Shown here: piece after piece, positions 1-47,404 of the stretch | How the letters are laid out: every line of letters starts with the position of its first letter | Numbering within the stretch: position 1 is the first letter of the stretch | DNA from: a virus | Reading direction: 5' to 3' (one strand) | Virus record (IMG/VR): IMGVR_UViG_3300037488_001785 | Span: 1 to 47,404 of that record | Length of the DNA: 47,404 nt | Notes under the pieces: generated by a model | What the model saw: only the letters and a program-made list of their open reading frames with translations | What the model was told of the DNA's origin: nothing | Database searches by the model: none | Made by a program: the position numbers and the translations under genes

Positions 1-168
1 AACGCCTCCGGTCAGCGTCAGCACTTCACCGTCGGAGCCTGCGCCGTCGAGGCTGATGGTCGGCGTCAAGCCGCCCGAGCTGAGGACCGGAGCGGTGGCG
101 CCCACGGAGGTCACGCCCCCGCCGCCCTGGTTGATGATCATAAGTCGACGTTGAACGACGTTGGACAT
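1..168 (-). CDS. Tail-fibre-like protein, N-terminal fragment (runs off the window)
   Basis: The reading frame opens with ATG at 168-166 and stays open to the window edge, so only the first 56 residues are visible. The peptide begins MSNVVQRRLMIINQGGGG and continues with short Gly/Ser/Thr/Val-rich strands such as TPTISLDGAGSDG. That composition resembles the large fibre protein at 14335-18546, and both genes have AGAGG shortly before the ATG. I infer a virion fibre or appendage protein. No enzymatic domain is visible and the C-terminal part lies outside the window. Confidence 0.7.
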   Translation of the reverse strand, partial: MSNVVQRRLMIINQGGGGVTSVGATAPVLSSGGLTPTISLDGAGSDGEVLTLTGGV

Positions 169-237
169 GGAACCCCTCTAGCGCAAATTACGGGTACAGC
201 CTAGCAGGTTTCTCCTGCCTCGGCTATCCTTTTGTGC
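169..237 (-). promoter_or_regulatory. Divergent intergenic region with putative extended -10 promoter for the fibre gene
   Basis: On the minus strand the sequence TGCTAGGCT (plus 202-210) matches the extended -10 form TGnTAnnnT found before several other genes here. It would give a leader of about 35 bases containing AGAGGGG before the ATG. A small hairpin (GCAGG, TTTCT loop, CCTGC) overlaps it. No good -35 box is visible. Confidence 0.35.
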
Positions 238-453
238 ATGGCCCGACCACGCCGTCCCGCGCTCGAATACCAGCCTCCGTCAGCAGAGGAAAAATCTCGC
301 GGGGATGCTGCCGTGTGCCACGACTGCAAGCGAGAGGTCCACCGACGCGATATGCCTCTCGGCTCGTGGCTCTGCCTCGACTGCTCGCGTGAGTACCAGC
401 GGGCGCGCTACGCGGAGAAGGTCGCGCGGAGGCGTTCGGCATCGGGCGCGTGA
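238..453 (+). CDS. Small zinc-finger-like protein
   Basis: A 71-residue basic protein. I chose the ATG at 238 over an upstream in-frame TTG. It carries two CxxC pairs (CHDCKRE at about residue 27 and CLDCSRE at about residue 45), spaced as in small treble-clef or zinc-ribbon proteins. The segment after the second pair is helical and Arg/Lys-rich (YQRARYAEKVARRR), suggesting nucleic-acid contact. It is convergent with the 65-residue gene that ends at 457. No clear ribosome binding site is visible. No specific family is recognised; the paired cysteines are the main reason to accept it. Confidence 0.55.
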   Translation: MARPRRPALEYQPPSAEEKSRGDAAVCHDCKREVHRRDMPLGSWLCLDCSREYQRARYAEKVARRRSASGA

Positions 454-456
454 CAG

Positions 457-654
457 CTACTCGTCGTCCTCGATGACCCGCATCTCGCGGACGAAAAAAA
501 GCGCGTCGAGAGCGGTCTCTACGCTCATGCCGCCGTCCGCAGCGATGCGGAGGCTGCGACACTTTTTCTCCGCGCCTTCGCGGGAGGCGTACGCGCCGGT
601 CGTCATCTCGTCGCCGTCGCGGGTGGTGCCGATCACCAGATAGACGCGCTTCAC
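457..654 (-). CDS. Small hypothetical protein
   Basis: A 65-residue protein beginning MKRVYLVIGTTRDGDEM. Its ATG overlaps the stop of the oligoribonuclease gene by four bases, so the two are probably translated together. The N-terminal beta-strand (VYLVIG), a central helix (SREGAEKKCRSL) and an acidic tail (VIEDDE) suggest a small alpha/beta fold. It resembles the many short phage proteins of the type K-x-Y-L-V-x-G...S-x-E-x-A that read like domains for handling user-supplied data rows, but no function is assigned. Confidence 0.6.
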   Translation of the reverse strand: MKRVYLVIGTTRDGDEMTTGAYASREGAEKKCRSLRIAADGGMSVETALDALFFVREMRVIEDDE

Positions 655-1205
655 GGCGCCATCTGACCGAATAGACCGGCCTTGAGATAGTGCTGGAGCA
701 CAGAGATCGAGTGCCGAATGTCGGGCATGGCACGGTGGGCGATCTTCTCCTTCGGCACGCTCGGGCGCGAGGCGTACGCCTCGGGCGCGAAGCGCATGGC
801 GACCTCGTTGAACGAGGAGGTGTCCACCATGCGGTAGTGAAGCGCGGCGTCGAGTCGCGGCAGGTGCTCGCGGATGAAGCTGCGATCGAAGTGGATCGAT
901 GAACCGGCGAGCACGCCAGCCTTCGCGGGGATGCCGTGCGTTTCGAGCCAGTCAACGATCCCCTGGTCAACCTCTTCGCGTGTCCGCGTGGCGACCTGAC
1001 ACGCTTCGAGCAGCCCGCTCTGCGTGTGCTGGTTGCGCACCCAGTCGTTCTGGATGGGCTTGTCGAAGTAGAGCACCGCACGGAACACCGCACGCTCTTG
1101 CAGCCGCCCGTCCGTCAGGACCACGGCGACCTCCAAGAGCTTGTCGTTTCGGGGATCGAGCCCCGTCGTCTCGCAGTCGAACCAAACCAGCGTGTCGTCA
1201 CTCAT
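651..1205 (-). CDS. orn: Oligoribonuclease-like DEDDh 3'-5' exonuclease
   Basis: A 184-residue protein, the usual length of oligoribonuclease, which degrades 2-5 nt RNAs to mononucleotides. The DEDDh residues are visible: D10 and E12 in FDCETTGLD, D107 in SSIHFDRSF, and H157 and D162 in HRAMPDIRHS. In a phage it may recycle nucleotides from host RNA or trim short primers. The gene leads a two-gene unit with the 65-residue protein. A TTGACG / N16 / TACGTT promoter lies directly upstream, with its -10 box only 6 bases before the ATG. DNA-directed DnaQ-type activity is the main alternative, but the HFDRSF and HRAMPDIRHS segments favour Orn. Confidence 0.9.
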   Translation of the reverse strand: MSDDTLVWFDCETTGLDPRNDKLLEVAVVLTDGRLQERAVFRAVLYFDKPIQNDWVRNQHTQSGLLEACQVATRTREEVDQGIVDWLETHGIPAKAGVLAGSSIHFDRSFIREHLPRLDAALHYRMVDTSSFNEVAMRFAPEAYASRPSVPKEKIAHRAMPDIRHSISVLQHYLKAGLFGQMAP

Positions 1206-1211
1206 GCGCCC

Positions 1212-1239
1212 AACGTAGCGCGTGGCGCACGCGCGTCAA
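1212..1239 (-). promoter_or_regulatory. Promoter of the oligoribonuclease gene (likely leaderless)
   Basis: On the minus strand a -35 box TTGACG (1239-1234) and a -10 box TACGTT (1217-1212) are separated by 16 bases. The -10 box ends 6 bases before the ATG at 1205, so transcription should start at or next to the start codon. Confidence 0.65.
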
Positions 1240-1406
1240 GTAACTTCTAGCTTTTTGACGTCGTGGGAGCCGCACTTGAAGCAGGTGTGCCCCGGCGGGC
1301 GGCTGCTCTCGCGCATGAACACGGTGGCTGTCAGGCGCCAAGTGTCGTTGCACGCGCGGCACTGGAGAAGGGCGGTGACTCCGGCTCGCTCGGGGCGGGT
1401 ATCCAT
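1236..1406 (-). CDS. Small zinc-ribbon protein
   Basis: A 56-residue protein starting at ATG 1406, which is preceded by an AGGGGG ribosome binding site. Two CxxC knuckles (CRACND at about residue 17 and CFKCGS at about residue 44) enclose a 26-residue beta segment, the layout of a zinc ribbon as in TFIIS- or DksA-like small proteins. It could bind nucleic acid or RNA polymerase, but nothing shows which. An upstream in-frame extension to 1532 would overlap the GNAT gene and has non-coding composition, so the shorter form is preferred. Confidence 0.6.
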   Translation of the reverse strand: MDTRPERAGVTALLQCRACNDTWRLTATVFMRESSRPPGHTCFKCGSHDVKKLEVT

Positions 1407-1438
1407 CAGCCCCCTGGTAGCGCCGCGTGTCGTGTCTG

Positions 1439-1924
1439 TCAAGCTATTCGCACATCGGCTGGTCGCGCTCGGCGAAGAAGTCGATCTGTCGAAGCACTCG
1501 TCACCTTCTTGAACCCGAAACGCCCATACCATCGGATGATGCTCTCCGTGTCCATCACACCTTCGTCGTGGTCGGGGAGCGCAAACAGATAGGTCGCGGT
1601 GACACCCATCTTGTCGAGCCGCTGTAATGTCGCAGCGAGGACTTCTCGGGCCTGTCCTTGTCGTCGGGCTTCGCTTGGCGTCCCCACCCTGTCAACGTAT
1701 GCGACTTTCGCGCGTGCGGGCTCTTGCTCGACGATCTCCTCCATCTCGCTCACCGTCGCAATATCTGAAGGTCTTCCGACCCAACCGTCACACCGACTCC
1801 CTGCTTCGTTCGTGACGTAGAAAGAGTAGAAATTCCTGATATCACCATCGGGGCGGACCACCGCGCGCACACCCGCATTCGCTCGGAGATGGCAGGAGAT
1901 CCGACGGCGAGACGTCTTCTTCAT
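1439..1924 (-). CDS. GNAT-family acetyltransferase-like protein
   Basis: A 161-residue protein from the ATG at 1924, which overlaps the previous stop by four bases. The C-terminal half shows the GNAT core: RRQGQAREVLAATLQRL (motif A, the Q/R-x-x-G-x-G/A acetyl-CoA loop), a following strand TYLFAL, and WYGRFGFKKV (motif B, Y-x-x-x-GF). Such enzymes move acetyl groups from acetyl-CoA to amines. The substrate is unknown; phage GNATs may modify host proteins or block toxins. The N-terminus MKKTSRRRIS is strongly basic and contains the K/R-T-S-R motif that also occurs in the metallopeptidase and kinase-like proteins of this window. Confidence 0.75.
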   Translation of the reverse strand: MKKTSRRRISCHLRANAGVRAVVRPDGDIRNFYSFYVTNEAGSRCDGWVGRPSDIATVSEMEEIVEQEPARAKVAYVDRVGTPSEARRQGQAREVLAATLQRLDKMGVTATYLFALPDHDEGVMDTESIIRWYGRFGFKKVTSASTDRLLRRARPADVRIA

Positions 1925-2163
1925 CGCGGCTCTCGCACAGGGAAGCGCGGGATCATGCGCGGGTCGATGTAGCCTCGACCGCTGCAACCACCGCACGCGA
2001 TGTGCCTCGACACCGAGCTGGAGCGCAGCCCACCGCACGCGAAGCACACGGTGCGAGGACCGACCTCGGGGACGTTGGATCGGTCGACAGAGCGCACGGT
2101 GGCGCGGACGCGGTAGGACGGTGCCGGGACGTCTATGTAGAGCGGATCTTCGTCTGGTTGCAT
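1921..2163 (-). CDS. Small DnaJ-type zinc-finger protein
   Basis: An 80-residue protein starting at ATG 2163, overlapping the previous stop as TGATG. The C-terminal half contains VCFACGG and, 14 residues later, CGGCSGRGY. These are two CxxC(x)G knuckles, the second matching the DnaJ cysteine-rich CxxCxGxG consensus. It may be a small RNA- or protein-binding zinc module. It sits between the GNAT gene and the spanin-like membrane proteins in one overlapping chain. No J domain is present. Confidence 0.6.
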   Translation of the reverse strand: MQPDEDPLYIDVPAPSYRVRATVRSVDRSNVPEVGPRTVCFACGGLRSSSVSRHIACGGCSGRGYIDPRMIPRFPVREPR

Positions 2164-2627
2164 CACAGCGCGACGAGGGAGACGGACAGCGCAGCGGTCA
2201 CGAGCACGCCGACGGCGAACCACAGCGTCGGGCTCTCCCAGAAGCCGCGCACGGCGTCTTTGCGGGCGGCGGCGAGGTCACGGGTGAGAGCGGTCGCTTG
2301 CTCGGTCCAGAGGCGTTCGCGGAGGGTGAGGCGAGCGGTGACGGCTTCGGTGCGGGCCTGTTCGAGTTGGATCTGAATGGCGGCGATGCGCTGCTCGGTC
2401 GTGACGTCGAGGGTGAGCTGGTGCTCCAGCAGTTCGATGCGGCCTCTCCACTGTGCGAGGTCGGGGCCGCGCACGAGGAAGCCATCGAAGGGGGCGGCGC
2501 GGCCTTGGGCGACGAAGGGGATCTCCGGCACGGGTGCGGGCGTCGGGGGCACCTGCGCGGCGGCGAGCGAGGTGTGTACGAGAAAACAGGCGAGGAGGGG
2601 GAAGAGGTATCGGAGGATGTTGTTCAT
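2163..2627 (-). CDS. Secreted/membrane protein with APFDGFLV motif, putative spanin-like lysis protein
   Basis: A 154-residue protein from ATG 2627 (ATGA overlap upstream). The N-terminus has a clear export signal (hydrophobic LFPLLACFLVHTSLAAAQ, about residues 8-25). A Pro-rich stretch follows, then APFDGFLVRGP, then a long helix rich in Gln/Glu/Ala (about 70-130), and a C-terminal hydrophobic segment (about 137-153). An APFDG(V/F)L motif after a signal sequence is common in Rz-like phage lysis proteins, which disrupt the outer membrane of Gram-negative hosts. The assignment is by topology, motif and the neighbouring membrane genes, not by a full family match. Confidence 0.55.
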   Translation of the reverse strand: MNNILRYLFPLLACFLVHTSLAAAQVPPTPAPVPEIPFVAQGRAAPFDGFLVRGPDLAQWRGRIELLEHQLTLDVTTEQRIAAIQIQLEQARTEAVTARLTLRERLWTEQATALTRDLAAARKDAVRGFWESPTLWFAVGVLVTAALSVSLVAL

Positions 2628-3013
2628 CGCTTGGTCCCCGCGTCGCGCAGACTGTGGTTGAAGTCTGAGAACCACGCGCTCAGCGCTTCTGGTCCCCGCG
2701 CCTCGACGTTGCGGTACTCAGTCTCCTGTGCGACCGTGAAAGCTGCGATCTCTTGATCGTGCGCTGCGTTGATCTTTGCGATCTCGACCCGCGCTTGGGT
2801 CTCCGCGTCCGCGAGGTTCTGCGTGATGATCGCCTCGCCTGGCCCTGCGTCGATGCCCGAAGGATGCGGTTGGACGCGCGTACAGCCGCAACCGTTACAC
2901 GAGCCGCAGCCCTTGCCTGCCGCGAACGCCAGGACGAGCAACAAAAGTACGATCGACCCGAGCGCGACGCGGAACGCCTTCGTCGGGAGGATCTTCTTCC
3001 AGTCGAGGGTCAT
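2624..3013 (-). CDS. Single-pass membrane protein, putative i-spanin-like
   Basis: A 129-residue protein. Residues about 13-32 form one strong transmembrane helix (VALGSIVLLLLVLAFAAG), followed by a Cys/Gly-rich CGSCNGCGC stretch and a helical, charged periplasmic-type domain (AETQARVEIAKINAAHDQEIAAF). N-in topology with a long coiled-coil-like domain is that of Rz-type i-spanins. It overlaps the next gene, which has a signal peptide and an APFDG motif, so the pair may act in lysis. The six close cysteines are unusual for a spanin and could bind metal or form disulfides. Confidence 0.5.
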   Translation of the reverse strand: MTLDWKKILPTKAFRVALGSIVLLLLVLAFAAGKGCGSCNGCGCTRVQPHPSGIDAGPGEAIITQNLADAETQARVEIAKINAAHDQEIAAFTVAQETEYRNVEARGPEALSAWFSDFNHSLRDAGTKR

Positions 3014-3567
3014 CCGGCCCGCCGGAAATGCTTGAAGGCCCAAAAGCCTCCGCCGATGGCTGCGGCCGTACCTGCGGCAATCCCGAGGTAGAGCCCCAGC
3101 TTGCTGCTAGCGGGGGTGGAGGGAGCCGCAGGAGGTGCCGGGGGTGCAGGGCGAGGCGGCGGGGCAGCAGGGGCGACAGGGGCGACGAAAGCGGGCGGGG
3201 CGACATAGGCCGGTTTGACAACAGGCGGAGCGAACTGCGGGGTGATCTGCGGCACGACCGGCGTGGGGGCAGGAGCGGGCGCGAACGCTGCGAGAACCTG
3301 CGAGTATGGCAGCATGGGCTCGCCGATGGGCTCGCGATAATACCCGCCGATGTTCCCGGTTGACCGGCTGCTCATGTAGTACAGATCGTAGGCCGAGAAG
3401 CCGATGAAGACGAGATTGCCGAGCGAGGACAAATCCTTGATCGCATTGTCCGTAGGGTAGGCGCTGTGCAGGTAGGCGATGACGCGGGGGGTCAACCTGT
3501 ACCATCGCGCCGTTTCCGGGGTGGTGTTGTCGATGGACGTGCCTAGACCTCGGAGATGGTAGCTCAC
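3010..3567 (-). CDS. Tail-anchored membrane protein of the MSYH-GLG family
   Basis: A 185-residue protein starting at GTG 3567, chosen because it overlaps the previous stop and gives the N-terminus (M)SYHLRGLG found in its neighbours. A folded region to about residue 95 contains YRLTPRVIAYLHSAYPTDN. It is followed by a 60-residue Pro/Ala linker and a C-terminal transmembrane helix (GLYLGIAAGTAAAIGGGFWAF) ending in KHFRRAG. There is no N-terminal signal sequence, so the protein is probably inserted by its tail. The whole set at 3010-8515 has this layout. The role is unknown: envelope remodelling, a virion membrane protein, or a lysis factor are all possible. Confidence 0.75.
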   Translation of the reverse strand: MSYHLRGLGTSIDNTTPETARWYRLTPRVIAYLHSAYPTDNAIKDLSSLGNLVFIGFSAYDLYYMSSRSTGNIGGYYREPIGEPMLPYSQVLAAFAPAPAPTPVVPQITPQFAPPVVKPAYVAPPAFVAPVAPAAPPPRPAPPAPPAAPSTPASSKLGLYLGIAAGTAAAIGGGFWAFKHFRRAG

Positions 3568-4517
3568 GGCGTCTTCTTGCTCTGGAGCATCCGATAGACC
3601 AGCACACCACCGACGAGCGCGGCGGCGCCCCACACCCACGTCGGCGCTCCGTGGAAGTCGCGCATGGGCGCGCTCGGGGCGAGCTGCGCTTGGACCTCGT
3701 CAACCTTCGCGGCGGTGTCTGCCTGCTGAGTCGCGAGCGCGGCGTTGGCTTCATCGGCCGCTGCTGCGGCGGCTGCGGCGGCTGCGGCGGCTGCTTCCTG
3801 CGCTGCCGGAGTCACCGCTTCCACCACGGCTGCGGCGGCGTCCTTAGCGGCCTTCGTCGCTTCGGCGGCGACATTGGCGACCTGCACCTCGACGGCTGCG
3901 GCGATCTCCGCCGCCTTCTTGCTCTCGGCCCACGCGACTGCGGCTGCGGCGGCTTCGGAAGCTGCCTTCGCGGCCATAGCGGCGGCGTCGGCGGTCGCGG
4001 CGGCGATGATGGCAGCGGCCTTGGCCTCCGCCCCCGACAGCGAACGAGCGGCCTCGGCTGCCACTGCTGCGGCCATCGCCTTCGCCGCCGCTACTGCGGC
4101 CTCGGCATCCGCCTTCATCGTCGCCTGATTCAGATCCAGCGTCTTTGCGGTCGCCGAGACATTCTGGTTCAGGGAGAGCGCGATCGAGGTCTTGGTAGGT
4201 AGCTTAGGCGGGGGTAGCTTCACGGTCGCCAGCTTCGCGTACGCTGCCGAAGTCATCTGTGTCGCCGGTCGCGGGGTGGTCACGACGGGCATGAACTTAC
4301 CTTGCGCTGCTACCGTCCGAGCATCCTTCGCGGCTGCCTGGTACTTGGAGAGATTCACCGCCGTCGGAGTCTCGCGGTAGACCGCCAAGCGGTACGCTGC
4401 GAAAGTCGCCGCGTTCGGGAAAGCCTTGTAGTGATTCAAGGCTGCGACGCGCGCCGACGTGAACGGTGCGATGGGAAGCGAGAGTTTGGTGGCGCCGAGC
4501 GTGTTGTGGAAGGTCAT
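3564..4517 (-). CDS. Alanine-rich coiled-coil tail-anchored protein of the MSYH-GLG family
   Basis: A 317-residue protein. The N-terminus MTFHNTLGATK is a degenerate version of the family tag. Residues about 125-270 are almost uninterrupted Ala/Glu/Lys helix and should form a long rod. The end carries RDFHGAPTWVWG, a transmembrane helix (AAALVGGVLVYRML) and the basic end QSKKTP. The RDFHGxPxWxWGA block is nearly identical to the one in the 532-residue relative at 4913-6511, marking a shared anchor. It probably forms a membrane-attached stalk. It overlaps the downstream gene as GTGA. Confidence 0.75.
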   Translation of the reverse strand: MTFHNTLGATKLSLPIAPFTSARVAALNHYKAFPNAATFAAYRLAVYRETPTAVNLSKYQAAAKDARTVAAQGKFMPVVTTPRPATQMTSAAYAKLATVKLPPPKLPTKTSIALSLNQNVSATAKTLDLNQATMKADAEAAVAAAKAMAAAVAAEAARSLSGAEAKAAAIIAAATADAAAMAAKAASEAAAAAVAWAESKKAAEIAAAVEVQVANVAAEATKAAKDAAAAVVEAVTPAAQEAAAAAAAAAAAAADEANAALATQQADTAAKVDEVQAQLAPSAPMRDFHGAPTWVWGAAALVGGVLVYRMLQSKKTP

Positions 4518-4632
4518 CGTGGTCGTCTTTCAGCGAGAGGTGTCACTTGCTTCGGTTCTTCAGCTTGCGGACGACGAGGGCGCCGCCGAGAAGGACGACG
4601 ACACCGCCTGCACCCCACGCCCAGACGGGGAG
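4511..4632 (-). repeat. 122-bp direct repeat, copy A (anchor-coding duplication)
   Basis: This segment matches 4881-5002 at an offset of exactly 370 bases, with about 8 mismatches by eye. On the minus strand it covers the end of the 114-residue gene (transmembrane helix and RKLKNRSK tail), the intergenic ribosome binding site and the start codon of the next gene. Confidence 0.9.
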
Positions 4633-4887
4633 ACCGAGCAGACCGCCCTCTGTTTCTTCGTCCGCCCCGGTGGTCGCAGGCGCCGCGCTGGGAGGGGGCG
4701 CGACGGCGCTCGAACCAGAAGGGGGGAGCGCCGACACCAACTGACCGGCTGCGGCTGCGGCGGCGACTGCGGCGGCGGTAGCGGCGGCGGCGGCGGCGGC
4801 GGCTTTCTGCGCCGCGACACGACGAGCGTGTCGTGTCTTACCGAGGCCGCCGAGTTGTCCCTGTTCGCCGTGGGCGTGGTAGGTCAT
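4543..4887 (-). CDS. Small tail-anchored membrane protein of the MSYH-GLG family
   Basis: A 114-residue protein beginning MTYHAHGEQGQLGGLGKT, the longest version of the family tag. An Ala-rich helix (about 27-47) and a Pro/Ser/Ala linker lead to LGLPVWAWGAGG, a transmembrane helix (VVVLLGGALVV) and the basic end RKLKNRSK. The last 29 residues are almost identical to those of the next gene upstream, and the DNA is a 93%-identical 122-bp repeat. This is the smallest member and shows what is constant: tag, spacer, anchor. Function unknown. Confidence 0.8.
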   Translation of the reverse strand: MTYHAHGEQGQLGGLGKTRHARRVAAQKAAAAAAAATAAAVAAAAAAGQLVSALPPSGSSAVAPPPSAAPATTGADEETEGGLLGLPVWAWGAGGVVVLLGGALVVRKLKNRSK

Positions 4888-5002
4888 CGTGGTTGTCTTT
4901 CAGCGAGAGGCGTCACTTGCTTCGGTTCTTCAACTTGCGGACGACGAGGGCGCCGCCGAGAAGGACGACGACACCGCCTGCGCCCCACATCCACACAGGG
5001 AG
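4881..5002 (-). repeat. 122-bp direct repeat, copy B
   Basis: This is the second copy of the 4511-4632 segment. It spans the C-terminal anchor codons of the 532-residue gene, the stop, the short spacer with its ribosome binding site, and the first codons of the 114-residue gene. It indicates recent duplication of an anchor-plus-start cassette or gene conversion. Confidence 0.9.
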
Positions 5003-6511
5003 TCCGTGGAAGTCGCGGGCGTACCAGTCGAGGGCGATCTGTGCGCGGATGGCCTCGACCTGTGCCGTCGCATCCGCGAAGATGGCGTCGACCGCCGCGA
5101 GAGCCTGGCTACAGGACGCCGACGCACTCGCGACCGCCGCAGCGAAATCCACCGGAGGGATGCTCAACAGGGCGCCCACTCGGGGCTGCATCGTCGCTGT
5201 GCGCGCAGCGATGAGCGGTGCCGCCTTGTTCAACATGATGCAGTGGACAGCGTGCTTCTCGCCTTCCGTGAGTCGGAGAAAGCCCGGCTTGCTCTCTGTG
5301 AGGGCGATCTTGTCCTGCACGATCTGCCGAGTCTCTTCTTCCACTTTGCGCTGGTTGCTCGTGTACGCGCTCGCCGCCGCTTGAGCCCCCGGCAGAGCTT
5401 GCAGGCCTGCCGCGAGAGCGGCGAGCTTGCCGTTCAGGTCGGCATCTACTGCCGACTGCATCGCAGAGATTCTCCCGAGGATGTCCGCGCACGCCTTGTC
5501 CCCGTCCTCGGGCGGCATCGACTTCGCCGCCTGCGCCTCCGCAATCAGCGACGCCATTGCGGTCGTCGCCGTCGCAGGCAGGTCCGCGAAGGCGGCTGCC
5601 CCGCGAAGCACCTCGATCGCCTTGAGGACTTCGCGTTCCCCAGGGATGTAGATCGTCTGCGATGTGGCGACCGAGAGAGTCCCGAAGATTTCCCCGGAGA
5701 TCAAGACCTGGAGCGCTTCCGTCAACGCAAGAGGCGCCGCGATGGCGACGTATCGGGCAGTGTTGATGTCGTACTTCGACCCGATGCGCGCGGGGTACGT
5801 CACGCTGTTCGCGACGGGGTCGGTCGGGACGACGATCTCGTTCGACTTCTTCGGGGGCACTTCGGCGTAGGCGACCAACCCAAACGTCGGCGGCTCCACA
5901 CGCTTCGGGGTTTTCAGTAGACCCTGGAGGAAATACCGCATCTGCTCCATGTTGACATCGCGGGTGGAGACGGCACCGACATAGAGAACGCCCGCGTTAT
6001 CCCCGAGCATCGAGAAGCCGATGAGGAAACACTTGGTCGCGGACGTAAGGAGCGCTGTGCTTGTGGCAACGAGCCCCGGTTTCGCCGTACGAGTGCCCGC
6101 GTCGATCGCCGCTTGAATACTCCCGGCATCGCCATTGCGCAGCGTGACCCAGCTCTTCGGGAAGTCGCTGCCAACGATGGCCGGGTTCCAAGTGATCTTG
6201 CGACCCGCGACGATCGGCGTACCGGCTTTGACGATACCCGTTCGCGGGAGGGGCTTATACTTGACGACGTATTGGAAGGCCGCGCAGTCGGGAGTCACGA
6301 TAGACTCTACGGGAGACGCTGTGATCGTCGCCCCTTTCGAGGCCGACAGACTCTTCGCTAGCTCCAACGTAGCCGCGCTCGGCATCGTGAACATCAACGG
6401 CGCGGGTGCAGACTTCTGCTTCGAGGAGTTGAGTAGCGCGATTTGCGCGGGGGTCAGACTGCCGCCCTTGTCGGACACGCCTGCGCCGAGACCTCTGTGA
6501 CTGTAGCTCAT
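4913..6511 (-). CDS. Large tail-anchored membrane protein of the MSYH-GLG family
   Basis: A 532-residue protein from ATG 6511, chosen because it overlaps the upstream stop and yields the tag MSYSHRGLGAG. A long mixed alpha/beta region (about 20-330, for example KITWNPAIVGSDFPKSW) is followed by an Ala-rich helical region (about 340-500) with four scattered cysteines. It ends with ARDFHGLPVWMWGAGG, a transmembrane helix and RKLKNRSK. It resembles a large envelope- or virion-membrane-associated ectodomain on a helical stalk. No enzymatic motif is recognised. It lies between the holin-like gene and the 114-residue relative. Confidence 0.8.
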   Translation of the reverse strand: MSYSHRGLGAGVSDKGGSLTPAQIALLNSSKQKSAPAPLMFTMPSAATLELAKSLSASKGATITASPVESIVTPDCAAFQYVVKYKPLPRTGIVKAGTPIVAGRKITWNPAIVGSDFPKSWVTLRNGDAGSIQAAIDAGTRTAKPGLVATSTALLTSATKCFLIGFSMLGDNAGVLYVGAVSTRDVNMEQMRYFLQGLLKTPKRVEPPTFGLVAYAEVPPKKSNEIVVPTDPVANSVTYPARIGSKYDINTARYVAIAAPLALTEALQVLISGEIFGTLSVATSQTIYIPGEREVLKAIEVLRGAAAFADLPATATTAMASLIAEAQAAKSMPPEDGDKACADILGRISAMQSAVDADLNGKLAALAAGLQALPGAQAAASAYTSNQRKVEEETRQIVQDKIALTESKPGFLRLTEGEKHAVHCIMLNKAAPLIAARTATMQPRVGALLSIPPVDFAAAVASASASCSQALAAVDAIFADATAQVEAIRAQIALDWYARDFHGLPVWMWGAGGVVVLLGGALVVRKLKNRSK

Positions 6512-6939
6512 GGTGCGGCTGCTCCTGAATCGCCGCCACCGGGGAGAAACCCCTTGAGAGCGGTCTTGACCTTCGCGAAGAGGTAGTCGGCGAACTGCCC
6601 GCAGACCGCCCCCCACGCGGCGTAGATGAGCATCGAGGACTTGCCGATCTCGTGCGCCTTGACGTAGTCTACGACAGGGTCAGGTCGCGCAGGGATCAAC
6701 ATCGCCAGGCACGCCCCGAACACGATGGGGCACATCGGCAGGACGAAGCGATCCATCCACACGTTGCCCTTGCGCAACGCCTTGCCGACCTTGGCCGCCG
6801 TGCGCAGCGTCGGCGTATCGATCGGCGACGCCTGCCCCATGCGGACGTCGTAGACGGTCTTGACGAGCTGTGTCAGACCTACCGCGCCGGAGACGACGAG
6901 AAGCGCCTGCCACGAGAAGAGGATTTCGAGCGGTCCCAC
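6508..6939 (-). CDS. Multi-pass membrane protein, putative holin
   Basis: A 143-residue protein from GTG 6939. Three hydrophobic segments are visible: about residues 9-28 (WQALLVVSGAVGLTQLV), 65-82 (FVLPMCPIVFGACLAMLI) and 98-117 (SSMLIYAAWGAVCGQFADYL). Basic stretches lie between them and the tail is Gly-rich and soluble. Size and topology suit a holin, which forms the inner-membrane lesion at lysis. The gene sits among membrane and peptidoglycan-binding genes. Holins are too varied to assign from sequence alone, so this is an inference from topology and context. Confidence 0.5.
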   Translation of the reverse strand: MGPLEILFSWQALLVVSGAVGLTQLVKTVYDVRMGQASPIDTPTLRTAAKVGKALRKGNVWMDRFVLPMCPIVFGACLAMLIPARPDPVVDYVKAHEIGKSSMLIYAAWGAVCGQFADYLFAKVKTALKGFLPGGGDSGAAAP

Positions 6940-6942
6940 GGG

Positions 6943-7032
6943 TCACACCGCCTTGCGGTGCTTGCGCTTCCACCACCAGTAGCCGCCGCCACCTGCGACG
7001 ACTGCGGCGAGGGCGACCCACGGGCCGTAGGC
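6943..7032 (-). repeat. 90-bp direct repeat, copy A (YWWW anchor)
   Basis: Nearly identical to 7898-7987 at an offset of 955 bases. Both copies encode the same transmembrane anchor and basic tail at the end of two paralogous genes. Confidence 0.85.
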
Positions 7033-7863
7033 CATGAGCGTCTCAGAGAGCGTGACGCTCTCGCCCGTGCCGGGGCTCCAAGCGGGCTCGCCGTCGGGGA
7101 GCGTGGGATCGGCGGGCGCGGTCGGGGGTCGAGGAGCCGTTGAGCGGCACGCGATAGTCGCAGGGGTCGGGAGACTCGCGACGTATGCGGCGGGGAGGCG
7201 GATGCTCGTCCCGTCCTTCTTGTAGTCTTCACGCGACCCGAAGGCGGGGAGCCCGCTCGGGTGAACCTGCGCCTGCTCAGAGGCGGGACGGCTCGTCGCC
7301 CAGCTCAGGAACGCACCGTGGCTAAGACCGCCCCACTTCCCGTCAGGGTCGATGCTCTTGCCTGCGGCGATGAGACGCCGCTGCGCGTCGCAGATGGTCA
7401 TCGTGGCGTAGGGGTGTGGTAGGGCCGGATTCGTCGCCGAGGGCTTCGGCTTCGTCCCCGTACCTGGGGTAGCGATCGATCCCCCTCCGCCTGATACGGT
7501 CACCGTATCGGAGCCATGCGAGGCTCCGTAGAACGTCGCGCCGCGTTTGCCGAATGCCACGTTCGCGGCTTGCGTAACGGCGGGCATCCCGTTCGCGATG
7601 GTCTGAAGACTGTATGCAGAGCCCTTCGCCGCGCCCCGGAGAACCAGCTTGCCTGCGTTGCCGCCTGCGCCCCACCCGAGGTAATCGAGAGGGGTCTGGA
7701 ACAGGTTCGTCGCCTGGACAGCGACCTTGATGGCCGTGAGCAGGAATTCGTGTTCGCCTGCGGTCAGACCGGCGACGGGCGTGAAGATCAGGGTGACTAG
7801 ATCACCTGCGTCGATCGGATCTCCCGCGCCGCCGAGTCCTCGCCGAGTTCTGTTGTACGTCAT
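6943..7863 (-). CDS. Tail-anchored protein with peptidoglycan-binding-like domain (MSYH-GLG family)
   Basis: A 306-residue protein from ATG 7863. Tag: MTYNRTRRGLGG. Residues about 20-120 form a unique domain, followed by a Gly/Ser/Pro linker. Residues about 152-190 (AQRRLIAAGKSIDPDGKWG, then a helix ending LSWA) look like a PG_binding_1-type repeat: helix, loop with D-G-x-W-G, helix. A short conserved block follows (SREDYKKDGTSIRLPAAY), then a Pro-rich linker, a transmembrane helix (WVALAAVVAGGGGYWWW) and the end KRKHRKAV. It may link membrane and cell wall. It is paralogous to the 205-residue gene at 7898-8515 over its C-terminal half. Confidence 0.75.
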   Translation of the reverse strand: MTYNRTRRGLGGAGDPIDAGDLVTLIFTPVAGLTAGEHEFLLTAIKVAVQATNLFQTPLDYLGWGAGGNAGKLVLRGAAKGSAYSLQTIANGMPAVTQAANVAFGKRGATFYGASHGSDTVTVSGGGGSIATPGTGTKPKPSATNPALPHPYATMTICDAQRRLIAAGKSIDPDGKWGGLSHGAFLSWATSRPASEQAQVHPSGLPAFGSREDYKKDGTSIRLPAAYVASLPTPATIACRSTAPRPPTAPADPTLPDGEPAWSPGTGESVTLSETLMAYGPWVALAAVVAGGGGYWWWKRKHRKAV

Positions 7864-7897
7864 AGTTCCTCTGTGACCTGCCGAGCTGCTTGAGGGA

Positions 7898-7987
7898 TCA
7901 CGCCGCCTTAGCGTGCTTGCGCTTCCACCACCAGTAACCGCCGCCACCTGCGACGACTGCGGCGAGGGCGACCCACGGGCCGTAGGC
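7898..7987 (-). repeat. 90-bp direct repeat, copy B (YWWW anchor)
   Basis: Partner of 6943-7032. Only about five differences are seen by eye over 90 bases, fewer than in the rest of the two genes, which suggests recent exchange of the anchor module. Confidence 0.85.
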
Positions 7988-8515
7988 TGAGAGGTATCCC
8001 ATAAAGCCTACGCTCTCGCCAGTCCCAGGGCTGACGGTCTCGCCGCCATCAGGTTCAGTGGGATCGGCGGCAGCCGGAGTCGAGGGATCGATCGCGGCGC
8101 CGGGAGAAGCACCCGAAGTCTTACCCGAAGTCAAAGTCGAGGTTGCGGTTGAAGTCGAGGTTGCGGCACGCGATGCGGCACCACACGCCACCCGCGCCGG
8201 AGCCGGAAGCGCGCTAGCGTACGCGGCAGGAAGCCGAATCCGCGCCCCGTCCTTCTTGTAGTCCTCGCGCGTGCCGAAGGTCGGCAGCGCAACGCTCATG
8301 GCGCCCTGCGTCTGCGCCCAAGCGGTGAACGCATCCTTGCTGTTCTTACCCCAAATACCATCTGCTCCGATCCGCTGCCCCGCCGCGATGAGCTTCCGCT
8401 GCGCATCGCAGATGGTCATCGTGATATACGGGTTCGCGGTCGGCACGGACACGTTTGGACTGGCCGTGCTGGACGTGGAAGCCGAGGTCGGTCCTTTGCC
8501 GAGGTGGTACGTCAT
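7898..8515 (-). CDS. Tail-anchored protein with peptidoglycan-binding-like domain, paralogue (MSYH-GLG family)
   Basis: A 205-residue protein from ATG 8515. Tag: MTYHLGKGPT, the variant without GLG. It lacks the unique domain of its neighbour, but keeps the peptidoglycan-binding-like repeat (AQRKLIAAGQRIGADGIWG), the REDYKKDGARIRLPAAY block, a Ser/Thr/Pro linker and an anchor (WVALAAVVAGGGGYWWWKRKH) that is almost identical. It is the first gene of the minus-strand membrane cluster. Its promoter TGCTACCGT lies 7 bases before the start codon, back-to-back with the promoter of the plus-strand gene at 8576. Confidence 0.75.
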   Translation of the reverse strand: MTYHLGKGPTSASTSSTASPNVSVPTANPYITMTICDAQRKLIAAGQRIGADGIWGKNSKDAFTAWAQTQGAMSVALPTFGTREDYKKDGARIRLPAAYASALPAPARVACGAASRAATSTSTATSTLTSGKTSGASPGAAIDPSTPAAADPTEPDGGETVSPGTGESVGFMGYLSAYGPWVALAAVVAGGGGYWWWKRKHAKAA

Positions 8516-8522
8516 GGCCCGT

Positions 8523-8566
8523 ACGGTAGCACAGGAAGACCCGCGCAAGTAAAAATGTGCTACGCT
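8523..8566. promoter_or_regulatory. Back-to-back extended -10 promoters
   Basis: Minus strand: TGCTACCGT (plus 8523-8531), with the -10 box ending 7 bases before ATG 8515. Plus strand: TGCTACGCT (8558-8566), ending 9 bases before ATG 8576. The two boxes form an imperfect inverted repeat and share about 30 bases of DNA, so one regulator could control both directions. Neither has a convincing -35 box at 17 bases. Confidence 0.5.
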
Positions 8567-8575
8567 CGACGAACC

Positions 8576-8842
8576 ATGATGATCCCACTGGTCCACCTCA
8601 ACGGTACGGGCAAGGAAGAGCTGCTAGACCAACTCGGCGTCGCCGAGGCCGCCATGCGCGTCGCGATGGCAGCGGTCCACAAAGCGAGCCCCAACGCGCG
8701 CGACTACTACCCGATCGGCCCCGACGCCTACACACAGGCGCGGAACGAGCACGCCGCAAGAATGGGTAGCCTGAAAGCGGTCCAACAGCAGCTTGAGGAT
8801 CTGTACGTCGCAGTGGCGGCTGGCGGCTGGCGGCGCTCGTGA
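8576..8842 (+). CDS. Small conserved phage-type protein (HLNGT...RDYY)
   Basis: An 88-residue protein starting MMIPLVHLNGTGKEELLDQL. HLNGT near the start, a helix, then NARDYYPIGPDAY and a final helix with EHAARMGSL make up a pattern I recognise from small hypothetical proteins of many temperate phages. Their function is unknown. The fold is predicted mainly helical. It is a single gene between the divergent promoter and the RNA locus, and is probably made from a leaderless mRNA. An upstream in-frame extension to 8504 is rejected because it would cover the promoter. Confidence 0.75.
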   Translation: MMIPLVHLNGTGKEELLDQLGVAEAAMRVAMAAVHKASPNARDYYPIGPDAYTQARNEHAARMGSLKAVQQQLEDLYVAVAAGGWRRS

Positions 8843-8879
8843 CCTGACGCGGCGCGTCAAAAAAGACTGCGAATAGTTC

Positions 8880-8908
8880 TCGACAGATGCGACGCATGGC
8901 GCTATTCT
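8880..8908 (+). promoter_or_regulatory. Promoter of the structured RNA
   Basis: A -35 box TCGACA (8880-8885) and a -10 box TATTCT (8903-8908) are separated by exactly 17 bases. The expected transcription start is about 8914-8916, at the first base of the first hairpin. This is the closest match to a consensus sigma-70 promoter in the window. Confidence 0.7.
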
Positions 8909-8914
8909 CTATTT

Positions 8915-9087
8915 GTCGGCGGCGAGAGGCCGACGAAGCAATCTTCACGGTGCGTCACACGCACTGACAGTCCCTCCCTGTGTGCGCGGTTCGTTCCTCC
9001 GCGCACACAGGGTCTCAACCGGCGCGGCGGTGGGAATACCGCGCACTTATATTTGGCCGCCCCGGTAACACGGGGCGGCCTTCTTTT
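8915..9087 (+). ncRNA. Candidate structured non-coding RNA
   Basis: A stretch of about 170 bases with no convincing reading frame lies between a strong promoter and a strong terminator. Hairpins in order: 8915-8920 with 8929-8934 (6 bp); 8950-8954 with 8960-8964 (5 bp, loop tcaca); 8976-8989 with 8999-9012 (14 perfect pairs, 9-base loop); 9027-9031 with 9038-9042 (or alternatively 9022-9027 with 9039-9044); and the terminator stem 9055-9064 with 9071-9080. The RNA would begin and end on a stem. I do not recognise the family. It could be an antisense or protein-sequestering regulatory RNA; 6S, tmRNA and tRNA do not fit. A minus-strand frame (8902-9108) exists but has no start signal and ignores the dyads. 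Confidence 0.7.
9055..9087 (+). terminator. Rho-independent terminator of the structured RNA
   Basis: A perfect 10-bp GC-rich stem (ggccgccccg with cggggcggcc), a 6-base loop gtaaca, and a T-rich run ttctttt. It is a textbook intrinsic terminator on the plus strand. Confidence 0.9.
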
Positions 9088-9136
9088 CGTGTCCGACGTC
9101 GCGAGCAAGAAAAATAGACGTGAGCCGATAAATAAC

Positions 9137-9165
9137 TTGACGCACGCGACACACTAGGTCATAGT
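9137..9165 (+). promoter_or_regulatory. Promoter of the 9172 operon (likely leaderless)
   Basis: -35 TTGACG (9137-9142), 17-base spacer, -10 CATAGT (9160-9165), then 6 bases to the ATG at 9172. The promoter follows the RNA terminator, so the operon is transcribed separately. Confidence 0.65.
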
Positions 9166-9171
9166 CTCCTT

Positions 9172-9456
9172 ATGACCGAACAACGACAGCACGCGGGGGG
9201 CGGCGGGGTGCTCCAGATTCTCGTGCGGCGCGACCCGGAGACGGGCGACGTCTGCGCGCTCACAGACCGACGCGACGAGCGCGCCGTCGTCTACCGGAGG
9301 GGCGAGTTCCCCCTCCTCATGGATGTCCCGCAGTTCGACCGCGCCCGCGCCGCCGTCGCGTGGATGCAGGCGAACCCTGGAGGGGTGTGTCTCGTAGACG
9401 CGCGCCTCGGGGACGTCTGGGACGTGCGCCTCGGGCGCACGCGGGAGGACAACTGA
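9172..9456 (+). CDS. Small hypothetical protein
   Basis: A 94-residue protein, first in a short plus-strand operon. It begins MTEQRQHAGGGGVLQILVRRD and has a beta-rich centre (DERAVVYRRGEFPLL) with an alternating hydrophobic C-terminal part (GGVCLVDARLGDVWDVRLG). Its stop overlaps the next start as TGATG, so translation is coupled. No family recognised. It is likely an early accessory protein, given the promoter directly before it and its place near the recombinase. Confidence 0.6.
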   Translation: MTEQRQHAGGGGVLQILVRRDPETGDVCALTDRRDERAVVYRRGEFPLLMDVPQFDRARAAVAWMQANPGGVCLVDARLGDVWDVRLGRTREDN

Positions 9457-9827
9457 TGTCGTACACCACGATCGAGCGCCCCACTCTCGGGGCACCCTTC
9501 GACGGCTTTCTCGTCTACGGTCCCGGTCCCAACGGGCGGCAGCACGCCATCGCGTCCTTCCGCGACCACGGCGCCGCGCTCAAGTACGCAGCGGAGCGCA
9601 ACAAGGCCGACGACCAGGCCAACGCCCCGCCACCTCCGGCGACGCTCTACACGGCAGTCCTCGGCAAGCTCGGCAGAGACGACGCGAGAGCCGCGTACGT
9701 CACCGGCCCCACGAGCGATGGGGGTATCCGACCGATCGCGTCCTTCTGGCGCTACGAGGAAGCCGTCCGCTACGCGAACGAGCACAACGCGAAAGCGGAG
9801 GCCAAAAGCGAGCGAATCGGGCGTTGA
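9456..9827 (+). CDS. Hypothetical protein with two internal repeats
   Basis: A 123-residue protein from ATG 9456. Two copies of a short module are visible: HAIASFRDHGAALKYAAERN (about residues 29-48) and RPIASFWRYEEAVRYANEHN (about 93-112). Each is a strand ending IASF followed by a helix. This pattern, a fetched value then a row index-like helix, resembles the small 65-residue protein at 457-654 (ASREGAEKKC). The segment APFDGFLVYGP near the start also occurs in the spanin-like protein at 2163-2627, probably by chance. Function unknown. Confidence 0.6.
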   Translation: MSYTTIERPTLGAPFDGFLVYGPGPNGRQHAIASFRDHGAALKYAAERNKADDQANAPPPPATLYTAVLGKLGRDDARAAYVTGPTSDGGIRPIASFWRYEEAVRYANEHNAKAEAKSERIGR

Positions 9828-9852
9828 CGTGCGACGGTTTTTCTCTCATACT
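9824..9852 (+). promoter_or_regulatory. Promoter before the 145-residue gene
   Basis: -35 TTGACG (9824-9829, overlapping the preceding stop codon), 17-base spacer, -10 CATACT (9847-9852). Unlike most promoters here, it leaves a leader of about 35 bases with GAGGCGAAG before ATG 9892. Confidence 0.65.
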
Positions 9853-9891
9853 CGGCGGCAGGGCCGTCGCAAAAACAAACGAGGCGAAGAC

Positions 9892-10329
9892 ATGGGCAAG
9901 TGTGAGATCAAGTGGGTTCTGGACATGGTCGAGGAGCTGGGCGGCGACCCGAAGGATGTGGTCCTCCTGGTGCCTGCGAAGCGGGGGCGAGTGGCGGAGC
10001 GCGAGGATCTGCTCGAAGCCATCGCGGCAACGCAGCGGGGGCCGGTGTCCAAGATGCGCTCGCAGCTCAAGGGCTACGAGGTCGGGATGTACGTTCGAGG
10101 TGAGAACCTCGTGCGCGGGGAGCACTACCAGTTCGACGGCGACGGTTGCCTCTACCTCCCCGGCGACGGCAACAGCTACCACAGCGGCGAGATCGTCATC
10201 GCCCGCACGAGCGACTTGCGTATGAAGGACGCCATGTTCATGGATATGAACATGGAGACGCACACGGACGAGAACCGCGCCGTCAAGGACGCGATGGAGC
10301 TGGTGAGCGGGCGCAGTCGCCGCTACTGA
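9892..10329 (+). CDS. Hypothetical protein
   Basis: A 145-residue acidic protein, MGKCEIKWVLDMVEELGG. The start at 9892 is supported by the upstream promoter and ribosome binding site. A longer upstream frame overlaps the previous gene and is very Arg/Ser-rich, so it is rejected. The central part (KGYEVGMYVRGENLVRGEHYQFDGDGCLYLPG) is beta-rich, and the C-terminus MKDAMFMDMNMETHTDENRAVKDAM is Met-rich and helical. No known family is seen. It has its own promoter inside an otherwise continuous cluster, suggesting separate control. Confidence 0.6.
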   Translation: MGKCEIKWVLDMVEELGGDPKDVVLLVPAKRGRVAEREDLLEAIAATQRGPVSKMRSQLKGYEVGMYVRGENLVRGEHYQFDGDGCLYLPGDGNSYHSGEIVIARTSDLRMKDAMFMDMNMETHTDENRAVKDAMELVSGRSRRY

Positions 10330-10340
10330 AGAAGTCTCAC

Positions 10341-10724
10341 ATGGCAAAACGTCACAAGTTCGTCTACGCGGTCATCAGCATGGACGTCTGGGGTAACCCA
10401 GTCGACGGCTGGGATGTCAACAACTGGTATCGCTCCGGCGCACCGCTGCTCGAAGTCACTTCGACGCGCTCGGGCAGCCCCGACAGAGCCGACGTGCTCC
10501 GCGCTCTGCGCCGCGACGGGCACCTCAAGGCAGGCATCCGCGATGCGTCGCTCGGCATGGAATGGATGGATGGCGGCTGGTCGGTCACCGACGAACGGCA
10601 ACCACCTCTGCCCGCCAACTCCAACAGCGCGAGCTGCCCCGACTACGGGTGGGGAAAACCGGCGTACCTGCTCGAAAAGGTCGATCCCCGAGACCTCGCT
10701 GAGATCCACCGCTCGGCCTGGTAG
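10341..10724 (+). CDS. Hypothetical protein
   Basis: A 127-residue protein beginning MAKRHKFVYAVISMDVWGNP. A short beta strand and Trp-rich loops (GWDVNNWYRSG, MEWMDGGWSV) suggest a small compact domain. It follows the 145-residue gene after 11 bases and ends just before an intrinsic terminator, so it closes this operon. No family recognised. Confidence 0.6.
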   Translation: MAKRHKFVYAVISMDVWGNPVDGWDVNNWYRSGAPLLEVTSTRSGSPDRADVLRALRRDGHLKAGIRDASLGMEWMDGGWSVTDERQPPLPANSNSASCPDYGWGKPAYLLEKVDPRDLAEIHRSAW

Positions 10725-10752
10725 CGCACGCTGATCGCCTCGCCCCACAACG

Positions 10753-10787
10753 AAAAGCCTGCCAGCGAAAGCTGTGCGGGCTTTTTG
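10753..10787 (+). terminator. Rho-independent terminator with GAAA tetraloop
   Basis: The stem pairs 10753-10762 with 10776-10785 (one G-T pair). After a one-base bulge, CAGC (10763-10766) pairs with GCTG (10771-10774) around a GAAA loop. The 3' arm runs into ttttt. It ends the 9172-10724 operon. Confidence 0.9.
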
Positions 10788-10797
10788 TCTGACAACG

Positions 10798-10806
10798 TGT
10801 TAGCGT
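10798..10806 (+). promoter_or_regulatory. Putative extended -10 promoter
   Basis: TGTTAGCGT directly follows the terminator and matches the TGnTAnnnT pattern. It would give a leader of about 50 bases ending in GAAGGGAGAGC before ATG 10862. No clear -35 box is present. Confidence 0.4.
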
Positions 10807-10861
10807 GGGTTCGTCGAGGATGTTCGACGGTCGCTGCGACCGCGCTCGGCGAAGGGAGAGC

Positions 10862-11539
10862 ATGGTCCGAAAGAAGCCGGTAGGTTCGACAGAGCCCGAA
10901 GAACATTCGGTGCCCTGGTTGCCGCTCGTGGTCGCGTTTCGCGCGGAGACTTCGATCCGCGAGACTTTCGCGCAGTGGTGGGAGCCGCAGAGCTGCACCG
11001 TCCTTGACCACCTCCTGCGCGGGATCTGCGACCGAAGCGCGAGCGCAGGGGTCGATGAAGCTCTCGGGGGGGAGAAGATGCGGCACGGCTGGAAGCCGCG
11101 ACCGGGTAAGACGCTCCGCTTGGAGATCCTCCTCGACTACCCCTTCCGCGAGCCCGTGAAGCGGTCTGTCCAGATCGGCTCCAAACGGTTTGGCGAAGTG
11201 TTCGGCCTCGCGCACGACATTTACCGCGAAGTCTACGCGCTGGACGACGCGCACTGGAGCCAACACGGGCACGAGCAAGCCCCCGTCGTCGGCAAGCGGA
11301 AGCTGCCCGGCGGCAGCACCGTGAACCTCCTGAATCGGCAGGGAGGCGCCTTCGTGTGGGGGCACGACATCACCGACCTCCACTTCGAGTCTCTGTGCTT
11401 TGAGCCGAGCGCCGAGGCGCTGGCGTACCTCAAGGCCCGTCGAGCGTTCTTCAAGAAGAAGCAGCCGAAGGATGCGAAGCCTCCGCGCTTCAACGTGAGG
11501 CACAGCATCGGGACCGTGTCGTTCTTCATCGGGAGCTGA
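10862..11539 (+). CDS. Hypothetical protein upstream of the recombinase
   Basis: A 225-residue protein. The start at ATG 10862 is supported by GAAGGGAG 5 bases upstream. The first 20 residues are polar and probably disordered. The rest is mixed alpha/beta with LRLEILLDYPFREPVKRSV, a helix around GLAHDIYREVYALDD, and a Gly-Trp-rich turn GGAFVWGHDITDLHFESL near the C-terminus. No catalytic motif is recognised. It lies 21 bases before the recombinase, whose promoter overlaps its last codons. It could be an early regulator, but that rests on position only. Confidence 0.65.
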   Translation: MVRKKPVGSTEPEEHSVPWLPLVVAFRAETSIRETFAQWWEPQSCTVLDHLLRGICDRSASAGVDEALGGEKMRHGWKPRPGKTLRLEILLDYPFREPVKRSVQIGSKRFGEVFGLAHDIYREVYALDDAHWSQHGHEQAPVVGKRKLPGGSTVNLLNRQGGAFVWGHDITDLHFESLCFEPSAEALAYLKARRAFFKKKQPKDAKPPRFNVRHSIGTVSFFIGS

Positions 11540-11547
11540 CGACGTGC

Positions 11548-11553
11548 TACAGT
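11548..11553 (+). promoter_or_regulatory. Putative -10 box of the recombinase gene
   Basis: TGCTACAGT (the -10 box TACAGT at 11548-11553 with an upstream TGC) ends 7 bases before the GTG start at 11561. A weak -35 TTCATC lies 17 bases upstream. The layout matches the other leaderless promoters. Confidence 0.5.
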
Positions 11554-11560
11554 CTGAGCC

Positions 11561-12652
11561 GTGCGACGCCTAGAAAATCCAGGCCCGAGGGGCCGCCCGC
11601 GAGCCCCCCGTGTAGAGGCGCCTCACGCCTCCATCGAGGACATCATCCCCTTGAACGCTCGCCTGCTCATCGAGCGGCTGGGCAAGGGGGACGAGGCTCG
11701 GGCGAAGCAGTGGATGCTGGCGATTGCGAGCTTTCTCGCGGCGCAGAGCAAGCACACGGCGAGGGCGTACGCGATGGGGATCAAGGGTTTTTTCGACCTG
11801 TTCGAGTGGGTGTCGCCCGAGGACGTGACCATCGCGCATGGTGTGGCGTACAAGCGGCTTTTGATCTCGGACGGGCTCGCGAATGCGACGGTGCAGCTAC
11901 GGATCGCAGCGTGCTCGTCCTTGTTCGACTACTTCTGCCGACCGCAGGACACGCGGGGGGAGCCGTTGTGTAAGAGCAACCCCTTCCGGTACGTTCCGCG
12001 TCGAGACATCGTGGTGTCGCCGTACGCGAGGGCGAAGGCCGTGCCGTGGGACACGTTCCTGCAAATCTACCGAGCGATCCCCGACGACGTGCAAGGGCTC
12101 AGGGATCGGGCGATTCTGCTTTTCTATGCTTTCACGGGGCGTCGTCGGTCGGAGGTCGCGCGTCTGAGAATCCAAGACCTCGACCTGCAAGCGGACCCGA
12201 AGCGGTACTCTGTGGTCGTCAAGGGTGGGCGCGTGCAGCAGTATGAGCTGCCGAACATCGTGTACCAGGCGCTCAAGGCGTATTGGATCTCGTCGGGCCG
12301 CATCGCGAACATGGCCGGTAACGATGGCGTGTTCGTGGCCGATGGATCGACGGAGCCGCTCACGCATGACTCGATCGCGTGCGTTCTGCACTCTTGCGCG
12401 GAGCGAGCGGGGCTGAACTGGAGGCGCGACAAGATCCGTCTGCATGGGCTTCGACACATGAGCGCACGGCAGCTCGACGCCGCAGGCGTCACGCTCCGTG
12501 AGATCCAAGCCTTCCTCGGGCACATGAACCCCAACACCACCGCCCTCTACCTCGAAGCGCTCTCGGGTACGCTCCCGGCGCACGAGACGACCCTGGCGAA
12601 CATCCGCAAGGCCGCCGACGAGTTCGGATCGCTGCTCAACGCGAAGGACTAG
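11561..12652 (+). CDS. Tyrosine recombinase / phage integrase
   Basis: A 363-residue protein with GTG start. Residues about 45-140 form a core-binding SAM-like domain (KHTARAYAMGIKGFFDLFEW). The catalytic domain follows with all expected residues: R195 in TGRRRSEV, K221 in VVKGG, H295 and R298 in HGLRH, H321 in LGHMNPNT, and nucleophile Y330 in TALYLE. It could integrate and excise the genome or resolve dimers. The opposite-strand gene at 12649 overlaps its stop. No attachment site core could be identified by eye, so temperate life is suggested but not shown. Confidence 0.92.
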   Translation: MRRLENPGPRGRPRAPRVEAPHASIEDIIPLNARLLIERLGKGDEARAKQWMLAIASFLAAQSKHTARAYAMGIKGFFDLFEWVSPEDVTIAHGVAYKRLLISDGLANATVQLRIAACSSLFDYFCRPQDTRGEPLCKSNPFRYVPRRDIVVSPYARAKAVPWDTFLQIYRAIPDDVQGLRDRAILLFYAFTGRRRSEVARLRIQDLDLQADPKRYSVVVKGGRVQQYELPNIVYQALKAYWISSGRIANMAGNDGVFVADGSTEPLTHDSIACVLHSCAERAGLNWRRDKIRLHGLRHMSARQLDAAGVTLREIQAFLGHMNPNTTALYLEALSGTLPAHETTLANIRKAADEFGSLLNAKD

Positions 12653-12840
12653 AGCCTCTTCGTCTTGTCATCGACCCAGTAGGACACCGCGCGAGAGGCG
12701 TTGTACGCTCGTCCCGCTGTTCGGTCGGCGTGAACGATGTAGAGTCCTTCCATCGCCCACTCGCCCGCTATGCGTGCCGCACGGCTCAGCAGAGCCGCCC
12801 AGCGCGGCTGGCGCGGAGGACGACTACCGTGTTCGTCCAC
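12649..12840 (-). CDS. Small hypothetical protein
   Basis: A 63-residue basic protein using GTG 12840, with AGGGA 5 bases upstream. It contains REP-like basic and Trp/Ala-rich helices (PRWAALLSRAARIAGEWAMEG) followed by YIVHADRTAGRAYNASR. It ends four bases inside the recombinase stop on the opposite strand. A shorter form from the internal Met (residue 30) is possible. No family recognised, and coding status is moderate. Confidence 0.4.
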   Translation of the reverse strand: MDEHGSRPPRQPRWAALLSRAARIAGEWAMEGLYIVHADRTAGRAYNASRAVSYWVDDKTKRL

Positions 12841-12858
12841 GGTCCCTGTCGAGGGGGC

Positions 12859-13203
12859 TCACGGGGAGCGCGGCGCGGCGGGGGCGGGAGGGGGCGCCCG
12901 TCGTGCCTCGCGGGACTCCGCCAGATGTGTCGTGACGATGAGGACTCTCGCGATGTCATCGTGGACTACTTGCTGGTCCTCTTGAATCGAACTGACGCCG
13001 ACCATCATCTGCGAGACCATCAGCACGCTCGCGATGAGGAGCCCGGACACGAGCCCGAGCACCAGTATGACCAGCCGATGTCGCTTCGCGCCGTCGTTCG
13101 ATCTCGAAGCGTGGAGGCTCACGAGGTCTTCTCGAAGGGCGCGGATGTTGGTCAGCGTCGTCTCTTCGACTTCCACAGGTTCCGGGGTCGCGTTCTCGGT
13201 CAT
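12859..13203 (-). CDS. Single-pass coiled-coil membrane protein (tandem paralogue 2)
   Basis: A 114-residue protein from ATG 13203. Acidic N-terminus, a short helix TLTNIRALREDLVSLHASRS, one transmembrane segment (about 45-67, LVILVLGLVSGLLIASVLMV), then a helix SIQEDQQVVHDDIARVLIVTTHL and a Pro/Ala-rich end. Its order of elements and several positions (TNxRAxRxxLxxL before, and xQ...xDxAxVLxVTxxL after the membrane helix) match the overlapping upstream gene, so the two are tandem duplicates. It could be a lysis regulator or membrane-exclusion factor; neither is shown. Confidence 0.65.
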   Translation of the reverse strand: MTENATPEPVEVEETTLTNIRALREDLVSLHASRSNDGAKRHRLVILVLGLVSGLLIASVLMVSQMMVGVSSIQEDQQVVHDDIARVLIVTTHLAESREARRAPPPAPAAPRSP

Positions 13204-13652
13204 GGGGGTGTCCCTCCTTGCCGCTGCCGCTGCGTCACTTCCCAAACCTTCGCTTCGAGCGAACGAATGGATTCGTGGATCGCTGCGCGGTCACGGGCAG
13301 ATTCGTCCAGCTTGGCTCTCGTCGTCACGCCTTCTCGCACAAGCGAAGAGGTCACGGAAAGAACCTCGGCAACATCGGTACGCATGGCGCGTTGCTGCTC
13401 GCTGATCTCACCAACGCTCACGAGCATCCGAACGGCAGGCAGGCCACCTACCGTGCAGATGGTCGTCGCGACGCCGATCACTATCTTGATCAACTTGGCC
13501 CGAAGGGCGCGATCCTCGGCACGCATCCCTCGTAGTTCCGTCAGACTCGCCCGCATCGCACGCAGATTGGTCCGCGTGTCGTCGAGATCGAGGGTGCTGG
13601 CGTAGCGCCCTGGGGAATCGTCCATCATGTCGTCGCGGGGGGGAGTGGTCAC
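13200..13652 (-). CDS. Single-pass coiled-coil membrane protein (tandem paralogue 1)
   Basis: A 150-residue protein from GTG 13652, which has AAGGTG 8 bases upstream. An internal MMDD start nine residues later is an alternative. A helix TRTNLRAMRASLTELRGM precedes a membrane segment (about 52-72, KIVIGVATTICTVGGLP). A long coiled coil follows (EISEQQRAMRTDVAEVLSVT... to IHESIRSLEAKVWEV). It overlaps its shorter paralogue by ATGA. The form, with N-in, one membrane helix and an outer coil, is like i-spanins but also like general membrane sensors. Confidence 0.65.
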   Translation of the reverse strand: MTTPPRDDMMDDSPGRYASTLDLDDTRTNLRAMRASLTELRGMRAEDRALRAKLIKIVIGVATTICTVGGLPAVRMLVSVGEISEQQRAMRTDVAEVLSVTSSLVREGVTTRAKLDESARDRAAIHESIRSLEAKVWEVTQRQRQGGTPP

Positions 13653-13692
13653 GGAAATAACACCTTCTCGCGGCCTGTGTAAATGTGGTCGA

Positions 13693-13738
13693 TCTCAGTC
13701 TACCTCGGGCAGAAAAAATGCGCCCGTGGAATCTGAGA
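13693..13738. repeat. Two-tier hairpin in the intergenic region
   Basis: Outer arms TCTCAG and CTGAGA (13693-13698 with 13733-13738) enclose inner arms CGGGC and GCCCG around an A-rich loop. A second small hairpin, gaccga with tcggtc (13737-13742 with 13751-13756), follows. It lies between the 115-residue gene and the tandem membrane genes and may terminate or process the transcript. No promoter is obvious here. Confidence 0.5.
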
Positions 13739-13759
13739 CCGACCCATTTTTCGGTCAGG

Positions 13760-14107
13760 TCAGGTAGGGCTAAGTGCGCGGACGATCGTGGCCTTGCCGA
13801 GATCGATGCTCGACATCGTGTATTTGCCGCCCTCTTCGTACTTCGCGCGGACCTGCCCCAGCAACGAGTTCAGCTCGTTCTGGCGGTTCTGGAGATGGAG
13901 CTGCGCGTTCTGGAGGCGCTCCGACGCGAGCTGCACGATGGTCGCGTCCTGCGGTTCGAGCGCGACCTCGACAGGCGCGAGCGGGTCGATGGGCTGCTCG
14001 GGCTGCACCTCGGGCTGCACGTCTGCCGGAGCGGCTGCCTTCGGGGTTGCCTTCGCGGCGGGCTTCGGAGCGGTCTTCTGGAAAGGCTTCTTCGAGATAT
14101 GGCGCAT
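13760..14107 (-). CDS. Hypothetical protein with basic N-terminal tail
   Basis: A 115-residue protein from ATG 14107 (GAAGGGAAG upstream). The first 35 residues are Lys/Ala/Pro-rich (MRHISKKPFQKTAPKPAAKA), like histone-H1- or nucleoid-type tails. A Pro/Glu/Gln linker is followed by a helical region (ASERLQNAQLHLQNRQNELNSLLGQVRAKYEEGG), probably a coiled coil. It may bind nucleic acid or act as a small scaffold-like virion component. No family is recognised. It lies just downstream of the giant fibre gene, separated by a structured intergenic region. Confidence 0.65.
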   Translation of the reverse strand: MRHISKKPFQKTAPKPAAKATPKAAAPADVQPEVQPEQPIDPLAPVEVALEPQDATIVQLASERLQNAQLHLQNRQNELNSLLGQVRAKYEEGGKYTMSSIDLGKATIVRALSPT

Positions 14108-14334
14108 TTTTCTTCCCTTCGTCGAACTGCGACGAGAACTCGTGCGTAGGTATGCACCACAGTCGGAGTGTATGCAAACACAATCCGACGTCGTTATGCG
14201 AGCTGCACTGATCCAAAGAGCGGGAGGGGTGGTTAGCCCGCTTGTCGGATCAGTGTAGCTTGCTGATCTGCTGCGGCTGCTGCTCAGGCCGATGCGGAGG
14301 CGATCTCTCGCCCCCGCATCAGTCCGTCAGTGGA
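14108..14334. other. Structured intergenic region downstream of the giant fibre gene
   Basis: About 227 bases without a gene. It holds two strong dyads. At 14206-14255 there is a 9-bp outer stem (cactgatcc with ggatcagtg), a 4x4 internal loop, and a 6-bp inner stem (14219-14224 with 14237-14242). At 14291-14320, gatgcgg pairs with ccgcatc and ggcga with tcgcc, with one mismatch. Neither has a T-run on the minus strand, so they are not standard terminators. They could protect or process the 3' end of the fibre mRNA, or bind protein. Confidence 0.6.
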
Positions 14335-17300
14335 TCAGGTCAGGAGGACCGCAAGGCCGACCCCGAGGATCATCGGGACCGTGCCGCCCGCTGCCGTGCC
14401 GTTCGTCCGCGCGTAGCCGACCGGCAGGATGACCTCCGTAGGCGCCGAGGGCGCCGCGTTCGTCACCGAGCCTGCCAGCACAGCCGAAAGGAACAACGGC
14501 TCTCCGGCGAGCACCGTGACGCCCGTCTCGATGGTCTGCAACTCGATCGTACCAGCGGTGGTCATCGAGTTGGCAGTTCCTTCGCTGGCGCCGAAGACCC
14601 TCGAAGCGACCATCGAGGTCGCGATGGCCCGCTGAACCACGTTCGCCGCCGAAGTCAGGTAGCCGAGCATTCCGACCGTGACAGAGTTCGTCGCGGTGTC
14701 GAACCCGCCCTGGACGATCTGCGAGGCCGACGTGGTGCCGACCGCGAGTTCGTTGAGTGCTCCGATGATCGACGTGGCCGTGAAGCCGACGAGGTCAGGT
14801 GCAGCCGCCGTGTTGAACGGAATCACCAAGGAGGCGTTTGCCTTGAAGGTGATGTCGCCGACGCTCGGCGCGAGGAGGACGACGTTGCCGCTCGTGGCCG
14901 TCGAGAGCGTGAGGTTCGCGCCCGTGACAGTGAAGTTCGACGCGGCAGCCGCGTTGAGCGTGACGACGCCCGCGCCAGCCGTCGTGGCGCTGAAGTCCTG
15001 GCCGCTCTTCGGTGCGACAGTAACCCCACCCGCCGCCTGGACGACGATGGCATCACTCTTCGCCGTGTTGCCGAGCTGGACGACTCCAGAACCGGCCGTC
15101 AAGCTGATGTAAGACCCCGCGTCGATCGTGGCCTGGCCGGTCGCAGACTGGATCGCGACGTAGGAGGCTGCGCCGCTCGCGGCGAGCGTGATGGTCTTCG
15201 TGGAGGCCGCAGTGAGCGACACGTCGCCGCCCGTGGTGATCTGGACAGCCGAAGGCGCGGCCGTCACACCGAACGCCGAGGTCGTGGCGCCCTGGAGCGT
15301 GAGCGCGCCGCCAGACACCTTGAGGTACGAGGACGCCACCGAGTCGAGCGAGATGCCGCCCGTGCCGGTCGTGGTGACCGTGAAGACCTGATTGACGAGC
15401 GGCGTCGAGGCGAAGCCTCCCGTTGCGCCGATCGCGAGGACCGGCGTTGCGCCGCTCTGGAAGGAGGCGATGGCGCCCGTGCTCGTCGCGTTGACGACGA
15501 TGCCGGTGCCCGTGCCACCCTGCGTTACTCCCAGGCCAGCGCCCAGCGCGTTCGCGCCCATCGTGATCCCGACGCCGTCGCCAGCCGCCGCGCTGGTGAC
15601 AGGGCTGCGGTTCACCGTGAGGGTGTTGAAGTTCGCGCCGTCTTCAGCGTTGGTGAGCGAGAGCGTCGCGGCGTTGGTGAGAGCCCCGTCAGCCTGATTG
15701 AACTGAATCCCGCCCGTGTCGTCGAGCGCGACGACCGCGCCCGCGTCGTAGGCCGCTTGGAGGCTCTGACCTGCGAGGGTCGCGATCTGACTCCACGCCT
15801 TGTCGCCGGTCGCGGTCTTGAGATACATCTCGCCGGTCGCCGCGCCTACGTTGCGGAGGTACAGCGAGCCGAGGTCGGCGACGACACCCGAGGCGCCGAC
15901 GTCCGAAGGATCTGCCGTTCCAGCGAACAGCTCGACGGTCGTACCGGCCGCGCCGGTCTGCTGGATCGTGAGAGCCGCGCCGTCTTCCGTCGCGATGGTG
16001 TTCGTCGCGCTACGATCCGAGAGGATCAGCGTCGCGCCCGGAAGCCCGCTCGCCGAAGATCCGCCCCAGAGCTTGACAGTACCACCCGCGCCCGAAATGG
16101 CGTTACCACCTCGAACGAGAGAAGTACCACCGACGCCCGTGGTGTTCTCGCCTGCGACGACCGACACCTGCGCGCCCTGGCCCGCACCGGCTGCCTGGCC
16201 GCCGGAGATGGAGACGTTGCCGGGAGTGGCGTTCGTACCCGCGACCGCGCCGCCCGCGATGGTGACGCTACCGCCCGCCGCTGCGAAGTTCGTGCCCGAG
16301 TTCGCGCCGCCCGTGATGTTGACACCACCCGCAGCCGCCGTCGCAGCCACGTCGATCTTCGCGCCGCCCTTGATGTCAACCAGGCCGCCGAGTCCCGCGC
16401 CCGAGAAGATGTTGTCGCCGCCCAGCACGGAGACCGTGCCCGCGTTGAACGCCTTGGTCGCCGCGCCAGACTTGAGGGTCGCGTCTCCGCCCCCGCCGCT
16501 GGCACCGCCCGAGCCCGCCGTGAGGCTGACTGCGCTGCCGACCGCAGCGTTGCTGGTTGCCGTGACAAGCACCGCGCCGGTCTGATCGACGACGACGACA
16601 TCCGAGGTCGCAACCTGGACCTGGAGTGCGTTGCCCGAGGACGTCGTGTTGACGAGGAGCGCCGTGCTCGCGACAGCCGACGAGATGGAGACCGGCTTCG
16701 CCGCCGTCACAGCGATGGTGCCCGCGCCGCTGGTGTACGCGGTCTGGAGGTCGGTGTCACCGGCCACCGAGGCCAGAGTCCAGTCGGTATCGAGGTTAGC
16801 CGTCTTGATGTAGAGTTCGCCCGTGGCGCCCGCGTCGCGGAGGTAGAGAGAACCCTCGCTGGCAGCGACGCCGAGTGCGCTCGGGACGAGCGAACCGGCG
16901 AAGATGCTCGCCGTGGCGCCGCTCGCGCCGGTCTGCGTGATCGTGAGAGCCGGGCCTGCGGTGGGCGACGTGGCGTCCGCGCTGCGGCCAGAATTGATCA
17001 CCACACCGCCGGGCGTCCCGCTGTCCGAGTCTCCGCCAGTGAGACGGACGTCGCCGCCGTGATTCGTGGCGAGGAGACCTGTGCTGCTGCCGCCATTGAT
17101 CGAGACGTCGGCCGCGATACCGTCTCCGGCGTTGTCGCCAGCGGCGATCTGAACGTAGCCCGAAGCGGTCGCGGTGCCCAAGGCGCTGGTCTTGCTACCG
17201 GCCGTGATGGAGATCGAGCCCGGCTCGCCAGCGCCCGCGAAGCTGTTGTCGCCAGCCCGAATGTTGACCGGACCGCCGTTGTCGGCGGTCGAAGCCTCAC

Positions 17301-18546
17301 CCGCTACGATCTCAACCAAACCACCGCCCGCGCCCGGCCCCGTCGCGTGACCTGCGCCCGCATTGATGCTGACCCCGCCACCCGCGCCAGTCGCCGCAGC
17401 GCCCGCGCCAGCCGAGATGGTAACGCCGCTGCCAAACACGCCGTCGTTCTTGCCGAGGACGGTGACGGCACCCGTACTGTCGACAGTGATGACTGGCGTG
17501 TTACCGACCTGGACCTGAAGCGCGTCACCCGTGCTCGTCGTCGTGTTGACGGTGAGAGCCGTGCCCGTGCCCGTCGTGAGGACCGAGAGCGCATCGACTG
17601 CGGCGACGGCCGACGAAATGCCGACCGGGACCGTCGTGACTGCGATCGTCTGACCGTTGACGTACGCGGTCTGAAGCGACGCGCTGCCGCCCGTGCCGAC
17701 CTCGACCTTGTCCCAGCCCGTCGTCGGGGAGGCGCCCGTCTTGAGGTACAGGACGCCCGCGTCCTGCTGGTAGAGCGAACCGAGCGGCGCCGTGACGCCC
17801 GCGCCCGCCGAGGGCACAGCCGAGCCGACGAAGAAGCCAGCGGTGACGCTGTTCTGCGTGAGCGAGAGCGCGGCGCCCTGCGTGATCGCACGCGGCGAGA
17901 TGACCTTGACGCCACCGGGAGCGCCGCCTACCGAACTGCCGCCCGTGAGCGTGACGTCGCCGCCGATGCCCACGCCGGGGGCCGCGCCGCCGGTCAGCGA
18001 GAGCAGACCGCCCGCGCCGGAGCCGTCGGCTGCGCCGCCCGTGACCGAGAGCGTCGAGGCCGAGGCGTTGAGAACCGTCGCGCCTTCGAGGCGGATGTTG
18101 TGGTTCGCCGCCTCACGGAAGGTCAGGTCGCCGAGGATTCCGGCGACGACACTGAGGGTGTCGAGGGTCAGCGAGGCACCGATGATCGTATTGCCGTCGA
18201 ACTCCGCCGTCGAAGTGACCGTCAGGTTGCCGGGGATGTTGACCTGCGTGTTCGTCCCGCCGATGTTGATGATCGGGGTGCCCCCGGCCGAGGTCACGAG
18301 ATCGATGCTCGTCGTGTTGGTGCCGCCGACGTTGATGGTCGTGGTGGCGTCAGCCACGCCGATGTCAACCTGCGTCACTGCCGACGTCGCGCCCGTGCCA
18401 CCGACGACGACCGACGTCGCGATGGTGCTACCGAGGGTGAGTGCTCCCGCTACGCGGGCGTCCACACCAATGACGCTGAGTTCATCGCCTGCGGCGAGCT
18501 GGGAAACCGTACCTGTAACTACCTTGAGCGGAAGAATCGTAGCCAT
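14335..18546 (-). CDS. Giant repetitive tail-fibre / appendage protein
   Basis: A 1403-residue Gly/Ala/Ser/Thr/Val-rich protein. The N-terminus (PLKVVTGTVSQLAAGDELSV) matches that of the 347-residue protein at 21758-22801 (PLKIVTGTV) and is probably the virion attachment part. The shaft has three long modules of about 310-330 residues. Each contains FxGxxxPS...GSLYxRDxG...ELYIKT...W (GSLY near residues 254, 565 and 893), alternating with Gly-rich strands (for example GGDVTLTGGS, GGVNITGGAN) typical of beta-helical or triple-stranded fibres. The C-terminal 400 residues differ and may form the tip. No enzyme motif or chaperone domain is seen. The ATG has AGAGG upstream. Confidence 0.85.
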   Translation of the reverse strand: MATILPLKVVTGTVSQLAAGDELSVIGVDARVAGALTLGSTIATSVVVGGTGATSAVTQVDIGVADATTTINVGGTNTTSIDLVTSAGGTPIINIGGTNTQVNIPGNLTVTSTAEFDGNTIIGASLTLDTLSVVAGILGDLTFREAANHNIRLEGATVLNASASTLSVTGGAADGSGAGGLLSLTGGAAPGVGIGGDVTLTGGSSVGGAPGGVKVISPRAITQGAALSLTQNSVTAGFFVGSAVPSAGAGVTAPLGSLYQQDAGVLYLKTGASPTTGWDKVEVGTGGSASLQTAYVNGQTIAVTTVPVGISSAVAAVDALSVLTTGTGTALTVNTTTSTGDALQVQVGNTPVITVDSTGAVTVLGKNDGVFGSGVTISAGAGAAATGAGGGVSINAGAGHATGPGAGGGLVEIVAGEASTADNGGPVNIRAGDNSFAGAGEPGSISITAGSKTSALGTATASGYVQIAAGDNAGDGIAADVSINGGSSTGLLATNHGGDVRLTGGDSDSGTPGGVVINSGRSADATSPTAGPALTITQTGASGATASIFAGSLVPSALGVAASEGSLYLRDAGATGELYIKTANLDTDWTLASVAGDTDLQTAYTSGAGTIAVTAAKPVSISSAVASTALLVNTTSSGNALQVQVATSDVVVVDQTGAVLVTATSNAAVGSAVSLTAGSGGASGGGGDATLKSGAATKAFNAGTVSVLGGDNIFSGAGLGGLVDIKGGAKIDVAATAAAGGVNITGGANSGTNFAAAGGSVTIAGGAVAGTNATPGNVSISGGQAAGAGQGAQVSVVAGENTTGVGGTSLVRGGNAISGAGGTVKLWGGSSASGLPGATLILSDRSATNTIATEDGAALTIQQTGAAGTTVELFAGTADPSDVGASGVVADLGSLYLRNVGAATGEMYLKTATGDKAWSQIATLAGQSLQAAYDAGAVVALDDTGGIQFNQADGALTNAATLSLTNAEDGANFNTLTVNRSPVTSAAAGDGVGITMGANALGAGLGVTQGGTGTGIVVNATSTGAIASFQSGATPVLAIGATGGFASTPLVNQVFTVTTTGTGGISLDSVASSYLKVSGGALTLQGATTSAFGVTAAPSAVQITTGGDVSLTAASTKTITLAASGAASYVAIQSATGQATIDAGSYISLTAGSGVVQLGNTAKSDAIVVQAAGGVTVAPKSGQDFSATTAGAGVVTLNAAAASNFTVTGANLTLSTATSGNVVLLAPSVGDITFKANASLVIPFNTAAAPDLVGFTATSIIGALNELAVGTTSASQIVQGGFDTATNSVTVGMLGYLTSAANVVQRAIATSMVASRVFGASEGTANSMTTAGTIELQTIETGVTVLAGEPLFLSAVLAGSVTNAAPSAPTEVILPVGYARTNGTAAGGTVPMILGVGLAVLLT

Positions 18547-18675
18547 GCGGAACCTCTAGTGTGTCGGCGTTCGCCGGAATTCAGATCGTGGGGGGAGCGT
18601 GAATTTCTTCGTACAAACAGAAACTAGCGGCCCAGGCTGTTTCGACGAGCGAACGGACCTCTACCTAGAGGAAAA
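18547..18675 (-). other. Leader region of the giant fibre gene
   Basis: About 130 bases with small palindromes: CCTCTA/TAGAGG at 18658-18671, near the end of the preceding gene, and CGGCG/CGCCG at about 18562-18573. AGAGGTTCCGC precedes the ATG. No clear -35/-10 pair is seen. Confidence 0.4.
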
Positions 18676-18996
18676 CTACAAGAAGTAGGGGTCGAGATCG
18701 ACGTTCGCGACGGGCTGCGTCGCGGTCACGTCAGTCCACACCGGACCAGCCGGAGGCCGAACGCCATTCCGGCTGACGCCCTGCGGGATGCGGAAGCGGG
18801 AGAGGTAGTCTTGGGCAATCGCGTTCGTGGTCTGCACGACGTCCGTGTCGGCGACCGTGATCTTCGCGCAGAGCGAAGGACCGCAGATCGTCTTCCCGTC
18901 GTTCTTGCCGAACCCGACCTTGAAGCCGAACTTTCCGTTCTCAGTGTACCATGAGTCGATGACTTCTTGCGTGAGCTTGTATCGCTTCGCTGCCAT
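18676..18996 (-). CDS. Hypothetical protein, possibly virion-associated
   Basis: A 106-residue protein starting MAAKRYKLTQEVIDSWYTENG. GGTGG lies before the ATG at 18996; a longer upstream frame overlaps the collagen-like gene in another frame and is rejected. It has one Cys pair (CGPSLCAK) and ends ATQPVANVDLDPYFL. It sits between the giant fibre and the collagen-like gene, so a role in fibre assembly or as a minor structural protein is plausible. No family recognised. Confidence 0.6.
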   Translation of the reverse strand: MAAKRYKLTQEVIDSWYTENGKFGFKVGFGKNDGKTICGPSLCAKITVADTDVVQTTNAIAQDYLSRFRIPQGVSRNGVRPPAGPVWTDVTATQPVANVDLDPYFL

Positions 18997-19031
18997 GAAA
19001 TTCCACCATGCCTTCGCAGGCGTTAGAGGTG

Positions 19032-19499
19032 TTAGAGGATGAGCGGTGCGCTGGGTACGAGAACTAGGACAGTGGTACTCTTCGCGTAACCGACACGCAA
19101 GCAAATTCCACCGGGACCAGGAGGAGCAACGGACGTCAAGGTTCCAGGTACGACGTCCAAGTAATAGGACGCCCCTGGAGTGAGCGCTGGCCCCGTCCAA
19201 AGGTACTCGCCGGAGTAGGTAACGGTCGCCGTCGCCGGGGTTGGAGTAGCGAGGACGAGCCCGACAAAAGAAAGCACAGTCGGAAGGGCGGCAGGGTCCG
19301 CCTTCGCGAGCGTGTTCGCCACCGACGTCGCGATGACCGCATCGCCGACGGACAGCCCCGACTGTAGCCACGACCCAGGGTCCGAGACAACGCTCGGACC
19401 CAGCGTACCTGGCGGCCCTGGGGGTCCAGGCGGCCCCGGTGGTCCCGGCGGACCGATCCCTCCACCGCCGCCGGAGGGGATGTTCGTGATGAACCTCAT
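19032..19499 (-). CDS. Collagen-like fibre protein
   Basis: A 155-residue protein. Residues 9-36 include Gly-rich linker and repeated GPP triplets, a short collagen-type triple helix. The rest is a beta-rich domain (LSVGDAVIATSVANTLAKAD ... LTPGASYYLDVVPG ... CLRVGYAKSTTVLVLV) like the distal domains of phage tail fibres, where a state value and a time or validity series appear as alternating strands. Trimeric assembly is expected. It overlaps the SGNH hydrolase gene by four bases, so fibre and hydrolase may be made together. Confidence 0.75.
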   Translation of the reverse strand: MRFITNIPSGGGGGIGPPGPPGPPGPPGPPGTLGPSVVSDPGSWLQSGLSVGDAVIATSVANTLAKADPAALPTVLSFVGLVLATPTPATATVTYSGEYLWTGPALTPGASYYLDVVPGTLTSVAPPGPGGICLRVGYAKSTTVLVLVPSAPLIL

Positions 19500-20095
19500 C
19501 GGAATGACCTCACGAGGAGAACCGTGCCTACGATCGCCGTAAGCGCGAGGGCTACGAGGGGGAGAACGGGCGCGGGCGCGGGGATGGGCGACGAGGTTGT
19601 TGCGACTTTCCCCGCCATGCCCGCAGCCCAGCTACGGTAGCCCGCTTGCGTGAAATGCACGCCGTCGGGCGCATGGTTTCGCTGCGTCATCGGCCAAGAG
19701 TCGAACCAGCGGACCCCGAGGGCGGGGAGCGTCGCAGCTTGGCGGTCTTTCACGTCTTGCAGGCGCGCTTGGAGGGAGGTCGCGCTGAACGAAGGCCCGA
19801 ACCAGATGATCTCTGGGGAGCCCGCCGCCCGAATCTGCTCGACCGCCGCCCGCAGCGTCGCCTCATAGTCCGCGTTGGGTTGATCATTCGTCCCTAGCTC
19901 GACCAGCAGGACGTCGGGATGGTACTGCGCGACCGCCGACCCGAGCTTGCCTTGCGCGACGTACCACGCGGTCGATTTCCCACGGTTGGCCTCGGCGTAC
20001 ACGACCTGCAAACCCAGGCTAGCGAGCGGGGTCGGCAGGGCGGACGCGAGCGCCTCCATGTGGCTGTCGCCGAGTAGGACGATGCGAAAGGTCAT
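19496..20095 (-). CDS. SGNH/GDSL hydrolase with C-terminal membrane anchor
   Basis: A 199-residue protein. Block I GDSHM (S11 nucleophile), block II Gly39 in ANRGKS, block III GTND (N70) and block V DGVHF (D144, H147) are all present, so the serine esterase is likely active. Phage SGNH enzymes usually deacetylate or de-esterify surface polysaccharide or lipid. After a Pro/Ala linker, residues about 176-195 form a transmembrane helix ending VRSFR. A membrane anchor is unusual for a tail-type esterase. There is no signal peptide, so topology resembles the tail-anchored family at 3010-8515. Confidence 0.85.
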   Translation of the reverse strand: MTFRIVLLGDSHMEALASALPTPLASLGLQVVYAEANRGKSTAWYVAQGKLGSAVAQYHPDVLLVELGTNDQPNADYEATLRAAVEQIRAAGSPEIIWFGPSFSATSLQARLQDVKDRQAATLPALGVRWFDSWPMTQRNHAPDGVHFTQAGYRSWAAGMAGKVATTSSPIPAPAPVLPLVALALTAIVGTVLLVRSFR

Positions 20096-20119
20096 AGGGT
20101 TCGAGCGGGGGTCGCCCGC

Positions 20120-21562
20120 TCACTCCCAGTAGCCGGTGACCGAGCATACGCCACGGAGGATCTGCGCAGCGTTCAGCGTACCGATCGGAATTTTGAGGAT
20201 GATCTGGACGTACTCGCCTGCGTTCACCACGAGAGGTGTGGCGAAGTTGCGGACAACTTCAGGCGGGTTCGGCATCGCCCCGATGGCAGCACCGATCGGC
20301 CAAGCCTGGAGCCCGAGCGTCTTGCGCCGGGGGATCTTGGTCGCGGCGCCGTCGGCTGCGCCGACGAGGGTTACCGTGTTCGAGCCTACGGCGATGGACC
20401 ACTGGAACACCATAGCCGTGGTGGCGACCGCTGCGCCCGTGACGATTGAGGAGATGCACACGCCTGTCAGGAACAAGGAGCGACCCGTGAGCGCAACCCC
20501 CGGCGGCGGAGACTGATAGCCGAACACGATGTAGTCGGTCTCGCCGCCCGCGATGGCTACGAACTGCCACTGCCCCCCGAGCGTGGCGTAGCCTGCTGCC
20601 GTGTTCGAGAGCGTGATCGAAGACGGGGCTACGTTGTTGGGGTAGTTCGCGGTCGAGCCTTGGGGCATACCTCCGGCGCCTTGAATCGAACTCAGGCCCG
20701 CTCCGGCCATCTGCTCCGACCACGGCTTGTTGGAGTTCCAGTCCCCCAGGCTCACGGATAGGTCCGCCAGCTTGAGCACCTGCGCGGAACCGACGATAGC
20801 CGCCGTGTTGTAGATGCGACAGAATGCCGGTAGCGCAGACTCGGAGCACGGCGAACCTGTGCCGCCGGGGACGTCCAGTCTCGCCAGGAGGACGTCATCG
20901 ACCCAGAAATCGACAGACTGCTGCGACACGGAGATCACATATCGGTGGAGCACACCGATTTCGGGGATCGGCATGGGAGACGTAAGCGACTCGGAGCCGT
21001 TGTTGGCGATGACACCTACCAGCGTCCCCGCTGCCGTGAAGCGGAACGCTACGCCATCATTCAGCGTCCAGGCGGCGGCGACCGAGGGGATACCGGCGCC
21101 GATCTCCATGACGTTGTCCGGTGTGAGCGGATTCACATAGAGGGCCGTCCACTCGAAGTACGTCGGCGCAGCGCCGGTCAACGGGAACGTGCGCCACGTC
21201 TGGAAAAGCGCCTGCGTGTTTATGGTGGTGCTGAGCCCAGCGTTCAGGTTCACGAGACCTGTCGCGTAGGTGATCGTCATGGTCGTCAGGACTTGCTTGA
21301 ACACGCCTGAGTTCTGCGCGGTGTAGTTGAACGACTCGCTCATCAGCAGCGTGTCCGTGCCTACACGCAGGCGGAAATCGTCCGTCGTCTCCGGCGACAG
21401 CAGGTACGGCGTGCCCGTGACCGCGCCGTCGTCGTTCTCCGACATGATCGCGGCGTAGCCCGTGAGCGCCGTGTCCTTACCGAGATTGACCTTGAGGTTG
21501 CTCCCCGTGTCTACCTCGACGACGTTGCCGGAAATGTTTCCTTCAATGCGAAATCCAGCCAT
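20120..21562 (-). CDS. Virion-type structural protein, beta-rich
   Basis: A 480-residue protein, MAGFRIEGNISGNVVEVD. The N-terminal 60 residues form short strands ending in a linker. A central region (ESFNYTAQNSGVFKQV ... QSVDFWVDDVLLARLDVPGG) has the strand pattern of a concanavalin/LamG-like jelly roll, seen in carbohydrate-binding virion proteins. The C-terminal half is also beta-rich (TGRSLFLTGVCISSIVTGAAV). It sits within the fibre cluster, one base from the next gene. I infer a receptor-binding or baseplate component. No named family is certain. Confidence 0.65.
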   Translation of the reverse strand: MAGFRIEGNISGNVVEVDTGSNLKVNLGKDTALTGYAAIMSENDDGAVTGTPYLLSPETTDDFRLRVGTDTLLMSESFNYTAQNSGVFKQVLTTMTITYATGLVNLNAGLSTTINTQALFQTWRTFPLTGAAPTYFEWTALYVNPLTPDNVMEIGAGIPSVAAAWTLNDGVAFRFTAAGTLVGVIANNGSESLTSPMPIPEIGVLHRYVISVSQQSVDFWVDDVLLARLDVPGGTGSPCSESALPAFCRIYNTAAIVGSAQVLKLADLSVSLGDWNSNKPWSEQMAGAGLSSIQGAGGMPQGSTANYPNNVAPSSITLSNTAAGYATLGGQWQFVAIAGGETDYIVFGYQSPPPGVALTGRSLFLTGVCISSIVTGAAVATTAMVFQWSIAVGSNTVTLVGAADGAATKIPRRKTLGLQAWPIGAAIGAMPNPPEVVRNFATPLVVNAGEYVQIILKIPIGTLNAAQILRGVCSVTGYWE

Positions 21563-21563
21563 G

Positions 21564-21746
21564 TCAGGCTCCTACTGGAAAGAGGCCGACGAAGAGACCC
21601 TGCTGGGTGCCTCCGCTATCCACGGTATAAATCTCGTACCGCGCGAGGCGACCGCTCGGATCGCCGAAGTCTTTGTTGATGATCGTTCCGTCAGGTGCGT
21701 CGGGCACTTCTTCGCCGCCGCAAGGTCCACCAGAGAGCGTGATCAT
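21564..21746 (-). CDS. Small hypothetical protein in the fibre cluster
   Basis: A 60-residue acidic protein from ATG 21746, chosen because GAGGAAG lies right before it. The sequence MITLSGGPCGGEEVPDAPDG suggests a short strand and loop, then a beta segment RLARYEIYTVDSGGTQQG. Tiny proteins of this kind often cap or join tail parts, but no match is recognised. Confidence 0.6.
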   Translation of the reverse strand: MITLSGGPCGGEEVPDAPDGTIINKDFGDPSGRLARYEIYTVDSGGTQQGLFVGLFPVGA

Positions 21747-21757
21747 ATCTTCCTCAC

Positions 21758-22801
21758 CTATGTCCAAGTCCAGTGGACGAGAAACTTGCCGTTGAGCCGA
21801 AGTTCAGTGACACCGTAGATCGTGAACCCGACCCCTGGCGTCGGGATGCTGCACGGGAGCGCGATTGCCATCGGAGCCATCATGTGCTCGTACCCGTTGT
21901 GCGACGCGGTCGAGTCTACCATGAAGAACGCTTGGACGTGGCTCGTTGTGAGAATCTCCGCCTCGCCCGTGATCGCTATGGACGCGATGTTCGTGCCGAT
22001 GGGGATGAAGTAGGTCGTCGTGGCAAGAGCGGCCTGTGCCACGGCGCTCGCGTTCGCGTAGGTGCAGCTAACGCCGGGGACGACGCTGAGGATCGTGAAA
22101 AGGCCGTTGTTACCCGCAGAGGTCGCGCCAGCGATGCGGATGTAGTGTCCCACGTCGCGCGTCGCGAAGGCGCCCGCGACAGATAGCGTCTGGGTCGGGC
22201 CAGCCGAGAAGCTGTCCGTGACGAGCATGGCCGTCGGCGTCCCCCAGTCGATCTCCGCCGAGCCTGCGTGGACGACGGACACCTTCGTCCACGCCGTGTT
22301 CGCGGCGGCCGTCTTGATCCAAACCTCGCCCGCCGTGCCGTTTTTGCGGTGGTAGGTCGAGCCTGCGTTAGCGACGACGCCCGACCCCGCCGAAGGATCT
22401 GCGGTCCCTGCGAACACGCCCACCGTCAGCGCGGGCTGCGTCAGCGTGAGCACCGGCCCGTCAGCAATCGCCGCCGTGTTCGTCGCGGTCCGCGTCGTCT
22501 CCAGCACGACGCCGCCGGGCACGGCTCCGGCGCCCGTCCCGCCCGTCCCGCCGCCCGTGATGACCACGTTGCCGCCCGCGAGCGCGGCGGCTGTCGTACC
22601 GGCCGCGCCGCCCGTGACGCGGGTTGCGCCGCCTGCTCCGGTCCCTGCGGGCGTCGCCGCGCCGCCGACAACTGTGAGGTCGTTGCCTGGTGCGTTGACA
22701 CCCGTCACGGTCTCCGCGAGCACGCCGCCGACGAGCGCGACGTCTGTGGTCGCGAACTCCGTGACGGTCCCGGTGACGATCTTCAGGGGTTGTTCGGCCA
22801 T
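21758..22801 (-). CDS. Fibre protein paralogous to the giant fibre
   Basis: A 347-residue protein from ATG 22801. The N-terminus MAEQPLKIVTGTVTEF matches the start of the giant fibre, and one shaft module is present (FAGTADPSAGSGVVANAGST...GEVWIKT...AWTKV) after a Gly/Ala/Thr stretch. The C-terminal 180 residues are a distinct beta domain (LSVAGAFATRDVGHYIRIAG ... LRLNGKFLVHWTW). The two proteins likely share the virion docking site but carry different tips. The gene starts 1 base after the stop of the putative wall-active gene. Confidence 0.8.
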   Translation of the reverse strand: MAEQPLKIVTGTVTEFATTDVALVGGVLAETVTGVNAPGNDLTVVGGAATPAGTGAGGATRVTGGAAGTTAAALAGGNVVITGGGTGGTGAGAVPGGVVLETTRTATNTAAIADGPVLTLTQPALTVGVFAGTADPSAGSGVVANAGSTYHRKNGTAGEVWIKTAAANTAWTKVSVVHAGSAEIDWGTPTAMLVTDSFSAGPTQTLSVAGAFATRDVGHYIRIAGATSAGNNGLFTILSVVPGVSCTYANASAVAQAALATTTYFIPIGTNIASIAITGEAEILTTSHVQAFFMVDSTASHNGYEHMMAPMAIALPCSIPTPGVGFTIYGVTELRLNGKFLVHWTWT

Positions 22802-22802
22802 G

Positions 22803-23825
22803 TCACCCGCCTGCCCGATGCAGGAAAACGCCAGTCCCTCCGACAAGTAGAACGGCTCCGCCGACGAGCAAAAGAATCGCTAGCGCGTAGGGTGCGCCCT
22901 CGACCGCGTAAGCGATCATGGAAGCGGCCGTCACTCCGGGGTAGACGTCCTTGACGACCTCGGGCGGCCAGAGCCCGCTGCGTGCGGCGACGAGCATGGT
23001 CCGCTGTCCGCGCGCTACCCAGTTCCCGTAGGTGCTGCTCCCGAGCGCGTTGATCAGCGCCTTGGAGAAGGCCCGGACATCGAGATTCCGGGCGAGCGTG
23101 GCTTCGAGAATCTGCCGAGCCTTGCCGGGGGCGTTGACGCTGAACGCATGGTAGACGCTCATCGCCAGGTCGAGGTACGGGCCGACGTCGCTCATGCTCG
23201 CGGTGCGGAGCCACTCCTTGAGCCGCGCGTTGTCGGCCGAGGCACCGGGGATGTACTTCCGGTAGGCGTCGGCCTCGGAATCGAAGTTCGTGAGGAGCCA
23301 GTCGATCGTCCCTTCGTACTGGCCGGGGTAGGACGTCGGATCAGCGAACGCGCGATGGAAGGCGATGGCCCACCCCTCGGCGCGATCGTACACGGGGCCG
23401 CTCGGCGGCACGACGCCACCGGGGCCGGAAAGCTGCTCGACGATGACGTTGCCGGGGACTACCGAGCCTGCGGAGTTGCGCAGGACGCCGTCGGGGCCGA
23501 CGGTCCATCCGACGGAGGCGAGCTTGTTTCGGAGCGCGAGCACGGCCCCCGTGGTGGACGACTCGAACACGCTGCGCACCATGCCCCAGAGCGGACCCTG
23601 CTTGTCGTTCGCGGGGAACACACCGATGACGTGGAGCGGCCCAGCGGACATGGCCGCGCCGTCGTAGTTCTGGACCGTGCCCCAGTTCGCGGCTTCGAGC
23701 TGAGAGACGAGGTAGAACGCCCGCGCCATGTGCAGGTCGTGCTTCGGCGGAGCCACAGCCGGGCCACCGCGAACAACGAAGCCTGACTTGCTATGGTAGT
23801 GGGTGTATTTGACGCTCTCGCTCAC
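22803..23825 (-). CDS. Putative cell-wall-active protein with C-terminal membrane helix
   Basis: A 340-residue protein from GTG 23825 (GTGA overlap). The N-terminal half (MARAFYLVSQLEAANWGTVQNYDGAAMSAG) looks like a lysozyme-superfamily domain: a helix with Glu, then a Gly-rich beta hairpin. The match is weak and I do not claim a catalytic pair. The C-terminal half is helical (LAMSVYHAFSVNAPGKARQI), and residues about 312-333 form a membrane helix (ALAILLLVGGAVLLVGGTGVF). It may be a virion-associated wall hydrolase that opens the envelope during entry. It stands between the metallopeptidase and fibre genes. Confidence 0.5.
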   Translation of the reverse strand: MSESVKYTHYHSKSGFVVRGGPAVAPPKHDLHMARAFYLVSQLEAANWGTVQNYDGAAMSAGPLHVIGVFPANDKQGPLWGMVRSVFESSTTGAVLALRNKLASVGWTVGPDGVLRNSAGSVVPGNVIVEQLSGPGGVVPPSGPVYDRAEGWAIAFHRAFADPTSYPGQYEGTIDWLLTNFDSEADAYRKYIPGASADNARLKEWLRTASMSDVGPYLDLAMSVYHAFSVNAPGKARQILEATLARNLDVRAFSKALINALGSSTYGNWVARGQRTMLVAARSGLWPPEVVKDVYPGVTAASMIAYAVEGAPYALAILLLVGGAVLLVGGTGVFLHRAGG

Positions 23826-24496
23826 TTCAGACCCCCCGGACGAGGCGACACGCCGTTGCAGGCCACACACTGCACGAATCCGATTTTCGGATCGTACTGG
23901 ATGACGTGGTTGAAGGTCCGACGTGCGATCTCATCCGCCCGCCGTTCTCGCTCCCGAGGGATACCCGAGCCGACCCGGCGTGTCAATCCCTCAACGGGAA
24001 AACGGAAGTCGATCGCGTGACCTAGCTCGTGGAACATCAGCCCGAGGAGGTGCTTGCGGGTGAGCCCAGCCGCCCGAGGCGCGAAGGTGATCGCGAGCGA
24101 ATCGTCGGGAAACTGCTGGCAGTAGGCGTAGTGCCTGCCGCTGTCCCCCGCGTCCTCGTTGACGTTGAAGCCGACGTGCCCGAGGTCGGGGAACTTCCGC
24201 TGGGCCTTTTTCAGACACTCCGCGAAGGTTCGAGGCAGCACCGACAGGTCGGCCTTGTTCGGCATCAAGGAGAACCCGACGATCTTCGGGTTCTGCACGA
24301 GACACCGCGTGCGACGACCGCGTGAGGTGCGTCTGCGTGAGGTGCGTCTGCGTGAGGTGCGTCTGCGTGAGGTGCGCCTCGATGAAGCGCGGCGGGGCGC
24401 TGGCGTACGCTTCACCCTCAGCCCGGCGGGCAGCGAGAGCTGGTCCATCGCGCTGTCGTCGGAGTCGTCGATCGGGCCAAGGAAGCCTCCGGCCAT
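23822..24496 (-). CDS. HELGH zinc metallopeptidase with RRTSR-repeat tail
   Basis: A 224-residue protein. Residues 17-30 (MDQLSLPAGLRVKR) resemble the start of the next gene's product (LDQFSLPKGMKAR). Residues 35-64 consist of RRTSR repeats, coded by 15-bp DNA repeats. The catalytic domain has HELGH (156-160) and, 22 residues later, ERERRADEIA (182-191), an arrangement like ImmA/IrrE-type or minigluzincin peptidases (HExxH, then E-x-x-A-D). It should be a zinc protease. A basic R/T/S tail suggests DNA binding or that it is itself a kinase target. Two C-terminal cysteines (CVAC) may bind another metal. It overlaps the gene at 22803 by GTGA. Confidence 0.8.
   Translation of the reverse strand: MAGGFLGPIDDSDDSAMDQLSLPAGLRVKRTPAPRRASSRRTSRRRTSRRRTSRRRTSRGRRTRCLVQNPKIVGFSLMPNKADLSVLPRTFAECLKKAQRKFPDLGHVGFNVNEDAGDSGRHYAYCQQFPDDSLAITFAPRAAGLTRKHLLGLMFHELGHAIDFRFPVEGLTRRVGSGIPRERERRADEIARRTFNHVIQYDPKIGFVQCVACNGVSPRPGGLK
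24312..24386 (-). repeat. 15-bp tandem repeat coding RRTSR
   Basis: Three perfect units of gtgcgtctgcgtgag at 24327-24371, flanked by degenerate units on both sides. The 15-bp period equals five codons, so the repeat number can change without breaking the frame. Confidence 0.9.
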
Positions 24497-24538
24497 GATT
24501 TTCCTACGTTCTCGTCAATGTGTTGTTGGGGCTCGAAG

Positions 24539-26323
24539 CTAGTAGCGGCGGCGGTTCGCGGCGAGGGGGACTTTCTTCGCCTCGCGGCGCGCGTACTCGA
24601 TCCCCTGTTGAACGCTGCGGAAGCCGAGATCACTCTTGACCGCGACGAACTTGTCACCGCGCCAAGCGAGCGCGAAATTCCCCGGATGGGCGTCCGCCAG
24701 GTAGGTGATGCCGTTCCGCTTGCACCACAAGTGCCCTTTGTAGAGGGGTAGGCCGTATTCCTCGTTCGCGCTGAGAATCTCCGACCATTCAATCGCGGGC
24801 GCCATCATCAGGAGGACCATTTTGACCGACTGATGGTACGCATCGGAGAGCGCTTGTCTCGCGCGGGCGGCACTCCCGAAATGCGGGGTCGTCAGCGCAA
24901 CCATCGGCTCGATGTTCTTGCCTTCGGCATAGTCCAGGTACGTCACCACGGTCTCTGTGATGACCCCGTACGCGGTGCTCACCGGATGCAACATCAAAGT
25001 CGGGTCGCCCGTCTGGATGACATCGAAAGGTAGCTCCATTCGGAAGACGTCATAGACGTGGATGAGTCCGTCGAGGGGGTGACGCTCCTTCGCGATCAGG
25101 TTGAGGACGTACAGATCCGCCGCATCCACCGTCAGCTTGAGCACCTTCGACGGGTCCGGCAGGGAGAACGCCGTCCCGAAATTGCCGCAGCCGATCTGCC
25201 GCTCCGCAAAGGTGCCGTCGCGGACCTCAGCCTCAATGCCCAAGCGCTTCGACGTAACCGGGAAGAGCTTCAACACCTCCGCCCACGCCTCACCGACGAC
25301 GTGTACGTCGTCGGTGCTGTCGGTGTAGCCGCCACGCAAACCGAGCGGGGCTTCCGTCGGAGCCCCCGGCATCGCCGCGAACTTCGCAAACTCCACGGGG
25401 AGCTTGGACAGGTCCGACATCTGCTCCTCCCGAGGCGGGAGCGGTACGATCCTCCGAGGCTGCGCACCCGCTATGCCGAAAGCCGGTCGCACAGCCCCAG
25501 CGGGGCGCGGAACTACGACCGGCTCCAGCGCGGCCACATCGACGCCGAGTTCGATGAGCTTCCGGCGAAGTTCGGCCAAGAAGCGCCGGGCGTCGTTGTC
25601 GTAACGCCCGAGGATGTTGCGGGCGACGTCAACAGCGGCAACGGCGATACGGTAGCCTCCGTCGCGGTGGATAGCCTTCGCAGTGACCTGTGCGGACTCC
25701 AGAGCTTGCCGGTCGTAGTGACCCGTGCGCTCCCACTGGGAGCCTATCGCGTAGACACTCTTCGCCACATCGAGCGCAGCCGCGTCGTGCGCGACTGTGT
25801 CTCGCGACGCAGCGGCATGGCGAACCGGGGCCGGAACCACCGGACCGACGGCACGGGCGGGAGCCGGAGGGGCGGGCTCGTCCACAGGCCGCGCTTGCGG
25901 ACCACCGAAGGGGCGGGTGTCCGACATATCCGGCTCGGCGTCGAGCGCCACGGGCGCCACGGGGCGCTCAGGGGGCGCGGGGCGCGGGATCGGCACCCGA
26001 CGAGCTTCCGCCGGTTGACGCGGCTCGGGCGCCGCCTGCCGAACGGGCGCCGCCTGCACCGGACGGGACGTCTTGCGGGCCGAAGTCTTGCGGGCCGAAG
26101 TCTTGCGGGCCGAAGTCTTGCGGGCCGAAGTCTTGCGGGCCGAAGCACGACGGGTCGGAGCCGGGGCCGGAGCGGCTTCCGCCTGCCCCCGCCCCTTGGC
26201 CCTCGCAACCAGCCTGGCTTTCATCCCCTTGGGGAGCGAAAACTGGTCGAGAAAGCTGAGGTCGTCCCCTTTACTACCCGGCGGAGGGGAGAAGAAGTTC
26301 TGGGAGTTGGGTCGGATGGTCAT
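24539..26323 (-). CDS. Protein-kinase-like protein A with ARKTS-repeat tail
   Basis: A 594-residue protein. Residues 23-36 carry FLDQFSLPKGMKAR. Residues about 60-85 are five tandem ARKTS units. A long Pro/Arg/Ala linker follows, then a helical region (about 170-250). The C-terminal 225 residues look like an atypical kinase: Gly-rich loop IGCGNFGTAF (about 375), VLKLT with the ATP-binding Lys (about 392), DAHPGNFAL (catalytic Asp and metal-binding Asn, about 543) and SDLG in place of DFG (about 563). This resembles APH/HipA-like folds. Substrate unknown; the protein's own RKTS repeats are plausible sites. It is paralogous to kinase B next to it. Confidence 0.7.
   Translation of the reverse strand: MTIRPNSQNFFSPPPGSKGDDLSFLDQFSLPKGMKARLVARAKGRGQAEAAPAPAPTRRASARKTSARKTSARKTSARKTSARKTSRPVQAAPVRQAAPEPRQPAEARRVPIPRPAPPERPVAPVALDAEPDMSDTRPFGGPQARPVDEPAPPAPARAVGPVVPAPVRHAAASRDTVAHDAAALDVAKSVYAIGSQWERTGHYDRQALESAQVTAKAIHRDGGYRIAVAAVDVARNILGRYDNDARRFLAELRRKLIELGVDVAALEPVVVPRPAGAVRPAFGIAGAQPRRIVPLPPREEQMSDLSKLPVEFAKFAAMPGAPTEAPLGLRGGYTDSTDDVHVVGEAWAEVLKLFPVTSKRLGIEAEVRDGTFAERQIGCGNFGTAFSLPDPSKVLKLTVDAADLYVLNLIAKERHPLDGLIHVYDVFRMELPFDVIQTGDPTLMLHPVSTAYGVITETVVTYLDYAEGKNIEPMVALTTPHFGSAARARQALSDAYHQSVKMVLLMMAPAIEWSEILSANEEYGLPLYKGHLWCKRNGITYLADAHPGNFALAWRGDKFVAVKSDLGFRSVQQGIEYARREAKKVPLAANRRRY
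26070..26144 (-). repeat. 15-bp tandem repeat coding ARKTS (five perfect units)
   Basis: Five identical units of gtcttgcgggccgaa in a row. On the minus strand each codes A-R-K-T-S. Perfect identity shows recent expansion or active homogenisation, and the number may vary between relatives. Confidence 0.95.
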
Positions 26324-26338
26324 CGTTTTCCCTAGCTT

Positions 26339-27796
26339 TCAGGACCGTCGATCTTGCCCCGGCCGGAGGTTCGCCGCAAGCGGAAGGCGCGCGGCTTGAC
26401 GAGAAGCGTGCTTGTAACCAGAAATGCGCCCGACGTCCTGCACGCTGTGGTGACCGAGGTCACTTTTCACGCACACGAACTTGCCGTCTCGCCAAGTGAT
26501 AGCGAAATTCCCGTGATGCACATCGGCTCCGAACAGTATTCCGTTCGCAGCGCACCAGGCAACCCCGAAACGAAAATCCTGCTCGACAGGGGAGGCTGTC
26601 AGCCCCTCCGAGGCGCGGCGCAGGAGGTTCTCCTCCACCGACTCTTCGTTGTTCTCTACCTCAAAGAGATAGTCCAACGCCGAGAGGAGGGTTTCCTCGA
26701 AGAGCCGATCGGCTTCTGCCTCGCTGACGCCGGATGCCGCCACGGCCTCCTTGATGAGAAGCTCTTTCGTGGAAAAAACATCGCCTTCGGAATGGTCGGC
26801 GAGGGTGAGCACTTTCTCCGTGACCATGCCGTAGACCACATCGACAAGGGGGCTGAGGCGCGTCTTGACCGCGAAGGGGAGCTGGATGCGGAACACCGTG
26901 TAGGTGCGGATGAGGCCAGGGATGGCGGCTTTCGCCTCCGCGAGCTTCATCGCGACGTAGGCGTCTTCGGGGTCCGCTGTGACCTTGAGCACATACATAG
27001 GATCTGGCAGCTCGAACGCCGCAGCGTACCCGCCGCTCCCGAGCCAGTCGTGCTTGAGGCTCCCGTCTCGGACCCTCTCCGCGATCCCCAGCCGCCCGAC
27101 CACGCGAGGGACGAAGCGGAGCAGTTCGATCCAACCCTCGCCGCCGGGCTCGTCGTCGCTAAGGCGGGGAGGGTGCGTTGGCGGGCTGCCCACCGACGCC
27201 GCTGCGTCCTTCGATGGAGCTAGAAGACCTTGCAACCTTCGCTCCATCGGGAGCCCTTCTAGGGCTTCCCGCTTCGCCGTCGCCGTCGCCAACCGACGGG
27301 CAGGTTGTTTCTCCGCGTCTGCGCTGTACTTGCCTTCTGCGAGGCGGATCTTCCTGCGGGCGGCGGCGGCAAAATCTCGGACGTTGCTGAGAGCGGCGCT
27401 ATCGACGCGAATCCGAAAATAGTCCGCTGCCGTGGCCGCAGCTTTGTGTGCGGCGAACGCCGCGACAGCGGCCAGCGGGGCCACATCTCCGCGAGCGTTC
27501 TCCGCCCCGATCGCCGCCTTCTCGACCGCGTCCCGAGCCTCCTCCAGACGCTTGTATATCCAAGGCGTGCGGGGGGCGGCAACCCACTCGTCGCAGACCG
27601 CGAGAGCGGCCTGTGCGACCGCGAGCGCAGCGAGAGCAGCCTCGGGCGGAGGCGCGGCGCCTTGCCTGGAAGTCTTGCGCCTCTCGACGACCTTTTTCGC
27701 GCGCTTCAACCCCGGAGGGGATGGCAACCGGCGAGCGGCTACCGCCTCGTCTTCGGGTGGATCGAAAAGATCGAGCAGGTTGCGAGGTGGCTTCAT
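26339..27796 (-). CDS. Protein-kinase-like protein B
   Basis: A 485-residue protein from ATG 27796 (ATGA overlap). An N-terminal peptide (RRLPSPPGLKRAKKVVERRKTSRQ, residues about 22-45) shares the P-x-G-L-K/R and R-K-T-S-R elements with its neighbours. A helical region (50-190) precedes the kinase-like domain: GSGGYAAAF (about 250), VLKVT (about 268), ADVHHGNFAITW (about 422) and KSDLGHHS (about 443). The core aligns with kinase A (RDGSLKHDWLGSGG versus RDGTFAERQIGCGN), so the two are paralogues. All key residues of the HxDxxxxN/DFG set are present except the usual His before Asp. Confidence 0.7.
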   Translation of the reverse strand: MKPPRNLLDLFDPPEDEAVAARRLPSPPGLKRAKKVVERRKTSRQGAAPPPEAALAALAVAQAALAVCDEWVAAPRTPWIYKRLEEARDAVEKAAIGAENARGDVAPLAAVAAFAAHKAAATAADYFRIRVDSAALSNVRDFAAAARRKIRLAEGKYSADAEKQPARRLATATAKREALEGLPMERRLQGLLAPSKDAAASVGSPPTHPPRLSDDEPGGEGWIELLRFVPRVVGRLGIAERVRDGSLKHDWLGSGGYAAAFELPDPMYVLKVTADPEDAYVAMKLAEAKAAIPGLIRTYTVFRIQLPFAVKTRLSPLVDVVYGMVTEKVLTLADHSEGDVFSTKELLIKEAVAASGVSEAEADRLFEETLLSALDYLFEVENNEESVEENLLRRASEGLTASPVEQDFRFGVAWCAANGILFGADVHHGNFAITWRDGKFVCVKSDLGHHSVQDVGRISGYKHASRQAARLPLAANLRPGQDRRS

Positions 27797-28575
27797 GGGG
27801 CTTCATGGGGCGGAGCGTCGAGGAACACCGCCATGTCGAAGGACTCCCCCGGCAGGAGGTCGAAGAAGCCCGCCTGATCCAGAACCGCGCGACCCTCGTG
27901 CGTCGAGAGCTGTAGGTCGATCGCGCCCGCGTCCGTGCTGAGCGCCGTGTGCAGATGGTAGACCAGATCCGTCCACGTTGCAGGCTTCGTCCCGCCGCGC
28001 TGGACGGCCTGAAGCTCATCTCGGACCCTGTCGAGGAAATCGGGCGAAGACACCTCGTACAAGTGCTCGTTCGCCTCGTCGTCGCCTTGCGGGCGGCGGA
28101 TCTCAATCGCCTCGAACTCGTCCTGCTCTGCGGGGGTCAAAACATCGGCAGATGTTTGCATCTGCTGCGAAGATTGCGCGGGCGAAAGCTCGACCTCAGC
28201 AGAGCGCTTCTCGGAGTAGAACTTCTTCGCCTCCGTAAGCGTGAGAGGTGCAAACTCCAGGGGCTTCTCCTCGAAAACACCGTCCGCTTGGTTCTGCCCC
28301 CAGTGCGCCTTCTCGACCTCGCGCAGAGGGGTGTCGGCGTTCCCGTACGCCTCGTAGTGCAGGTCGAGCGCAGCGGGGCCGGGCTTACACACAGCGGCGG
28401 CGACTGCGCCCTGTCGGATGCCTTCCGCGTAGACGAAAGACTCGATCTTCCCCAGGTTCCGAAGCACGTCTGAGAGGACTGACGCATCAGCCCCCGACTG
28501 CGCCAGGCGCAGGTACAGCTCGGTGCGCAGGACGAGGTAGCGACGTTCATCTTCGACCAGACGGAAGCGGATCAA
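27793..28575 (-). CDS. Hypothetical protein (TTG start)
   Basis: A 260-residue acidic protein. The start is TTG at 28575, supported by a strong GGAGGTG site 4 bases upstream and by overlap with the previous stop (TTGA). The N-terminal half is helical (LRTELYLRLAQSGADASVLSDVLRNL). The middle is low in complexity (Gln/Glu/Asp), and the C-terminal part reads SPDFLDRVRDELQAVQRGG. It lies between the 152-residue gene and kinase B and may work with them, for example as a partner or substrate. No family recognised. Confidence 0.65.
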   Translation of the reverse strand: MIRFRLVEDERRYLVLRTELYLRLAQSGADASVLSDVLRNLGKIESFVYAEGIRQGAVAAAVCKPGPAALDLHYEAYGNADTPLREVEKAHWGQNQADGVFEEKPLEFAPLTLTEAKKFYSEKRSAEVELSPAQSSQQMQTSADVLTPAEQDEFEAIEIRRPQGDDEANEHLYEVSSPDFLDRVRDELQAVQRGGTKPATWTDLVYHLHTALSTDAGAIDLQLSTHEGRAVLDQAGFFDLLPGESFDMAVFLDAPPHEAP

Positions 28576-29030
28576 GCGACACCTCCAGGTGCGTTGAACT
28601 TCGGCGCGTCCGTGTCTCCGTTGAGAACCTGGACCGCCTCGCCGATCAGGGAAGCCGTCACCGATTCGGTCATCGACTCGATGTCGTTGATCCCCGACCC
28701 CTCAGCATACAACCGCAGGGTCGCCAGAACGACGCTGCGGACCTCTTTCAGATCGAGGCTAGTCGCGTAGGTGGTGCGCGTGGCCGTGTCCACGGTCACG
28801 CAATCCGGGTAGTCTTGGAGATCGAAACCCTCCGCTCCGAGATTGACCTCGAAGCACCCGAGGGCGATGAGCAGAACGCCGCACGTCGCCCGCGACTCCA
28901 CGGTGCTCGGCAGAGCCCCTCGGGATGCGACCTCCGACGAGAGGGTCAGGTCACCATCGTCGGACTTCCGGTAGAGAATGGTGATCCGCAGATCGGTCGC
29001 TTCTGGAGTCGGCTGCATCTGGATTTGCAT
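28572..29030 (-). CDS. Hypothetical protein, first gene of the kinase cluster
   Basis: A 152-residue protein, MQIQMQPTPEATDLRITIL. A beta-rich N-terminal half (LRITILYRKSDDGDLTLSSEV) precedes a helix SLDLKEVRSVVLATLRLYAEG. It leads the minus-strand run of overlapping or closely spaced genes down to 22803. A TTGCGT/N17/TACTCT promoter ends 6 bases before its ATG, so this promoter probably drives the kinase, peptidase and wall-active genes. Function unknown. Confidence 0.65.
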   Translation of the reverse strand: MQIQMQPTPEATDLRITILYRKSDDGDLTLSSEVASRGALPSTVESRATCGVLLIALGCFEVNLGAEGFDLQDYPDCVTVDTATRTTYATSLDLKEVRSVVLATLRLYAEGSGINDIESMTESVTASLIGEAVQVLNGDTDAPKFNAPGGVA

Positions 29031-29036
29031 GGCCCG

Positions 29037-29065
29037 AGAGTAGGTACGATTGTCTGACGACGCAA
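29037..29065 (-). promoter_or_regulatory. Promoter of the kinase-peptidase cluster (likely leaderless)
   Basis: On the minus strand: -35 TTGCGT (29065-29060), 17-base spacer, -10 TACTCT (29042-29037), then 6 bases to ATG 29030. Confidence 0.6.
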
Positions 29066-29071
29066 GCGGCG

Positions 29072-31813
29072 TCAGCCCGAGTACGGCAGCATCGTGAACG
29101 GCAGCCCCGTCGCGTCGCGGCTGTTCGGGGCGAGCTGCCTTTCGAGCATATCCGCGATGCCGCGAACCAGCGCCTCGGGGTCTTGCTCGTTGACTCCGAG
29201 GATTTCTCCGAGCACCTGCCTTTGGGCCTGCGCCTCATCGAGATCGACACCGTCGAGCACGGCGGCCACCGCCTTCGCCTTCGCCACAAGCAGGTTCGCC
29301 ATGAACTCGTCCACGGTGCCAGGGGCGTCGAGGTAGATGGCACGCATCTCGTTCTTCTGGCCGATGCGCTCCATGCGTCCCTCGGCTTGGACGAGATCGC
29401 CCGGACGCCACTCGCGCTCGATGAAGAACATATCGCTCGCACGGGTGAGGGTCAGACCGCTCGCCTTCTTGATTGACATGATCACGAGATCGTAGGTTGG
29501 GGTAATAGCTCGCTCGTTCTCGTCGCGCCCCTGGAATCCGTTGACGATCTGATTGGCTAGAGCTGTTGACGTGTCGCCGTTGATCGTGCCGTGGCGGAGG
29601 GGCGTGTCCAGTACACCCCTCGCGTTGAGGTCGTCGATGCCCCTGGCGATCAGTTCGATGACATCCTTGTGGACGGCCATCACAATCAGCGGGCGACCCG
29701 TGCCGTTTCGGAATTCCACGATCTCGTCGAGCAAGGCGTCCACCTTGCCAATGGCGGAAAGACGCCGGAGGGTCGTGAGCTTCGCCAGCGCTTTGCCCCG
29801 GTCGGCCTTGTGAGCCGCAGCGGTGCCCTTGACGTTGCGCAGATAGGCGATCAAGTCTTCCGCTGCGTGCCGGTAGTCGCGAGCGCCCTTCTCACTGAGT
29901 TCGACGTGCTTCACAAAGCGCGAGAGCGACGGTAGATTCAGGAGCGCTTTCAAGCGGCGAAGCATGAACCTGCCTTCGATCAAGCCATTCAGCTCAATGC
30001 CGTTGGAGACGCCCTTGCACGTCGGCCTCAAGCCCTTCTGCTTGCGGTTATATTCCTTCCGCTCAGCCTTCCGCTTGGCCCGATACCCCTCCATCTGCTC
30101 GCCCTCGCTACAGTAGCGACCACAGAAGTAGTCGTAGTCCTGCCAAGGGTACTTTTTCCTCGGGGGTGCCCCGTAACGGCCGGGCAATTCGACCGCAAAC
30201 GGGTTGTCCCGGTCGTCGATCATGTTCATCGGAGGGAACATCTCCTTCGGTCGGTTCATCATCGCCGTACCCGAGAGGAGGTAGAGCCGCGAACGAGGAT
30301 TGGCTCGCTGGACTTGGTAGAACGCCGTGGCGTGCCCCTTCGAGGAGGCAGCCAGCTCGAAGGTGACCTTACGGTCCCCCGCAGCATCGTACTCATCGAG
30401 CTGGACCGGCTTGAAGTCCATGTTTTTGACGTTCTGGACCTCATCCGCGATGATCGTCTTCCACTTACGCCGCATCAGCCAATCGACGTGCGCAGCGAGA
30501 AGGTGGTAGCCGATAATCACCACGTCCGTTCGCATCGACTCCAGCGGGGGGGTCTTCCTCCCCTCGATCACACTCACCGTGGAACCGGGCCGCCACATCC
30601 CGACTTCCCGAACCCAGTTCAGCTTGAGGTGGTTGGGGCAAACAACCAAGGTAGGGAACTCGGACGCGCAGATGCTCTGGAGCGTCTTACCGAGACCAGG
30701 CTCATCTCCGAGGAGGGCACGGCCCTTGAGCCATAGGAACTTGATCCCGTCAACCTGATGCTCGAAAGCCGTCTCAGGGATTTTCAGTTGCGCCAGCTTT
30801 TCCTCGTCCGAGACCGAGAGAACTGGGGGTGCTTCGCCGCCGAGCCGCTTGGCCTCCTCTAGCCGGAGTGCTTGGAGACGGAGCGCTGCCTCCCGAGCAC
30901 TGATCAGCTTCACGCTGTTGAGGTCTTCCAGCACCGTGTAGAAGTCCGCCGGGCCTTCGCGCTTCTCGATCGAGCGGAAGCCGACGCGCTGCGGGAACTG
31001 CGGCGAGGCATCGACTACGACGTATTCCTTGTCCTGGTAGTTGACAAAATCGCCGATATGAAGGACGGGAGGAGGCGGAGGTGGCTCATTGAGAGCTTCG
31101 ACAGGGATGTTCCGAGGGAGCGGCTCGATCGGGAACGGAACCTCGATAGAGGGCTTCGTCGGCAGGACCGACAAGTTACCATCTGGTCCGACCAGGAAAC
31201 CTCCCGGCCAGAAGGGGAGCAGGATGTTGATGACTTTGGGGAGGTTGACCGCCTTGAACGAGCGGAGCCAGTCGCTACCCTTGCGGTAGACCTTGATGAT
31301 GTCGGACCGATTTCTCGCAGCCTGCACGAAATTCGGATTGTACCCATCGAAGAAGAGGATCAGCTCGTCTCCCGTGCCGCGCGTGAAAAAGAGCTTCGGG
31401 TCGACTGTCGCGCGCATGGCGTCTGACAGCTCCGTGTAGCCGAGCGCGAGGCAGATCGACTGCGCGGCGCAGAACGCGGTCTTCGCGGCGTCGTAGCCGA
31501 GCGCGGTGACGCTGTCGGCGGTGACGCCGTAGGTCATCGCGAGCGAGGCGTGGTAGATCGCCACGGCAGCGGTCTTCTGGGAGACCTGCCCTTCGGAGAG
31601 CTTGCCGAGATCGGCGCGCAGCTCATCAGGCATCGAGCGCAAGAACGCTCGGAGAAGCTCGACGGATCGCGGACCTCGGGGGAGGGAGGCGAGAATTTCC
31701 GCGACTTCGCTGCCAAACCCTCGGGCCTGATCGGCCTGCGTGTCGAGGGTCGCCCCCGTCACAGCGTCGATCTGAGGCCGCTCTCGATTCGCCCACGCTT
31801 CTTGGTAACCCAT
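29072..31813 (-). CDS. SNF2-family DNA-dependent ATPase/helicase (no intein)
   Basis: A 913-residue protein. I start at ATG 31813 (MGYQEAW), because TGTTAGCCT ends 8 bases before it; the upstream Met at 31867 would read through this promoter. An N-terminal region of about 330 residues is unrecognised. It is followed by SNF2 motifs: I GDEPGLGKTLQ (about 368), II DEVQ (about 454), III SGTAM (about 519), and VI QAEGRMERIGQ (about 806). Two zinc-like pairs are not seen. Such enzymes move along DNA and strip or remodel bound proteins. It is one of three SNF2 proteins in the window, and its P-loop is free of the intein found in the other two. Confidence 0.85.
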   Translation of the reverse strand: MGYQEAWANRERPQIDAVTGATLDTQADQARGFGSEVAEILASLPRGPRSVELLRAFLRSMPDELRADLGKLSEGQVSQKTAAVAIYHASLAMTYGVTADSVTALGYDAAKTAFCAAQSICLALGYTELSDAMRATVDPKLFFTRGTGDELILFFDGYNPNFVQAARNRSDIIKVYRKGSDWLRSFKAVNLPKVINILLPFWPGGFLVGPDGNLSVLPTKPSIEVPFPIEPLPRNIPVEALNEPPPPPPVLHIGDFVNYQDKEYVVVDASPQFPQRVGFRSIEKREGPADFYTVLEDLNSVKLISAREAALRLQALRLEEAKRLGGEAPPVLSVSDEEKLAQLKIPETAFEHQVDGIKFLWLKGRALLGDEPGLGKTLQSICASEFPTLVVCPNHLKLNWVREVGMWRPGSTVSVIEGRKTPPLESMRTDVVIIGYHLLAAHVDWLMRRKWKTIIADEVQNVKNMDFKPVQLDEYDAAGDRKVTFELAASSKGHATAFYQVQRANPRSRLYLLSGTAMMNRPKEMFPPMNMIDDRDNPFAVELPGRYGAPPRKKYPWQDYDYFCGRYCSEGEQMEGYRAKRKAERKEYNRKQKGLRPTCKGVSNGIELNGLIEGRFMLRRLKALLNLPSLSRFVKHVELSEKGARDYRHAAEDLIAYLRNVKGTAAAHKADRGKALAKLTTLRRLSAIGKVDALLDEIVEFRNGTGRPLIVMAVHKDVIELIARGIDDLNARGVLDTPLRHGTINGDTSTALANQIVNGFQGRDENERAITPTYDLVIMSIKKASGLTLTRASDMFFIEREWRPGDLVQAEGRMERIGQKNEMRAIYLDAPGTVDEFMANLLVAKAKAVAAVLDGVDLDEAQAQRQVLGEILGVNEQDPEALVRGIADMLERQLAPNSRDATGLPFTMLPYSG

Positions 31814-31821
31814 GACGGGGG

Positions 31822-31830
31822 AGGCTAACA
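31822..31830 (-). promoter_or_regulatory. Putative extended -10 promoter of the SNF2 gene
   Basis: TGTTAGCCT on the minus strand, 8 bases before ATG 31813. No -35 box at the usual distance. Confidence 0.4.
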
Positions 31831-31861
31831 CACAGGCGCAAGCGGCGCACATCAAAAACGC

Positions 31862-31890
31862 TTGCACCTATAGGCGCACTGTGTCACACC
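31862..31890 (+). promoter_or_regulatory. Possible promoter of the phosphatase gene
   Basis: -35 TTGCAC (31862-31867) and a poor -10 (CACACC) at 17 bases spacing, 6 bases before GTG 31897. The spacing fits the other leaderless promoters but the -10 sequence is weak. Confidence 0.3.
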
Positions 31891-31896
31891 GAGCCG

Positions 31897-32361
31897 GTGG
31901 CACCACGGAACCAACGGCTCGACTTCCACTGGATTCTCGACGGGAAGCTGGCGCAGGGGGCGTACCCCAAGCCGCCGATCGAGGCGTTCGGGCCGTTCGA
32001 CATCGTTGTTTTCTGCGCCGAAGAGCTGCAACCCCGACTTGTCGCCCTGCCACGGACGAAAAAGGCGGTCTACGTCCCGATGGACGACAACCCCTACCAG
32101 CCTGTCCCGACCGCCGACGCGAAAAGGGTCCGAGAGGTCGGTGAGATGCTCGCTAAGGACGTGCTGGCGGGCAAGCGCGTGCTCGTGACGTGCGCGATGG
32201 GGGCGAACCGCTCGGGGCTCGTCACGGGGATGACCCTGCGTGCGCTCGGGCACGGGGGCGTGGAGTCGGTGTCCCTCATCCGCGAACGGCGAATCCTCGG
32301 GGACGGCCAGAAGGCGCTCTTCAACCCGATCTTCGCGTCGTTCGTCGAGAGCAGCAAGTAG
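31897..32361 (+). CDS. Dual-specificity/tyrosine phosphatase-like protein
   Basis: A 154-residue protein with GTG start. The P-loop CAMGANRSG (C99 to R105) is the CX5R signature of cysteine phosphatases; the usual His before the Cys is Thr98. MDD at residues 62-64 could supply the general acid, and the helix LVTGMTLRALGHG follows as in dual-specificity phosphatases. It should remove phosphate from Ser/Thr/Tyr, or from a nucleotide or RNA 5' end, as some family members do. It leads a plus-strand unit with the 146-residue gene and an SNF2 helicase. Its presence with three kinase-like proteins suggests a phosphorylation switch. Confidence 0.8.
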   Translation: MAPRNQRLDFHWILDGKLAQGAYPKPPIEAFGPFDIVVFCAEELQPRLVALPRTKKAVYVPMDDNPYQPVPTADAKRVREVGEMLAKDVLAGKRVLVTCAMGANRSGLVTGMTLRALGHGGVESVSLIRERRILGDGQKALFNPIFASFVESSK

Positions 32362-32363
32362 CC

Positions 32364-32804
32364 GTGTCTGCCGACGTGGCGAGGAAGCCGAAGCTCGAAA
32401 TCCCTGCGTCCGCTCGATACAAAACCGCCGAGGGGCTCGCCAGCACTTTCTACCGAGCGCAGAAGGAGGTCATGCTGTCGGACATCAACAACAGCTTGCT
32501 CCCCTACTTCGCCCGGAAGTACCTGAAGTTCTTCTTCGAGGTGCCCCAGGAAGACGTCAAGCGAGCGCTGCTCCACGGAGACCCTTGGTTCTTCATCGCC
32601 TGGCGCGGGCGGCTCGCAGAAGTAGACCGGACGATGATCGAGACGGGGCGCGCTGTAACCGATCGGTGGTCCTTGGCACGCGCCCAACATATGCTTACCC
32701 TCATGCAGATGGTCGCTGACAAGAGGCTCGTCGCGCTCGGGGGCGTGGCGACGCACGCGGAAAACAATGGCGAAGCTGCGAATCCAACTGGGAAGAACGA
32801 CTGA
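32364..32804 (+). CDS. Hypothetical protein between phosphatase and helicase
   Basis: A 146-residue protein. I use GTG 32364, two bases after the phosphatase stop; no ATG exists before VMLSDINNSLL. It is mostly helical, with an aromatic patch YLKFFFEVPQEDVKR and WFFIAWRGRLAEVDR. The last 38 bases overlap the start of the SNF2 gene in another frame, a long overlap that suggests a shared transcript. No family recognised. Position suggests a partner of the helicase or the phosphatase. Confidence 0.6.
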   Translation: MSADVARKPKLEIPASARYKTAEGLASTFYRAQKEVMLSDINNSLLPYFARKYLKFFFEVPQEDVKRALLHGDPWFFIAWRGRLAEVDRTMIETGRAVTDRWSLARAQHMLTLMQMVADKRLVALGGVATHAENNGEAANPTGKND

Positions 32805-35568
32805 CGGCGAGCCGGTTTTCTTCACCAAAATCTCGTACCAGCAGATGCACGCCCGCAAGGCGCTGCACAGAGCGGGCTTCTACTACGCGGGGGACGACTC
32901 CCACGTCAAAGCCCCTGACTGCGTGCCAGCGAACGGCTGGTGGACGAAAAAACCGGAGGCGGCAGCCCACTTCCTTGACTTCGCCGACACGGACGCGATC
33001 GAAGTGCTCCTGCCGATCGCGGAGCACATGGCGCGGAGCCGCGCCACGGACTGCAACAAGTTCGACGTCTCTCTCGTGCCGAACGGCAAGCGACCCTACG
33101 GCTACCAGAAAGCGGGGGTGACGTTCGCGCTAGGCCGGTACGCGGCGGGATCGAAAGGTGTCCTGATCGCTGACGAAATGGGGCTGGGGAAAGCTCAGCC
33201 GTTGAGCGCTCGTCTCCTGACCCCTACGGGTTGGACCACAATGGGTGCGATCCGGGTGGGCGACCTTGTAGTCGGCTCCAATGGGAAACCGACCGAAGTG
33301 ACGGGAGTATTCGACCAGGGTGTGAAGGAGATTTTTCGTGTTGTCTTCAGTGACGGCTCCGCCACTGAGTGCTGCGACGAGCACCTCTGGCTCGTCAACT
33401 CTGCGCTGCGAAAGTGGAGGAAGAACGATCCGCGTGCCCTACCCCTCTCACAGATTCGTAAAAGGCTCGCGAAAACTAACGGGAACAGACTGCACTATAT
33501 CCCCTTGGTCGCTCCTGTAGCCTTCGAGGGGCGAACCGACTTCGTTCTCGATCCCTACCTACTCGGAGCATTGCTCGGAGATGGGGGGATCGCGCACCAC
33601 GTCATGTTCTCCTCGGCCGACGCAGACATGGTCGAGACGATCAGATCCTTGTTACCGCCGGGTCAATCGATCAAACACAACAGCAACTACGATTGGTGTA
33701 TCTCGGGCACAGGCCGCGTCGGGGGCAACATCACCCTGAACGAGCTTCGCCGTCTGGGGTTGTTCGGTAAGAAATCAGAGACTAAATTCATCCCAGACGA
33801 ATACAAATTCGCATCTGTCGAGGTTCGCCAAAAGGTCTTGCAGGGTCTTCTCGACACCGACGGCCATGTCCGCCCAGACAACAATATCGAATACTGTTCC
33901 TCGTCGAAAATGTTGGCAGAGGATGTCCAGTTTTTAGTAGAGTCTCTAGGTGGTACAGCGAGGATTCGCCCGAAGAAGACGAAATGCTTGCCCTCCTACC
34001 GGATGAGTGTGGCGCTGCCCCCGCAGATCCTCCCCTTCCGTTTGCCTCGAAAGGCCGACGTCTATCACCCGAGGGGGGAATACCCGCCTTCCCGATCCAT
34101 CGTATCTGTGACCCCCGTCGGTCTGGGGCAAGCCCGCTGCATCTCCGTAGCGGCCCTTGACCATCTCTACGTCACCGATCGCTTCCTCGTCACGCACAAT
34201 ACCATTCAAGCCGTCCTCGTCGCAAATTCACTCCCCGTCGGTGCGAAAATCCTCGTGCTCTGCCCCGCTTCAGTGATCTCGAACTGGGGTTCGGAGCTGT
34301 CGAAGTGGGACACAAAGAGGCGGGTGGTCTCCCTCATCACAGACACCCACCAGAAGCCAGGTACGGACGTGTTCGTGATGAACTACGACCGCTTCGCGGG
34401 CGCGTCGGGGGACGACATCACGACGGCGTTGATGACCCAACGGTGGTCGCTCATCATTCTGGACGAAGCGCACAAGCTCAAGAACCCGGCGTCGAGTAGG
34501 ACGCGGAATATCTTCGGCCACTACGATCACGGCGTCCGCGTCTCCCCTGGTCTCATCCACGTCAGCGAGCGGCTGCTCGCGCTCACGGGAACCCCCGTCG
34601 AGAACCGCGTCAAGGAGTTCCTGCCGCTGCTCCGCGCACTCGAAGCCGACGTCACGCGCAACGAGGCCGAATACCTGTTCCGGTTCTGCGGTGCGGTACA
34701 GCGAAAGGACGGGACGTGGAACTTCGAGGGCAGCACGCGCTGCGAGCAACTCCAAGACGCGCTGCGCTCGGACGTCATGGTTCGTCGCCTGAAGCATCAG
34801 GTCTTCGTAGATATGCCCCCTAAGATCCGCTCGATCGCCTACCTCAACTGCGGCGACGTCGCGGAGTCCTACCGCAAGCGTGAGCGGTCGGTGGTTCAAG
34901 GGCTCGACAAGCTCGAAGCCGATGTGTCGGCGTTGTCGGAGACGGGGGCCGACTTCGCAAAGGCTGTCAACTCGCTCACGAGCAAGCACTGCCCCTTCCA
35001 AGAGGTCGCCGCCCTGCGCTCCGCGCTCGCAGCGGTCAAGGCTCCGTCTGTCTGCGGCTACGTCTCGGACCTACTCAGCAACGGGCACGGAAAGATTCTC
35101 GTCTTCGGGCACCACAAGCTCCTCCTCGATGTGCTGTCCCGGTGCTTCACGGGGCGATCGACTGTGAGGATCGACGGGACGACAAACATCAAGAAACGCC
35201 AGGGGATCGTGGACACGTTCCAGAACGACCCTTCCGTGCGCCTCGCCATCCTCTCGACGCGCGCCGCAGGCATCGGCCTGAATCTCACGGCGGCGTCTAC
35301 CGTGGTCTTCGCGGAAGCCGACTGGAACCCGTCGTGGCTCCAACAGGCGGAGGACCGCGTCCATCGTATCGGACAGACCGCCGATGCTGTGAACATCCAC
35401 TACCTGATCGTGGATGGTACGCTCGACGCACACGTCATCAAGACGGCCATCGCGAAGATGGACATCGCTGAACGTGTGCTCGACGCGGAATACTCCCTCG
35501 ACGCCGCCGGTATCGCCGCCGAGACACAGTTCGGCGACGACGACGACGCGGAGGAGGACGCAGCCTAA
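32767..35568 (+). CDS. SNF2-family helicase (SMARCAL1-like core) interrupted by an intein
   Basis: A 933-residue precursor, giving a 597-residue helicase after splicing. Motifs: I DEMGLGK-T (split by the intein after Lys142), II DEAH (about 565), III LTGTP (about 606), VI RVHRIGQTA (about 866). The N-terminus has a region RIQLGRTTDGEPVFF and the C-terminus is acidic (DDDDAEEDAA). The compact core and short N-terminus resemble SMARCAL1/HARP annealing helicases, which rewind DNA and remodel forks. Splicing is required because the intein separates Lys and Thr of the P-loop. It is convergent with a zinc-ribbon gene by four bases. Confidence 0.9.
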   Translation: MAKLRIQLGRTTDGEPVFFTKISYQQMHARKALHRAGFYYAGDDSHVKAPDCVPANGWWTKKPEAAAHFLDFADTDAIEVLLPIAEHMARSRATDCNKFDVSLVPNGKRPYGYQKAGVTFALGRYAAGSKGVLIADEMGLGKAQPLSARLLTPTGWTTMGAIRVGDLVVGSNGKPTEVTGVFDQGVKEIFRVVFSDGSATECCDEHLWLVNSALRKWRKNDPRALPLSQIRKRLAKTNGNRLHYIPLVAPVAFEGRTDFVLDPYLLGALLGDGGIAHHVMFSSADADMVETIRSLLPPGQSIKHNSNYDWCISGTGRVGGNITLNELRRLGLFGKKSETKFIPDEYKFASVEVRQKVLQGLLDTDGHVRPDNNIEYCSSSKMLAEDVQFLVESLGGTARIRPKKTKCLPSYRMSVALPPQILPFRLPRKADVYHPRGEYPPSRSIVSVTPVGLGQARCISVAALDHLYVTDRFLVTHNTIQAVLVANSLPVGAKILVLCPASVISNWGSELSKWDTKRRVVSLITDTHQKPGTDVFVMNYDRFAGASGDDITTALMTQRWSLIILDEAHKLKNPASSRTRNIFGHYDHGVRVSPGLIHVSERLLALTGTPVENRVKEFLPLLRALEADVTRNEAEYLFRFCGAVQRKDGTWNFEGSTRCEQLQDALRSDVMVRRLKHQVFVDMPPKIRSIAYLNCGDVAESYRKRERSVVQGLDKLEADVSALSETGADFAKAVNSLTSKHCPFQEVAALRSALAAVKAPSVCGYVSDLLSNGHGKILVFGHHKLLLDVLSRCFTGRSTVRIDGTTNIKKRQGIVDTFQNDPSVRLAILSTRAAGIGLNLTAASTVVFAEADWNPSWLQQAEDRVHRIGQTADAVNIHYLIVDGTLDAHVIKTAIAKMDIAERVLDAEYSLDAAGIAAETQFGDDDDAEEDAA
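33193..34200 (+). other. Intein in the helicase P-loop, with LAGLIDADG endonuclease
   Basis: 336 residues, from Ala143 to Asn478, between GLGK and T. The N-terminal splicing block begins AQPLSARLLTPTGWTTMG, and block B-like CCDEHLWLV and the C-terminal block RFLVTHN+T are present. The first residue is Ala, not Cys/Ser, so splicing should use the direct Ala1 (class 2-like) route. Endonuclease motifs LLGALLGDGGI and LQGLLDTDGHV are LAGLIDADG dodecapeptides with both Asp residues, so homing activity is likely intact. Confidence 0.88.
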
Positions 35569-35957
35569 CGACCGAAGACCGTCGCTTGGTAGATGTTCTG
35601 CGGCAAGACGCCGGAGCGGACCCCGGTATCGACGTGGTTCTTGACCTCGTGCCACGGCACGACGAAGCGCTGCTCGGAGCCGCAGACGGGGCACTTCGGC
35701 TGCGTGAGCACGCCTTGCCGCGTCGGCGTCGTCTCGGGCACAGGCTGCCCGACGAACCACGCTGCCAGCTCGACCCACTTCGTGACCATCTTCCACTGGC
35801 GACCGCACTTCATGCAGTTGCCGGTGTAGAGGACGCCGGAGCGCGTCACCTCTTCCTTGACGTTGTCGAGCTGCTCGAAGTCGAGCCCTTCCAGAACATC
35901 GACGGCGGTGCTTCGGGCTCCCCGCCCCTCACTCCACAGCTTGTGCTTGTCTTGCAT
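35565..35957 (-). CDS. Zinc-ribbon protein
   Basis: A 130-residue protein from ATG 35957. CMKCGRQW (about residues 49-55) and CPVCGSEQ (about 89-96) form a zinc ribbon around a strand-rich middle. The N-terminal helix VLEGLDFEQLDNVKEEVTRSG is acidic. It may act in transcription or replication as a nucleic-acid-binding adaptor. TGTTACACT lies 6 bases before its start codon, so it has its own leaderless promoter despite the kinase gene upstream on the same strand. Confidence 0.65.
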   Translation of the reverse strand: MQDKHKLWSEGRGARSTAVDVLEGLDFEQLDNVKEEVTRSGVLYTGNCMKCGRQWKMVTKWVELAAWFVGQPVPETTPTRQGVLTQPKCPVCGSEQRFVVPWHEVKNHVDTGVRSGVLPQNIYQATVFGR

Positions 35958-35963
35958 GGAGCC

Positions 35964-35972
35964 AGTGTAACA
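35964..35972 (-). promoter_or_regulatory. Extended -10 promoter of the zinc-ribbon gene
   Basis: Minus strand TGTTACACT, with the -10 box ending 6 bases before ATG 35957. No clear -35 box. Confidence 0.45.
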
Positions 35973-35978
35973 CGCCTC

Positions 35979-37625
35979 TCAGCGTTTGCGAGAGGTGCGG
36001 CGACGGTTCTTGGACAATTTCCGAGGACGGCTTCGTTTCTGGGCTAACTCTTCCGCGAGTTGGGGGTAGCGGCGGAACGCCTCGGCGACCGCATCTTTCA
36101 GCTCGGAGGGGACCGAAAGGCCCAGGGACTCGCGAGCGGTGATGCTCTCGATGATGATGCGATCGAGGTTCATACGCAGGTAGAACTCAGCAGATCCACG
36201 CTCACCTGTCCGCTCAGCGTCCAGCATTTTTCGGATAAAGTGGGCGTGCCACAGGAGCATCGGGAGGGTTTCGATGTCCACCCCCATCATTCGCTGCGCC
36301 AGAGACGAGAGCAGAGAGGAGACAGACGTGTCTCGGGGGTTGTAGGGCTCCTGCTCCTCGCTCTTCGGGCGGATCGCCATCGGATGCCAGATGCCGACGT
36401 CCGCGACGAAGAAGCTGCCGTCGGGGCGGCGATACAAGTCGATCTGATCCTCGACACGCCAGCCAATAGACTCGACGCGCGTCAGCTCGCGCTCGACCTG
36501 CTCATACTCACGGTTCGTGAGCCGCTCGACAGGCTCGCCGTACTCTCGGATGAGCGCAGGCAGGCCGTCCGCCGTCTCAACGTAGACGACCTCGGGGACG
36601 ATGCTCACACCTAGCTCGCGAAGTTCGTTCGCGACGCCTGCCTCGTGCATGAAGTTGCGAACGTGATCCTCGGGCTTCCACGGCTGCCCGTGGATGTTCT
36701 CGGCGGCGGGGAGCTTCACCACGATCGGACCCGTCGGTAGGTCGATCTTGTACGTCTCGCCGAAATTGCCGCGACCTAAGAACGTCACGGGCTCCCGCTT
36801 GCGCGCCAGCTCCGCGACGCCGAGCGCCCGAAGCACCTCGGGCAGATCCTTGTGCCCTTCAGTGAGGTGCGGTGGAATCGTCGTCCAGTACCCTTCCGAC
36901 CTCTCCTCCGTCGCCCTGCTCCCGTCAAAGTCCTCGTACTCGTGCTGGACCGTTCGGTAGTCGTAACGATTCCGAGAAGCGCGGGCGGGGTTCGGAGCCA
37001 GATCGAGCTTGGATGTGAAGAGGGGGCCGAGGACGAGCTTCCCAGCGCGACCGATGATGTGTTGGCCGACCATGCCCTGCCGAAGCGCTTTGATCCACGC
37101 TGGCTTGAGGTGTCGCGCTCGCAAACCTCGCGGGAAGATGTGGACCTCGACCATCTCGTCGGGACCGCAAAGTTCGGAGAGCGCGTACATCCGGTTCCGA
37201 CCTTCGTGCCCGACCACGAGAGCTGGTTCGTAGATGTGGAAATCGCTGTCTTCCCAGTTGTCAGGGATACGAACGTCGAGCATCGGCGATGCGATCTTAC
37301 CTCCGTTTTGCATATGCTCGACCAGTGAATCAGCACTGCGCGCCATCGACCGCGCAAGGGGTGGTGAGAGCGCGTGGAACACGCTCGGCGACATCCTCAC
37401 GCGCAAGCCGAGGTAGTCCACGTTGCCGTTGTTCGGCGTCGCACCTGCACCGTCCCGGTTGTCGATGTAGGTGTCGCTACACGACGCGCCGTTGCGCTGG
37501 ACGTACTCAGGGAGGTCGGCGATGCTTGGCGTCTCGCGCGCCCACTGCTCCGCCTTCGCCCGCGTGAAGCCTGGGATTCGTCCACCGAAGGCGGCTCGGA
37601 GCTGAGCTTTCGAGCGAAATGGCAT
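35979..37625 (-). CDS. Kinase-like protein C fused to an N-terminal MPFRSKAQ phage domain
   Basis: A 548-residue protein from ATG 37625. Residues 1-40 (MPFRSKAQLRAAFGG ... WARETPSIADLPEYV) match a short domain found as a stand-alone protein in many phages (MPFKSKAQ...ETP...LPE). A ParB/Srx-like region (about 80-180, VGHEGRNRMYALSEL) follows. The kinase-like part has LGRGNFGETYKI (about 280), IVVKLPA (about 302) and FVADVGIWHP (DFG-like, about 410). Its catalytic loop (VEDQIDLYRRPDGS) lacks the D-x-H-x-x-N pattern of kinases A and B, so it may be a pseudokinase. The tail KNRRRTSRKR repeats the R-T-S-R motif. Confidence 0.65.
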   Translation of the reverse strand: MPFRSKAQLRAAFGGRIPGFTRAKAEQWARETPSIADLPEYVQRNGASCSDTYIDNRDGAGATPNNGNVDYLGLRVRMSPSVFHALSPPLARSMARSADSLVEHMQNGGKIASPMLDVRIPDNWEDSDFHIYEPALVVGHEGRNRMYALSELCGPDEMVEVHIFPRGLRARHLKPAWIKALRQGMVGQHIIGRAGKLVLGPLFTSKLDLAPNPARASRNRYDYRTVQHEYEDFDGSRATEERSEGYWTTIPPHLTEGHKDLPEVLRALGVAELARKREPVTFLGRGNFGETYKIDLPTGPIVVKLPAAENIHGQPWKPEDHVRNFMHEAGVANELRELGVSIVPEVVYVETADGLPALIREYGEPVERLTNREYEQVERELTRVESIGWRVEDQIDLYRRPDGSFFVADVGIWHPMAIRPKSEEQEPYNPRDTSVSSLLSSLAQRMMGVDIETLPMLLWHAHFIRKMLDAERTGERGSAEFYLRMNLDRIIIESITARESLGLSVPSELKDAVAEAFRRYPQLAEELAQKRSRPRKLSKNRRRTSRKR

Positions 37626-37630
37626 GGCGG

Positions 37631-37659
37631 AAAGTACCAAGAAGACCGAGAGGGTGCAA
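37631..37659 (-). promoter_or_regulatory. Promoter of kinase-like gene C (likely leaderless)
   Basis: -35 TTGCAC (37659-37654), 17-base spacer, -10 TACTTT (37636-37631), then 5 bases to ATG 37625. Confidence 0.65.
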
Positions 37660-37683
37660 ACTATACACCTGTTCAGCCCGACC

Positions 37684-37712
37684 TTGCGCTTCGGACAGAG
37701 GCGACTTACCGT
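37684..37712 (+). promoter_or_regulatory. Promoter of the secreted wall hydrolase (likely leaderless)
   Basis: -35 TTGCGC (37684-37689), 17-base spacer, -10 TACCGT (37707-37712), 8 bases before ATG 37721. It runs opposite to the kinase C promoter about 25 bases away. Confidence 0.65.
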
Positions 37713-37720
37713 GCGCCCCC

Positions 37721-38365
37721 ATGACGAAGCACATCCTCTTCGCCGCTCTGCTCCTTGCGTGTTCGACGCCTGTGGCAGCGCAAGACGCCCCCATCAACCC
37801 TGACCGGACCGTGAACCCCGAAACACTGATCGAGAACCGCAACGCCGACCCCCGTGTGACCGCCGCCGAAGACCCGGCGTTACTCCTCGCCCAAGCGCTC
37901 GTCGCTGAAGCGGGCTGGACCATGCACGCCGACCACGTTGCGATCCCCTATGTGATCTCCCGCCGCGCGACTCTCCCGGCCTTCCGCCATGCGGCGCAGC
38001 CCGAGAGCGCAGTCCTGCTCGCCTACGTTTCAGCTTTCCGCTGCTACGGGCACACCTGCGACACGGAGCGCATGGGCCGGATGCGCTCGCTGACATGGCC
38101 CATGCTGGAGGCTCGCGCGCCGGAGATCGCTCGGCTGGCAAAGGCGTGGGTCCACGGAGATCGACCGCGTGACCCGTGCCCCGCTGCGTGGCATTGGGGA
38201 TCGCATCACGACGGCCGCAACTCGCCGCTGCCGATCATCTCGTGCGGGCAGACGACCAACCTGTTCCTCGGCAAGCTCTCGACGACGCCTGCGGCGTTGC
38301 CCGCCGAGCCCGGAGCCTCTGCGGTTCCCGCCCGCCTCGCCCGAGGCCAGCACGGCCCCCGGTAG
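37721..38365 (+). CDS. Secreted cell-wall hydrolase-like protein
   Basis: A 214-residue protein. Residues 1-19 are a signal peptide (HILFAALLLACSTPVAAQ). The segment LLAQALVAEAGWTMHADHVAIPYVISRRA (residues about 56-84) fits the SleB/Hydrolase_2 pattern (A-x-x-x-x-E-A... VA-x-V-x-x-R) with a likely catalytic Glu. Two Cys (CYGHTC) could form a disulfide in the periplasm. The Pro/Ala-rich end is probably flexible. Export by Sec would make it an endolysin-like or spore-cortex-type hydrolase active in the envelope. It is a single gene with its own promoter. Confidence 0.65.
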   Translation: MTKHILFAALLLACSTPVAAQDAPINPDRTVNPETLIENRNADPRVTAAEDPALLLAQALVAEAGWTMHADHVAIPYVISRRATLPAFRHAAQPESAVLLAYVSAFRCYGHTCDTERMGRMRSLTWPMLEARAPEIARLAKAWVHGDRPRDPCPAAWHWGSHHDGRNSPLPIISCGQTTNLFLGKLSTTPAALPAEPGASAVPARLARGQHGPR

Positions 38366-38392
38366 GCTCAGGACGCCGCTGTAGTAGTCGGA

Positions 38393-38412
38393 GCGGGCGC
38401 GGAGGCGCCCGC
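38393..38412. terminator. Hairpin between convergent genes
   Basis: A perfect 8-bp stem (GCGGGCGC with GCGCCCGC) with a 4-base loop, between the ends of the hydrolase gene and the 322-residue gene. It lacks a T-run on either strand, so it is at best a weak bidirectional terminator. Confidence 0.5.
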
Positions 38413-38419
38413 ACGACGT

Positions 38420-39388
38420 TCAGCCCAGGCGCTCTTGGACGACGGCGCTCGTGACGCCAGCGCGGTAGCCGATGCGGACGGTCGGGGGGACACTCGGCCA
38501 TCCTGCGCCTCCGGGGGGTACAGGCCAGTTCGGGGTGGCTGTCGGAGCAGGGTAGGGGACAGGGGCGTCGTTGGCGAGGTACGCGAGCACAACCTCGAAG
38601 GACACGCCGAGACACCGCCCGAACGCCGGGTAGGTGAAGACCTTGGTCTGTCGATAGTTAGGTGGGATGCCACCGGGGGCGGGGGCCAGATTGTCGTACC
38701 AGGGAAGGTTATCCCAGGGAGGGGTACTCGGGTTCGGCAGCGGGACGTACCACACGTCGTCGAGCAGGATCGAATCGCTCGTGTTTGGCCGCGCGATGTT
38801 CAACGGGGCCGAGCCCCAGTTCGAGGGCATCGTGTCAAGCCGCTTCGGCGAAGGATACCAGACTTTGCGATTGCCTAGCCCCAACCCGCCGCCGGAAGTA
38901 GGAACGGTCGTGTTGACGGCTGCGAACTGAGTACCAGGGGCGAACGGCTGATTCAGGACGCTCCAACCGCCGAAGACGTCGGTATCGATCTGCGAGCGAC
39001 AAGGAGTGCCGCTGGAGATCGTAGGGTCGGTGGGGTCGGGGATCATCCCACCCATGAGGGCGAAAGGGTTGCCGCTCTGCGCGGGGTCGCCAGGGGTGCG
39101 GAACTCGACGTTGCTGCGGAGCCACCAAGGCTTGATCCGCAGGCCCGAGACATACACCTCGTCCGGGTTGTCTCGCCCTACCAACTTCTGCGGGAACCCG
39201 ACTTCGAGGTAGAAGAGGATCGTCTCACCCTCGCGGAAGCAGTCGTAGCTCGGCGCATGGGGCGAGATGACAGGGATGATCGGCCCCTGATTCAAGCCTC
39301 CGTAAGAGTACGCAGTGAGCGCCTCGAAAGGGTCATACGTCCCCCTCGGGCCGATCGGTCGAAGGTCTGCGAATTCGGGTCCAGACAT
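38420..39388 (-). CDS. Hypothetical protein, possibly virion or replication associated
   Basis: A 322-residue protein from ATG 39388 (GAGG upstream). It is Pro/Gly/Trp-rich with many loops (IPVISPHAPSYDCFREGE, PWDNLPWYDNLAPAPGG) and few helices, as in beta-sandwich proteins. The C-terminal part GRCLGVSFEVVLAYLAND precedes a Pro-rich linker and RIGYRAGVTSAVVQERLG. It is the last gene of the replication-side minus operon. No family recognised. A structural protein seems more likely than an enzyme because no conserved catalytic pattern is present. Confidence 0.6.
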   Translation of the reverse strand: MSGPEFADLRPIGPRGTYDPFEALTAYSYGGLNQGPIIPVISPHAPSYDCFREGETILFYLEVGFPQKLVGRDNPDEVYVSGLRIKPWWLRSNVEFRTPGDPAQSGNPFALMGGMIPDPTDPTISSGTPCRSQIDTDVFGGWSVLNQPFAPGTQFAAVNTTVPTSGGGLGLGNRKVWYPSPKRLDTMPSNWGSAPLNIARPNTSDSILLDDVWYVPLPNPSTPPWDNLPWYDNLAPAPGGIPPNYRQTKVFTYPAFGRCLGVSFEVVLAYLANDAPVPYPAPTATPNWPVPPGGAGWPSVPPTVRIGYRAGVTSAVVQERLG

Positions 39389-39410
39389 ATTGCCTCGGAG
39401 GGTAGCTTGC

Positions 39411-40223
39411 TCAGGTTGCCCTGGCAACCACCTTGTTCACCAGCACCGGACGGATGCCGGGGATGTTCGTGAACCCCTTCGTCTCCTTGACTGCCGCCAA
39501 GAGAACAGCGTGGTTGATGACCTTGAACTTTTCCGGCACGAGGCCGAAGGCCACGACCTCGTAGGTCCACTCCTCGCGCACGCTCACGCCGTCGATCTTC
39601 GGAGGCGCGGGGGGCACCGCAGCGATAGCGATCTGCGTCGCAGCGCTGTCCCCCGCCGAGTGCGCGGCGGCGGCGGCGGCGAGCGCAGCTTGACGCTCTT
39701 GTGCGCGGAGGGTGTGGTACGCAGCGATCTTCTCCTTGAGCGTCTTCTCGGCCGCCGCGTAGTGGTCCTGGGCGGGCTTGAACCACGAGCGAATGGTGGC
39801 GAGCGCGGCGTTGAGCGGGCCGGTCGCCTGCTTCTTTCGCTCTTCGAGCCGGTTGTAGTGACCCTTGACTTCGCCGAGAATTTCAGCGGCGAAGGCCAGG
39901 TCGGCATCGCTGGTGATCGGGAGACCTTGAATCTCTGTGAGCGCTTCGCGCGCTACGCCGACCTCGTCCTCCGCCTCAGCCTGCACCGACGGGGAGGCGA
40001 GCTGCGTCCCGACGGTCTCCCCCACCGCGTCGATGACCGCCGTAGACGACGGCATGGGCTCCGTGGGCGTCGCCTGCGTCATGTCTCCCTTGGAGTGTCG
40101 CTCGCAGAGCGGCACCTGCACCCCTTCGCGACCGAACGGCGTGCCCTCGACGAGCACCACCGACGGCGACTGGCACCTCATCACACCGCACTCACCCTGC
40201 TTGAACGACTTGACGATATTCAT
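39411..40223 (-). CDS. Coiled-coil phage protein with N-terminal Cys/His cluster
   Basis: A 270-residue protein from ATG 40223 (AAGGGG upstream, ATGA overlap). Residues 12-46 contain C-x4-C and C-x2-H, which may bind zinc. Residues about 90-190 form a long helix (YNRLEERKKQATGPLNAALATIRSWFKPAQD), the pattern of a widespread phage and plasmid coiled-coil protein often found beside recombination or replication genes. A C-terminal domain (WTYEVVAFGLVPEKFKVINHA ... GIRPVLVNKVVARAT) ends it. It probably supports recombination or replication, but its activity is unknown. Confidence 0.65.
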   Translation of the reverse strand: MNIVKSFKQGECGVMRCQSPSVVLVEGTPFGREGVQVPLCERHSKGDMTQATPTEPMPSSTAVIDAVGETVGTQLASPSVQAEAEDEVGVAREALTEIQGLPITSDADLAFAAEILGEVKGHYNRLEERKKQATGPLNAALATIRSWFKPAQDHYAAAEKTLKEKIAAYHTLRAQERQAALAAAAAAHSAGDSAATQIAIAAVPPAPPKIDGVSVREEWTYEVVAFGLVPEKFKVINHAVLLAAVKETKGFTNIPGIRPVLVNKVVARAT

Positions 40224-40537
40224 ATCAAAATCCCCTTCGTTTGTAGGTATTCCAGCGCTTGCGTTTCTGTGATGGCTCCCTCGGACTGGAGCGCGACGAC
40301 GACGCCGACGAGCATCTGTTTCTCGATGAATTTCGGAACGAAAAGCAGCAGGGCACCGGGCAGGACAGCGAGCAGCGGGATCGCCACCGAGAGCCCGAAC
40401 CACTGGTCCGGCTGGATGCGGAGCGGAGGGATTCCGAGTTCGCGCAAGGTCTTCCGGTACACGGAAAAAGCGTTCTGCATCCCAGACAACGCGAAGAAGC
40501 CGAGGACCGCGAGAGATGTGAAGAAAAAAGTGCTCAC
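40220..40537 (-). CDS. Small two-pass membrane protein
   Basis: A 105-residue protein from GTG 40537, overlapping the polymerase stop. Hydrophobic segments lie at about residues 2-20 (TFFFTSLAVLGFFALSG) and 48-70 (GLSVAIPLLAVLPGALLLFV). The C-terminal helix KQMLVGVVVALQSEGAITETQALEYLQ is amphipathic. Lying between the polymerase and a coiled-coil gene, it could attach replication proteins to the membrane, but that is speculation. A holin is an alternative. Confidence 0.6.
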   Translation of the reverse strand: MSTFFFTSLAVLGFFALSGMQNAFSVYRKTLRELGIPPLRIQPDQWFGLSVAIPLLAVLPGALLLFVPKFIEKQMLVGVVVALQSEGAITETQALEYLQTKGILI

Positions 40538-42648
40538 AGCGACTCCTTCGGCGACCAGGGGAGCAGGCGTCCGTTCGCGTCGTAGATCGCTGTGGCGTCC
40601 TTGGAGAAGCACGTCGAGAGGCAGGGCGTGGTCGTGAGCGGTACGTCGGGCATGAACTTGCTCCCGTACAGGCGCATGAGCCGCCCCAACTCTGTCGCGG
40701 CCTCGTGCGCAACGGGGATCGGCACCTCGCAGATGATCTGGTCATGCACGAACATCACAGGGCGCGAGCCGAAAAGAGGCGACGAGGTGTCGATGTAGCA
40801 AGCCTTCGCCACCGCATAAAGCGCAGCTTTCGCGGCATCCGCCGCGAGCGCCTGGAAGTTTCCGTTGGCGGCCTCGGTGAACGAGACCTCGCCACGGTGG
40901 CGCTCACTGAAAAACTGGACGAGGTGCGCCTTCTTGCTGAGGGGGTCGAGCTGGTTGCGCACCCATCGAAAATACTCCGACGCCTCGGGCCACGTCGCAA
41001 ACCACTGCTGTTTCAGCTCCTCGCAGCGCTCTTGGCTCAGGTTCAACCCGTACTGCGCTCGGGCGTACTCTCGGAATCCGCCGTGCCCGTCGCGGCCCGC
41101 CGCCGAGAGACCGCCAGGGAGCCCGAAGTTCAAGGCTTTCGCGAGCTGCCTGGCATCCTTGACCTTCTTCTGCCAGTCCTCCCCGTGCAAGCCCTTGGCA
41201 CACTCGGCTGCGTGCTCGTAGGTGACGCCTGAGAGCTGCGCCGCGACGTCCAAGTGGACGTCCATTCCGGCGTTGAGTCGCTCGCCCATGCGGGAGGAGC
41301 CGACCGTCAGGATGCAGACCTGCGCGAACCCGCGAAGCTCGACGCCGTCGTAGTCTGCGTCGGCGTAGTAGTAGCCCGTGCGAGGGATGAAACACTCGCG
41401 GATGCCCATGACGGGGATCATCGGGTGGTCGCATTTCTTACACTTCGTCGCGCTCGCGCTGTTCTTGAACTCGCAGACGGGGCAGCGCGGCTCCATTGCT
41501 CGGCGGATGACTTGGACGGGGTAGCCGATCGTGCCGTCGCCCTTCGCGTCACCGCTCGCCGAGGTGCGCCCGGTTTCGAGCAATACCTCGTAGTTCGGCT
41601 GGATGGGGATGCTCGTCCCCGCCATGAGCACAGGGACGTCTTTCGTGAGGATCGTGCTGAGCGACGTGTATTGGGCGTAGTAGGAGAGGAGCTTGTCACC
41701 CGACTGATCGCAGGCGTCTTCATCGAGCGACACCTGATCCTTCTCCGTGAGTTTCAGCGGGCGGCCTTGCGCTGCCATCGCGGCCTCCATGCGCGCCTTC
41801 GCCGCTTTCGTGCTGCGCGTGACCTTGACCTTGCCGCTGCGCACCCCCGTCTGAACCGTCACGAGGCCGCCTGCGACGAGCGCGGTGCGCAAGCGGTCGA
41901 GCGTCTCCGTCGTCTGCGTCACGAGCCGAGCCACGCGAGCGCGGTCCGTTCGGATGCCGTAGACGCTCTGGAGGTGTAGCGCCCACGCCGCCTTGCACTG
42001 GCGGTCCTCATCCGTGAGCCAACCGTGCGAGCGGTACGCCTCCTGCTCGGTGTGGACGAGGAGCGGCGTTACCGTGTCTTCGCAGGGGTAGACCAGGGCG
42101 CGCTCGGGCCACGCCGAGAGGGGGACGTTCTCCAGCTCCGCGTAGCGCAGCCGCCAGCCGTCCTCCCCCTTGTCGAGCGCGGCGTCGAAGCAGCGCCGAG
42201 CGAGGTCATTCAAGCCGTAGTTGAACTGCGTCCACTTATTTTCCGCGCTGAAAAAGCCCCGGTAGCAACCGGCGGCAATGTCAAGGAGTTTCTGCCGAAT
42301 CAGAACGTCTCGGATTCGGTTCGCGTCGTAAGCGTCGAAGATTTTCCGCAGGAGGTGGGGCCACTTCGCCGCGATGACCCCCATGTCAAAAGCGATGTTC
42401 GCGCCGACGAGGATGACCTCCTCGGTGTCGAGAAGCTCTTCGACGAAGGGTAGTGCTTGGTCGTGGCGCAGGAGGCCGGACCACATACCGCAGCCGGTCG
42501 GCGCCGGAACGGTCGAACGAAAGTAGCCTTCCTGTGTGATCGGGCCTTGAATGTCCGCAGCGGTATGAGCCCACGATGTGCAGACGAGCGGAGGCGTGAG
42601 CAACCCCGGTCGAATGAGGTGCGTCTCGGTGTCAAGACCGACGAGCAT
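40534..42648 (-). CDS. Family A DNA polymerase with 3'-5' exonuclease
   Basis: A 704-residue protein, the usual length for phage Pol A without a 5' nuclease domain. The exonuclease domain starts MLVGLDTETHL (D6, E8), followed by NIAFDMGV and a later CEDTVTP. Polymerase motifs: A ADADYDGVELRG (about 426), B RQLAKALNFGL (about 496), C MFVHDQIICEV (about 631). Two oddities: a zinc-ribbon-like insert CPVC...CKKC (about 386-406) lies just before motif A, and motif C reads HDQ rather than HDE. It is in one operon with the ssDNA-type protein, helicase and RusA gene, so it is the probable phage replicase. Confidence 0.93.
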   Translation of the reverse strand: MLVGLDTETHLIRPGLLTPPLVCTSWAHTAADIQGPITQEGYFRSTVPAPTGCGMWSGLLRHDQALPFVEELLDTEEVILVGANIAFDMGVIAAKWPHLLRKIFDAYDANRIRDVLIRQKLLDIAAGCYRGFFSAENKWTQFNYGLNDLARRCFDAALDKGEDGWRLRYAELENVPLSAWPERALVYPCEDTVTPLLVHTEQEAYRSHGWLTDEDRQCKAAWALHLQSVYGIRTDRARVARLVTQTTETLDRLRTALVAGGLVTVQTGVRSGKVKVTRSTKAAKARMEAAMAAQGRPLKLTEKDQVSLDEDACDQSGDKLLSYYAQYTSLSTILTKDVPVLMAGTSIPIQPNYEVLLETGRTSASGDAKGDGTIGYPVQVIRRAMEPRCPVCEFKNSASATKCKKCDHPMIPVMGIRECFIPRTGYYYADADYDGVELRGFAQVCILTVGSSRMGERLNAGMDVHLDVAAQLSGVTYEHAAECAKGLHGEDWQKKVKDARQLAKALNFGLPGGLSAAGRDGHGGFREYARAQYGLNLSQERCEELKQQWFATWPEASEYFRWVRNQLDPLSKKAHLVQFFSERHRGEVSFTEAANGNFQALAADAAKAALYAVAKACYIDTSSPLFGSRPVMFVHDQIICEVPIPVAHEAATELGRLMRLYGSKFMPDVPLTTTPCLSTCFSKDATAIYDANGRLLPWSPKESL

Positions 42649-42675
42649 AGAAACGATCTCCCGAGAAAAAGTTGA

Positions 42676-42712
42676 GTAGAGGCGGCCCAGCGGCCCGACG
42701 GGCCGCCTCTAC
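42676..42712. terminator. Hairpin between the polymerase gene and the upstream gene
   Basis: A perfect 13-bp stem (42676-42688 with 42700-42712) with an 11-base loop. On the minus strand it is followed after a few bases by ttttt, so it may partly terminate before the polymerase gene. An alternative inner hairpin (GCGGCCC-GAC-GGGCCGC) overlaps it, which could work like an attenuator. Confidence 0.7.
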
Positions 42713-42734
42713 CGGAGCGAACCGGACGGTCAGA

Positions 42735-43325
42735 TCAGGGCTGGCGGACGTCGTCCGTCTGCGGGTTCCAGATCCAGCCCGGCGACGTCGGGTGCGCCTG
42801 GTAGCCAGCGGGCATCGTCTTCGTAGCCGGAGGCGTCGGCGGGGCAGGGGGCGGCGGGGCGGCGGGGGCGGCCTTCGCGGTCGAGGTGAGCTTGGTCGCA
42901 CCCTCGGGCTCCGAGAGGAACGCCCACTGGTGGATCGTGAAGTCGGTGTTGCGGCGGGTCTTCGTGATCGTGCAGGAGAGGCGCATGAGCGTCCCCGCGA
43001 GCGGGTTCGAGTCCGAGCAGGCGAGGTCGCACTCGTCCTCGGTGATGTGGTCGGCGGGCACGTCGAGCGCCGCCGCCATGAAGCCCTTGATGTTGCCGGG
43101 GGCCGACTCGTGCTTGCTCAGGTTGATGACCTGCGAGCACCGCGTGCCGGGGCGACGCTCCGGGTTGTCCGACTCGACGATCTCGGTCTCGATCACGAAC
43201 ATATTCTCGTTCATGCGAGAGAGGATCATCTTCACCGCGACGATCTTGACCTTGAACGTCCCCGCGAGGAAGTAGATCCCGCCGCCGTTGACCGAAGCAC
43301 CGTTGACTGCGCTGAAAATACCCAT
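42735..43325 (-). CDS. Conserved phage protein, probable ssDNA-binding/replication accessory
   Basis: A 196-residue protein from ATG 43325 with AGGTGA upstream. Residues about 10-120 (GGGIYFLAGTFKVKIVAVKM, MFVIETEIVESDNPERRPG, KHESAPGNIKGFMAAAL) match a pattern I know from phage replication clusters, thought to be OB-fold-like ssDNA-binding or recombination mediators. The C-terminus is a Pro/Ala linker with a final short motif GYQAHPTSPGWIWNP, rich in aromatics, as in SSB-type protein-contact tails. It sits between the polymerase and helicase. Confidence 0.6.
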   Translation of the reverse strand: MGIFSAVNGASVNGGGIYFLAGTFKVKIVAVKMILSRMNENMFVIETEIVESDNPERRPGTRCSQVINLSKHESAPGNIKGFMAAALDVPADHITEDECDLACSDSNPLAGTLMRLSCTITKTRRNTDFTIHQWAFLSEPEGATKLTSTAKAAPAAPPPPAPPTPPATKTMPAGYQAHPTSPGWIWNPQTDDVRQP

Positions 43326-43394
43326 AACTTCACCTATTCTGTCGATGTGATGTTGCGATCGAAACACCCGCGCCGGAATGGAGCGGAGAGACTG

Positions 43395-46300
43395 CTACCA
43401 CCGTGGTCCGATGGTGTCCTTCATATCAAGTACAAGGTCGGCGTACAGCAACTTCTGCGGCGAGCCGAGCGTGTCTTGCAGATACCTCGCATCCGCGAGC
43501 GCTTGTAGGAAGCCGTCCATCTGCTCTTTGCAGGCGAACATGACATCGTAGCTGACTTCGTCAGCTTCTTGACCTTCTCTGTGGGTTCGACCGAGGCAGT
43601 TCCCGACCACCGCGACTTTCCCGTTTCGTCGCGTAACAATGGCGCCCGAGTCCACAGACACGCACCACACTCGCTCCGATGTCGAAGAGGGGAGCACACC
43701 CCAACGCTGACGGCCATCCGAAATCTTCAATGTTGTGACTGTCCAGGTGGTGTCCTCCGAGATACGCAGCATCCACACACTCTCCCCCCTGGAGATATTG
43801 CAGCGCAAACCACGGCGAATGCAAAGCGACTGCACTTTATCTGCGACGCTCTTCCTCCGGGTTGCGATGTTTTGCGTTCCTGGGGTGTACCTATCGTAGT
43901 CGTACGTTCCAGGGGTCTTACTCCCGTCGCCGAGCCACAGTCCGTGGAGAAAGACGAGAAGTTGCTCTCGCGTCATCGCATCCAGCGTGTCCGGCATCTC
44001 CTTGTCGATGTAAGGAGCGAGTCGCCCCCAACCTGTGCCGCCTTTAGTCCGCCTGGGCATACCCTTCGACATGGTCCACTTGTGTAAGGGGTGTTTCCGT
44101 TCCCCGTAGTTTGAAGGTGTCGTGCAAATAGAGTGTCCGAACCTGAAATCAAGCTCCGCCAGGGTCTTCTCGATTGTCGCGATGATGTCGGGATACCGCG
44201 TAGACTGGAACAGGGCCAATGTGTTGTTTTTAGGGGAGAGATTTCCATCGGACATGAAAAGTCCGATGAAGGTCAGCTCGGCATCTGACAGAGGTACACC
44301 TTCTGCGGATTGTACCCCCGCCAGCGGGACTCTCGCCCGTTGCGGCATCTTGGCGGCCTCTATGAACTCTCGCGGGGAATACACAAAACCGTCACGACCT
44401 CCGTTGCCGAAACGCCGCATCCTTTGCACAACCATGCGGTGCCCAGCAGTCACCCGGATGTCCAGATGGGGGTTCGAGATACCAAACATATCCTCTTCGC
44501 CGAGAAGACGTTCGACCCTTCGACCTTCTGACCAGTGTATGCTGCCATCGGAAATGCTGTACGCGGCTACCTTGGACGTGATCGAGTCGTCTATCCCCTT
44601 CCACCCCTCCTCCGTTAGAACTTCTGTCCGCTCATCGAGGCATTGCTCCCAGGTCTTCCCGCTCGGGGGGCAAGAAACCACGAGGCTCTTGTTCCACTGT
44701 TGCAAGTTGCGACCTTCCGCGTTTGCGGCAATCGAAGCGATGCACGGCCCTCGTCCGTCCTCGATCATGCGCTTCTGCTTGTCGAGCCCGCCGCCGCCAT
44801 AGTAAGACAGGCCGGTCAACTCCGCAAGACGTTCACCGAACGCAATGTGCTCTACCCAGCAGATTCCGTCGTTCTTTCTCAACCACTCTGCGGCGAAGCG
44901 GAGAGTGCCGTCGGATACCCATACAGCCTCTTGGTTCGGTACGAAGGTGTCGCGGATCTCCCGCCACGCGAGGTACTCCGTGTTCGGCAGATCCCCCTTG
45001 GCGCAAGCGTTGGCGACAGGCAGCTCGGAGTCGAGCCCAGGACGGTGCATCGAGAGGATGTCCCGAGCGAAGCGCGCCCAGTTTCGACGTGCTGTAAGCC
45101 ACTCCTCCGGCGGACGAGGGTTCCAGCGGTAGTAGAAGCCACAGGCTAGCTCGCGGGCGTGACGCCAGAGCTGGAAGCCGTCGATGACAGGGTGGTCGTC
45201 AGGCGTGAGCCAGTCCTTGCGCAGCTTGAGGAAGGCTTCGTCGAGGGCGCTCCCGAGCTGAGGTTGAACCGCCGAGATTGACAGCGATGCGCCGAGGAGA
45301 GACTCGCTGGTCGCGACGACCCCCGGCGTCTCGGTGAGCCGACGCTGGTACGCCTTCCGCGCGAGTGAGAGTGCAACGGAATCGGCTGCGTCGTGGATTC
45401 TCTGCTGGTCGGCGGGCTCGCAGAGCTGCGAGAGCGCACCGACGCTGAGACGCTGCATATCTTGGATTTTCTCGTCGAGCGCGTTTGACCATTCTTCGAG
45501 ATCGTACTGCGTCGAAGGGAGCGGCGAAGAGTAGGGCAGGCACCATCGGATGATGTGCGCGTAGTCGCGGAGCGAACGCATCGTGATCGTGCCGGAGAGT
45601 GCGACGAACTTTGTCGTCGGATTCTCCTTCATCCATGTACTGATTTTTCGGGTCACGGAGGCATTTTTGTTCTTGACCCTGTGCGTTTCGTCACAGATAA
45701 TCAAGTCTGGTGCGACTTCGGCGAGCAGCTTCCCGCCGTTCTCGCGACTGAGGATTTCGTAGGAAAGGATCGCGGGCGGCACGATCCTGAAATGCCGCTG
45801 GTAGTTGCCGATTTCTCGGATCGTCTTGTCTCGCAGCTTCGCGGGGAGGATGAGCAGCGGGCGCTTCGCTTCGAGGACGATGGGTGCTAGGAGCGACACG
45901 GCGGTATTGTGAGTCAGGATGCAGAAGCGCGTCGCGTAGAGCTGGTCGGGCGCGTCTACGGAGATGCAGGTCATTTCCGCGTTTGTGCCGGTGTCGTCGA
46001 TGTAGTGGACGATGCGAGACGGGCGCTCTGTACCATCCGCAGCAGCCCGCACGAGGTCGTCTGTCAGTGTCAGATGTGGCAGTTGATGCGCGATGCTGAA
46101 ATCTTCGGCAGCCCACTCGGCGGCCGTTCTCGTCTCGTCTTCGCAAGCGGTCCGATGCAACGTCCACAGATGCCCCGGATCGCAAAGAGCGTACGCCCCG
46201 CCCGAGAAAGTGATCCGCCAAACGGGGCGCATACCTTGGGGGAAGACACCCGTCACGGCGTGTAGCTGCCCGTCCGACCCATAGATGCGATCACCGACGC

Positions 46301-46676
46301 GGACCTCCCCGATCGGCGTCCAACCGCGCTCCAAGAGAACCGGCTCCGTATTCGGTTGAGCTTTGCCGCTGCCCACCTGCATGGGGCCGAAGAGTCCGCC
46401 GTAGTCGTGCATCTCCGCGAGCGCCTTCGCTTGGACGGGGCGCAGGACCATCGTGCCCTGTGGCATCCGAAGCCACTGCTGCATATCCGCGAGAAGCTCG
46501 GGGAAACCGGGCTCATCCTTGCTCCACTCGCGGCGAGGGAGCGCGAGGATGCGGCGCAGCTCGGCAGAATCCTTGACGCCTGAGCGTCGGAAGATTTTCC
46601 CGACCCGAGAAGACTTCGTGAAGTCCTCTGGGCTCTTGCCGGAATACGACAGCAGCTTAGCGAGTGCAGAGGTCAT
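43395..46676 (-). CDS. SNF2/DEAD-like helicase carrying two inteins
   Basis: A 1093-residue precursor that would splice to about 593 residues. Motif I VGSGK-T (split by intein 1 after Lys105), II CDETHRV (about 325), III SGTIT (about 362), VI QCLGRTHREGQ (split by intein 2 after Gln678). The N-terminal part has a small helical domain and LRPVQAKALAEMHDYGGLF, a Q-motif-like region. It resembles phage SF2 helicases used for replication or recombination. It overlaps RusA, suggesting a common role at branched DNA. Without splicing, both ATP-binding motifs would be disrupted. Confidence 0.88.
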   Translation of the reverse strand: MTSALAKLLSYSGKSPEDFTKSSRVGKIFRRSGVKDSAELRRILALPRREWSKDEPGFPELLADMQQWLRMPQGTMVLRPVQAKALAEMHDYGGLFGPMQVGSGKAQPNTEPVLLERGWTPIGEVRVGDRIYGSDGQLHAVTGVFPQGMRPVWRITFSGGAYALCDPGHLWTLHRTACEDETRTAAEWAAEDFSIAHQLPHLTLTDDLVRAAADGTERPSRIVHYIDDTGTNAEMTCISVDAPDQLYATRFCILTHNTAVSLLAPIVLEAKRPLLILPAKLRDKTIREIGNYQRHFRIVPPAILSYEILSRENGGKLLAEVAPDLIICDETHRVKNKNASVTRKISTWMKENPTTKFVALSGTITMRSLRDYAHIIRWCLPYSSPLPSTQYDLEEWSNALDEKIQDMQRLSVGALSQLCEPADQQRIHDAADSVALSLARKAYQRRLTETPGVVATSESLLGASLSISAVQPQLGSALDEAFLKLRKDWLTPDDHPVIDGFQLWRHARELACGFYYRWNPRPPEEWLTARRNWARFARDILSMHRPGLDSELPVANACAKGDLPNTEYLAWREIRDTFVPNQEAVWVSDGTLRFAAEWLRKNDGICWVEHIAFGERLAELTGLSYYGGGGLDKQKRMIEDGRGPCIASIAANAEGRNLQQWNKSLVVSCPPSGKTWEQCLDERTEVLTEEGWKGIDDSITSKVAAYSISDGSIHWSEGRRVERLLGEEDMFGISNPHLDIRVTAGHRMVVQRMRRFGNGGRDGFVYSPREFIEAAKMPQRARVPLAGVQSAEGVPLSDAELTFIGLFMSDGNLSPKNNTLALFQSTRYPDIIATIEKTLAELDFRFGHSICTTPSNYGERKHPLHKWTMSKGMPRRTKGGTGWGRLAPYIDKEMPDTLDAMTREQLLVFLHGLWLGDGSKTPGTYDYDRYTPGTQNIATRRKSVADKVQSLCIRRGLRCNISRGESVWMLRISEDTTWTVTTLKISDGRQRWGVLPSSTSERVWCVSVDSGAIVTRRNGKVAVVGNCLGRTHREGQEADEVSYDVMFACKEQMDGFLQALADARYLQDTLGSPQKLLYADLVLDMKDTIGPRW
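43599..44642 (-). other. Intein 2 of the helicase, with LAGLIDADG endonuclease
   Basis: 348 residues from Cys679 (CLDERTEVLTEEGWKG) to Asn1026 (GKVAVVGN), with Cys as the +1 residue. It sits inside helicase motif VI. Block B-like ITVTAGH-type sequence is visible as RVTAGHRMV. Endonuclease motifs FIGLFMSDGNL and LHGLWLGDGSK have both acidic residues. The penultimate residue at the C-terminus is Gly instead of the usual His, a known variant. Confidence 0.88.
45906..46361 (-). other. Intein 1 of the helicase, mini-intein without endonuclease
   Basis: 152 residues from Ala106 (AQPNTEPVLLERGWTPIG) to Asn257 (RFCILTHN), inserted between Lys and Thr of the P-loop. No LAGLIDADG motif is present and the length is that of a minimal splicing domain. 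It begins with Ala and ends THN before Thr, as does the intein in the helicase at 32767, at the same conserved site. Confidence 0.88.
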
Positions 46677-47083
46677 GGGGATACTGGCCTCACCGTGAAG
46701 ATCACTTCGGCTCTCGGTGTCTCGCCGTCGAAGAAGGTCTCGACGGTGTTTTTCTTAGCTTGCGAATCGTCGTGGTAGACGACCTTGTTGCAGGCGTCGA
46801 GCACAGCTTTCTGGAGGTTCTCACCATCGCGGCGACGCTTGTCGGGGTGGTAGAATTTGCAGTCGGATTCGTAGATCCGATCGAGCGGCCACTCGACGCC
46901 TTGCTCTTTGAGCAGGTTGATCGCGTGGATGGCCTCCCACCGGACAAACTTCTCCCACGTCCGGGTGTGTGGATCGGAGCGGAAGGTCATCCGCTTCGAC
47001 ATGGGATTGTACGAACCCCTCGCGCGGCGCTTCGTCACGGGGACGCCGAGAATCGTGAAGCGCAGCGTGAGGGGTTCGGTCAC
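46673..47083 (-). CDS. rusA: RusA-family Holliday junction resolvase
   Basis: A 136-residue protein with GTG start at 47083. The RusA signature RRRDGENLQKAVLDACNKVVYHDDSQ is present (D86, N89, K92, D96, D105-D106), with TKRRARGSYNP near the N-terminus as in other phage RusA proteins. The enzyme cuts Holliday junctions symmetrically and helps resolve replication or recombination intermediates before packaging. Its stop overlaps the helicase start by ATGA. Confidence 0.9.
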   Translation of the reverse strand: MTEPLTLRFTILGVPVTKRRARGSYNPMSKRMTFRSDPHTRTWEKFVRWEAIHAINLLKEQGVEWPLDRIYESDCKFYHPDKRRRDGENLQKAVLDACNKVVYHDDSQAKKNTVETFFDGETPRAEVIFTVRPVSP

Positions 47084-47087
47084 GGGG

Positions 47088-47404
47088 TCAGACCTTCCGA
47101 AGCGCGGCGGCGATCATCTCCAGACCCGACGCGATGCCGTGCCAGACCTCGCGAGAGAAGCCCTCTGCGAAGGGCTCAGCCGAGGCGACTGCGGCAGCCT
47201 TCTTCGCCTTGGCCGGGGCGGGCGTCGGGGCCGGGGCCGGGGTCGGCACGGGCGTCGGGAGCGGTGCGGGAGCCGCGACGTAGGGCTCGGGCGGCGTGAT
47301 GCCCGTAGGCGGGGGCGGGGGCGGCGCCGGAGCGGGCGGAGCGGGCGGCGCCGGAGCGGGCGGCGCCGGAGCGGGCGGCGCCGGAGCGGGCGGCGCCGGA
47401 GCGG
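47088..47404 (-). CDS. Pro/Ala-rich protein, C-terminal part (runs off the window)
   Basis: The frame is open from the window edge to the stop at 47088-47090, 4 bases before the RusA start. The visible part begins with a long Pro/Ala stretch, continues PTPVPTPAPAPTPAPAKAKK, and ends with a helix-forming domain (FAEGFSREVWHGIASGLEMI, then AAALRKV). The linker resembles the flexible region of phage SSB- or recombination-type proteins, and the end could be a protein-contact helix. The start and N-terminal domain lie outside the window. Confidence 0.7.
   Translation of the reverse strand, partial: APAPPAPAPPAPAPPAPAPPAPPAPAPPPPPPTGITPPEPYVAAPAPLPTPVPTPAPAPTPAPAKAKKAAAVASAEPFAEGFSREVWHGIASGLEMIAAALRKV
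47327..47404 (-). repeat. 15-bp GC-rich tandem repeat coding Pro/Ala
   Basis: Units of ggcgccggagcgggc and one shorter variant repeat about five times up to the window edge and may continue. They code APAPP-type repeats. The period is 15 bases, as in the RRTSR and ARKTS repeats. Confidence 0.85.

Follow-up and report, generated by a model that had tools for sequence, protein, structure and literature searches.

A short basic tag on the peptidase, kinase-like and acetyltransferase proteins of an environmental phage

A short basic tag, (R/K)(R/K)TSR, is carried by five proteins of an environmental, little-known phage: a metallopeptidase, three kinase-like proteins (A, B, and C) and a GNAT acetyltransferase. 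The DNA analysed is a 47,404-base virus record with 65% G+C, referred to here as the window. Judged from the sequences, the tag may be a shared address for effector enzymes that probably acts by tethering them to nucleic acid, and its invariant T-S dipeptide may be a phospho-switch. This is the reading we favor, and it is held tentatively. Three alternatives, in which the tags are low-complexity basic linkers, kinase substrates, or packaging signals, are weighed below with the evidence that bears on each.

Distribution of the tag among the predicted proteins

The tagged proteins and the elements associated with them are listed in Table 1. A sequence-only reading of this DNA had placed R/K-T-S-R motifs in three neighboring proteins. 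The three open reading frames lie on the minus strand at those places, and the motifs were found as RRTSR in four copies in the peptidase (residues 40–59), ARKTS in five copies in kinase A (residues 62–86, the last copy being followed by R), and a single RRKTSRQ in kinase B. The same reading gave RRRTSRKR as the C terminus of kinase C, and this is correct. The GNAT protein does begin with MKKTSRRR, as had been claimed, when it is read from the ATG at 1924, but that start is unproved, having no strong Shine-Dalgarno sequence and GTG alternatives at 1870 and 1861.

Table 1. Coordinates of the tagged enzymes, the phosphatase and associated elements in the window
Feature	Position	Strand	Description or basis
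GNAT acetyltransferase, start MKKTSRRR	1439..1924	-	Pfam Acetyltransf_9, E=1.2e-5; start plausible, unproved
HEXXH metallopeptidase, N-terminal leader and basic RRTSR tail	23822..24496	-	ORF; FHELGHAIDF...RERERRADEIA
15-bp tandem repeat (peptidase)	24320..24376	-	3.8 copies, 100% identical, encodes RTSRR
Leader segment AMDQLSLPAGLRV, pattern common to peptidase and kinase A	24410..24448	-	Local alignment
Kinase-like protein A: leader, five ARKTS units, Pro/Ala-rich linker, then a kinase-like domain at the C terminus (residues about 344–594)	24539..26323	-	Motifs
15-bp tandem repeat (kinase A)	26070..26145	-	5.1 copies, 100% identical, encodes SARKT
Kinase-like protein B, single RRKTSR tag at residues 39–44	26339..27796	-	ORF, motifs
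Kinase B tag RRKTSRQ (residues 39–45)	27662..27682	-	
Dual-specificity phosphatase-like protein, no tag	31897..32361	+	Intact C(X)5R loop, CAMGANRSG
Kinase-like protein C: domain MPFRSKAQ... at the N terminus, kinase-like middle LGRGNFG...VVK...ADVG, tag RRRTSRKR at the C terminus	35979..37625	-	
Conserved C-terminal tail of protein C (RPRKLSKNRRRTSRKR-stop)	35979..36029	-	Codon comparison with L002

With tandem copies collapsed, the pattern [RK][RK]TS[RK] occurs six times in 5 of the 50 predicted proteins. Local shuffling in 40-residue stretches, which keeps the local charge, gave an expectation of 0.077, and none of 1000 shuffles reached the observed count. The excess over chance is about 65-fold, a figure that is descriptive because the motif was defined after being seen. 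The ordered [RK][RK]TS within individual tails was also compared with composition, giving p values of 0.003–0.045 for each tail; composition does not explain the order of the residues, and charge alone is therefore an insufficient explanation of the tag. Among the genes of 13 other records, in which L007–L014 had come from a search for a related DNA pattern, [RK][RK]TS[RK] was found only in the relative L002 and in none of the other 12.

The T-S dipeptide is invariant across all five tags, and the tags sit near the N or C termini of their proteins. Five of the six recognized protein-modifying enzymes are tagged, the phosphatase being the exception, and no other gene is tagged; the split between protein-modifying and other genes comes from annotations and was drawn up post hoc. 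The tag is absent from the polymerase, the SNF2 proteins, the integrase, RusA, and all structural-looking genes of the window. Its absence from the DNA enzymes does not favor a simple affinity for DNA.

Catalytic domains of the tagged enzymes and the relative L002

The peptidase contains an HEXXHxxD motif that reads HELGHAID and is followed by RERERRADEIARR with a later Glu. The widespread phage-type polyvalent zincins have an Asp three residues past HEXXH (PMC5512222), and the peptidase matches this type in its HEXXH, in the Asp three residues on, and in the Glu of the next helix. The phage-type zincins also keep a His where core strand 2 ends; in the peptidase, histidines lie ahead of the HEXXH in LGHVGFN and RHYAYC and may be candidates for it. 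The peptidase was not assigned to any family in Pfam, PHROG, or NCBIfam, and its search against the PDB gave nothing significant.

Kinases A and B are paralogues (32% over 275 residues, E=7e-33) that share a Gly-rich loop, VLK, D-x-H-x-G-N (DAHPGN in A), and S-D-L-G in the order found in kinases. The residues invariant between them are G35xG37, K53, D201-H203-G205-N206, and D222-L-G, the motifs expected of the kinase-like superfamily. After the DLG, A continues for only 27 residues and B for 37, so that both lack the usual C-terminal lobe. A hallmark of the polyvalent-protein kinases is that they have lost the C-terminal subdomain but retained the active-site residues (PMC5512222), and both features are seen in kinases A and B.

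The (A/G)DxHxGN catalytic loop of the APH/UbiB-type atypical kinases, represented by Escherichia coli UbiB and SrkA, matches kinases A and B in place. A two-sequence A/B profile was compared with UbiB and SrkA using hhalign and aligned to them weakly and at the catalytic loop only (E about 0.005, probability about 6.5%). Unlike the APH/UbiB-type kinases, A and B have no Pfam kinase match, and their alignment is limited to 23–34 columns. Profile libraries gave no named family for A or B, and a PDB sequence search gave no kinase match. AlphaFold models of the kinase domain with A or B as the first sequence had mean pLDDT values of 35 and 41, and Foldseek searches with these low-pLDDT models returned no significant matches. 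The description of these proteins as kinase-like holds at the motif level for A and B and is weaker for protein C, whose likeness consists only of a Gly loop, VVK, and a possible ADVG.

A relative of protein C is encoded on L002, a 7.4-kb contig that also carries a helicase 64% identical to its homologue in the window and a dual-specificity phosphatase-like protein that is conserved above this neighboring helicase, at 82% identity. The N-terminal domain of the L002 protein (L002 positions 9–809) is 59% identical to that of protein C. A region of about 310 residues that holds the kinase-like part is absent from the L002 protein, but its tail, RK.SKN.RRTSRKR-stop, is the same as that of the window. 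The RRTSRKR cores of the two genes differ by three synonymous changes and no amino-acid changes. The tail is thus kept independently of the kinase-like domain, and the missing region is a mobile or dispensable module between the conserved N-terminal domain and the tail. For kinase C, then, the motif is not absent from all relatives, as L002 keeps one copy. Since the only relative found is a fragment that lacks the peptidase and kinases A and B, just one of the five tags is shown to be conserved.

These proteins bear on the possibility, in line with the sequence-only reading, that the tags are primarily kinase substrates: A, B, or C would phosphorylate R-R/K-T-S in cis and in trans, with reversal of the reaction by the phosphatase. 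Such a role would account for the constant T-S in five tags and for an order that composition leaves unexplained. R-R/K-x-S is a classical basophilic context, and the motif fits it formally, as the sequence-only reading had noted. The catalytic equipment is also consistent with this role: kinases A and B keep the Gly loop, the Lys, the DxHxGN, and the DLG, and the phosphatase has an intact loop and is well conserved in L002. However, the L002 protein C is tagged and has no kinase domain, which means that the tag does not go hand in hand with autophosphorylation, and loops of the APH/UbiB type occur also in enzymes that are not protein kinases. A primary role as kinase substrate is considered unlikely.

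Repeat arrays, leader and gene neighborhood

Relatives of the tagged proteins were sought in scans that rest on short conserved peptides, by which distant relatives can be missed. Kinases A and B had no relatives in scans of IMG/VR and GTDB genomes, whether run with single proteins or with alignments, and tblastn found none in phages for either kinase or in plasmids for kinase A. No relatives of the peptidase were found in phages. Protein C matched only L002, with no match in bacterial genomes. The RRTSRKR-stop pattern matched nine contigs, and L002 alone has a convincing gene; the others were rejected because their in-frame stretches span 8–82 codons. A triple RKTS DNA pattern had a single match in IMG/VR (L004, 8116–8153), which was also rejected: it falls within simple repetitive DNA of an AT-rich phage, at a place that has no ORF of substantial length.

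The arrays in the peptidase and kinase A consist of perfect 15-bp units, which indicates that their copy number is recent and arose by slippage. The codons differ between the two arrays (CGC ACC TCA CGC AGA in the peptidase versus TCG GCC CGC AAG ACT in kinase A), and the arrays are therefore not derived from one shared DNA repeat. Perfect arrays are what would be expected if the tags were ordinary low-complexity basic linkers, produced by GC-rich slippage in disordered regions as Hc2-like pentads and contributing generic charge only. The HC2 family (PF07382) matches kinase A, at residues 55–87 only and below the cut-off (17.2 bits versus 40, E=0.0057), and Hc2, a DNA-binding protein, has a repeat number that differs between strains (PMC2848022). 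Slippage leaves several features unaccounted for: the two arrays encode the same motif with unrelated codons, the three other tags are single rather than repeated, and the limitation to one functional class together with the conserved L002 tail demands more than slippage. Plain linkers are a somewhat unlikely explanation. The HC2 match is also the only profile response relevant to the earlier suggestion of a likeness to histone H3 tails; this bacterial H1-like family responds weakly, and the H3 comparison finds no support beyond the likeness of short words.

The N-terminal leaders of the peptidase and kinase A share the pattern DQ(L/F)SLPxG(L/M)(R/K), with a local alignment score of 44 that about 1 in 2000 shuffles equaled. 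The two proteins are also alike in the context RRAS-x-R-(R/K)-TS. The kinase B leader has no significant match to the leader of the peptidase or of kinase A (p = 0.11 and 0.27). The genes for kinase B, kinase A, and the peptidase are co-directional and almost touch one another. An SNF2 helicase and two small genes lie upstream, and the trio is followed by a run of genes that look structural or encode membrane-anchored proteins.

A common leader beside structural genes raises the question of whether leader and tag together form a packaging or processing signal that brings enzymes into a prohead and is perhaps clipped off by the neighboring peptidase. The precedent is T4, whose head proteins, while immature, carry N-terminal propeptides that direct them into the prohead (PMC10052503). 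The comparison is weakened by the C-terminal position of the kinase C tag and by the lack of a clear leader in kinase B. In addition, no terminase, portal, capsid protein (the HK97 type included), tail gene, or prohead protease was recognized in the window, which may be an incomplete contig. A signal of this type is quite improbable. A membrane-containing virion is possible, as is a location of the terminase, portal, capsid, and tail genes off the contig.

Other features of the window were recorded. No tRNA genes or Rfam matches were found in its 47,404 bases, and PADLOC gave no defense match. Many proteins encoded on the minus strand at 2163–8515 and 14335–23825 have a single C-terminal membrane helix, often with a basic tip such as VVVLLGGALVVRKLKNRSK or WWWKRKHRKAV. 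Two of these proteins have an apparent peptidoglycan-binding repeat, and a GDSL esterase also has a C-terminal helix. The SNF2-type helicase genes at 43395–46676 and 32767–35568 are apparently interrupted by inteins. In the first, one apparent intein splits the Walker A motif (VGSGK / TAVSLL), and another, with a LAGLIDADG-like part, lies ahead of LGRTHREGQ. The second has a LAGLIDADG_3 match, and its L002 homologue has 611 residues versus 933 and is uninterrupted through GLGKT. The start of kinase B lies inside a 10-bp repeat (GGCTTCATGG, 2.3 copies, 27789–27811), which is why two copies of ATGAAGCC are seen where kinase B meets the upstream gene; the two genes overlap by 4 bp.

A possible shared address and its parallels in known systems

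If the tag is a shared address, the phage lineage would equip its protein-modifying enzymes, near one terminus or the other, with a basic tag of a single kind, short and probably disordered. The tagged enzymes would be polyvalent-protein-like effectors made with or near the structural genes. The tag would hold them on nucleic acid, either the packaged or the entering genome, or on a common partner, and the dependence of the motif on residue order counts against a plain charge effect. Less securely, the constant T-S may be a phospho-acceptor through which the phage kinases, opposed by the phosphatase, loosen this hold. Recent slippage during replication would have determined how many copies the peptidase and kinase A carry, and the number probably matters little. 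A common address or switch of this kind would be a route for a phage to group independent effectors without their fusion into a giant polyvalent protein, and searching for the tag would then be a simple way of spotting effectors of this sort in genomes that lack annotation.

The repertoire of the polyvalent proteins includes zincin, kinase, GNAT, and SNF2 domains (Iyer et al. 2017, PMC5512222), and the phage has the same set of activities, including the HEXXHxxD zincin and kinases without a C-terminal lobe. In the polyvalent proteins these activities are fused in one polypeptide, whereas in the window they are mostly separate proteins that share a short tag. The peptidase, kinases A and B, and the GNAT protein have one recognizable catalytic domain each and only protein C has two regions, so the enzymes of the window fall outside the range of 2 to 15 known domains per polypeptide that characterizes polyvalent proteins. 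The pentapeptide repeats of Hc2 and BpH1 (PF07382) resemble the tag as basic pentads with two positive residues and a variable copy number. Unlike these repeats, the tag is appended to enzymes, keeps T-S constant, and is often present as a single copy.

The nearest analogue of the tagged phage enzymes is found in the chlorovirus PBCV-1. Its A278L and A282L proteins combine a kinase with a "basic adaptor" and were recovered together with the virion DNA; their kinase activity, it was suggested, could regulate DNA condensation (PMC3281028). These are likewise viral kinases with an attached basic region (basic adaptor, PF08789), and PBCV-1 also encodes a dual-specificity phosphatase and SNF2-type proteins, as the window does (PMC3281028, PMC7019647). 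PBCV-1 differs in being an algal giant virus with no detectable sequence relation to this phage. The PBCV-specific basic adaptor domain PF08789 had no match in the window at E ≤ 10 and none in hmmscan. A kinase set with shared, expandable tails had been put forward as new for a phage; the motif is indeed shared and expandable, but viral kinases with basic regions are already on record in PBCV-1 (PMC3281028). Carried to its full extent, the analogy would make the tagged enzymes phospho-regulated effectors that are tethered to the genome, with the kinases and the phosphatase of the phage itself acting as the switch, a counterpart of the DNA-bound chlorovirus kinases. This extended scheme is very doubtful. 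The tagged enzymes bear on the question of whether bacterial viruses, like the chlorella viruses, keep basic kinases on their DNA.

Follow-up and report, generated by a model that had tools for sequence, protein, structure and literature searches.

Two inteins inserted at the same catalytic site in two helicases of one virus raise the question of whether one is a copy of the other. This situation occurs in IMG/VR record IMGVR_UViG_3300037488_001785, all 47,404 bases of which make up the window analyzed here. The original prediction described three inteins in two SNF2-type helicases and suggested that the two at the P-loop were related by homing between paralogous genes, with loss of the endonuclease from one of them. 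Translation confirmed all three inteins, and their boundaries, at the residue level. The find holds up, although most of it is of an ordinary kind: we consider it very probable that three separately acquired inteins, two of class 3 (int1 and int2) and one of class 1 (int3), occupy the ATPase motors of two helicases in a virus whose hosts are bacteria.

Helicase 1 (32767..35568, plus strand; exteins of 597 aa) was identified as an open reading frame with Pfam matches to SNF2-rel_dom (2.2e-27) and Helicase_C (1.2e-16) and a PHROG match to phrog_62, DNA helicase (1.9e-84). Its intein, int1 (33193..34200, plus strand; 336 aa), was delimited by translation, signature residues, and Pfam and lies exactly between Lys and Thr of the sequence GLGK|T, which we take to be the Walker A motif; the names Walker A, for the int1 and int2 sites, and motif VI, for the int3 site, are those in general use for SNF2 helicases. 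The junctions read DEMGLGK|AQPLSARLL...FLVTHN|TIQAV. Residue 1 of int1 is Ala, rather than Cys, Ser, or Thr, as expected of class 3, and the class 3 triplet, read directly from the translation, is present as W66 (Trp B:12), C316 (Cys F:4), and T334 (Thr G:5), followed by Thr at +1. These are the published marks of class 3 inteins (Trp B:12, Cys F:4, Thr G:5, and Ser or Thr at +1), as given in PMC5222942, PMC3196547, and PMC7664689. A LAGLIDADG_3 domain scored above the Pfam cut-off (3.9e-10), and both of its motifs (LLGALLGDG and LQGLLDTDG) retain the acidic residue. The endonuclease appears to be intact, so int1 may still be capable of homing.

Helicase 2 (43395..46676, minus strand; exteins of 593 aa) was recognized from its open reading frame, from weaker matches to SNF2-rel_dom (1.9e-06, Pfam) and phrog_62 (9.2e-09), and from an alignment with 30 relatives. 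It carries both int2 and int3. The former (45906..46361, minus strand), defined by translation, signature residues, and a fold model, is a class 3 mini-intein of 152 aa without an endonuclease, and like int1 it sits precisely at the Lys-Thr junction of the Walker A motif, here GSGK|T, with the junctions MQVGSGK|AQPNTEPVL...CILTHN|TAVSL. Again, residue 1 is Ala instead of Cys, Ser, or Thr, the triplet is present (W66 as Trp B:12, C132 as Cys F:4, and T150 as Thr G:5), and the +1 residue is Thr. An AlphaFold model of int2 had a mean pLDDT of 76, with a poorly modeled linker at residues 89 to 114, and its best PDB matches in Foldseek were 6riy, 6rix, and 6bs8 (E values of 1.9e-07 to 1.2e-06). The top eight matches comprised the class 3 inteins MchDnaB-1 and M. 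smegmatis DnaB and a gp41-1 intein engineered to carry the class 3 triplet, such that the predicted HINT fold of int2 resembles those of solved class 3 inteins. Besides fold, the M. smegmatis DnaB intein 1 (6bs8) and M. chimaera DnaB1 (6rix and 6riy) inteins share the WCT triplet and mini-intein size with int2. Only about 40 residues separate blocks B and F of int2, and the linker sequence IAHQLPHLT aligns to a segment lying immediately ahead of the endonuclease in relatives of full length (e.g., NHQLPDLAP in L062), which makes descent of int2 from a full-length ancestor by endonuclease deletion plausible. A search for close relatives with peptide patterns specific to int2 retrieved none. The same insertion site, the shared AQP start and THN end, and the pairing of one endonuclease-bearing P-loop intein with one mini-intein were thus all correctly predicted, except that two of the three inteins in the window (int1 and int3), not one, carry LAGLIDADG motifs.

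The third intein, int3 (43599..44642, minus strand; 348 aa), interrupts motif VI of helicase 2 at WEQ|CLGRTHREGQ, with the junctions KTWEQ|CLDERTEVL...VAVVGN|CLGRTHREGQ established from the translation and signature residues. It has the marks of class 1, namely, Cys at position 1, TAGH at 65 (the TxxH of block B), a terminal Asn, and Cys at +1, while its penultimate residue is Gly in place of the His that is usual but not strictly required. We retain the class 1 assignment because a penultimate Gly has been reported in mycobacteriophage inteins, including one example that splices (PMC5050341). Two LAGLIDADG motifs (FIGLFMSDG and LHGLWLGDG) keep their acidic residues, and Pfam gave no LAGLIDADG_3 match above the cut-off in int3. 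Sequence comparison of int3 with int1 and int2 yielded no meaningful match. Judged by their signature residues, int1 and int2 are recognizable members of class 3 and int3 of class 1. A relative of int3 in Salinibacter phage M31CC-1 (L070), considered as a candidate for the same site, was set aside on account of its different insertion point; it lies in another superfamily II helicase, at GVL|CLDA...GN|TEG.

Alleles lacking the inteins were observed directly for every site. A close helicase 1 relative (L283, on a contig of 7.4 kb) is 80% identical at the protein level and syntenic with the window from 28975 to 37730; its int1 site is empty, with the BLAST DNA alignment stopping at 33191 and restarting at 34198. 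The int1 site is also empty in a second helicase 1 relative (L284; 43% amino acid identity). In helicase 2, the P-loop is uninterrupted in 30 of 30 aligned relatives, most of which were found by extein patterns, so that the search was not led by inteins, and the motif VI site is empty in 29 of the 30, the exception being L072; both sites are empty in L067, L068, L069, and 26 others. Intein-less relatives align without interruption across all three intein junctions. The third SNF2-type protein of the window (29072-31867, minus strand; open reading frame and Pfam) has an intact P-loop, GLGKT, at 30697-30683, as predicted, although the end previously given for this gene, 31813, is merely an alternative start. 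Across 32 records of relatives, no strong class 3 match was found, and the two weak matches scored 18.9 and 18.2 bits.

The shared ends of int1 and int2 were put into context with a collection of class 3 inteins, assembled by searching with int1 and with an alignment (64 plus 80 viral loci and 80 bacterial loci). The resulting set of 227 inteins consists of 218 with both ends and nine of nine phage-collection loci; it includes the two from the window and some contigs that were fetched twice, and it excludes loci without a recognizable N and C part. All 227 end in THN and 166 start with AQP, with both ends present in 166, and the insertion lies between K and T or S in 208; since two of the searches relied on patterns (CCDEHLW; ECCDEHL and TD...THN), this selection inflates how often THN ends and C-x-x-H in block B were counted. 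The AQP...THN ends are the look of most family members, and they are therefore uninformative about copying between helicases 1 and 2. PMC12245125 likewise describes a THN terminus as prevalent among class 3 inteins, and PMC5050341 terms the P-loop insertion between Lys and Thr classic. Six members of the collection (L222, L224, and L226 to L229) start with PQP or CQP, precede TP, and lie outside a GK|T P-loop. The class itself was reportedly founded on work by Brace in 2010 and by Tori and Perler in 2011.

Direct comparison showed that int1 and int2 match each other with an E value of 2e-18 across their first 69 residues (43% identity) and their last 43 residues (40%). Given this match, the Pfam LAGLIDADG_3 domain in int1, and the intein-less relatives that align through the junctions, the finding is not due to chance. 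Both inteins are members of one class 3 family, and the grouping with unrelated families that would have counted against the original prediction was not seen. Their helicases are distant from each other, the exteins being 22% identical over about 150 residues. The splicing domains of int1 and int2 are 38% identical over 112 columns. After dereplication of the family to 116 members, the median identity over all pairs is 45%, and 74.5% of pairs are at least as alike as int1 and int2. When the other 226 members were ranked by splicing-domain likeness, int2 was 205th from int1 and int1 was 80th from int2. At the DNA level, int1 ranked 49th (N part) and 5th (C part) of 226 from int2, and int2 ranked 166th and 21st from int1.

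Phylogenetic trees placed the two apart. In a quick tree of 116 rows, int1 joined L218 (support of 88) and int2 joined L181 (87). A more careful tree of 47 rows, chosen for likeness to int1 or int2, as mini-inteins, on the suggestion of the first tree, or at random (8 rows), again joined int2 to L181 (96/82) but did not resolve the placement of int1; it was built from only 112 columns, with int2 on a long branch. Constraining int1 and int2 to be sisters lowered the log-likelihood by 12.3 and was not rejected by the AU test (P = 0.204). Near block F, the two inteins share a patch of DNA identical at 29 of 35 bases, which we considered as a sign of gene conversion and rejected because such likeness is not special to this pair: when the final 66 bases are compared, int2 has four other inteins, and int1 has twenty, that match it at least as well.

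To judge what copying within a virus looks like, we surveyed within-record pairs in 50 of the 65 records first listed, one of which (that of L072) had been found with int3. A class 3 match was present in 49 of these 50 viral records, and 7 had two or more matches at an E value of ≤1e-14. The 14 within-record pairs had a median identity of 42%, versus 45% between records, and just one exceeded the 95th percentile (58%). That pair, L043 and L274, comes from IMGVR_UViG_3300036766_000194 (G026; 299,875 bases), in which two SNF2-like helicases each carry a class 3 intein in the P-loop. The two inteins are 75% alike in the splicing domain and 55% over their whole length, and they share a 130-base block with 95.4% DNA identity; their exteins, by comparison, show 33% likeness in 75 residues around the P-loop and 23% in a region further on. 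Such a contrast makes the G026 pair a good example of copying or gene conversion between helicases, a pattern that int1 and int2, to judge from the same comparisons, do not appear to share. The 1,374-aa open reading frame of L274 also contains a second class 3 intein, inserted after DECQKFK in the Walker B region and before Ser.

Int1 and int2 thus seem to have arrived separately instead of one being copied from the other, since they are not near neighbors and since the 32 records of relatives lack a strong class 3 match. Recent copying between them appears very unlikely from the identities, ranks, and trees, even though the AU test leaves a sister relationship unrejected, and ancient copying, though conceivable, is not favored. 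The splicing-domain phylogeny proposed with that prediction bore out the common family but put int1 and int2 apart in the best trees; endonuclease loss, the other half of the scenario, stands as plausible through the IAHQLPHLT alignment, whereas homing between the paralogues is unsupported, given the 38% identity, the low ranks, and ends that are found throughout the family. The proposed search of relatives for empty sites succeeded for both helicases.

We regard as unlikely an old homing event within this lineage, in which an int1-like element moved between helicases 1 and 2, in either direction, through similar P-loop DNA, followed by endonuclease loss from the helicase 2 copy. It would account for the same K|T insertion point with AAA|ACC at both junctions. 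Intragenomic spread would also explain why a single virus has two class 3 inteins in P-loops when 0 of 32 records of relatives have a strong match, although two or more matches at an E value of ≤1e-14 do occur in 7 of the 50 viral records surveyed above. The process itself can be seen in G026, and the AU result is compatible with it. It fits poorly with an identity below the family median, with the low mutual ranks of the splicing domains, with the DNA ranks given above, with the grouping of int2 with L181 in both trees, and with the dissimilar block B residues (C-D-E-H versus D-P-G-H). A bolder version, to which we give little credence, holds that helicase 2 is doubly locked, with a class 3 mini-intein in Walker A and a class 1 homing intein in motif VI so that an active ATPase would need two chemically different splicing reactions, and that the intein in its P-loop was copied long ago from helicase 1 within the genome and has been kept by selection since its endonuclease was lost, for example, as a switch for the onset of helicase activity.

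It is also conceivable, but extremely improbable, that the int1 endonuclease keeps int2 mobile in trans by cutting empty P-loops of either gene. The AAA|ACC junction bases are common to both genes, and the empty helicase 2 P-loops of L067 and L068 read AAA|ACC as well; however, the bases upstream of the junction differ between helicases 1 and 2, and the peptide-pattern search turned up int2 nowhere else. A search for helicase 1 in the L067 and L068 records gave no real match (one weak match in the two records). Finally, one or more of the inteins could be dead, in which case the interrupted helicase would not be produced. A nonsplicing class 3 intein without Cys F:4 is described in PMC3196547, but the signature residues are retained in all three inteins of the window and all frames are open, and we consider this reading quite improbable.

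The preferred reading, separate acquisition, includes the horizontal movement of int3. A homolog of int3 was found at a single locus in the viral collection, L072, which was also the one strong match in the 32 records of relatives. It occupies the same motif VI site and is 59% identical to int3, and the P-loop of that helicase is empty. The helicase of L072 is 37% identical to window helicase 2 and 92% identical to that of L305, in which the int3 site is empty. In the quick helicase tree, starred branches separate the two occupied alleles, and even counting just those branches, two changes are required. The +1 codon follows the intein: Cys is found at +1 in both occupied alleles (TGC at 43596..43598, minus strand, in the window, from the helicase 2 alignment) and in 0 of 29 empty ones, where the residue is Leu in 19, Val and Met in 4 each, and Ser and Ala in 1 each. 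The occupied L072 junction reads GAGCAG|intein|TGTCTCGGGCGCCTG, with TGT as the +1 codon, and the empty L305 site reads GAGCAA|ATGCTCGGGCGCCTG, with ATG. Because the inteins are more alike than their helicases (59% versus 37%) and lie across the starred branches from each other, the simplest reading is that int3 moved horizontally between distant viruses together with its +1 codon. The L072/L309 and L305 helicases, 92% identical, with and without int3 and with Cys and Met at +1, seem to differ by a recent gain or loss of the intein. This is a known kind of pattern: in haloarchaeal MCM-d, as described in PMC10643990, +1 is Ser in invaded alleles and mostly Pro in uninvaded ones, which was read as co-conversion during invasion. 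Both cases have a splicing-competent +1 residue only in occupied alleles, but that host protein is an archaeal MCM with Ser versus Pro, while int3 resides in a viral helicase with Cys versus Leu, Val, Met, Ser, or Ala.

Splicing chemistry, endonuclease activity, and the loss of helicase activity before splicing are proposed here by analogy with the respective intein families. In int1 and int2, the block F Cys (C316 and C132, respectively) would attack the N-terminal junction by the known class 3 route, the N-extein would be transferred to Thr +1, and the final Asn would cyclize, restoring the native GKT P-loop. Int1, with its endonuclease, might still home, and int2 would be a mini-intein that has probably lost its own. 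Int3 would splice by the class 1 route through Cys1 and Cys+1, and it carries an endonuclease and appears to spread from virus to virus, importing its own +1 Cys codon. Until the inteins are removed, the ATP site of each helicase would be interrupted and the helicase presumably inactive.

Several known systems resemble parts of this arrangement. According to PMC6195587, M. smegmatis DnaB has a class 3 mini-intein in its P-loop and a class 1 endonuclease intein in the same helicase, the pairing found in helicase 2. The mycobacterial inteins differ in host protein (DnaB rather than an SNF2-type helicase), in the class 1 insertion site (a DNA-binding loop rather than motif VI), and in the +1 residue (Ser rather than Thr). 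A class 3 intein within a Snf2 protein, that of Deinococcus radiodurans, has been shown to splice, as cited in PMC3196547. SNF2-type helicases related to helicase 1 occur in Erythrobacter phage vB_EliS-L02 (L233), Mesorhizobium phage Cp1R7A-A1 (L235), and uncultured phage LR756508 (L236), with protein identities of 32%, 29%, and 35%, respectively, over the matched parts; their class 3 inteins, like int1, directly follow GLGK or GVGK and precede T, but they start with GHP or AGP, not AQP. None of the papers surveyed by title and the beginning of the abstract describes a pair of P-loop inteins in paralogous helicases from a single phage. The window provides a clean natural set for the study of intein dynamics, with two mechanistic classes, inteins with and without an endonuclease, and two helicases in one virus, made more useful by nearby empty alleles (the 80% identical helicase 1) and by the +1 Cys that travels with int3. 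Its matching AQP...THN ends are a family mark and a warning against reading recent copying into them; record G026 is the better example of copying between helicases within one virus.

No near DNA match to the second half of the window was present among 50,697 phage records, and no tRNA genes were found in its 47,404 bases. An integrase-like gene (11561-12652, plus strand; PHROG integrase, 8.8e-30) suggests that the virus may be temperate. Pfam identified a family A DNA polymerase at 40534-42648, and a polymerase relative that we examined (L314) was uninformative for the intein question. Most of the remaining large open reading frames searched had no Pfam or PHROG match. A 1,461-aa frame on the plus strand (no Pfam or PHROG match) and a 1,403-aa frame on the minus strand (no NCBIfam or PHROG match) overlap nearly entirely at 14242-18627.
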